In this document: in pieces, positions 1 through 25,508 of the stretch
Numbering within the stretch: position 1 is the stretch's first letter
Layout of the letters: every line of letters starts with the position of its first letter
Virus record (IMG/VR): IMGVR_UViG_3300025276_000198
Coordinates: 1 to 25,508 of that record
Source: a virus
Direction: 5' to 3' (one strand)
DNA length: 25,508 nucleotides
Made by a program: the position numbers and the translations under genes
The notes under the pieces: model-generated
Seen by the model: only the letters and a program-made list of their open reading frames with translations
Databases searched by the model: none
What the model was told of the DNA's origin: nothing

Positions 1-94
1 ACAGCGTAGGGAGCTTCAAATTGAGGAGATAGGTGCTGAGAGTTTATCTGATGAAGAACTCGACAGCAAGATACGAGCACTGAGGATAGTGTGA
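1..94 (+). CDS. 3' end of an unidentified phage gene
   Basis: An open frame enters from the left edge and ends at TGA 92-94. The visible tail is about 30 residues, rich in Glu, Leu and Arg, and ends LDSKIRALRIV, which suggests a charged helix. It runs convergently towards the leftward block and is separated from it by the hairpin terminator at 187-231, so it is probably the last gene of a rightward transcript. The start and most of the protein lie outside the window, so the function cannot be told. A perfect 7-bp inverted repeat (94-100 with 104-110, loop GAT) overlaps the stop codon. Confidence 0.55.
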   Translation, partial: QRRELQIEEIGAESLSDEELDSKIRALRIV

Positions 95-125
95 GGTTCT
101 GATAGAACCTGAAAGAAAATGCCAG

Positions 126-173
126 TGCGGCTTGTCGGTTTACAAAAAAACAAGTTATTGCGGCTTGTCGGTT
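126..173. repeat. Direct repeat of 15 bp, two copies 33 bp apart
   Basis: TGCGGCTTGTCGGTT occurs at 126-140 and again at 159-173 in the gap between the rightward gene end and the terminator. The core CTTGTCGG also occurs in two other non-coding gaps (3905-3912 and 7879-7886). Function unknown. Confidence 0.7.
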
Positions 174-186
174 ATTGAAAAATTAT

Positions 187-231
187 AAGAACCCAAAGAT
201 TCTCTGTGAGAGTCTCTGGGTTCTTTTTTTT
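187..231. terminator. Rho-independent terminator between convergent blocks
   Basis: An 18-position stem (187-204 with 208-225) with one mismatch, one wobble and a TGT loop is followed on the + strand by eight T's (224-231). The + strand reading is a textbook intrinsic terminator for the gene ending at 94. Read leftward, the same hairpin is followed by a weaker ATAATTTTT tail, so it may also stop the leftward operon. The T tract touches the TAA stop (230-232) of the last leftward gene. Confidence 0.9.
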
Positions 232-475
232 ATTTCCATAGAAGTCCGTGGAAACCCTCTGGGGAATCGAAGGATTTCATAAGATCTTTGAACATTAAGG
301 GTGACATGGTTATCACATCATAACATCCTATGTCTTCATTGAATTGTTTCATAGATACATAGCCTTCGTATTCCCCTACGTTTTCTATGATTATTGCGAG
401 GTCAATGTCATCTCCTGAATCATCCATGATAACTATCTCAGTGGTCCAAGGTTTCTCTTCTATTGTGAATGGCAT
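230..475 (-). CDS. Hypothetical acidic 81-aa phage protein
   Basis: This is the last gene of the leftward operon. It encodes a small acidic protein with an Asp-rich segment near residue 20 (DDSGDDIDL) and no signal peptide or membrane segment. ATG at 475 sits one base after the TGA of the upstream gene (477-479), and AAGAAGA just upstream can serve as ribosome binding site, so translation is probably coupled. I do not recognise the family. Its position suggests an accessory early protein. Confidence 0.75.
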   Translation of the reverse strand: MPFTIEEKPWTTEIVIMDDSGDDIDLAIIIENVGEYEGYVSMKQFNEDIGCYDVITMSPLMFKDLMKSFDSPEGFHGLLWK

Positions 476-476
476 C

Positions 477-749
477 TCAGATCTTCTTTGGTATTAGGTC
501 AGTGTTTACGTCACCCCGGCCAAATGGAAAAACCCTACTTATACTATCTATGTCAGAGTGTTTCATCACTTCAGCATAAGTATCTGTGTCTAGTGTATAT
601 TTATGATTGTACTCATCATAGACTTCATCGGGGGCTTCTGCGTTGATGTAACGTTCTGCTTCCTCATCTGACATATTGGCTGGTACTTCAAACTTTGGCC
701 ACCATGTCTCTTTTCGGGTTACTCTTAGTTGAACTTCACGTGTTTTCAT
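477..749 (-). CDS. Hypothetical 90-aa phage protein
   Basis: Small soluble protein with a basic N-terminus (MKTREVQLRVTRKE), a conserved-looking aromatic patch (TWWPKF) and an acidic middle with a helix-like DEEAERYI stretch. The start is ATG 749 with AGAGGA upstream. The gene overlaps the end of the methyltransferase gene by 14 bases, as expected in one operon. Not recognised; no catalytic motif seen. Confidence 0.75.
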   Translation of the reverse strand: MKTREVQLRVTRKETWWPKFEVPANMSDEEAERYINAEAPDEVYDEYNHKYTLDTDTYAEVMKHSDIDSISRVFPFGRGDVNTDLIPKKI

Positions 750-1473
750 TCCAGTCCTCTCTATTTATCTCATAGATTGCTATGGCAAATCCACGTGGTG
801 TGGCTGAGCGTATATCTTTGGTACGTTGTGACTTACCACCCAGCTTCCTGTGCTGTCTGCTGTGTCCTTCCTCAGGTTCTACTGGTAAAGTTGGAGGCAT
901 AATGAAGTTTCCTCCTGTCCACAGGCATGTCTTTTTATGATACGCATCTTTTGCTGCTATGTATTCAGGCCAGCGTGGGTGCTCTGCTTGATTGTCAGCT
1001 ATGTATCCACCATACTCGTAAGGATGAAACCTATAGTCAGGCTTACGCCATTTGGTTGCCAGTACACTGACAGGGTTTTCTATAAAGTATGGAATACGCA
1101 TACTGTTAAATAACTTGGCACATTCCTTGGCATGACTTACTGCCTCAATCTGAAAGTTTGGGTTTGCCTCTGCCTTACGCTTGAAGTGAGCCGCACCAGA
1201 TACAGCCATGTCAGTACATACTGGAAAAGCCATGCCGAATACTACATTTTCGTATGCAAAATAGCTTCCAATCTCGTTTAAGGTTTCAGGGTTATGGAGA
1301 TCAGCGTGTACGTACTCAATAGAACCTTTAGCATTAATCTGAGAATATCTAGTTGTTGTTTCATGTGGGTCATGCTGTATATCGAAGGCATAGCAAGTGT
1401 AACCTGCTGCTGCCCAAGGTTTGAGTGCTTCACCTGTGAAGTCGTACAAACTTATTACAATGTTTTTAGTCAT
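736..1473 (-). CDS. Phage SAM-dependent DNA methyltransferase (C5-type fold)
   Basis: Likely modifies phage or host DNA, probably cytosine, using S-adenosylmethionine. From the chosen start the protein is 245 aa. Residues 5-14 (IVISLYDFTG) look like SAM-binding motif I, with an acidic residue after the next strand (FDIQHD, about 30). FPVCTDMAVSG (83-93) resembles the PPCTHxAVSG signature of a common phage methyltransferase family, with candidate catalytic Cys86. ENPVS (132-136) resembles the ENP/ENV motif. ATG 1473 is chosen because it forms an ATGA overlap with the upstream micro-ORF. A longer frame opens at GTG 1572 but would overlap the MazG-like gene by 44 bases. The methylated base and any role in anti-restriction are inference. 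Confidence 0.75.
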   Translation of the reverse strand: MTKNIVISLYDFTGEALKPWAAAGYTCYAFDIQHDPHETTTRYSQINAKGSIEYVHADLHNPETLNEIGSYFAYENVVFGMAFPVCTDMAVSGAAHFKRKAEANPNFQIEAVSHAKECAKLFNSMRIPYFIENPVSVLATKWRKPDYRFHPYEYGGYIADNQAEHPRWPEYIAAKDAYHKKTCLWTGGNFIMPPTLPVEPEEGHSRQHRKLGGKSQRTKDIRSATPRGFAIAIYEINREDWNENT

Positions 1474-1532
1474 TTCATCATTGCTGCCATGAGAACTATG
1501 AGGATGCAGGCCAGAAAGGCTAGTAGCATCAT
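1470..1532 (-). CDS. 20-aa hydrophobic micro-protein between two ATGA overlaps
   Basis: The frame encodes MMLLAFLACILIVLMAAMMK, essentially one transmembrane helix with a C-terminal Lys. Its ATG (1530-1532) overlaps the TGA of the MazG-like gene as ATGA, and its own TGA (1470-1472) overlaps the methyltransferase ATG in the same way. CAGGTG lies about 7 bases upstream of the first ATG. Two precise 4-base junctions around a pure membrane helix argue for a real coupled gene, but at this length the call rests on context only. Whether the peptide acts itself or mainly carries ribosomes to the methyltransferase start is unknown. Confidence 0.55.
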   Translation of the reverse strand: MMLLAFLACILIVLMAAMMK

Positions 1533-1843
1533 CTGTTATCACCTGAGCCCTGTAGAGTACCCTTAGAGGCACGGTTACTTAGTTTCTTAAGGTTACCTGC
1601 TGCAATTGTGTTCAGGTCTTCTCCGAGGTAGTCTGCAAGTACTGCGACATACCAGAGTACATCTCCTAGTTCTGCTGCAATACCATCATATGATGCACCA
1701 TCACGTATGCATTTCTTTATTTTATTTGCAACTTCCCCAGCTTCTCCACATAAACCTAATGCCAAGTAGGTAATTGCTTCTTCTTCTGGGAAAATTGCAG
1801 TTTCTTTAGCTTTATCTTGGTATTGATTCATATAGATTGTCAT
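1529..1843 (-). CDS. MazG-like nucleotide pyrophosphohydrolase
   Basis: Expected to hydrolyse nucleoside triphosphates, possibly (p)ppGpp-like nucleotides, to monophosphates plus pyrophosphate, adjusting host nucleotide pools. The 104-aa product is all-alpha with the family metal site: GLCGEAGEV (E-x2-E) and ELGDVLWYV (E-x2-D), separated by a basic stretch (KIKKCIRDG). It is a single compact MazG domain, as is usual in phages. ATG 1843 is chosen because AGGAG lies 5 bases upstream; an upstream extension would overlap the preceding gene without need. It follows that gene by two bases and ends in an ATGA overlap with the micro-ORF. Confidence 0.88.
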   Translation of the reverse strand: MTIYMNQYQDKAKETAIFPEEEAITYLALGLCGEAGEVANKIKKCIRDGASYDGIAAELGDVLWYVAVLADYLGEDLNTIAAGNLKKLSNRASKGTLQGSGDNR

Positions 1844-1845
1844 GA

Positions 1846-2100
1846 TTACTCCTGCTCTGGTTTCTCTGGTTCTGACAGTCTTAGACCTCTTATTTCCCAT
1901 CTGAGGTTTAATTTCTTTATAATGTCTTTTATTTCACCATAGTGATCATTGAATACTTCTTGTGCTTCGTCTGTATAACGTTCATCACCATTCTCTTCTT
2001 GAATTATTATTGTTTCACCAGACACCAGTTGGTAAACTATGTATTCTGTAATTTCAGCGGCTATTTCTATTACATCTGAGTTGTCTATTTTATTTTCCAT
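1846..2100 (-). CDS. Hypothetical acidic 84-aa phage protein
   Basis: Small acidic protein, probably mostly helical, with an Ile-rich N-terminal half (VIEIAAEITEYIVYQLV) and a C-terminal tail EPEKPEQE. Its ATG shares one base with the TAA of the upstream gp88-like gene (TAATG). Its own end carries the AGGAG that serves the MazG-like start. No known motif; function unknown. Confidence 0.7.
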   Translation of the reverse strand: MENKIDNSDVIEIAAEITEYIVYQLVSGETIIIQEENGDERYTDEAQEVFNDHYGEIKDIIKKLNLRWEIRGLRLSEPEKPEQE

Positions 2101-2744
2101 TAGTATTTCTTTACTTTTTCTACAATCGTATCTACATCATTGATTTCATAGCATAAACGACAGTCTTGACACTTTTGACCAGTGCAGTTCTGTCGCTCTG
2201 TGAACTCATCGGTTAAGACATTGTTGAATGTTTTATCAAAGTACCTAGGAGGCTTTGACATAATCATACTTTTCTTAGGGTTACTATAGATTAGATTTAG
2301 GTTCTTTGGTTTACCATATGTTTTCATCCAGCGGAATACAAAGTCTGTTCGTTTAGTCCACAAGGCAAAGCGACACCAAGGATTATCTAGAACTATACGC
2401 ATCAGATTATCTAAGTGTTGCATGTTTATTATCTCACCATGCGCATTGAATCTGAAGATGCTGTCTATAATCCTTGGTATCTCTTGTGGTTCTAATGGTC
2501 TTGATGATAGGATGTCACTGTTTCTTTGAAGGGCAGGTGCCATGTTCTTACGGAAACCATCTAGCATTTTGTGGCTGTAACAATCTCCGCATATATTATC
2601 TGTCTTATTGTCTATGGCTTTCTTGTGTTGATCTATGCAGTACTTATTTGTCTTGGTGTTTGTACTGATTGCTTTTAGACCTTGGAGTTTACCTGTCATT
2701 ATTGAGATGTGTACTGCTGGTTTTGTCATGTGCTTTGCTTTCAT
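2100..2744 (-). CDS. gp88-like phage protein with cysteine clusters
   Basis: A 214-aa protein resembling the phage gene-product-88 family found in many marine phages. Visible features are CGDCYSHKM (about residue 52), LQRNSDILSSRPL, an RFNAHGEI segment, FALWTKRTD, IYSNPKKS, and a C-terminal Cys cluster CTGQKCQDCRLC (C-x4-C-x2-C-x2-C). The cysteines suggest a bound metal or iron-sulfur cluster, but no enzymatic role is established to my knowledge. ATG 2744 is used; ATG 2729 is also possible and neither has a strong ribosome binding site. The 5' end overlaps the upstream gene by about 55 bases in another frame, long for this operon. Confidence 0.65.
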   Translation of the reverse strand: MKAKHMTKPAVHISIMTGKLQGLKAISTNTKTNKYCIDQHKKAIDNKTDNICGDCYSHKMLDGFRKNMAPALQRNSDILSSRPLEPQEIPRIIDSIFRFNAHGEIINMQHLDNLMRIVLDNPWCRFALWTKRTDFVFRWMKTYGKPKNLNLIYSNPKKSMIMSKPPRYFDKTFNNVLTDEFTERQNCTGQKCQDCRLCYEINDVDTIVEKVKKY

Positions 2745-3111
2745 ATGGGATGTATTTTATTACAGGATAACCTTCATTCATTGTTAACCATGCGTATTCT
2801 GCTTCCACTACAGGTTTGTGTTCATCTTCTAATAAACTATCAAACTCTATGAATTGCTTTAAGATGTATGGATTATAGAAGGCCCTTTTCATTTCACCAT
2901 CAAAGTCAAGACAGACATTACCTACGAATTGTCCACGAACAAATGCATGGACATTCTTTTGTTTTGTACGTAACACACGTAACCTACCACCGTTTTGTAC
3001 TACAAATTTAGCTTTGTAGATTACTACGTTATCGTTGTGGTATTTTACTTTACCCTTCTGCTTAATGGAGAAGAGTTTCTTTCTTAGATTATAATATACT
3101 TCTGAGATCAT
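2689..3111 (-). CDS. Hypothetical phage protein with KNVHAFVRG motif
   Basis: A 140-aa basic protein. An N-terminal beta-rich half contains KLFSIKQKGKV, AKFVVQNGGR and KNVHAFVRGQFVG, followed by FYNPYILKQFIEFDS and a tail resembling domain edges (VVEAEYAWLTMNEG). The VRxxGRxxVLRxKxKNVHAFVRG pattern is one I associate with a widespread uncharacterised phage family; that is recall, not a search. Start ATG 3111 follows GGGGAAGAGTT (AAGAG). The C-terminus overlaps the downstream gene. Function unknown. Confidence 0.72.
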   Translation of the reverse strand: MISEVYYNLRKKLFSIKQKGKVKYHNDNVVIYKAKFVVQNGGRLRVLRTKQKNVHAFVRGQFVGNVCLDFDGEMKRAFYNPYILKQFIEFDSLLEDEHKPVVEAEYAWLTMNEGYPVIKYIPYESKAHDKTSSTHLNNDR

Positions 3112-3129
3112 AACTCTTCCCCTTTAAGG

Positions 3130-3375
3130 TTAGTCTTCTTCTTCTGAAAAGAACCCATGTTCAATTCCGAATTTAGCATATAGACATTCTATTCCTTCAA
3201 AGATTTCTTGATCAGAGTAATCTTCGTTGCTAAGCATGTCTATCTCGTATTGTTCGTCTGTGCCTATCCACATAGTTATGTTGAATAATTCATCTACTCG
3301 TCTGAAGGTATCTTCTTTCATTTTTGCACCATCAAGACCGATTGGTTTTAATTTGAATGGGAGTATATCAGCCAT
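3130..3375 (-). CDS. Hypothetical acidic 81-aa phage protein
   Basis: Acidic, soluble small protein ending HGFFSEEED. It has no motif I can name. ATG 3375 (MADILPFKL) is preferred: GGTGA lies about 8 bases upstream, and the ATGGCTGA junction overlaps the upstream stop by 8 bases. A GTG at 3387 in the same frame would add four residues. Part of the leftward operon. Confidence 0.68.
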   Translation of the reverse strand: MADILPFKLKPIGLDGAKMKEDTFRRVDELFNITMWIGTDEQYEIDMLSNEDYSDQEIFEGIECLYAKFGIEHGFFSEEED

Positions 3376-3553
3376 CTGGTTGTTCACCAGTGTCCTCTGC
3401 GTTATTGTCCATACAGTCGTGCATATCTCTGAGTGTGTGACCTAGGTCTGTGAACAGTACCTCTGCTTCTACACGTGATAGTATCAATGCTCTTTCCATA
3501 ATTTCTATAACCACTTCCCCTTCTGCTGTCCAAAAGATATTTGCTTTATCCAA
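3368..3553 (-). CDS. Hypothetical 61-aa protein with a TTG start
   Basis: Small acidic protein with a helical middle (IMERALILSRVEAEVLF). The only sensible start is TTG 3551-3553, supported by AGGAG nine bases upstream; an internal ATG would leave out the conserved-looking N-terminal FWTAEGEVVIEI segment. It lies 12 bases after the preceding gene and overlaps the next by 8. Function unknown. Confidence 0.65.
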   Translation of the reverse strand: MDKANIFWTAEGEVVIEIMERALILSRVEAEVLFTDLGHTLRDMHDCMDNNAEDTGEQPDG

Positions 3554-3565
3554 TTTCTAATTCTC

Positions 3566-3781
3566 CTATTTGTTGAAGCCACGTACTTTGATAACTTTAC
3601 GAATACGATCTATTGTAGATTCTGATAGTTTAGAACGGGACACAAACTGACCTGTCTCAACATCACGAGCTACTGAGAGGTAACCTTGGTGACCTGAGAA
3701 TGAACCTACTGGCTTACCATAACGTTTTGTTACACGACGAAATTGCAAGTTGTTACGACCGATTGGATTTACTGTTGTCAT
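3566..3781 (-). CDS. Hypothetical small basic protein, first gene of the 3781-230 operon
   Basis: A 71-aa strongly basic protein (RNNLQFRRVTKRYGKP near the N-terminus; IDRIRKVIKVRGFNK at the C-terminus). The charge suggests nucleic-acid contact, but no DNA-binding fold is recognisable. GAAAGG lies eight bases upstream of ATG 3781. It is the first gene leftward of the large non-coding structured region, so its transcript would carry whatever control that region provides. Confidence 0.72.
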   Translation of the reverse strand: MTTVNPIGRNNLQFRRVTKRYGKPVGSFSGHQGYLSVARDVETGQFVSRSKLSESTIDRIRKVIKVRGFNK

Positions 3782-3928
3782 TGTTATAGCCTTTCATGAC
3801 TAATTTTAGTTAAGTTGTTTTTCTGGTAGTTGCAACCGTAATGTAACCAACTATCCACACACCGAATAAAATAGATATTTTTAAATGCCTCTTGTTTGAA
3901 AAGTCTTGTCGGACCATCCAAAAATCAC

Positions 3929-4055
3929 AGTGACCCCTAAGGGTCACTAAGGATTCCTGGAGGAATCCTAAACGAGATCCATTAGGATCTCTTAGGAATC
4001 TTTAAAACCTCTGGGTTTTAGAGACTCCTATTAAAAACAGCATCCCGTAAGGGAT
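3929..4055. other. Run of five consecutive tetraloop hairpins
   Basis: Five inverted repeats follow one another, all with 4-base loops: 3929-3936/3941-3948 (8 bp, loop CTAA); 3950-3957/3962-3969 (8 bp, TGGA); 3974-3980/3985-3991 (7 bp, ATTA); 4003-4009/4014-4020 (7 bp, TCTG), extendable to about 16 positions out to 3994/4029; 4042-4046/4051-4055 (5 bp, GTAA, a GNRA-type loop on the + strand). No T tract follows any of them, so they are not ordinary terminators. No gene is seen. The region lies inside the leftward block. Structured RNA or an origin-type DNA element are both possible. Confidence 0.8.
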
Positions 4056-4074
4056 TCTATTTAAAAATTATGAA

Positions 4075-4271
4075 CCCTGACTGGAGATCACCGCGCAACT
4101 TTAAGGGTCACTAAATCTCAACAGTCAGGGGTACAAGGACTTCAACGAGAACTTCAGCAAGGAGTTCGGATCGGAGTCACTTGTATTAGTTGTCCCAACC
4201 GGAGCTTGAGCTTGAAAGGATTAAAGAACCCAAACTCAACAGTTGGAACAGACAACACATCTTAGTGTTGT
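4075..4271. other. Large folded non-coding domain with alternative helices
   Basis: A 9-bp helix 4075-4083/4122-4130 encloses a 5-bp helix 4084-4088/4115-4119. Next, 4189-4199 pairs with 4242-4246 plus 4251-4256 (11 bp with a 4-base bulge). Finally ACAACAC 4252-4258 pairs with 4265-4271 (7 bp). The last two share bases 4252-4256, so only one can form at a time. The 13-mer TAAGGGTCACTAA occurs at 3938-3950 and 4102-4114, so the 5' arm of the first hairpin in the array could pair with either copy. No ATG-initiated frame with a ribosome binding site is seen. Confidence 0.6.
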
Positions 4272-4275
4272 ATTA

Positions 4276-4385
4276 GAATTATGTAAGCAGTTTCTCTGAG
4301 ATGCTTAGCTCGCCTTCTTAGTCTGCATTGTGCTGATACCTGACGTATCCCACACTCCCAGCAGGAGGAATTATGTAAGTAGTTT
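4276..4385 (+). repeat. 18-bp direct repeat, one copy with a Shine-Dalgarno and start-stop
   Basis: GAATTATGTAAGYAGTTT occurs at 4276-4293 and 4368-4385 with one difference. The second copy is preceded by a perfect AGGAGG (4363-4368), four bases before ATG TAA (4373-4378), that is a start codon followed at once by a stop. The first copy keeps ATG TAA but lacks the Shine-Dalgarno. May be chance or a ribosome-binding minimal ORF. Confidence 0.5.
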
Positions 4386-4475
4386 ATACACATACTTAGG
4401 TGTTTTGATAATCTTAATTAGCTATCTTTATGATTATAAGCAAATATCCAGTTATGGACAGGGATTATCTTTTTA

Positions 4476-4498
4476 AATCCGGCCCCTGTGGTCGGATT
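4476..4498. repeat. Constant-loop hairpin, copy 1
   Basis: AATCCG (4476-4481) pairs with CGGATT (4493-4498) around the 11-base loop GCCCCTGTGGT. The same loop core, CCCCTGTGG, sits in equal-sized hairpins at 5237-5259 and 8006-8028 whose stems differ but still pair. It lies between the structured domain and the ssDNA-binding gene. A frame at 4430-4639 crosses it, but has no ribosome binding site. Confidence 0.75.
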
Positions 4499-4670
4499 CC
4501 TTGGAGTTATGCATCTGGAATTGAATTAGGATTCATCGGGTCTATAGTTTCGACAGCGATTGATTCCTGTGGAGCTAAGTGGATGATTACATCAGATGTA
4601 ACCTCCACCGCTGCGATACTAAACACCATAACTAAATAGAGATTAGCACATGCTAGTAAGAAAACTGACA

Positions 4671-5192
4671 TTAGAACATTGCCTCTAAGTCTTCATCTTT
4701 CTCACCAGAAACAGTAGGTGACATTTCACCAAGCACATCAAAGTCGATGTCACTGCCGCTGTATTCAATAAGCTCAGTCACTTGTACAGCTGTGAGAGAA
4801 TTGAATATTGATTCGTTATTGTCACCATAAGGCGCTTGCCATACGATAACATTAACTGTTGAACCATTGCCAATGATTTTAGCGTCCATTGGTTGCTTAT
4901 CACTACCAACTACACGAGGCTTACCATTGTCGCTGCCATCTGCTTTTAGAGCACGGCGTCGAATGGTTAAGCTAGACACACCGTCTTTGTTCTCTTTCAC
5001 AGGCAGATGGTTATCTTTCCATAGCTGTAGAGTGGCTGCGTCTTTAGCTCGTAGCTGAATTTCAAACTGCAATGGTGTAGTGAAAGGCCGACCATTGACT
5101 GTGCCTTTACCAATCTGAGGTGTTTCCAGCTTAGGGTAATAGGCTTCGGCGTTAGTGATCATGAAGTTCCGTGGTTTAGCAAGAGTAATCAT
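4671..5192 (-). CDS. Phage single-stranded DNA-binding protein (gp2.5-like)
   Basis: Probably coats ssDNA during phage replication and recombination and contacts the replisome through its acidic tail. The 173-aa protein looks like an OB-fold protein of the T7 gp2.5 type: a beta-rich body with PFTTPLQFEIQL, a basic SLTIRRRALK segment, MDAKIIGNGSTVNVIVWQAPY (20 residues or fewer per strand) and GVS/LTAVQVTELIEY. It ends with the acidic tail EKDEDLEAMF, with an aromatic last residue as in gp2.5. AAAGGA lies seven bases before ATG 5192. It is the main replication gene visible here; a polymerase and helicase must lie elsewhere. Confidence 0.8.
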   Translation of the reverse strand: MITLAKPRNFMITNAEAYYPKLETPQIGKGTVNGRPFTTPLQFEIQLRAKDAATLQLWKDNHLPVKENKDGVSSLTIRRRALKADGSDNGKPRVVGSDKQPMDAKIIGNGSTVNVIVWQAPYGDNNESIFNSLTAVQVTELIEYSGSDIDFDVLGEMSPTVSGEKDEDLEAMF

Positions 5193-5236
5193 TATATTTC
5201 CTTTACGTGGGTTATGAGAGAGTATCCCTCTTTTTA

Positions 5237-5259
5237 AATTGACCCCCTGTGGGTCGATT
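5237..5259. repeat. Constant-loop hairpin, copy 3 (between small membrane gene and SSB)
   Basis: AATTGA (5237-5242) pairs with TCGATT (5254-5259), one wobble, around the loop CCCCCTGTGGG, whose outer bases can also pair. It lies 4 bases past the stop of the 57-aa gene and 44 bases upstream of the SSB start, so a leftward transcript would carry it in the intercistronic leader. Confidence 0.75.
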
Positions 5260-5263
5260 ACTT

Positions 5264-5437
5264 TTAGTGGCAGGGGAATGACATAGCGTGTCTTTGGTCG
5301 TGCGCTGCATCATGTACACTAGTTGATTGTAAGAATCCTGAGATGGATACTAGAATAACTCCCAAAGATAACAGCATCAGTACTACCGATATGCTTTTCT
5401 GAATGGGAGCTGAGATTGTTCTGCTAGTCAACATCAT
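5264..5437 (-). CDS. 57-aa single-pass membrane protein
   Basis: The frame runs from ATG 5437 to TAA 5264-5266. It starts MMLTSRTISAPIQKS, has one hydrophobic helix (about 17-36, VVLMLLSLGVILVSISGF) and a His-rich polar tail (VHDAAHDQRHAMSFPCH). The basic N-terminus and polar tail suggest N-in, C-out. It overlaps the end of the upstream 35-aa membrane gene by 14 bases, with only a weak GGTGG upstream, so coupled translation is likely. A holin-like or envelope role is possible but unproven. Confidence 0.55.
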   Translation of the reverse strand: MMLTSRTISAPIQKSISVVLMLLSLGVILVSISGFLQSTSVHDAAHDQRHAMSFPCH

Positions 5438-5531
5438 AGTCCACCATTACTTTGTACCAGCTATGGGCGTACCATACCAGACATGCAATGGTTACAACTA
5501 GTAACACAACTGCTATTACATTAGTCAACAT
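5424..5531 (-). CDS. 35-aa single-pass membrane protein
   Basis: ATG 5531 is preceded by AAAGGAG with good spacing. The product begins MLTNVIAVVLLVVTIACLVW, one transmembrane helix, and ends YKVMVDYDVD. The strong ribosome binding site and overlap with the next membrane ORF make it a credible micro-gene. The pair of adjacent membrane peptides could be lysis or superinfection-exclusion factors; nothing in sequence decides. Confidence 0.6.
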   Translation of the reverse strand: MLTNVIAVVLLVVTIACLVWYAHSWYKVMVDYDVD

Positions 5532-5599
5532 TAGTTTCTCCTTTGTTACATCTATAGGTTAGAGGGATCTCTTAGTGAAATCCCTCAGATCTATGTATG

Positions 5600-5716
5600 T
5601 TAATCTTTGAAGTACCCTAGTACCTCTTCGACATAGTGAGTTGCTGTGGCTTTATCCATAGCTGGGTATTTGCGCATAGTTGTTTCTATGGCTTTGTGTT
5701 TTGTTATCTGTTGCAT
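5600..5716 (-). CDS. 38-aa hypothetical protein
   Basis: ATG 5716 overlaps the end of the upstream 78-aa gene by 13 bases and has AAGGA eight bases upstream, within that gene's coding sequence. The product is a small helical, mildly basic peptide (KHKAIETTMRKYPAMDKATA, then HYVEEVLGYFKD). Downstream, before the 35-aa gene, GAGGGAT pairs with ATCCCTC (around 5560-5590) as a weak hairpin. Function unknown. Confidence 0.55.
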   Translation of the reverse strand: MQQITKHKAIETTMRKYPAMDKATATHYVEEVLGYFKD

Positions 5717-5940
5717 TTAAATGATCCTTCCAATGCATAGTTGTTAGCCCTAGACAGTAGGGATATGAGTTTAGTTATAGTGAGTCCACGATGAACATCT
5801 TCTGGCTCTTGGTAGAGTTGTGAAGAGAACGGTGTTATATCACCTTCTGGGTTTATAAGAGCACATTCGACTCTTTTATTACCATCTTGAATGATGGATA
5901 CCTCGTACCCACCATCCAGTCCTATTCTTACTGATGCCAT
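5704..5940 (-). CDS. Hypothetical 78-aa phage protein
   Basis: Small protein with a beta-rich start (ASVRIGLDGGYEVSIIQDG) and a helical end (TKLISLLSRANNYALEG). ATG 5940 lies 13 bases inside the end of the upstream gene, so expression is probably coupled. No motif recognised. Confidence 0.68.
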   Translation of the reverse strand: MASVRIGLDGGYEVSIIQDGNKRVECALINPEGDITPFSSQLYQEPEDVHRGLTITKLISLLSRANNYALEGSFKCNR

Positions 5941-6410
5941 AGATCAGCCTCCTCTAAAGCTGTATCATCTGCGTAGTTACCACTGCCATGTTTATCCAAC
6001 AGCTCAATCTCAGCGTATTCTTTAGAATATTCTACTCTGAACGCAACGTATTCTTCAGCAGACTCTACTTCTTCTTCGGTCCAGTTATCACCGCCATCCA
6101 GATCTTCAGTTAAGACGTTTAGAATTTCTCTGACTGTCCACTTAGACCTATAAGATAGTTCTCCTAACGTTAGATCAGGTGAGTTATCAAACAATTCTAG
6201 GACTTGAGACTTATCCCAACGCTTAGGTTTACCAACAGTAATTTTCATCAATTCCTCCTCTTTGATTGTTACTTTAAATATTTGAGCTATGTCATCATCC
6301 ATAGACTCTGTTAGTATTGCTAGACACTCTACGTATGTTCCTGTATAGAAGAGCTGATTTTCTTTGTACAGCTCATGGAATGTTTCACGTACTATTTCGT
6401 TATCGGCCAT
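5928..6410 (-). CDS. Hypothetical 160-aa protein with a helix-turn-helix-like core and internal start
   Basis: Two parts are visible. Residues 1-54 form an acidic helical section. Residues 55-160 begin MKITVGKPKRWDKSQVLELF and include DLTLGELSYRSKWTVREIL (about 79-97), a plausible helix-turn-helix, then an acidic Glu-rich tail. Codon 55 is ATG 6248, preceded by a perfect AGGAGG with a 5-base spacer, so a 106-aa form may be made from inside the same frame. This looks like two formerly separate genes joined in frame, or one gene with a nested product. The main start ATG 6410 uses the repeated leader. DNA binding is inference. Confidence 0.68.
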   Translation of the reverse strand: MADNEIVRETFHELYKENQLFYTGTYVECLAILTESMDDDIAQIFKVTIKEEELMKITVGKPKRWDKSQVLELFDNSPDLTLGELSYRSKWTVREILNVLTEDLDGGDNWTEEEVESAEEYVAFRVEYSKEYAEIELLDKHGSGNYADDTALEEADLWHQ

Positions 6411-6485
6411 TGTATATCCTTTCTAGATATAGGTTAAGTGTTTATGAAACAGCAACCATTACGATTGCTGAAGCAAAAAGACTTA
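6411..6485 (-). promoter_or_regulatory. Repeated 5' leader, full copy A
   Basis: Read leftward it holds two hairpins. CAGCAATC pairs with GGTTGCTG around GTAAT (8 bp, one wobble). TATATC pairs with GATATA around TAGAAAG, placing the AGAAAGGA ribosome binding site in the loop and 3' arm just before ATG 6410. Nearly identical copies precede the genes starting at 6812 and 7264, with short copies before 7681 and 7848. Confidence 0.85.
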
Positions 6486-6812
6486 TTAATCTCTAATAAT
6501 TGTTTCTTTTACATCGAGTTTGATTTCGACACAGTTAGATACAGCTAACCTGAAGACCGTTGGTTGTGCTTCTGAATCACGATAATTCCAGCGGATAGAT
6601 TGCAGGTGAGCGTATGCTGATTTTGCACTGGCAAATGATTTGCACTCTTTTTCACTGAACAACATTGCTGTAATAGCATAATCATCTGGCATGGGATTAG
6701 GGAAGGTCAAAGGAAGTTCTTTCCTCCCAGTGTCTTCATCAATGGTAAATGGCACTTTCACAATGTATAGGTATGTTGTGAGGTCTTTGAATGTGATTTT
6801 ATTAGTAGTCAT
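6486..6812 (-). CDS. Hypothetical 108-aa phage protein
   Basis: Soluble protein of mixed character: MTTNKITFKDLTTYLYIVKV, a Pro-rich loop (LPLTFPNPMPDDY), a helix with FASAKSAYAHLQSIRWNYRD, and a beta-like end (FRLAVSNCVEIKLDVKETI). No motif recognised. ATG 6812 is served by its own copy of the repeated leader. Its stop falls right next to the following leader copy. The cassette arrangement suggests an accessory early gene. Confidence 0.7.
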   Translation of the reverse strand: MTTNKITFKDLTTYLYIVKVPFTIDEDTGRKELPLTFPNPMPDDYAITAMLFSEKECKSFASAKSAYAHLQSIRWNYRDSEAQPTVFRLAVSNCVEIKLDVKETIIRD

Positions 6813-6892
6813 AATATATCCTTTCTAGATATAGGTTGGGTTAAGTGTTTATGAAACAGCAACCATTACGATTGCTGAAGCAAAAAGACTTA
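6813..6892 (-). promoter_or_regulatory. Repeated 5' leader, full copy B
   Basis: Same two hairpins as copy A, with a 4-5 base insertion (GGTTGGGTTAAG instead of GGTTAAG). Its far end supplies the TAA stop (6890-6892) of the gene upstream in the transcript. Bases 6893 to about 6920 look like the start of another, diverged copy lying inside that gene's last codons. Confidence 0.85.
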
Positions 6893-7264
6893 AGTGTTTA
6901 TGGAAGAGCAACCATCGTCACCTGTTTCAATATAGTATCCGGTGTGATACCATTTGGGTGACACTCGCTTGACCACTGATAGGTAATAATCCCTGATGGA
7001 TTGCTCCTCGCCTGCATCGTCTGGCAATTCATTTACCCACTTGGTGACAGTAATCACTTCTTGTGGAAACTCTTTGTTTAACAGGTCGTTGTCCTCCATG
7101 AGCAATGCGGCTACGAATGCCATTGCGTCCTGTGGACGATCCAAGTCCTCAACTTGGTAGTAGTTACCACCCTTGAACTTCCAATATGCGTTACCGTTTG
7201 CGAACTTTCCGTCTTTAGAATGTGCGCCGTAGTTCTCTAAAGTCTGCGTAGTTACTATAAACAT
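6890..7264 (-). CDS. Hypothetical 124-aa phage protein (MFIVTTQTLENYGAH type)
   Basis: Begins MFIVTTQTLENYGAHSKDGK and continues with NAYWKFKGGNYYQV, a pattern I recall from uncharacterised phage proteins. Acidic middle (EEQSIRDYYLSVVKRVSPKW) and a C-terminus YYIETGDDGCSSINT. The last codons and stop lie in sequence resembling the repeated leader, so the repeat seems to have moulded the gene's end. It has its own full leader. Function unknown. Confidence 0.7.
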   Translation of the reverse strand: MFIVTTQTLENYGAHSKDGKFANGNAYWKFKGGNYYQVEDLDRPQDAMAFVAALLMEDNDLLNKEFPQEVITVTKWVNELPDDAGEEQSIRDYYLSVVKRVSPKWYHTGYYIETGDDGCSSINT

Positions 7265-7339
7265 AATATATCCTTTCTAGATATAGGTTAAGTGTTTATG
7301 AAACAGCAACCATTACGATTGCTGAAGCAAAAAGACTTA
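7265..7339 (-). promoter_or_regulatory. Repeated 5' leader, full copy C
   Basis: Practically identical to copy A, with both hairpins intact. The end of the repeat (actta, 7335-7339) supplies the TAA stop of the gene upstream in the transcript, showing that the repeat unit spans from a stop codon to the next start codon. Confidence 0.85.
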
Positions 7340-7681
7340 GTTGAAGAGTGAGATTTGTCTTGGATCTTGTGCAAGGTCACTAGGTTCCAAGTCAAATTCA
7401 GAATAGAAATCTTGGAATCTGCCCTCTCCGTTATCAGCTTTAGTTACCGCATCGTTGAAATAGGTAATGTCAAGAGCTTCATAGGCGTAATCTGGGCATA
7501 CACGAGATAGTTCAACTATTCGTATTAGTTCGCTCTTTGAGCAAGTTAGAAAGAAATCACCTAAAGCATCTGCTTTGGGATTGTTGATCCACACATCGTT
7601 GCCAAGTTTGTCACCTGCCTCAAGTATGGCTAGACGCTTAGCAGCACGAAGGATGATCTTATCTGACGTTGGGAATTTCAT
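7337..7681 (-). CDS. Hypothetical 114-aa acidic phage protein
   Basis: Soluble, largely helical protein: MKFPTSDKIILRAAKRLAIL, a Cys-containing helix (FFLTCSKSELIRIVELSRVC) and an acidic end with FQDFYSEFDLEPSDLAQDP. ATG 7681 is chosen, five codons inside a longer frame that opens with TTG in the leader, because GAAAGGATATACC before ATG matches the leader used by the neighbours. Not recognised. Confidence 0.7.
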   Translation of the reverse strand: MKFPTSDKIILRAAKRLAILEAGDKLGNDVWINNPKADALGDFFLTCSKSELIRIVELSRVCPDYAYEALDITYFNDAVTKADNGEGRFQDFYSEFDLEPSDLAQDPRQISLFN

Positions 7682-7709
7682 GGTATATCCTTTCAAGATA
7701 TAGTTTAAG
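7682..7709 (-). promoter_or_regulatory. Short copy D of the repeated leader
   Basis: Keeps only the start-proximal hairpin: CTATATC, loop TTGAAAG, GATATACC, then ATG. The stem is identical to the full copies while one loop base differs (A to T). The distal hairpin is missing. The TAA of the upstream gene (7705-7707) lies in this copy. Confidence 0.75.
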
Positions 7710-7848
7710 AATTGAAGTCGTAGAAGTCACCCTCTATGGGTGTGCCGCACTCAAAGTGTGTACGCCAGTTGGTATTATGGTTGAGATTAGCGCAGCATAG
7801 CCAATCGTTATAAGCTTGCTCCGAAGCTTCATTCTTTGTCATAAGCAT
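7705..7848 (-). CDS. 47-aa hypothetical protein, first leftward gene after the control region
   Basis: Starts MLMTKNEASEQAYNDWLCCA and ends GTPIEGDFYDFNS, with three Cys and one His. ATG 7848 follows short leader copy E. A longer frame reaches 7998, but its upstream part is a low-complexity Leu/Pro/Ser translation of the T-free tract and is not credible. The gene is closest to the leftward promoter-like element at 8220-8239, so it may be expressed first. Confidence 0.62.
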   Translation of the reverse strand: MLMTKNEASEQAYNDWLCCANLNHNTNWRTHFECGTPIEGDFYDFNS

Positions 7849-7876
7849 GGTATATCCTTTCAAGATATAGGTTGGT
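7849..7876 (-). promoter_or_regulatory. Short copy E of the repeated leader
   Basis: Carries the start-proximal hairpin with loop TTGAAAG and GATATACC directly before ATG 7848, like copy D. Beyond it the sequence leaves the repeat and enters CTTGTCGG and the T-free tract. Confidence 0.75.
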
Positions 7877-7890
7877 GCCTTGTCGGACTG

Positions 7891-7999
7891 ACCCACCCCC
7901 AGACCAACCCCAGAGAGAAGCGGAGCAGGCAGAGGGCGGAAGAGACAGAGAGGCAAGAGAGAAGGCAGAGAGGGCAGAGAGGGAAACCCCCACAACACC
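7891..7999. other. 109-nt tract without T on the + strand
   Basis: No T occurs from 7891 to 7999 in an otherwise AT-rich genome. The outer parts are C/A-rich and the centre (about 7911-7987) is almost pure G/A with imperfect GGCAGAGAGG units. A leftward transcript would have an A-free, C/U-rich leader here, about 220-330 nt after the proposed start at 8220. No gene is credible in it. Confidence 0.9.
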
Positions 8000-8005
8000 T
8001 CTGCA

Positions 8006-8028
8006 AATCAGGCCCCTGTGGACTGATT
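8006..8028. repeat. Constant-loop hairpin, copy 2
   Basis: AATCAG (8006-8011) pairs with CTGATT (8023-8028) around GCCCCTGTGGA. The stem differs from copies at 4476 and 5237, yet pairing and the 11-base loop length are kept. It stands in the untranslated region of the leftward transcript. Confidence 0.75.
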
Positions 8029-8115
8029 ACTTACTCTACAACCTAATGACATCTAGCATCTACAAGACCTAACAGACACCAAGAGAACACATAGCTTGGG
8101 TCTTATCTGATAGGT

Positions 8116-8516
8116 ACTGAGAGACACTGAGAGATACTGAGATAGAGCTGAGAGAGACTTAGAGAGTATAGATATATATAGTAACCTAATGGATAGGGGC
8201 AGGCTTGGATAGCTTCTCCCTATAAGGAACTTAGAGAATAGGATGTCATTGCCCCACAGTCTCTCGAAGTTCTCACAGTACATCGATCCTCCCGCTAGTG
8301 CCTATGCCACCAGAGAACCTCACAGAGCCATGATACCTCAGAGTACCTCACAGTACCTGAGAGAACCTTAGAGGCTATGAGAGACCCCTTGAGGGCTCTC
8401 AGAGACTCCCTGAAAGAAAGACAAGAAGATCTTGATCCCGACTAGGGATCTCTATAAAGATTGAATGATTGAGGTGGTGGTAGCTGAAAGAGTCTGATAA
8501 AGCTGAGAGAACCTGA
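8116..8516. repeat. 10-bp repeats in the divergent control region
   Basis: Three tandem units ACTGAGAGAC, ACTGAGAGAT, ACTGAGATAG run from 8116 to 8145. Four tandem units of the form NRNWACCTNA fill 8331-8370, with further GAGAACCTNA copies at 8313-8322 and 8507-8516. The 10-bp step would place each unit on the same face of the helix. The region lies between the divergent promoter-like elements and before terL, and has no credible gene. Iterons of an origin or packaging-site repeats are possible. Confidence 0.65.
8220..8239 (-). promoter_or_regulatory. Leftward T7-type promoter-like element (P1)
   Basis: Read leftward: ATTCTCTAAGTTCCTTATAG, continuing GGAGA. The TATA followed by GGGAGA is the same arrangement as around +1 in T7 promoters, giving a predicted start at 8220. 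It points at the leftward gene block. Two near-identical copies point rightward at 8680 and 10487. Confidence 0.7.
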
Positions 8517-8679
8517 GAGAGATTGAGGGGGTACCGTGAAATAAATGAGGGTACTGAATATAAAAACAATACTTACAGGCTCTCTCTAAGCCACTCAATG
8601 TACCTCAAAGCACCTAGGGGGTACTCCAATCTGTACAGATACACACAGAATCCTAAAATATACTACAATATAACTACAG

Positions 8680-8699
8680 ATTGTCTAAGTTCCTTATAG
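8680..8699 (+). promoter_or_regulatory. Rightward T7-type promoter-like element before terL (P2)
   Basis: ATTGTCTAAGTTCCTTATAG differs from P1 and P3 at one base. The predicted start G8699 is 18 bases upstream of the terL ATG, leaving a very short leader that contains the AGGGG ribosome binding site. It would drive packaging and virion genes. Confidence 0.7.
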
Positions 8700-8716
8700 A
8701 TATATAGGGGACACAG

Positions 8717-10369
8717 ATGAATAACAAGGAAGTTATGACTCTTCTTAAAGAAAAAGAGAAGAGGATCAAGCTAAAGGGGTATGAGAATGACTTTACTTCT
8801 TTCGCTCAAGAACAAATACAGATTATTACTAAGGATACGTCTAAAGGGTTCATACCTTTTGAATTTAACGAGTGTCAACTGCGTATTACAAAGGCTCTCA
8901 CAGAACAACAAGCGACTACAGGCATGGTTAGGGTTATTATCCTTAAGGCTAGGCAACAGGGCATCAGTACTTACTGTGCTGGGAGGGTATTTTGGAAGTC
9001 ATACTTCTCACCGCACTCTCGAAGCGTAGTTATGGCTCATGATTCTGCTACATCTGATGCATTATTTAGTATGTCTAAGAATTTAATACGTAATATGCAG
9101 GGGGATTTAGTCCCTAAGGAGATAACATCTAATGCTAAAGAAATTAAAATACAATCTCCAGCTTATAATGATAGAGATGCTATTGGCTCGTATCGTTTAT
9201 ATACAGCGGGTTCTCCGGAAGCTGGTCGTGGGACTACACCAACGATTGCTCACCTATCAGAAGTAGCATTTTGGACACATGATGAGAAGATTTTGGCCGG
9301 TCTGTTCCAGGGGATCTCCCAGGCACCAGGCACTGAGGTTATTTTGGAGTCTACAGCCAATGGTGCTCAAGGGGAGTTCTACAGGCTCTGGAAGGGGGCT
9401 GTTGCTGGGGAGAATGAATACCTACCAATCTTCCTACCTTGGTTTATAACCCCTGAATACAGGCGTACAGCACCTCTGGGTATGGAGTTGACAATAGAAG
9501 AGGAAACTCTAGTAGAAAACTATGAGTTAGACCAAGATCAACTGTATTGGCGTAGGTTGAAGATTGCAGAAGGTGGTAAGTTAAAGTTCCAACAAGAGTA
9601 TCCAGCTACAGCCGATGAGGCTTTCATTGTATCGGGTGCTAATGTCTTTGACATTGAGAGACTTAACTCTCTAGTGCCTAGGCCAGAGCAGAAGCGTAGT
9701 GATTGGGATCCAGCGAGTAAGATGTTTGATGATAATAGGGAAGGTAACTTGTCTATCTATGACTATCCTAAGTGGGAGGAGCCATATGTCATTGGGGCTG
9801 ATGTCTCTTTGGGGGTAGGTCAAGACTATAGTGCTGCTATCGTTATGAATAATAAATATGAAATTGTAGCAGTGTATCGTAACAACCGAATTGACCCAAG
9901 TATGTGGGGTGAGTTGTTATTCTACTTAGGTAGATACTATAACAATGCTTTCTTAGCAGTTGAATCCAACTCTATGGGTATTGCTACACTGCAGAAACTA
10001 GAACAGATGGGTTATCTTAACCTATACAAACAAACAAAGATGGCTAATGTGTCTAATGAAGAAGGGCTAAGGCTAGGGTTTAGAACAACCTCTGCATCTA
10101 AACCTGTAATCATAGGTAACCTAAAGAACCTGATTGATAATGAAGATATAATGATACCTTCACCTATTGTAATCAGGGAACTTAAAGACTACATATCTAC
10201 AGCTAGTGGTAAGACTGAGGCAGCTCCTGGCTGCTGTGACGATACTGTCATTGCTCTAGCTATATGTGCTGAGGTATTACGTACACATTGGGATCGTCTA
10301 AACACAAGGAATGTTTCATGGAAGGAGAGAATCTCGGATTGGGAACCGGACAATACTCAATGGATTTAG
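8717..10369 (+). CDS. terL: Terminase large subunit
   Basis: The DNA-packaging motor: the ATPase pumps DNA into the procapsid through the portal and the nuclease cuts the concatemer. The 550-aa protein has the expected order of motifs. KARQQGIST (77-85) is the Walker A variant; IAHLSEVAFW (about 167-176) is Walker B with catalytic Glu; ESTANG (211-216) is motif III. The RNase H-type nuclease has acidic residues in GADVSLGVGQDYS (D362), VESNSMG (E416) and CCDDTVIAL (D508/D509). ATG 8717 follows AGGGG. Length is typical. No small terminase gene is visible just upstream, where it would usually lie; that region is non-coding repeats. Confidence 0.95.
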   Translation: MNNKEVMTLLKEKEKRIKLKGYENDFTSFAQEQIQIITKDTSKGFIPFEFNECQLRITKALTEQQATTGMVRVIILKARQQGISTYCAGRVFWKSYFSPHSRSVVMAHDSATSDALFSMSKNLIRNMQGDLVPKEITSNAKEIKIQSPAYNDRDAIGSYRLYTAGSPEAGRGTTPTIAHLSEVAFWTHDEKILAGLFQGISQAPGTEVILESTANGAQGEFYRLWKGAVAGENEYLPIFLPWFITPEYRRTAPLGMELTIEEETLVENYELDQDQLYWRRLKIAEGGKLKFQQEYPATADEAFIVSGANVFDIERLNSLVPRPEQKRSDWDPASKMFDDNREGNLSIYDYPKWEEPYVIGADVSLGVGQDYSAAIVMNNKYEIVAVYRNNRIDPSMWGELLFYLGRYYNNAFLAVESNSMGIATLQKLEQMGYLNLYKQTKMANVSNEEGLRLGFRTTSASKPVIIGNLKNLIDNEDIMIPSPIVIRELKDYISTASGKTEAAPGCCDDTVIALAICAEVLRTHWDRLNTRNVSWKERISDWEPDNTQWI

Positions 10370-10485
10370 AAGAAGCTTTTTATAGTGCGGTGTTAGATTA
10401 TTGGGTTCAAGGTCGTGTCCCACATGAGATGGTCTACCTTAACCATGAAGATGAATTTCTTGAAGTATACTATGGATATGCATAA
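10318..10485 (+). CDS. Small hypothetical protein overlapping the terL end
   Basis: The distinctive part is LEEAFYSAVLDYWVQGRVP and the acidic end with EDEFLEVYYGYA, probably a small helical protein. Starts considered: ATG 10318 has AAGGA seven bases upstream and gives 55 aa; ATG 10360 gives 41 aa with only a 10-base terL overlap but a weak ribosome binding site. I use 10318, with low certainty. The stop is followed directly by promoter-like element P3. Function unknown. Confidence 0.55.
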   Translation: MEGENLGLGTGQYSMDLEEAFYSAVLDYWVQGRVPHEMVYLNHEDEFLEVYYGYA

Positions 10486-10486
10486 G

Positions 10487-10506
10487 ATTCTCTAAGTTCC
10501 TTATAG
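10487..10506 (+). promoter_or_regulatory. Rightward T7-type promoter-like element (P3)
   Basis: ATTCTCTAAGTTCCTTATAG, identical over 20 bases to P1, starts one base after the stop of the small gene at 10485. The predicted start is G10506. The copy also forms an 8-bp inverted repeat (ATTCTCTA with TAGAGAAT), but P2 does not, so the conserved feature is the linear sequence. Downstream, 10542-10548 pairs with 10561-10567 in the leader before the next gene. Confidence 0.7.
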
Positions 10507-10586
10507 AGAATAAGTATTCCTGCATTGTCCTCATAACGCGCTGGTGGTCGCGGCAGGTAAACCACCAACTAATTTAGGAGGTTAAA

Positions 10587-10754
10587 ATGGCTGCAGGAAT
10601 GAAGCACTACTATAAAAATGGTAAAGAGTGCAAAGGACCAACGCATAAAGATGCTAAGGGTAAGATGATGTCTGGTGCTAAGCACACGGCGAGTAGTAAA
10701 TTTCTATTTCACAAGAAGGATTTATCCCCCGCTGCAAAGAAGGTGGCAACATGA
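10587..10754 (+). CDS. 55-aa small basic phage protein
   Basis: Strong ribosome binding site AGGAGG seven bases before ATG 10587. The product is Lys- and His-rich: MAAGMKHYYKNGKECKGPTH, then KMMSGAKHTASSKFLFHKKD and an Ala/Lys tail. The pattern of a YKNGKxxxGPTH motif, then SGxxHTxxSKxLFH, is one I recall from small proteins in marine podovirus structural blocks. It may be a minor virion or DNA-associated protein. It overlaps the next micro-ORF as ATGA. Confidence 0.7.
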   Translation: MAAGMKHYYKNGKECKGPTHKDAKGKMMSGAKHTASSKFLFHKKDLSPAAKKVAT

Positions 10755-10825
10755 GAAGGTATTTGAAACGCATACTATGCGCAGTAATGAATCGTGAATG
10801 CCCTTGCACTAAGTGCGAGTGCTAA
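10751..10825 (+). CDS. 24-aa cysteine-rich micro-protein
   Basis: The ATG overlaps the upstream TGA (ATGA, 10751-10754). The product starts MRRYLKRILCAVMNR and ends ECPCTKCEC, giving a C-x-C-x2-C-x-C cluster that could bind a metal such as zinc. The precise overlap and dense Cys pattern favour a real gene, but its length leaves doubt. AAGAAGG about 14 bases upstream may help initiation. Confidence 0.5.
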   Translation: MRRYLKRILCAVMNRECPCTKCEC

Positions 10826-10833
10826 AGTAATCG

Positions 10834-11066
10834 TCTGGCACTAACGCAAAGTGCTACGCCAGAGGTCTCATGACCTCAGGTCTTTACGTTGTTTTGCAGA
10901 TGGAATTTCGCTACCGTGTAGTTTGGGTATCAACCAACTACAGCTGAACACTGGGCAGGCGTCAAATAGAGGCCCCCTCCCATATAAGAGGTGGGTCTCT
11001 ATTGTAAATTATAATAATCGGGCATAGTCCCAAGTTAGTTAGTTAGACCCACGGAGGGAACTATGC
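10834..11066 (+). promoter_or_regulatory. Structured leader with start-codon sequestering stem
   Basis: Successive hairpins: 10834-10839/10858-10863; GAGGTC/GACCTC (10862-10867/10872-10877, loop TCAT), which overlaps the first by two bases; a long stem 10965-10979/10988-11003 with at least 11 pairs; and GCATAGTCCC (11022-11031) with GGGAACTATGC (11056-11066), 10 bp with one bulged A. The last stem buries both the GGAGGG ribosome binding site and ATG 11063. No T tract follows the long stem, so RNA processing or translational control is likelier than termination. Confidence 0.6.
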
Positions 11067-11209
11067 GCTTTAATGAAACACAAGTTGAACCAAAGAAAGA
11101 ACCTAAACCTAGTAAGAAGAAAGCTGTTATCAAAGCTGGTAGTAAAGACTACGACTACGCAGAGTTAGCTAATACCAAGAAGATTCTTACAGGGAGGGGT
11201 TCATTATGA
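11063..11209 (+). CDS. 48-aa Lys-rich small protein before the portal
   Basis: ATG 11063 follows GGAGGGAACT. The product begins MRFNETQVEPKKEPKPSKKK, then AVIKAGSKDYDYAELANTKK and ends ILTGRGSL: a Pro/Lys-rich disordered start and a short tail. Its TGA overlaps the portal ATG as ATGA (11206-11209), so its translation probably feeds the portal gene. Both start signals lie in the 3' half of a stable stem. Function unknown. Confidence 0.65.
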   Translation: MRFNETQVEPKKEPKPSKKKAVIKAGSKDYDYAELANTKKILTGRGSL

Positions 11210-13365
11210 TGTCTGGTAATAAGTATAAAGAGAAAGTGTCTGATGACAGCCTGATCAATTTAATTGAGTCTGGTGTTATGAACTCTACAGGAGAATGGTT
11301 AAACTCCTCTGACATGACAAAGGAACGTCAACGATCCACATATGAATTTGCAGGTATTGCTGCAGATCACCTAGCACCTCAGGGTGTATCTAGTATTGTT
11401 GACACATCTACTACAGAAACTGTAGAAGCATACACTGCAATCTTGTCTGATCTGTTCCTAAACAACGGAAGATTGGCTAGATTTGTACCATATGACAACT
11501 CTCCTGGCTCTTTTAAGAGTGCTAAGGATGCCTCTATGATTACAAACTATGCTATCTTTAAGCAGAATAATGGCTGGGAAATTATCCAAACTTGGATAAA
11601 AAGTGCATTACTGTGGAAGAATGGTATCGTTCGGTGGGACTATGTAGAAGGTTACGACTACGAGTTTGAAGAATACGAAAAGATCTCTCAAGGCCAGTTG
11701 GATGTCCTCCTCGCTGAAGAAGGAGTTGAGATCATTGGTGACCTAAATTATGAAAATGAATTAGGTGAGTTGAACATGGAGACCGGACAGCAGGATGCTG
11801 AGTTGGTTTATGTGGATGTACGTATTCGCCGTAAGAATGATAACTCTCGTGTTAAGATTGAAAACATTCCACCAGAATCTTTCAGGATCTCTCGTGATTC
11901 TAAATCAATTGATGATGCTAATTTCGTAGGTATCCAAACAATACTAACTCGCTCAGAGATCCGTAAGATGTGGCCTGATGTTGCAGATAGTATTAATGAA
12001 GATGAATGGAATGATCTAGATGATTACACCTCTTGGGATGGTGGTGGTAGTTACTCTGAAGATATCGCAGCTCGTAAGCTAGTGACAGGTCAGAGTACTA
12101 TACAAGGTAGGATGAATGATGACATCACTGCACTTGAAGCTAATCGGGAAGTTACTATTACAGAGTGCTGGATCAACGTTGACCGTGATGGTGACGGGGT
12201 TGCTGAACTTAAACATTTCATAACAGTCGGTGATACAATACTGTATGAAAGTGATGTAGATATGATACCAATAGCTTGTCTATCACCTATTGATATCCCA
12301 TATGAGTTTTATGGTTTGTCTATAGCTGACTTCACAAGATCGTCCACACTCGCTGCCACAGCAATCCTTCGTGGGTTTGTTGAGAATACATACCTTACAA
12401 ACTACTCACCAAAGCTTGCCGATCCAAACGTTGTTGATTTCTCTGCTCTCCAAAACATGAGACCAAAACAAATCATCCCAACTAACGGTAACCCTAATGG
12501 TGCTGTAGCTGCAATGCCCCCAGAGGCAATCAGTTCAGGTACTGTCCCATTGCTTTCACACTTGCAAACAATCAAGGAACAAGCAACGGGTATGTCTAAG
12601 GCTGCGCAAGGTCTCAATGATTCCTTGTATGTGTCTGGTAATAGTGAATCAAAAGTAGCTGCAGTTCAGTCTGCATCTCAGAAACGTATTCAGCATATTG
12701 CTCGTAGGTTTGCAGAGACAGGTATGAAACGTCTGTGTGTAGGTGTCTATAAGACAATGCGTAAATCCTTGAAGACTCAATCTAAGTTTAGTTACCAAGG
12801 TGTGTTTTCTGATATTAACATTATGAACTTGCCATCACGTATGGATGTTGAAGTGTTTCTAGATATTGGTGAGAACTCAAACGCAAACACGATTAAGAAG
12901 TTAGAGATGGTTGGTAGTAAAGTACTCCCAGCTCTCAACAGTCAGGGTCAAGGTGTTGTAATCAGACCGGAAGCACCTGCTGTGTTAGCTACAAAAATAA
13001 TTGAGTCTATGGGTATTGATAGTCATGATTATCTTGAAGACTATACAACAGATGAGTTTAAACAAAAAGCAGTTGAAACTGTTACACAGCAATCTGAAAA
13101 AGCTCAGAAAGATGGTGAGATTACTCAGCGTAAGTTAGAAGCAGATACATCACTGGCAGAGGCCAATGTCGTATTTACTAATGCACAATCTAAAAACACT
13201 GTGGATGACAACACTAAACAGTTGGCTATCTCTATTGATAAGCACTTCCAACAGTGGGCAGAGATTGACATAAAAGCTCGTAAAGAGGGTCTTGAATCCC
13301 CACAACGGCCTGACTTTAATCAGATAACAGCCCTTGCAAGAAAAATGATTGCAGGTGAAGTATAA
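11206..13365 (+). CDS. Portal protein (P22-type)
   Basis: Forms the dodecameric ring at the capsid vertex through which DNA is packaged and ejected. At 719 aa it fits the large P22-type portal class. Supporting features: the N-terminal STYEFAGIAADHLAPQGVSS region, IIQTWIKSALLWKNGIVRWD, a VRIRRKNDNSRVKIENIPPE segment, INVDRDGDGVAEL (DRDGDG at 326-331), GMSKAAQGLNDSLY, and a long Gln/Lys/Glu-rich helical C-terminus (about 620-690) consistent with a barrel. Two consecutive ATGs (11206 and 11209) are possible starts; the first makes the ATGA overlap. It follows terL after small genes, as in many podoviruses. Confidence 0.9.
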   Translation: MMSGNKYKEKVSDDSLINLIESGVMNSTGEWLNSSDMTKERQRSTYEFAGIAADHLAPQGVSSIVDTSTTETVEAYTAILSDLFLNNGRLARFVPYDNSPGSFKSAKDASMITNYAIFKQNNGWEIIQTWIKSALLWKNGIVRWDYVEGYDYEFEEYEKISQGQLDVLLAEEGVEIIGDLNYENELGELNMETGQQDAELVYVDVRIRRKNDNSRVKIENIPPESFRISRDSKSIDDANFVGIQTILTRSEIRKMWPDVADSINEDEWNDLDDYTSWDGGGSYSEDIAARKLVTGQSTIQGRMNDDITALEANREVTITECWINVDRDGDGVAELKHFITVGDTILYESDVDMIPIACLSPIDIPYEFYGLSIADFTRSSTLAATAILRGFVENTYLTNYSPKLADPNVVDFSALQNMRPKQIIPTNGNPNGAVAAMPPEAISSGTVPLLSHLQTIKEQATGMSKAAQGLNDSLYVSGNSESKVAAVQSASQKRIQHIARRFAETGMKRLCVGVYKTMRKSLKTQSKFSYQGVFSDINIMNLPSRMDVEVFLDIGENSNANTIKKLEMVGSKVLPALNSQGQGVVIRPEAPAVLATKIIESMGIDSHDYLEDYTTDEFKQKAVETVTQQSEKAQKDGEITQRKLEADTSLAEANVVFTNAQSKNTVDDNTKQLAISIDKHFQQWAEIDIKARKEGLESPQRPDFNQITALARKMIAGEV

Positions 13366-13383
13366 ACCACAGGAGGTGGAGAA

Positions 13384-13806
13384 ATGTTTGGATTACCTTT
13401 AGAACTTATTACAATGCTTTTCTCCACCGTACTTGGCGGTGTCATGTCCATGTGGGGTCAAAGTACGAAGAATAAAGCTGAACAACAAAAGATGATGATT
13501 GGTGGTATGCAGCAGACGAGGGAGCATGGGCAGAAAGATGTTCACTTTGCGTGGACAAGAAGGCTCATAGCCCTTGCTGCTGTCTTCTCCATCATTGTGT
13601 TACCAAAAGCGGTAGCAGTCTTTTACCCAGAAGTTAATGTTATAGTAGGTTATACCGAAGTTCACGGTGGTATAATCAATTGGATATTTGGTGGTGATGG
13701 AACAGTGCAGTGGCAGTCAGCTACTGGATTTGTGATTACTCCGTTAGATACGCATATAGTATCAGCAATTGTTGGTCTATATTTTGGTGCGGGGTTTACT
13801 AAATGA
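13384..13806 (+). CDS. Phage membrane protein, holin-like candidate
   Basis: A 140-aa protein with hydrophobic segments near 4-24 (LPLELITMLFSTVLGGVMSM), 60-84 (RLIALAAVFSIIVLPKAVAV) and the C-terminus (THIVSAIVGLYFGAGF), separated by a Lys/Gln-rich cytoplasmic-type loop (GQSTKNKAEQQKMM). AGGAGGTGGAGAA before ATG 13384 is a strong ribosome binding site. The next gene begins in its stop (ATGA). Similar proteins lie in lysis or virion neighbourhoods of marine podoviruses; holin is one option, a virion membrane-channel protein another. Confidence 0.7.
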   Translation: MFGLPLELITMLFSTVLGGVMSMWGQSTKNKAEQQKMMIGGMQQTREHGQKDVHFAWTRRLIALAAVFSIIVLPKAVAVFYPEVNVIVGYTEVHGGIINWIFGGDGTVQWQSATGFVITPLDTHIVSAIVGLYFGAGFTK

Positions 13807-14075
13807 GTTCATCAGACAATCGGGATTTACTGAGTACTAAGGCTACTCAGATGTCTTTTCTTATTGGTGTGGTATTGCAGACAATTGCTTTGGTCTGGTA
13901 CGTATCATCTCTAGATAATAATGTACAAAACAACACGAGAGATATAGTGAGGCATGAGATCAGAATAAAGAATTTAGAAACTCTTGTCCACAACCAAGCC
14001 CTGATCTCTGCTAGGATAGATGAAAACATTAAGTCTATTCGTAAATCTGTAGAGAAAATGGCAAATGGTGATTAG
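13803..14075 (+). CDS. Small membrane protein with coiled coil, inner-spanin or holin candidate
   Basis: A 90-aa protein with one transmembrane helix at about 18-36 (SFLIGVVLQTIALVWYVSS) followed by a heptad-like polar helix (NNTRDIVRHEIRIKNLETLV, then ARIDENIKSIRKSVEKM). This is the plan of an inner-membrane spanin, though shorter than lambda Rz. It is followed, with an 11-base overlap, by a small lipoprotein, which strengthens the spanin-pair idea. The start overlaps the upstream stop as ATGA. Role is inference. Confidence 0.65.
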   Translation: MSSSDNRDLLSTKATQMSFLIGVVLQTIALVWYVSSLDNNVQNNTRDIVRHEIRIKNLETLVHNQALISARIDENIKSIRKSVEKMANGD

Positions 14076-14280
14076 GTTTATATTAACAGTTTTCCTCTGC
14101 AGTTGCACCACCGTTGTTATTGAATACCCCTCGGTCTGTCCAGATGGGCAACCTAAATGTCAGAGGAATTTGGATGCACAAACATTATCAATTATCGGAA
14201 AGGAGAAGGCTGCTCTTACACTTATGTGTATGGATCCCGATCTTAATAATCTATTGGACATCGATTGTCTACGCGAATGA
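14065..14280 (+). CDS. Small lipoprotein, outer-spanin candidate
   Basis: A 71-aa protein with a short signal sequence and lipobox-like end: MVIRFILTVFLCSC, then TTVVIEYPSVCPDGQPKCQR. Cys14 is the likely lipidated residue. The mature part keeps further cysteines (VCPDG, PKCQR, LMCMD, IDCLRE). It overlaps the preceding membrane/coiled-coil gene by 11 bases and the following secreted gene by about 107 bases in another frame. Lipoprotein plus TM-coiled-coil neighbour fits a two-component spanin that fuses inner and outer membranes in lysis, but it lacks the Pro-rich stretch of classic Rz1. Confidence 0.65.
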   Translation: MVIRFILTVFLCSCTTVVIEYPSVCPDGQPKCQRNLDAQTLSIIGKEKAALTLMCMDPDLNNLLDIDCLRE

Positions 14281-14953
14281 TGTTACCGGAGACTTTAGTA
14301 ATAACTATCAAGACTCCACAATAGATAGTAACAATGCTAGTTCTACAGCAACTAATAACTACAATGGTACAGGAGCAGGGAGTCCTGCCCCAGTTATGTC
14401 ATCAATAGCACCAACAGTTATGGGTGCTGGTGGTAATGATAGCTGTTTAATACCCACATCTGTAGGTATACAGCTAAGTATTATAGGTCTATCTAGTGGC
14501 GGAATGGCTCAAGATCCAAGCTGCAATCGAAGAAAAGATGCAAGGCTGCTAGGAACACCCCAACAAATAGGTGGGTTAGGCTTACAAGTCTCAGCAATTA
14601 GTGTTCTTTGTGACAGCCCTAAAGTCTTTAAGGCTATGATACTCGCGTCTACCCCATGCCCCATCTTAGATGTTGTTACAGGTAAACTGTTAATGGGTAA
14701 GAAAGCGATAGATAAATATAGAGATAGCCCTGTTGATTTTATAGTAGGGTATGAGAATAATAAAAGTTTTTGGGACAGCTTGTTAAGAATTGGAGAGGAT
14801 ATAACAGATGAGATCATTGAAGCAAAAGACACTAATAGCAGCGGGGACTCTCGCTCTGTTAGTGAGCGGTTCAGGAGTACTAGGGGCGGAAGCGTACAGT
14901 CAGACGGGACAACAGAAAATCACAGAACTGAAAGGAACGATAGACCTAATTAA
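14174..14953 (+). CDS. Secreted or exported phage protein with signal sequence
   Basis: From ATG 14174 (AGAGGAAT upstream) the protein is 259 aa. It has a basic start, a hydrophobic stretch (LLLHLCVWIPILIIYWTSIV) and a likely cleavage after YA before NDVTGDF. A Ser/Thr/Asn-rich linker (residues about 40-75) leads to a Cys-containing domain with SCLIPTSVGIQLSIIGLSSG, DPSCNRRKDARLL and ISVLCDSPKVFKAMI. This arrangement recurs in marine phage proteins of unknown role. Its last ~48 residues overlap the next gene and are low-complexity Ser/Arg, probably under weak constraint. Longer starts at 14114 lack a ribosome binding site. Confidence 0.65.
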   Translation: MHKHYQLSERRRLLLHLCVWIPILIIYWTSIVYANDVTGDFSNNYQDSTIDSNNASSTATNNYNGTGAGSPAPVMSSIAPTVMGAGGNDSCLIPTSVGIQLSIIGLSSGGMAQDPSCNRRKDARLLGTPQQIGGLGLQVSAISVLCDSPKVFKAMILASTPCPILDVVTGKLLMGKKAIDKYRDSPVDFIVGYENNKSFWDSLLRIGEDITDEIIEAKDTNSSGDSRSVSERFRSTRGGSVQSDGTTENHRTERNDRPN

Positions 14954-15638
14954 TAATAGGTTACTTGCATCTGGTCAACTAACTAATGGTGCTGTTGGCT
15001 ACGCTAAAGTGGGGCGTGTTGTCATTGACAATGCACTTGATGGAGGTAAGATTACAGCTGCTCAGTATGCAGCCTATAAAGTGTCTTTGGATAAAGTGGT
15101 AGCCCATGATTATGCTACTGCTACTAATGCTAAGCAGTTATTCACACAAGAGCACACAGCATCAATGAACCAACTTACATTGGCTGTTGACCTGCTAACC
15201 ACAGCTACTGGTCTATTGGCTACTGCAACATCTGTCTCCTCTATAGCAGCGGATGCTGACACAAAGCCTGAACAGGTTGCACTACAAGGTATGTTGAAAA
15301 CCGATAAGTACACTATTAGTGCTGCAGAGGTAGCAACATATAATACAGCAGTAACTAACGTAGAAGCGTACGCTCAACAAGCGGGTGCCTTCATGGCGGC
15401 TGCTAACAACAGCGAATTGACTAAAAGCATTGACGCATACACAGCAACAAACAACCTAGTCGCAGGACAGTACACAGCAGTGACATACACGCAAGCCGTT
15501 GATGAGTTTGTGATTACGTGGTCTGGGGCCGGTACAGGTTGGACAGGGTATCTGACCAATGACATGAAGGATGCAACTGCTATCTATGGGGCCAATACTT
15601 ACATACAACAGAATGGCACTCCTATAAAGGAAATGTAA
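14808..15638 (+). CDS. Hypothetical exported 276-aa protein
   Basis: Begins MRSLKQKTLIAAGTLALLVS with a signal peptide probably cleaved near VLGAEA. The mature protein is Ala/Thr-rich and mostly helical, with no Cys after the signal and no catalytic motif seen. GGAGAGG about nine bases before ATG 14808 supports the start even though it lies 146 bases inside the preceding gene. It could be a periplasmic or virion-associated protein; I do not recognise the family. Confidence 0.65.
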   Translation: MRSLKQKTLIAAGTLALLVSGSGVLGAEAYSQTGQQKITELKGTIDLINNRLLASGQLTNGAVGYAKVGRVVIDNALDGGKITAAQYAAYKVSLDKVVAHDYATATNAKQLFTQEHTASMNQLTLAVDLLTTATGLLATATSVSSIAADADTKPEQVALQGMLKTDKYTISAAEVATYNTAVTNVEAYAQQAGAFMAAANNSELTKSIDAYTATNNLVAGQYTAVTYTQAVDEFVITWSGAGTGWTGYLTNDMKDATAIYGANTYIQQNGTPIKEM

Positions 15639-15639
15639 T

Positions 15640-16089
15640 ATGGAAGATACAGAGTTAAAGGTTGGTGGTTTCACATTCAAGGGTTGGTACTTAGCTGCCG
15701 CCCTACCACTACTAGGTTCACTATCAGGTGGCATATACTATGGCTATGATACACTTCAAAGGTTCTATGCAGTAGAGTCAGGTATTAGAACTGTAGTCTC
15801 TAAGTCAGGAGCATTTGATGAGAAGGCTGGAGAATTAGGATCTCGTTTACAAGCATTGGAACAAGCAGTTCAAGACAATGATGTTAGGGGTCTTAACACA
15901 AGGCTGTCAACAATTAGTACGCAGATGAAAAACATCCTAGAGCAGCAGAAAGTCTTGCTGGATCTAAGATCTCAAGTTGAAAAGAGTACTACAATAACTG
16001 ATGGGTTAGATGATTCTATAAACACCTTAAAGACAGAGGTTGATGATATCTGGAAAGCCTATGATTCACTTGTGGATAACCCATTGTAA
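15640..16089 (+). CDS. Membrane-anchored coiled-coil protein
   Basis: A 149-aa protein with one hydrophobic segment (about 16-36, WYLAAALPLLGSLSGGIYYG) near the N-terminus and then a long polar helical region with heptad-like spacing (residues about 60-140). It starts one base after the preceding TAA region, ATG 15640. The topology would suit an inner-membrane spanin or a virion membrane-contact protein. It is the second TM-coiled-coil protein in the block, so either could be the spanin partner of the lipoprotein. Confidence 0.65.
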   Translation: MEDTELKVGGFTFKGWYLAAALPLLGSLSGGIYYGYDTLQRFYAVESGIRTVVSKSGAFDEKAGELGSRLQALEQAVQDNDVRGLNTRLSTISTQMKNILEQQKVLLDLRSQVEKSTTITDGLDDSINTLKTEVDDIWKAYDSLVDNPL

Positions 16090-16098
16090 GGAGGTAGT

Positions 16099-16389
16099 AT
16101 GCCAAAGAAGAAAGATTCAAGATTAACCAATGCGGGTGTATCAGGTTATAATAAACCTAAGCGTACCCCATCACATGCAACCAAGTCACATGTTGTTGTT
16201 GCCAAAGAAGGTGAAACAATTAAGACTATACGGTTTGGAGAACAGGGTGCATCCACAGCGGGTTCACCTAAAGCGGGAGAGTCTGATAAGATGAAAGCTA
16301 AACGTGCCAGCTTTAAAGCTCGTCATGGTAGGAACATATCAAAAGGTAAGATGTCTGCTGCGTATTGGGCCGACAAGGTGAAATGGTAA
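16099..16389 (+). CDS. Small basic marine-phage protein (GYNKPKRTPxH family)
   Basis: A 96-aa strongly basic protein with GVSGYNKPKRTPSHATKSHV near the start, VVAKEGETIKTIRFGEQG, a KAKRASFKARHGRNI segment and the end GKMSAAYWADKVKW. This combination is familiar from small conserved proteins in marine phage virion blocks; a function is not established to my knowledge, though the charge suggests contact with DNA or capsid. GGAGG precedes ATG 16099. It shares one base (TAATG) with the next gene. Confidence 0.75.
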   Translation: MPKKKDSRLTNAGVSGYNKPKRTPSHATKSHVVVAKEGETIKTIRFGEQGASTAGSPKAGESDKMKAKRASFKARHGRNISKGKMSAAYWADKVKW

Positions 16390-16565
16390 TGGCAACAAAA
16401 TCACCTAAACCAAATAACCCAGCCCTTTGGTCCAGAGTTAAATCTGCAGCAAAGAAGAAATTTAAAGTATATCCATCCGCATACGCAAATGCTTGGGCTT
16501 CTAAGGAGTACAAGAAACGTGGTGGTGGTTGGAGTGGCCCAGACAACAGAGTATCTAAGTCATGA
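16389..16565 (+). CDS. 58-aa small basic protein with YPSAYANAWASKEYK motif
   Basis: Product: MATKSPKPNNPALWSRVKSA, then KKKFKVYPSAYANAWASKEY and a Gly/Lys-rich end. The KVYPSAYANAWASKxYK(x)GGGW signature is a short conserved motif seen in small proteins of phages and some giant-virus genomes. ATG 16389 is preferred because AAGGTG lies eight bases upstream and the TAATG junction is tight; ATG 16383 is the alternative. It overlaps the next gene as ATGA. Role unknown, probably virion-associated or DNA-binding. Confidence 0.75.
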   Translation: MATKSPKPNNPALWSRVKSAAKKKFKVYPSAYANAWASKEYKKRGGGWSGPDNRVSKS

Positions 16566-16786
16566 AAAAAGGTGGTTTAGGTAAGTGGTTTGGGGAAGAG
16601 TGGGTAGATGTAAAAACTGGAAAGCCCTGTGGTCGTAAGAGTGCAAAGGGAAAACCTAAACGTGCATACCCAGCCTGCCGCCCAAAGAGCGTAGCTTCAA
16701 AGATAACTAAAAAGGAAGCAGCTAAGAAGACTGGACCTAAGAAAGTAAAATGGTCTACAACAGCGTCAGGTAAGAAAAGAACTTAA
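16562..16786 (+). CDS. DUF5872-like small basic protein
   Basis: A 74-aa, very Lys-rich protein: MKKGGLGKWFGEEWVDVKTG, KPCGRKSAKGKPKRAYPACR, then a Lys/Ala tail. The GGLGKWFxEEWVD(V/I) plus PCGR...K...YPxCxP pattern matches what I recall of DUF5872 proteins. Two cysteines (PCGR and PACRP) are conserved in that family. It forms, with the two genes before it, a trio of basic mini-proteins linked by 1-4 base overlaps. Confidence 0.75.
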   Translation: MKKGGLGKWFGEEWVDVKTGKPCGRKSAKGKPKRAYPACRPKSVASKITKKEAAKKTGPKKVKWSTTASGKKRT

Positions 16787-16798
16787 AAAGGAAACATA

Positions 16799-17101
16799 AT
16801 GGATAAATATAAAGCCGCAGCCGAGAAGGGACTGAAAGGTATACATCCGGATCTACAAGCAAAAGAAGCACTGGTACGTGCGCAATTCTCCTCTGAGCAA
16901 CGTGAAAGTTTTTTCAACGAAGCTTACGGAGAAATACTAGTACAGTACTTTACCGCATGGTTAGGAACAGATCCACATGAAGTTAAGACAAGAGAGTTTA
17001 TCTATAACTCTGCCCTCTCTCTGGGGGATGTTAAACAAAAACTAATTAACTTTGAAACCTACGGAAAAAATGTACCATACATTGAGGACAACACAGAATG
17101 A
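16799..17101 (+). CDS. Hypothetical 100-aa phage protein
   Basis: Helical soluble protein: a Lys/Ala-rich start, FSSEQRESFFNEAYGEILVQ, YFTAWLGTDPHEVKTREFIY and KQKLINFETYGKNVPYI. AAAAAGGAAAC precedes ATG 16799. Located just before the scaffold, it may be a head-assembly factor, but no family is recognised with confidence. The next ATG overlaps its TGA (ATGA). Confidence 0.7.
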   Translation: MDKYKAAAEKGLKGIHPDLQAKEALVRAQFSSEQRESFFNEAYGEILVQYFTAWLGTDPHEVKTREFIYNSALSLGDVKQKLINFETYGKNVPYIEDNTE

Positions 17102-17304
17102 ATAAAATTGATTATGAAGAATTAGTGGCTAATCTAAAGAGTATGATTAACTTGTTGGAGTACGATTCTATGCGATCTCCAGGTAAAGCTAAACTAAATT
17201 CAAATCAACTCGTAGCGATGTATGACCTAATAAGTCGATATGACGTTAAGAAAGAAACATCCATACCAAAGGTTATTAAGCCTGCGGTTAAAAAGAAAGG
17301 ATAA
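17098..17304 (+). CDS. Hypothetical 68-aa phage protein
   Basis: Small protein with an N-terminal helix (YEELVANLKSMINLLEYDSM) and a Lys-rich tail (VIKPAVKKKG). It starts in an ATGA overlap with the previous gene and ends six bases before the scaffold ATG. Function unknown; position suggests a head-assembly role. Confidence 0.68.
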   Translation: MNKIDYEELVANLKSMINLLEYDSMRSPGKAKLNSNQLVAMYDLISRYDVKKETSIPKVIKPAVKKKG

Positions 17305-17310
17305 TAAAAC

Positions 17311-18402
17311 ATGTCAGAACAAATTGAATCTCTACCCACAAAGGATGATGTTCCCAGTTCTGCTGGTCCAAACGAACAAGAGCTCCTAGATGCCGTACTG
17401 TCTAATACCGAATTTCTTCGGGATGATTCTGTACCGCTACCAGAAGAGGAGATCGAGTACGAGGATCCGGAGGCAACTGCTGAGGAAGACCCAGATGTAG
17501 CAGATGCCGCCGTTAGCGATGAAGAGTCTGAGGAAGATACAGAAGAGACAGGAGATGAGGATGGCGCTGATGCCCCTACCCAAGAAGCTAATGTGTTTAC
17601 TGTTGATGATTTAGATTTAGATGCCAAGGTCTCTGTCAAGATTGATGGGGAAGAAATGGAAGTCTCATTTGCTGATCTGCTTAAAGGCTATCAGACAGAT
17701 GCTTCACTCTCTAAAAAGGGTCGTGAACTCGGAGAGGCGCGTAAGGCCATTGATGAAGAACGTGTTGCTAAGCTATCTGAAATTTCAAAAATGTCAGATG
17801 CTACTAATGCAATGCTAACAGTGGACGAACAGAAACTGGCTAAGGAATACCATGATGTTGAAGCCCAAATCAAAGAAGCTAGGGAGAATGGAGACACTTA
17901 CGAACTAAGTGATCTCAAAGACAAACGGGAACAAGCACAGCAGAAATACTGGGCTGCACGTAACACACGTGAGAATCTTTTGAAGACTGTTGAAGAACAG
18001 AAATCAAAACTTCAACAAGAAGAGTTTACATCAAAGATGCAACACTTCCAAGAAGTAATCCCACAAATGATCCCCGACTTTAGCGAAAAGGTTGCAGTTG
18101 AAATTCGAGAGTTCGCTCTTGAGAATGGTATTGCAGACGAACTTTTAAATTCGGTTATAGATCCCAGTGTTGTAAAATTCATTGATGACTATCGCCGTTT
18201 AAAGAATGGAATTAATAAAGGTGCTGCAAAGCGCAAGGATGTTCCAACTAAGAAGGTTCCAACTAAGAAACCAGCGGCTGCTAATAAAAAGGTAGCTGAT
18301 AAAGAAAAGATGGTGAAGGCTCGTGCATTTAAAGAAGGTTCATCTAAAGATGACCAAATGGACTTCCTTCGTCAATACGCCTCCAACTCTCTAACTAAAT
18401 AA
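17311..18402 (+). CDS. Capsid scaffolding protein
   Basis: Expected to guide major capsid protein assembly and leave the head before or during packaging. The 363-aa protein lies directly upstream of the capsid gene. It has a very acidic, disordered N-terminal third (EEEIEYEDPEATAEEDPDV, about 45-65, then more Glu/Asp), a VSVKIDGEEMEVSFADLLKG motif (about 107-126) typical of phage scaffold proteins, a long coiled coil (about 135-255) and a basic C-terminal part (KRKDVPTKKVPTKKPAAANK) suited to bind the capsid protein. ATG 17311 follows AAAGGA. Confidence 0.82.
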   Translation: MSEQIESLPTKDDVPSSAGPNEQELLDAVLSNTEFLRDDSVPLPEEEIEYEDPEATAEEDPDVADAAVSDEESEEDTEETGDEDGADAPTQEANVFTVDDLDLDAKVSVKIDGEEMEVSFADLLKGYQTDASLSKKGRELGEARKAIDEERVAKLSEISKMSDATNAMLTVDEQKLAKEYHDVEAQIKEARENGDTYELSDLKDKREQAQQKYWAARNTRENLLKTVEEQKSKLQQEEFTSKMQHFQEVIPQMIPDFSEKVAVEIREFALENGIADELLNSVIDPSVVKFIDDYRRLKNGINKGAAKRKDVPTKKVPTKKPAAANKKVADKEKMVKARAFKEGSSKDDQMDFLRQYASNSLTK

Positions 18403-18428
18403 TATAATATCCTAGGAGGATTTTAAAA

Positions 18429-19499
18429 ATGGCAACTACAGGTGGTCGTAATATTACAACAGCTCGTGGAGCTACAGGCACAGGTAAAGACGTATCTAAC
18501 CGTGAAGATCTAGCGAATTTCATTTCGATGATCACACGTGACGAGACTCCTTTCTTGTCTTCAATCGGCAAATCAAAAGCAACTAACATCTATCACGAAT
18601 GGCAGACCGATGAGCTCACAGCTCCAGGTAACTCTCGTGTAGCTGAAGGCGCAGACTTCTTAGCGGCTGGTACTGCACCTGCTGCTGGTGATGGTGCAGC
18701 TTCTACAACTGTCGGCCCATTCCGGACCCGCTTGGGTAACTACACTCAGATCAACAGCAAAGTGATTTCCGTATCCGGATCTCGCCGTGCAATCGATCAA
18801 GCTGGTGTAGCAGATGAGTATGCATATCAGTTGAAAAAGCGTGGCACAGAAATGCGCCGTGACATGGAGTTTGATCTTGTAAACACATACAACAAGCAGA
18901 CTACTACTGGTGCTCGTCAATCTGCTGGTTATCAGGCATTCATAAACAGTGGTGACACTTGCGTCTTTAAGGGCTCTTTCACTGCCGTAGCCGCACCAAA
19001 CACAGGTCTAACTGTAATTAATGTTGCTGCTGCAAAAACAAAGGTTGCTTTGGCTCTCACAGACATCGATGGTGTTATGCAGAAGATCTATGAGAATGGT
19101 GGTTCAGCTACCCGTATCATGGTTTCTCCAAAGCTTCGCCGTGACTTCTCTGACCTCATGGTCAGTGACACAGGTGTTCGCCGGAATATCGATGAAGATG
19201 GTAAGCTGCGTCAATCAGTAGACGTTTATATGTCAGACTTTGGTGACTTGATGGTAGTTCCAAACTACATCATGGGCCTTGCACATACAACTACTGACGC
19301 TACAACAACACAGTTTGATACTGCAGACTCTTGCGCATTAATCTATGACCCACAGTGGTTTGCAATGGCAACATTGCGTCCAATGCAGGAAGTAGAAGTT
19401 GGTCAGAAAGGTGACTCAACTGTTGGCATGTTTGTCGAAGAGTGGTCTTTTGAAGTAAAGAATCCAAAAGGCTGCGGTGCAGTTTACGGACTTCAGTAA
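18429..19499 (+). CDS. Major capsid protein
   Basis: The main shell protein, probably HK97-fold, 356 aa. Features: NREDLANFISMITRDETPFL and SSIGKSKATNIYHEWQTDEL near the N-terminus, then EGADFLAAGTAPA, RLGNYTQINSKVISVSGSRR, RRDMEFDLVNTYNKQTTTGA, TRIMVSPKLRRDFSDLM, DLMVVPNYIM and LRPMQEVEVGQKGDS near the end. This layout matches the SU10-like/DUF5309 type capsid proteins. AGGAGG seven to nine bases before ATG 18429 is one of the strongest ribosome binding sites in the window, and a terminator follows, as expected for a highly expressed gene. Confidence 0.88.
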   Translation: MATTGGRNITTARGATGTGKDVSNREDLANFISMITRDETPFLSSIGKSKATNIYHEWQTDELTAPGNSRVAEGADFLAAGTAPAAGDGAASTTVGPFRTRLGNYTQINSKVISVSGSRRAIDQAGVADEYAYQLKKRGTEMRRDMEFDLVNTYNKQTTTGARQSAGYQAFINSGDTCVFKGSFTAVAAPNTGLTVINVAAAKTKVALALTDIDGVMQKIYENGGSATRIMVSPKLRRDFSDLMVSDTGVRRNIDEDGKLRQSVDVYMSDFGDLMVVPNYIMGLAHTTTDATTTQFDTADSCALIYDPQWFAMATLRPMQEVEVGQKGDSTVGMFVEEWSFEVKNPKGCGAVYGLQ

Positions 19500-19509
19500 A
19501 TACATTAAG

Positions 19510-19546
19510 GGGAGGGAGATTATTTCTCCTTCCCTATTTTTATTCT
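19510..19546 (+). terminator. Intrinsic terminator after the capsid gene
   Basis: GGGAGGGAGA (19510-19519) pairs with TCTCCTTCCC (19525-19534), one wobble, around TTATT, followed by TATTTTTATT. Placement directly after the capsid gene parallels the T7 gene 10 terminator and would raise capsid mRNA over the downstream genes. Confidence 0.9.
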
Positions 19547-19563
19547 ATTAGGAGGTATAGAAC

Positions 19564-19794
19564 ATGATGGTGATTCAAGGGACACTCCCAGCAAACACAC
19601 TCTCAAATAATTTAGTTGGGGATATATTACATCTCCCAGCAGACCGATGCGCTTGGACAACATCTGCAGTTGGTTCAGGTGGATATCAAATAGACAAAGC
19701 ATTTTTCATACACTCTACAGCCAACGTGGCTATTACTGGCCCATCCTTAGGGTATATCGGTAAGTCTGGTCGGTTTGTAAAGATTGCAATTTAA
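19564..19794 (+). CDS. 76-aa hypothetical head-associated protein
   Basis: Small neutral beta-rich protein (MMVIQGTLPANTLSNNLVGD, then AFFIHSTANVAITGPSLGYI). AGGAGG precedes ATG 19564. It follows the capsid terminator and comes before adaptor genes, a place where decoration or head-completion proteins are often found. No family assigned with confidence. Confidence 0.68.
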   Translation: MMVIQGTLPANTLSNNLVGDILHLPADRCAWTTSAVGSGGYQIDKAFFIHSTANVAITGPSLGYIGKSGRFVKIAI

Positions 19795-19809
19795 TAAGAG
19801 GAAGAGTAC

Positions 19810-20145
19810 ATGGCACGATGGGATGTAACACCTAGTACAGAACATAATACTATTCAAGGTTCTATTCAATGTGAAGATGATGGATCTAGTCAATGGAAAA
19901 TGTATCAGGATGAGAAGCCTTTCCTAAAGCAGGCTAAGAGGGATCGTGATCTTTTAGACAGTGGGTTTAATAAAAAAGACTTAGGGTTTAAAAAGTTTGC
20001 TACAGTCCCTGACATAGTAGCCATTGAAATAAAAAACAAATGGGGTATTGATTTGCATGATTCGGCAACGATGAAAGATAAGGATATGATGGCTAAATTT
20101 ATGATTATCTTTAAGCAAAACTACTCCCACCTCATGTCTTATTAA
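19810..20145 (+). CDS. 111-aa hypothetical phage protein before the adaptor
   Basis: Soluble protein with MARWDVTPSTEHNTIQGSIQ, WKMYQDEKPFLKQAKRDRDL, LGFKKFATVPDIVAIEIKNK and a C-terminal IIFKQNYSHLMSY. The DEKPF...QAKRDR and KKFATVPDIVAIEI segments are familiar from marine phages with this gene order. AAGAGGAAGAG precedes ATG 19810. It may be a head-neck component; unproven. Confidence 0.7.
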   Translation: MARWDVTPSTEHNTIQGSIQCEDDGSSQWKMYQDEKPFLKQAKRDRDLLDSGFNKKDLGFKKFATVPDIVAIEIKNKWGIDLHDSATMKDKDMMAKFMIIFKQNYSHLMSY

Positions 20146-20156
20146 GGAGATTTAAG

Positions 20157-21053
20157 ATGGCAACATACGTAGAATTTGTAGGATCTGGTGACTTCACTGG
20201 TGATAACGCAGGATTGATTCGGTCCTGGGCGAACAGGGATGTTTCTGTTTTGTCTAACTCGGTGGTAACACGGTGTTTTAATTACGCAGCAGATAAAGCT
20301 TACAGAACTCTACGTGTGCCGCCACTAGAGGTTACTAGGCTTTATGATATTAATGGTACTCAGGCAGAGATAACCGCAGCCTCAGCTACTGGTGTAACCC
20401 CAGACATATCCCCCAGCTCTTTTTGGGCTGGTGGTCAGGTGCTCTCTATGACTGTACCTGCTGATCTGATTGAAATTATGTATCTCAGAAATGCAGACAC
20501 TACTTCTAAAAATCCAGGTATTGTTTACAATGAAAGAGTAGACATACGAACATTCAATGATAGACTTAGTAGCTCAAGGGATTACTACTTCTTTACTCGA
20601 ATTGGCAATGAGATAAAATTACATGGTAACTTCAGTCGTGGTGATGTAATAGAGTTACATTACTATCGGAGATTAGCTGCCCTAGATGCAACATACTCAG
20701 GTACTTATCTGAATTGGAAAGCAGGATTAGGAACTCTGAATATTGGAGGCACAGCAACTACTTACTCTGCTGCTGCAAATAAAACAGAAGGCTTTTTCAA
20801 TACTCGGTTAGCTGAAGATTCAACATACTGGATAGGCCAAGAGGCACCCCATTGGCTAAGAGATGAGAATGAAAGGATTGTCTTATTTGGATCACTGTTA
20901 GAAACTTCTATCTATTTAAATGATAATGAAGAAATACAGAAGTACCAATTACTCTTTGATCAAGAAGTATTAGAATTAAATAAAGAAGAAAAAGCACGAA
21001 GGAACAGGGGTGGTAACCTCTCAATGTCATTCGCGTATAGTGATTTACTCTAG
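20157..21053 (+). CDS. Head-tail adaptor protein
   Basis: Likely binds below the portal and links it to the short tail. The 298-aa protein has an N-terminal helical part (RCFNYAADKAYRTLRVPPLE, about 40-59), a beta-rich centre with VLSMTVPADLIEIMYL and IGNEIKLHGNFSRGDVIELH, then HYYRRLAAL, and a helical end (WLRDENERIVLFGSLLETSI; LNDNEEIQKYQLLFDQEVLE). This layout fits SU10-type/VpV262-type phage adaptors (gp4/gp6-like helical bundle proteins). AAGGAG precedes ATG 20157. Its place between capsid and fibres agrees. Confidence 0.78.
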   Translation: MATYVEFVGSGDFTGDNAGLIRSWANRDVSVLSNSVVTRCFNYAADKAYRTLRVPPLEVTRLYDINGTQAEITAASATGVTPDISPSSFWAGGQVLSMTVPADLIEIMYLRNADTTSKNPGIVYNERVDIRTFNDRLSSSRDYYFFTRIGNEIKLHGNFSRGDVIELHYYRRLAALDATYSGTYLNWKAGLGTLNIGGTATTYSAAANKTEGFFNTRLAEDSTYWIGQEAPHWLRDENERIVLFGSLLETSIYLNDNEEIQKYQLLFDQEVLELNKEEKARRNRGGNLSMSFAYSDLL

Positions 21054-21062
21054 GAGGGTACT

Positions 21063-22391
21063 ATGGGATTTAGAGACCAAGGGAATCAAGTGACCCCTGT
21101 AGATGATGGTGGTAGTTTTGACACAGGGCAAGACACTGCAATTGCTATAAGTGAATCTGCTACAAATGCTTTAGCTGCTGCTGTTTCGGCAGCGGCTGCT
21201 CTTGTTAGTCAGAATGATGCAGATGCGTCTAAAACAAGTGCTGCTACTTCAGCGGCAACCGCAACAACTAAAGCTTCTGATGCGTTAGCATCTGCGACAG
21301 CAGCTAATAACTCTGCAGCAACCGCAACAACTCAAGCTGGCCTAGCAACAACTAATGGTGCTGCACAAGTTACTTTAGCAGCTAATCAAGTCGCTTTGGC
21401 AACTAATCAGGTTGGCTTAGCAACTACACAAGTTGGCTTAGCAACTACACAAGTTGGATTGGCAACTGTGCAAGCAAATAATGCAGGCACTTCTGCAACA
21501 ACTGCAACAACTCAAGCTGGCCTAGCAGCTGGATCTGCAACAGCGGCGAGTGGTTCAGCAACAACTGCTTCGACTAAGGCAACTGAATCGGCATCATCTG
21601 CATCAGCTAGTGCAATATCTGCTACTGCGTCTGAAGCGGCTAAGGATGCTGCTCTCGAAGCATTAGATAATTTTGATGATCGCTTCCTTGGAACTAAAAC
21701 AACTGATCCTACACTAGATAACGATGGTAATGCCTTAGTTGCTGGTGCCTTATATTATAATACAGTAAGCAATATTATGAAAGTATACACAGGATCAATA
21801 TGGGTTGCAGCCTATGCCTCACTGAGTGGAGCACTAATTGCTGCTGACAACTTATCTGATGTTACCAATGTGTCAACAGCTCGTGCAAACCTTGGCTTGG
21901 CAATTGGAACAAATGTTCAAGCATACACTGCCATCCTTAATGCAACCACTGCATCGTACACAACAGCTTTAAACACTAAGATGTCAGGCATTGAAGCATC
22001 TGCTGATGTCACAGACACTGCTAATGTTACTGCTGCTGGTGCTTTGATGGACAGTGAGCTGGCTAATCCTTCACAAGTTAAAACGTTTAGCTCCTCTGAC
22101 TATGCCACAGCGGCTCAAGGTACAGCGGCTGGTGCAGCCCTACCTAAAGCTGGTGGTACTATGACAGGTGCTATCCTAACCAACTCTACATTTGATGGAC
22201 GAAATGTCTCTATAGATGGTGGTAAGCTAGATGGTATCTCAACAAATGCAGACGTTTCTGGTACAGTTGTAACAAAAACTTTTGTAGACAACTTAAATGT
22301 TAATGCTGGTACACTCGGTGGGGATACAAAAGCTACTATCCTTTCCACAGCAGAATCAAGTTCGTTAGCTTTAGCAATAGCATTGGGATAA
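21063..22391 (+). CDS. Tail fibre or spike with Ala/Thr heptad repeats
   Basis: A 442-aa protein. Residues about 30-200 are almost only Ala, Thr, Ser, Gln and Gly in 7-residue steps (QVxLATx, five in a row at 102-136), as in trimeric coiled-coil fibre shafts. Then comes FDDRFLGTKTTDPTLDNDGN, ALYYNTVSNIMKVYTGSIWV, DNLSDVTNVSTARANLGLAI and LPKAGGTMTGAI, motifs typical of phage tail fibres. No receptor-binding head or chaperone domain is visible. AGGAGGGTACT precedes ATG 21063. Confidence 0.85.
   Translation: MGFRDQGNQVTPVDDGGSFDTGQDTAIAISESATNALAAAVSAAAALVSQNDADASKTSAATSAATATTKASDALASATAANNSAATATTQAGLATTNGAAQVTLAANQVALATNQVGLATTQVGLATTQVGLATVQANNAGTSATTATTQAGLAAGSATAASGSATTASTKATESASSASASAISATASEAAKDAALEALDNFDDRFLGTKTTDPTLDNDGNALVAGALYYNTVSNIMKVYTGSIWVAAYASLSGALIAADNLSDVTNVSTARANLGLAIGTNVQAYTAILNATTASYTTALNTKMSGIEASADVTDTANVTAAGALMDSELANPSQVKTFSSSDYATAAQGTAAGAALPKAGGTMTGAILTNSTFDGRNVSIDGGKLDGISTNADVSGTVVTKTFVDNLNVNAGTLGGDTKATILSTAESSSLALAIALG
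21366..21470 (+). repeat. Five tandem 21-bp coding repeats in the fibre gene
   Basis: Units start at 21366, 21387, 21408, 21429 and 21450, of the form CAAGTTGGCTTAGCAACTAC plus one base, and translate as QVTLAAN, QVALATN, QVGLATT, QVGLATT, QVGLATV. The central units are nearly identical at DNA level, so recent duplication or slippage is likely and shaft length may vary between relatives. Confidence 0.85.
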
Positions 22392-22398
22392 ATCAAAA

Positions 22399-22707
22399 AT
22401 GGCAAACACATTTAAAAATTACACAAGTGCATCTGTAGGTACAGGTGCCACTACAACTTACACAGTCCCATCAGCAACTACTTCAGTTATGATTGGGTGT
22501 AACTTGGCTAATAAAACTGCATCTCAAATAGATGTAGATGTTCAAATCTCAGGTGTATATCTTATAAAGGGAACACCTATACCTTCTGGGGCAGCTCTTT
22601 CAGTTTTAGATGGTAAAGTTATCTTAGAGACCACAGACACAGTGATTGTAACAAGTAACACTGCTGCCTCCTGTGATGTGATCGTAAGCGTATTGGAGCA
22701 AACCTAA
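22399..22707 (+). CDS. 102-aa small virion protein (MANTFKNYTSA family)
   Basis: Begins MANTFKNYTSASVGTGATTT with YTVPSATTSVMIGCNLANKT, a beta-sandwich-like pattern, then VYLIKGTPIPSGAALSVLDG and VTSNTAASCDVIVSVLEQT. I recall this as a common small protein next to fibre genes in marine phages; a decoration or fibre-accessory role is likely but not proven. Starts eight bases after the fibre stop and its TAA touches the next ATG (overlap of one base). Confidence 0.75.
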   Translation: MANTFKNYTSASVGTGATTTYTVPSATTSVMIGCNLANKTASQIDVDVQISGVYLIKGTPIPSGAALSVLDGKVILETTDTVIVTSNTAASCDVIVSVLEQT

Positions 22708-24230
22708 TGAGTAAACAATCAGAACTAGTTGTCATCTCGCAGGATGGTATACCTCCAGCGGCTCCCCCTTTTAACCCACAAACAACTGCCATAGGTCCGG
22801 GCGATGTGGTCACTACAACTTATACTGTAACTGTTGGATCTTACGGAGGAGCTAATAGGTATTACCTTAACACGATAGTGTACCCTAAATTAACATTATC
22901 TCGAACATATATCTACATCTTTGATCTGTCTAATAGTACAAACACTGGACACCCACTACGTTTTAAAGACGCTGCAGGTAGCTCGTACTCCACAGGGGTT
23001 GTGGTTACTGGAACTCCTGGATCAGCAGGTGCTAAAGTTACACTCACTGTTGCAGCTAATGCTCCAGATAATTTGCGGTATTACTGTACCGTTCACGGGA
23101 ATGGTATGGGCAATACGATAGCAGTGACTAATTCCGCATCTTTAGATGTAGGAACTAATAACTACTTTGATAATGGGATCTTAACTTCTAATACTTCGGT
23201 TAATTTTACAAGTGTCCCAACAAACGCTAAGTGGGAGTACTCATACAAAACAGCCGTTAATTTAGCTGCTTCTCCGAACACAGATAGTCTAAGAGCTGGG
23301 ACAGAAGGTTATATGTCTGCCTTGCTTGGTAGCTCATCGTTTCAAAGTGTATTCCTAAGCCCAGATGGCACCAAGATTTACCTTTGTAATAGTAACGGTC
23401 AGAAAACAATTCAAGGTACACTTACCACGCCGTTTGACATTTCCACTGCTGTAGCTACATCAAAACAGCTAGATGATTCAGCCCGAACTGGAGAGCCTCG
23501 TGATGGTCGTTTTAGTCCAGATGGCACCAAGTTTTATATCTTAGCAGAGGATGGGCCGGCGATCTTTCAATACAATGTCTCTACGGCTTTTGACCTTTCA
23601 ACTGCAACGTATGCAAATAAGACTTACAGTAACATCGTCAGTGATCCACGATCTATTAGATTTAGTAATGATGGAACTAAAATGTATTACTTGTCTGGTA
23701 ATACGAACTACATATACCAGTTTTCTCTTTCCACAGCCTTCGATGTTTCCACAGCCTCCTATGATAGTAAAAACCTGAACACGACACGAACTGTAGATGG
23801 TTTTTCGCTTTCGGCTTGTAAAGGTTTTGTTATCAAAACTGATGGCACTGAGCTTATAGTCACGGGTAGAGGTACAAGGCCTGACAGTGGACCAGCTATG
23901 GAACTTCACACATATACCATGTCAACGGCTTTTGATCTTTCAACTGCCTCGTTCACTAAACGTGCAAATGGTGCTCAAGTAACTGGGTCCACAGTGTTTG
24001 GTCAAGTACAGTCAATGCAGCTTGTAAATAACGACACTCTGCTTGTTTTTAGTGAGTTTAATACCACACAAACCAAAACACTTAATGTAGGACCACTGTT
24101 TGCAATCACATTCCCATCTTCAGTAGATAAAACACCAACAACCATAGATGTTGGAAAGAGAGCAACATCCACTTTTGTAACAGCAGACAGTGGATCAACA
24201 GTGAACTTAATATCAGAGGAGATAATCTAA
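22707..24230 (+). CDS. Fibre-like protein: cupredoxin-like domain plus beta-propeller repeats
   Basis: A 507-aa virion protein. Residues 33-141 resemble a cupredoxin-like domain: YIYIFDLSNSTNTGHPLRF with His82 and LRYYCTVHGNGMGNTI with Cys127, His130 and Met134, the four ligands of a type-1 copper site in the right order. Residues 145-182 form a linker module shared with the next gene. From about 205 there are propeller-type blades: LSPDGTKIYLC, FSPDGTKFYIL, FSNDGTKMYYL, each followed by a (Y/F)xxSTAFDxSTA motif. Expected to sit at the tail periphery and touch the host surface. Copper binding is inference. Confidence 0.8.
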   Translation: MSKQSELVVISQDGIPPAAPPFNPQTTAIGPGDVVTTTYTVTVGSYGGANRYYLNTIVYPKLTLSRTYIYIFDLSNSTNTGHPLRFKDAAGSSYSTGVVVTGTPGSAGAKVTLTVAANAPDNLRYYCTVHGNGMGNTIAVTNSASLDVGTNNYFDNGILTSNTSVNFTSVPTNAKWEYSYKTAVNLAASPNTDSLRAGTEGYMSALLGSSSFQSVFLSPDGTKIYLCNSNGQKTIQGTLTTPFDISTAVATSKQLDDSARTGEPRDGRFSPDGTKFYILAEDGPAIFQYNVSTAFDLSTATYANKTYSNIVSDPRSIRFSNDGTKMYYLSGNTNYIYQFSLSTAFDVSTASYDSKNLNTTRTVDGFSLSACKGFVIKTDGTELIVTGRGTRPDSGPAMELHTYTMSTAFDLSTASFTKRANGAQVTGSTVFGQVQSMQLVNNDTLLVFSEFNTTQTKTLNVGPLFAITFPSSVDKTPTTIDVGKRATSTFVTADSGSTVNLISEEII

Positions 24231-25508
24231 TGGCAGGATACATAGGCTCTAAAGCCTCAGTTATCTCTTCTAAAGCAGTGTCTAAAAAGACATTTGCAAT
24301 AACAACAACAACGACTTCTCTTACAGGAGTTACCTATTCAGTCGGCAGGGTAAACGTATTCCATAACGGTATACGCCTTGTTGATGGTACAGACTACACA
24401 GCATCTAATGGTATAAGCATCACACTGACAGCTGCTGCAAAGAATGGAGATCAAGTTGTTGTTCTTTCCCATGAGGATTTTACTGTTGCTAATACTTACA
24501 CAACTGCACAGGCTGATGCTACGTTTCTAAAACCTACAAGTAACCTTGATGCAACTAAGCTTACAGGGGCTTTGCCTGCTATTAGTGGTGCAGCGTTGAC
24601 TGGTATTAATACTGAACCTTTTAAATTTGCAGCGGTTACTGGTGCAACACCTGCACTTAACGTTGGCGCATCTAACTTCTTTGATAGTGGGACGTTAACA
24701 GCCAACACTGCACCTACCTTTACCAATGTTCCTACGACTGCTAATTGGAGGTACAGTTGTAAAACTCCTAACTTAGATGCCTTCAATATATCTGAGTCTG
24801 TTTTCAAGACCAAGTTCTCAGTAGGCAGTTACGGTGTTACTGACCCACAAACAATCCTTTTTAAACCTGATGGGCTTATGTTTTTCGTTGCCTGTGCAGC
24901 AACCTCTTACGTATACACGTACAACATGGCTGTAGCTTGGGATATCTATAATGCCACATCAGGCCCTTCGTATCGAGTATATCCCCAAGAAAATCTGCCT
25001 ACAGGCTTCTTTTTTAAACCCGATGGTACTAAGTTCTACGTTGTAGGTGTTGGTAATGACGCTGTTCGCGAATACAACTTGGGTACAGCTTGGAATGTTT
25101 CTACAGCTGTTTACTCACAGACATTTTCAGTAGGCTCACAAACGGCTCACCCTCACGGTTTGGTCATGAGGGCTGATGGTCTCAAGATGTACGTTGCAAG
25201 TAATTCTGCGGCATATATATATGAGTACAACTTAGGTACAGCTTGGAGTGTCTCTACTGCTGTCTACTTGCAGTCGCTCAATGTATCTGCACAGGAAGCT
25301 GGCCCTACTGGACTAGCCTTTAACCCCACAGGCACTAAGCTGTACGTTATAGGCTCCTCTGGTCTTGAGATTAATGAGTATAACCTGAGTACAGCTTGGG
25401 ATATAACTTCTGCTTCAGCCTTACAGTATTACTCAGTTACAGTAGATAACGCCCTATCAGACCTATTTATAAGAGCAGATGGTTTTGAACTATATGTGGT
25501 AGGTAGTC
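24230..25508 (+). CDS. Tail fibre with beta-propeller repeats, cut at the window edge
   Basis: ATG 24230 shares a base with the preceding TAA (TAATG); GAGGAG lies nine bases upstream. At least 426 codons are open to the edge. The N-terminus (MAGYIGSKASVISSKAVSKK, then GRVNVFHNGIRLVDGTDYTA) is a typical marine phage fibre attachment-type domain. LDATKLTGALPAISGAALTG and INTEP follow, then a module (142-179) similar to residues 145-182 of the upstream gene. From about 200 come blades FKPDGLMFFVA, FKPDGTKFYVV, MRADGLKMYVA, FNPTGTKLYVI and IRADGFELYVV, each followed by a (Y/E)YNLxTAW motif. The C-terminus is missing. Confidence 0.82.
   Translation, partial: MAGYIGSKASVISSKAVSKKTFAITTTTTSLTGVTYSVGRVNVFHNGIRLVDGTDYTASNGISITLTAAAKNGDQVVVLSHEDFTVANTYTTAQADATFLKPTSNLDATKLTGALPAISGAALTGINTEPFKFAAVTGATPALNVGASNFFDSGTLTANTAPTFTNVPTTANWRYSCKTPNLDAFNISESVFKTKFSVGSYGVTDPQTILFKPDGLMFFVACAATSYVYTYNMAVAWDIYNATSGPSYRVYPQENLPTGFFFKPDGTKFYVVGVGNDAVREYNLGTAWNVSTAVYSQTFSVGSQTAHPHGLVMRADGLKMYVASNSAAYIYEYNLGTAWSVSTAVYLQSLNVSAQEAGPTGLAFNPTGTKLYVIGSSGLEINEYNLSTAWDITSASALQYYSVTVDNALSDLFIRADGFELYVVGS

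Follow-up and report, generated by a model that had tools for sequence, protein, structure and literature searches.

The leader that recurs before the small minus-strand genes of the window, by which we mean all 25,508 bases of IMG/VR virus record IMGVR_UViG_3300025276_000198, is likely to be a two-part RNA control module that also forms the joint between genes in an early-region cassette array of CRP-7-type phages; its regulatory role is one that we infer from sequence. The window terminase shares 62% identity with its counterpart in Roseobacter phage CRP-7. Virion genes occupy the plus strand from 8717, and the small genes lie on the minus strand, directed away from a control region at ~7877–8716; we call them early because of this position. 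With the terminase as guide, 80 related loci were retrieved, about 30 of which carry enough upstream sequence for mapping; apart from the cultured phage CRP-7 (MK613349), the genomes compared are IMG/VR metagenome contigs. A T7-like RNA polymerase is encoded in all five long genomes. The window encodes a Gp2.5-like annealing protein (4671–5192) just downstream of the array, and CRP-7 encodes an exonuclease.

Five minus-strand genes (5928–7848) are preceded by this one leader, as the initial annotation had proposed, and its division into three near-identical and two shortened copies was borne out by the E-values of the repeat matches. The long copies, at 6411–6485 (75 nt), 6813–6892 (80 nt), and 7265–7339 (75 nt), are 94–100% identical over their shared length and matched the query copy with E-values of 7e-37, 4e-34, and 3e-30; the short copies, at 7682–7704 and 7849–~7876, retain only the part adjacent to the start codon and matched at 1.4e-7 and 2.6e-7. 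All five lie on the minus strand and end at an ATG, and their E-values exclude a chance repeat. The leader core is CTATATCTWGAAAGGATATA. Each long leader consists of two modules, a 54-nt imperfect hairpin (M51) and, just before the ATG, a 19-nt hairpin with the Shine-Dalgarno (SD) sequence in it (the SD hairpin), the latter adjoining M51 directly or after 5 nt and ending 2 nt before the start codon. The long copies fold with predicted energies of -19.5 to -19.6 kcal/mol (z-scores of -3.6 to -4.1), which none of 200 shuffled sequences equaled. The leader found no match in Rfam or, at low stringency, in a phage DNA collection. Scans for a sigma-70 promoter or an intrinsic terminator within the leader gave no support to either: sigma-70-like sites, the promoter type that the scan covered, numbered 14 versus 11.3 in shuffled sequence, which is no excess, no T-run follows the M51 stem, and M51 is absent from the terminator-like sites.

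The 6-bp hairpin around the ribosome binding site that had been noted earlier is present as TATATC/GATATA, and in the window the SD module takes the form TATATC-TAGAAAG-GATATA or TATATC-TTGAAAG-GATATA. Its minus-strand copies lie at 6413–6431 (TAGAAAG loop; before gene 5928–6410), 6815–6833 (before gene 6486–6812), 7267–7285 (before gene 6890–7264), 7684–7702 (TTGAAAG loop, without M51; before gene 7337–7681), and 7851–7869 (TTGAAAG loop; before the first gene after the control region). Among the relatives, the stems enclosing the same SD loop are TATATC, AACTC, TCTC, AAACC, CATTC, and CTATC, and a TTAGtC stem stands before gene family F7. Two-sided changes were found in five of the six stem pairs across 13 distinct leaders, giving a covariation score of 0.515, compared with 0.164 for shuffled alignments (0 of 500 reached the observed score) and at most 0.139 for slid controls. 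The mean stem length of 64 distinct GAAAGG leaders was 5.5 bp versus 3.0 bp in shuffled flanks, and the predicted stability of all nine SD stem types falls between -4.0 and -5.0 kcal/mol. In CRP-7, SD hairpins before early genes (TATATCTCGAAAGGATATA, TATATCGAGAAAGGATATA, and ATCTCGTGAAAGGAGAT) take the forms TATATC-TCGAAAG-GATATA, TATATC-GAGAAAG-GATATA, and ATCTC-GTGAAAG-GAGAT. The compensatory changes indicate that the SD hairpin is conserved as an RNA structure. Its GAAAGGA presumably pairs with the usual ...CCUCCUUUCU tail of 16S rRNA; a scan of 16S tails, run with too specific a pattern, returned few alphaproteobacteria. Because the GGA is buried within the stem, the hairpin could lower rather than help translation. 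Its most likely role is to set translation. Since it is present in the cultured CRP-7, a translation test is feasible.

M51 (TAAGTCTTTTTGCTTCAGCAATCGTAATGGTTGCTGTTTCATAAACACTTAACC, 54 nt) forms one imperfect stem of 18 pairs, with 8 inner pairs, internal loops, and further pairs down to a TAAGT/ACTTA base. The 8-bp hairpin of the initial annotation (CAGCAATC/GGTTGCTG) is present and, beyond what had been described, is the inner part of this longer stem (TAAGT...ACTTA plus the inner pairs). Complete minus-strand copies span 6432–6485, 6839–6892, and 7286–7339; the first begins with a TAA right after the TAA of gene 6486–6812 and ends at the SD hairpin, and in several copies M51 itself, with its first TAA, supplies the stop codon of the upstream gene. 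At 6890–6915 (minus strand), a remnant of the M51 3' half (92% identical) occupies the last codons of gene 6890–7264 directly before a complete M51 and is a recombination scar. Because M51 is missing from the first genes of the arrays and from leader copies 4 and 5 of the window, it is not essential for expression.

The M51 copies are too alike within their own lineage to serve in a covariation test. A sister lineage (L031–L041) carries in place of M51 a hairpin of other sequence and of the same size, position, and layout (20 pairs, also with internal loops; z-scores of -4.0 to -5.2), in which six inner and outer pairs vary. All of these involve A-U/G-U or U-A/U-G exchanges that preserve pairing in the early-strand RNA only and abolish it in the complement; one end pair is broken in one sequence. 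This G-U-compatible change argues that the larger hairpin, too, is conserved as an RNA structure. Exact-pattern scans of IMG/VR placed both hairpin types in this phage group alone among the contigs examined. By analogy with T7 RNase III sites, M51 is most likely an mRNA-processing or 3'-end-stabilizing hairpin.

Comparison of relatives supported the proposal of the initial annotation that the leaders delimit a cassette system with genes gained and lost by recombination. Numbering the gene families F1, F2, and so on and reading onward from the control region (F4, where written without SD, carries an AACTC-type SD hairpin), we found SD-F4 in L019, SD-F8-M51-F4 in L020 and L021, SD-F9-M51-SD-F8-M51-F4 in L093, and SD-F9-M51-SD-F17-M51-F4 in L016 and L017. 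The array is SD-F5 in L022 and SD-F9-M51-SD-F8-M51-SD-F5 in L024, L040, and L046. The window has SD-F19-SD-F9-M51-SD-F17-M51-SD-F20-M51-SD-F3, L011 has SD-F19-M51-SD-F9-M51-SD-F17-M51-SD-F2-F3, and L010 has SD-F9-M51-SD-F2. Relatives with the same flanks thus differ by none, one, or two whole units of gene, M51, and SD hairpin. Pairwise alignment placed the L019/L020 and L022/L024 junctions inside stretches of 21–25 nt that belong to the SD module, the latter with an overlap of 25 nt in that module. Between the window and L011, F20 with its M51 is replaced by F2, and 99% identity resumes exactly at the GAAAGGATATACA-ATG of F3; GAAAGGATATACA is the end of the F2 coding sequence in L011 and the right half of the SD hairpin in the window. 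In the F5 leader of L026, an AACTC-type left half is fused to a right half of the TATATC type. Some junctions share only ~10–13 bases.

Across 15 representatives, the leader elements hold 35 of the 146 indel junctions of the region, compared with 8.1 expected and a maximum of 18 in 2000 random draws, and the other 111 fall outside leaders; the resulting fourfold ratio is descriptive only, because junctions share ancestry and are not independent. The whole-unit differences together with this excess uphold the cassette idea. The initial annotation had proposed comparing relatives for gene swaps at the leader and had held that unconserved hairpins or a lack of gene turnover would speak against it; gain, loss, and swap bounded by leaders were found, and both hairpins are conserved. 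Exact repeats can cause misassembly, but several of the arrangements recur under different metagenome identifiers.

The five genes downstream had been called unrelated, and their proteins do fall into five different sequence families, none of which matched PHROG or Pfam. All are encoded on the minus strand. Gene 5928–6410 (F3; 160 aa, acidic, net charge -24) is a backbone gene common to most close relatives. Gene 6486–6812 (F20; 108 aa) has F2 (162 aa) in its place in L011 and L010, and F20 homologs in L038 and L041 lie downstream of the sister-lineage leader. Gene 6890–7264 (F17; 124 aa) belongs to a family found in 40 virus contigs, and because the sequence upstream of its homologs in other viruses is unrelated, the leader is the property of the phage lineage and does not travel with the genes between phages; a gene-borne leader is rejected on the same ground. 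Gene 7337–7681 (F9; 114 aa) gave a helical model (pLDDT 84) and ends in DPRQISLF, and the first cassette, 7705–7848 (F19), encodes 47 aa. A tblastn search with F9, F17, and F20 against phage records returned no match, and the structure models of F9 and F17 (pLDDT 84 and 81) found no relative in the PDB.

All seven F9 proteins in alignment A4 have a C-terminus like DPRQISLF or DPRQLSLI, which resembles the bacterial sliding-clamp-binding motif, and judged by this motif F9 proteins might target host DnaN. The F23 cassette gene of L026, L053, and L037 matches the NADAR domain (Pfam PF08719, E-value 5e-5, below the curated cut-off) and could possibly serve in counter-defense against ADP-ribosylating systems. 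F8 proteins (L020, L024, and L093) are very acidic, with a net charge of -17 to -18 in 88–92 aa and a DNA-mimic-like composition. F21, the first cassette gene in L018 and L012, is made of short tandem DNA repeats (GTATGGAAAGACATACCATGTAATGTTATC), and its product repeats the peptide IVWKDIPCN in tandem.

Several features outside the cassettes were also recorded. The control region between the divergent early and late genes contains many short repeats resembling AGAGA/GAGAGACTGAGAGA (8030–8700). A separate minus-strand hairpin with a loop around CCACAGGGG lies 5' of the first cassette (8006–8028), with further minus-strand copies at 4476–4498 and 5237–5259. The stems of this family, AATCnGnCCACAGGGGnCnGATT(TAAAAAGA), differ yet stay complementary, and each long genome has 4–5 copies; its sites include those before an ssb-like gene and the first cassette, and in the window and the three long genomes checked its intergenic copies lie on the early strand in all cases. 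It is possibly a promoter or terminator of early transcription units. The 57-aa protein encoded at 5264–5437 (minus strand) matches CbtB, a probable cobalt transporter subunit (Pfam E-value 1.3e-16), and CRP-7, of the same phage group, has cobalamin-dependent ribonucleotide reductase genes. In CRP-7 (MK613349), gp02 is annotated to start at 619; an SD hairpin at ~646, shortly followed by an ATG, suggests that the true start codon lies further downstream than annotated.

Units of SD hairpin, small gene, and M hairpin are repeated head to tail after the control region, and, as we picture the module, the polycistronic early transcript would be cut or end-protected at the M hairpins. Judging from hairpin size and shape, the cutting nuclease would most likely be RNase III of the host, which also cuts between the early genes of T7. 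On each processed mRNA, the SD hairpin would present GAAAGGA partly in its loop, so that all cassettes would be translated to a similar degree. Recombination between leader copies, whether homologous or by short homology, with the phage Gp2.5-like annealing protein and, in CRP-7, the exonuclease as candidate players, would then swap genes and keep expression intact.

The dyad symmetry of both elements would also be expected if the repeats were DNA-level sites, operator palindromes or promoters akin to PeSL, read by a regulator or polymerase of phage or host, with the predicted fold as a by-product. The phages have their own RNA polymerase, distant relatives (L066, L078, and L080) carry intergenic units of hairpin, T-run, and TATAATA, and the ESAS of cluster K phages were judged likelier to be DNA-binding sites (PMC3203893). 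However, the element sits directly on the SD sequence and start codon, with GAAAGG in its loop; its stem sequence varies freely while pairing and stability stay; the G-U changes pair in the early-strand RNA only; and sigma-70-like sites are not in excess (14 versus 11.3). We consider this reading unlikely. Doubtful, though more deserving of attention, is the possibility that the SD hairpin is the operator of an RNA-binding translational repressor, encoded by phage or host, through which the cassettes are jointly shut off late, in the manner of T4 RegA/RegB or a coat-protein operator, with M51 only protecting 3' ends. Selection by a loop-reading protein would be expected to keep the loop (TTGAAAG/TAGAAAG) and let the stem vary at constant stability, as is seen; the hairpin marks a defined gene set near the control region; and in T4 the SD sequences of early mRNAs are targets of RegB cleavage (PMC3014915). 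Against this, the loop is also merely an extended SD sequence, its residues other than GAAAG vary (TT, TA, AT, TC, and GA), and no candidate regulator was identified. A slightly more tentative proposal is that the stem-variable, loop-conserved SD hairpin offers a phage-encoded regulator one operator shared by all cassette genes and belongs to the RNA module at which cassettes are exchanged; were this so, a captured gene, for example one for anti-defense, would at once come under shared post-transcriptional control.

Functionless tandem-duplication remnants or assembly artefacts might account for the tandem half-copy at 6890–6915 and for a 127-nt overlap of one relative's contig ends within the repeat, and the sources are metagenome contigs. 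We regard this explanation as very improbable: the same arrangements occur under different metagenome identifiers (L016/L017; L020/L021; L024/L040/L046), different lineages and the isolate CRP-7 keep the structure, and the repeats do not separate duplicate genes. Least credible of all is a dedicated site-specific system moving the cassettes, as in integrons, with M51 as an attC-like 3' site. Although a gene followed by a hairpin site after its stop codon resembles the order of an integron cassette, none of the five long genomes matched the phage-integrase family (PF00589, tyrosine integrases), for which the control matched 14 of 14 genomes, and junction positions vary (in the SD module, in M51, or within GAAAGGATATA) as in homology-driven exchange. 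We rejected an integron-like system for want of an integrase; we judge the likeness of ACTTAAC to an integron core site to be a chance one, as the ends are in the opposite order.

Read as an RNA control module and cassette joint, the leader offers a sequence-level mechanism by which abundant marine phages could turn over their small early genes and keep them correctly expressed. It also provides strong evidence, by covariation, for a phage leader that is a hairpin with the SD in its loop; SAS/ESAS, the best-known analogue, is without such evidence. In practice, true start codons can be predicted from the leaders, which also flag a variable region; its contents in relatives include the NADAR-like gene and small, very acidic proteins, candidates for anti-defense.

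The T7 early genes are separated by RNase III sites, irregular hairpins of ~50–60 nt whose processing yields separate mRNAs with hairpin 3' ends. M51, also irregular, intergenic, and about two helical turns long, is likened to them by shape, and it too comes from phages with a T7-like RNA polymerase. The window leaders differ from those of T7 in repeating a single SD-hairpin module. Closest in layout among known systems is the SAS of cluster K mycobacteriophages, a short conserved SD-containing sequence 3–7 bp before many unrelated non-structural genes (Pope et al. 2011, PMC3203893), about half of which have an inverted repeat just upstream (ESAS); they lie on one strand, and the stop codon of the prior gene can lie inside (PMC3203893). 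Pairing of the ESAS arms as RNA gained little support in the authors' analysis (PMC3203893), and the function of SAS/ESAS is still called unverified (PMC12699233). Sequence and host are unrelated to ours: the 13-bp SAS consensus GGGATAGGAGCCC is absent from the window leaders, and M51, which stands before three of the five window SD hairpins, resembles the ESAS inverted repeat in layout only. Whereas SAS is a fixed 13-mer that is not read as a hairpin, the leader has support as an RNA hairpin in both its parts, and comparison of relatives shows genes turning over at it. The PeSL of T4-type phages (Arbiol 2010; Comeau 2014), as described in citing papers, is a repeated intergenic element of early promoter and terminator stem-loop in hyperplastic early regions, with gene shuffling proposed to occur by recombination between copies (PMC4503421, PMC3950731). 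The leader shares with it the shuffling of genes bounded by element copies; it differs from PeSL, so far as those papers convey it, in that neither a sigma-70-type promoter nor a T-run was found and in having an SD hairpin as its second half. The repeated units of hairpin, T-run, and TATAATA 5' of the terminase in L066, L078, and L080 are nearer to PeSL. In the haloarchaeal virus HGTV-1, an inverted-repeat motif precedes most ORFs of one genome half and has been proposed to act in regulation and gene shuffling (PMC3950731); that motif is an archaeal TATA-box promoter motif, whereas the window leader is an SD hairpin.

Follow-up and report, generated by a model that had tools for sequence, protein, structure and literature searches.

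The locus considered here lies in a viral sequence of 25,508 nucleotides (IMG/VR record IMGVR_UViG_3300025276_000198), the whole of which is hereafter called the window. Its genes form two blocks: the leftward one encodes a methyltransferase, MazG and a gp2.5-like single-stranded DNA binding protein (SSB), the rightward one the large terminase subunit (TerL), a SU10-type portal, a scaffold, a SU10-type capsid protein and an adaptor (Table 1); Rfam and tRNA scans of the window gave no match. The closest match to the window TerL among named phages is the terminase of Roseobacter phage CRP-7 (61.8% identical) and, judged by sequence, the window represents part of a CRP-7-like marine phage genome. 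A longer genome, G002 (57.4 kb, loci L103–L105), is 98.2% identical to the window across 89% of the latter, such that the two belong to the same species. G002 carries a 127-bp repeat at both ends, which was rejected as a genome end: it maps to an intergenic cassette of the early block (window 6403–7873), and the ends are therefore probably an assembly break at the repeat.

Within this same stretch (window 6403–7873) the leader AACCTATATCTAGAAAGGATATA, or a close version of it, occurs five times, each copy standing directly ahead of a start codon in a series of successive leftward genes. Three of the five belong to a repeated intergenic cassette of 78 nt, in which CAGCAA/TTGCTG may form a hairpin; the copies may represent gene cassettes that were duplicated, or a translation leader common to these genes. 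A repeat of 40 nt (family D8), GC-rich and hairpin-like in its middle part, also occurs in the leftward block, at window positions 4468–4507, 5229–5268 and 7998–8037, with a terminator-like call on the copy at 5237–5259.

Table 1. Genes and predicted promoters of the locus, and predicted promoter motifs of the ten lineages (window positions unless a locus is named).
Feature	Position	Strand	Remarks
MazG-like pyrophosphatase, P1 block	1529–1900	−	PF03819 E 8e-10; phrog_229 E 2.5e-37
gp2.5-like single-stranded DNA binding protein, P1 block	4671–5192	−	phrog_112 E 2e-9
P1, predicted promoter, leftward	8220–8239	−	exact match; predicted +1 at 8220; transcript start GGGAGAAG
P2, predicted promoter, rightward	8680–8699	+	exact match; predicted +1 at 8699
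Large terminase subunit, first gene behind P2	8717–10369	+	phrog_2 terminase large subunit E 2e-29; PF17289
P3, predicted promoter, rightward	10487–10506	+	exact match; predicted +1 at 10506
Portal protein (SU10 type), first large gene behind P3	11206–13365	+	PF23899 SU10_portal E 5e-128
Major capsid protein (SU10 type), P3 block	18429–19499	+	PF17236 SU10_MCP E 2e-74
130-aa gene behind P5	L103:7038–7430	−	its end = window 1–93 (+)
Lineage A (window lineage) motif			ATTSTCTAAGTTCCTTATAG
Lineage B motif			GTATCCGTCCCTTATAG
Lineage C motif			TATACTCTCCTTATAG; five sites in G016 and G018
Lineage D motif			TGWTGTAACCCTTATGG; four sites in G006, at the P1–P4 positions
Lineage E motif			ATCTTTTAAGTACCTTATAG; G029, G031
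Lineage F motif			TTTATAGTACCTTATAG; G008
Lineage G motif			TTTAAATGTCYCCTTAAAG; G007 and many fragments
Lineage H motif			CACTTGGTCCCCTATAG; G011
Lineage I motif			TCTCGGTAGTCTCTATAG; G023
Lineage J (CRP-7) motif			TATAGTCCYYTATTAAAAGG; five predicted sites, near 2.0, 7.1, 14.8, 38.3 and 57.2 kb of MK613349, one about 10 bp before own RNAP gene

The preliminary description of this DNA reported three copies of a T7-like 20-mer, ATTSTCTAAGTTCCTTATAG, differing at a single variable base. All three are present where it placed them (P1–P3), with 0 mismatches and with the variable base as described, and the window holds no further such site at up to 3 mismatches. By chance 0.02 copies would be expected (from shuffles), and three copies occurred in no shuffle; a literature search for a 13–16-mer of the motif returned no paper. 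The continuation of P1 as TATA-GGGAGA, part of the same description, is borne out by the sequence, P2 and P3 continue as TATAG-ATATATAGGGG and TATAG-AGAATA, and a G stands at +1 after every copy. The copies had moreover been said to lie in non-coding gaps and to point into the gene blocks that they would transcribe. Their directions are indeed such: P1 faces the leftward block of DNA metabolism (the last gene of which, in whole relatives, is that of the RNA polymerase), P2 faces terL and ends 18 bases ahead of the start codon at 8717, and P3, between terL and the portal gene, faces the portal/scaffold/capsid block. The placement in gaps stands too, with the qualification that P1 overlaps a mechanical 76-aa ORF (8053–8283, −); this ORF is not called in G003 or G005, and P1 is therefore very probably non-coding.

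Imperfect CTGAGAGA/CTCAGAGT-like repeats crowd the gap between P1 and P2 (window 8080–8530). Within it, two short stretches are kept between relatives, GGGGGGTAC...AGGGTAC and TC.CGCTA...CTATG, and are possibly a host promoter or an origin.

Close relatives of the window, that is TerL loci at about 89–100% identity, counted where their sequence reaches the site in question, retain P1 in 34 of 34 cases, P2 in 35 of 35 (at most 1 mismatch) and P3 in 31 of 31. Homozygosity of the motif is 0.97–0.99, against 0.47–0.59 at −35 to −21 (0.99 and 0.47, respectively, for P1), and in an alignment of the P1–P2 gap the sites are among the few invariant blocks. The substitutions tolerated in the motif are few: C/T at −14, T/C at −8 and T/A at −2. 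A 19-mer scan of 2.9 million viral_contigs returned 90 stretches; among the 80 of these that were listed, 69 further loci were examined, and all 69 align to the window lineage.

With a weight matrix, exactly five sites at 28–45 bits are found in each of G002, G003, G004, G005 and G032, the next best reaching 7 bits or less; as these sites and related ones had served to train the matrix, it is the gap between the five sites and the rest that is informative. The set of five includes two sites outside the window, P4, which lies 60 bases before a ribonucleotide reductase gene, and P5, which lies 73–75 bases before a lone rightward 130-aa gene within the leftward block, both of them remote from terL and among ordinary genes. 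This 130-aa gene has no match in Pfam or PHROG, and that it might encode the small terminase subunit is a guess. Across families A, C, D, E, I and J, a co-directional gene lies ahead of the site at 49 of the 49 sites tested.

A single-subunit phage RNA polymerase with its own specificity, encoded outside the window, had been predicted from the motif, with a search of the rest of the genome and of its relatives for both as the check. Such a gene does exist: G002 and the near-complete relatives G003–G006 encode a PF00940 protein, as do G007, G008, G010 and, in part, G011, and the motif occurs in five copies per complete genome of the window lineage. The G002 protein, of 764 aa, matches PF00940 at E about 2.5e-54 to 4e-54 (185 bits against a curated cut-off of 22), and its best PHROG is the RNA polymerase family phrog_414 (E 5e-99; N4-like family E 1.6e-26). 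A phmmer search matches it to T7 RNAP at E 1.6e-27, the two being 23.5% identical in alignment. Motifs A, B and C are found in 33 of 33 aligned sequences, T7 included, with the T7 residues D537, K631, Y639 and D812 conserved throughout, and the C-terminus is of the SDYFF type, i.e. the C-terminal foot is present. An AlphaFold2 model of the protein (pLDDT 85, pTM 0.82) has T7 RNAP as its best solved structure by E-value (3e2e, E 8e-28), with a TM of 0.73 by query length to the T7 RNAP–promoter complex 1cez; in this model, strands 629–639 and 649–661 form a hairpin equivalent to the T7 specificity loop. By family, residues and fold, therefore, the G002 protein is a T7-type single-subunit RNA polymerase. 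In relatives its gene stands behind P1 in the leftward block, such that the enzyme would amplify its own gene.

Relatives with TerL identity below about 80% are without the 20-mer. CRP-7 has no site for the window motif at up to 3 mismatches and G006 has one degenerate match only, and repeated intergenic motifs were therefore searched for instead, as repeats common to the regions up- and downstream of terL and then as repeated intergenic 16-mers, with no core demanded. More distant relatives proved to carry other repeated motifs, in the same places where this could be tested, making ten promoter types in all (Table 1); for lineage J the alignment and start base were chosen among near-equal options. 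Seven further relatives have an RNAP or TerL of these families; six of them (G012, G020, G021, G024, G025 and G026) yielded no repeated motif or none that convinced, and the seventh, G017, a single site.

The promoter consensus sequences of T7, T3, SP6 and K11 provide the comparison for the core of these motifs. The window promoters read CCTTA, not CACTA, at −7 to −3. C(−7), T(−4) and A(−3) are found in ten of ten lineages and in T7/T3/SP6/K11 alike, and the predicted G(+1) in nine of ten, while A(−6) occurs in none of the ten and C(−5) in three. Anchored at the start, identity between lineages is 82% over −7 to +1 and 29% over −17 to −8. At P4 the predicted transcript, GGGGGGUCUAAGGAUCCCCC, forms a hairpin whose 5′ arm runs from +1, the G032 version being GGGAGGUC/GAUCUCCC, where paired changes keep the pairing; at P5 the hairpin starts at +2 in most genomes. 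T7 phi10 mRNA also starts with a hairpin. The positions of the P4 and P5 hairpins, as predicted from sequence, fit a start at the predicted base.

The 20-mers very probably serve as promoters for a T7-type single-subunit RNA polymerase that the phage itself encodes. Against this reading stand the core, which departs at −6 and usually at −5 from that of T7/T3/SP6/K11, the seven relatives above that gave no usable motif set, and the weak correlation of promoter with specificity loop described below. In such a scheme −7 to +1 (CCTTATA, then G) would be a general melting and start element, and −17 to −8 (TCTCTAAGTT) would be read by the specificity loop, the β-hairpin at about residues 629–661 of the 764-aa enzyme. 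The leftward block would be transcribed first, by the host RNA polymerase; no clear host promoter was found, and a sigma-70 scan of window positions 1–20000 gave no excess, with 46 sites found against 48.2 expected from shuffles. The phage enzyme would then use P1 for the leftward block, its own gene included in relatives, P2 for terL, P3 for portal and capsid, P4 for ribonucleotide reductase along with more of the structural genes, and P5 for the lone 130-aa gene. Related phages would keep this layout but combine a diverged enzyme with another recognition sequence. Binding of the enzyme to the sites, the exact start base, the order of early and late transcription, and the reading of promoters exclusively within each lineage are what we infer.

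Sites that lie upstream of gene blocks and are weakly palindromic (CTAAG...CTTATAG), as these are, might instead be operators at which a transcription factor, of phage or host origin, acts on the host RNA polymerase, and not promoters themselves. Such a role is highly unlikely, since the direction of the site follows the transcribed gene at every site tested, C(−7), T(−4) and A(−3) are common to ten lineages and to T7-type promoters, the P4 and P5 hairpins begin at the predicted start base (+1/+2), and sigma-70-like sites are not enriched in the portion scanned. The strand of every site, following as it does the gene behind it, also speaks against signals for replication or packaging (origin or terminase recognition repeats), as does the distance of P4 and P5 from terL; although P1 and P2 flank the CTGAGAGA-like-repeat-rich gap adjoining terL, we regard this function as extremely improbable.

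The genome does contain other duplicated intergenic cassettes, and the copies might be the product of chance, or a small functionless element that is mobile or was duplicated. This is scarcely credible in view of the near-uniformity of the motif beside its variable adjoining upstream bases, the constancy of the places of the sites in relatives whose TerL identity falls to about 89%, and the replacement, in distant relatives, of all copies in concert by another sequence.

If the 20-mers are, as we favour, promoters of the phage polymerase, their type might be expected to match the specificity loop of the enzyme. Across eight lineages (for B and H a full polymerase sequence is absent from the comparison set), similarity of promoter and of specificity loop gave a Mantel r of 0.32 with p 0.06, which is too weak for us to claim proven polymerase–promoter co-divergence. 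Lineages E and F are alike in loop (0.81) as well as in promoter (0.71), but A and E have most of the −14 to −8 letters in common although their loops are only 20% identical. A match of promoter type to specificity loop is in this respect only suggestive at the level of sequence. For the CRP-7-like marine phages as a whole we nevertheless lean, on balance, towards at least ten diverged polymerase–promoter pairs, in which −17 to −8 would have been exchanged in concert at every site of a genome, with the layout and the CCTTATAG-type core unaltered; such pairs, possibly mutually orthogonal, would reveal the way in which a phage shifts its whole promoter set to another specificity.

In ten lineages, promoters have thus been predicted by comparative genomics alone, and a CACTA-based search would miss their core. 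Polymerase–promoter co-divergence is now directly testable in a natural series of candidate matched pairs, which are also candidate enzyme–promoter pairs for biotechnology. In this regard, promoter prediction is the reported limiting step for new phage RNA polymerases, having failed in 18 of 44 enzyme families (PMC11475235).

Within its own group, the window lineage has its terminase, portal and polymerase families in common with CRP-7 (MK613349), the motif of which differs from that of the window. CRP-7, which infects an RCA host, was the one cultured member of the group to be found. The CRP-7 RNAP, gp30, was already annotated, at less than 25% identity to Autographivirinae enzymes, in a paper whose main text is without the word ‘promoter’ and which describes this marine phage group as abundant and widespread (PMC6918029). 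The CRP-7 record has no assignment below Caudoviricetes, and the window phage is not filed as a member of the Autographiviridae, the T7-like structural gene module and family gene order of which are absent here, portal, capsid and adaptor matching SU10 families instead.

Like the T7/T3/SP6/K11 systems, those described here have directional sites of about 18–20 bp with a conserved core and a variable −17 to −8, the letters C(−7), T(−4), A(−3) and, mostly, A(−1) and G(+1), and PF00940 polymerases in which the catalytic residues are shared and a specificity hairpin is present. They differ from these systems (Autographiviridae) in having five sites per genome together with SU10-type capsid, portal and adaptor, and in their polymerases, which are 22–26% identical to that of T7 and about 697–820 aa long against 883 for T7. 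EM1 RNAP, a metagenomic single-subunit phage enzyme with 26% identity to T7, is a similar known case, its promoter having been found in silico and then shown to be active (PMC9596486); that promoter, TCAGAAGTCACACTATAA, comes from a different phage and retains the CACTATA core (PMC9596486). Phage single-subunit polymerases with promoters of their own are, in other words, known. What departs from them is the core, CCTTATAG here (no A(−6), mostly T(−5)) as against the CACTATAG of T7/T3/SP6/K11, which has been taken as general, its CACTA being assumed in a recent promoter search (PMC13029058).
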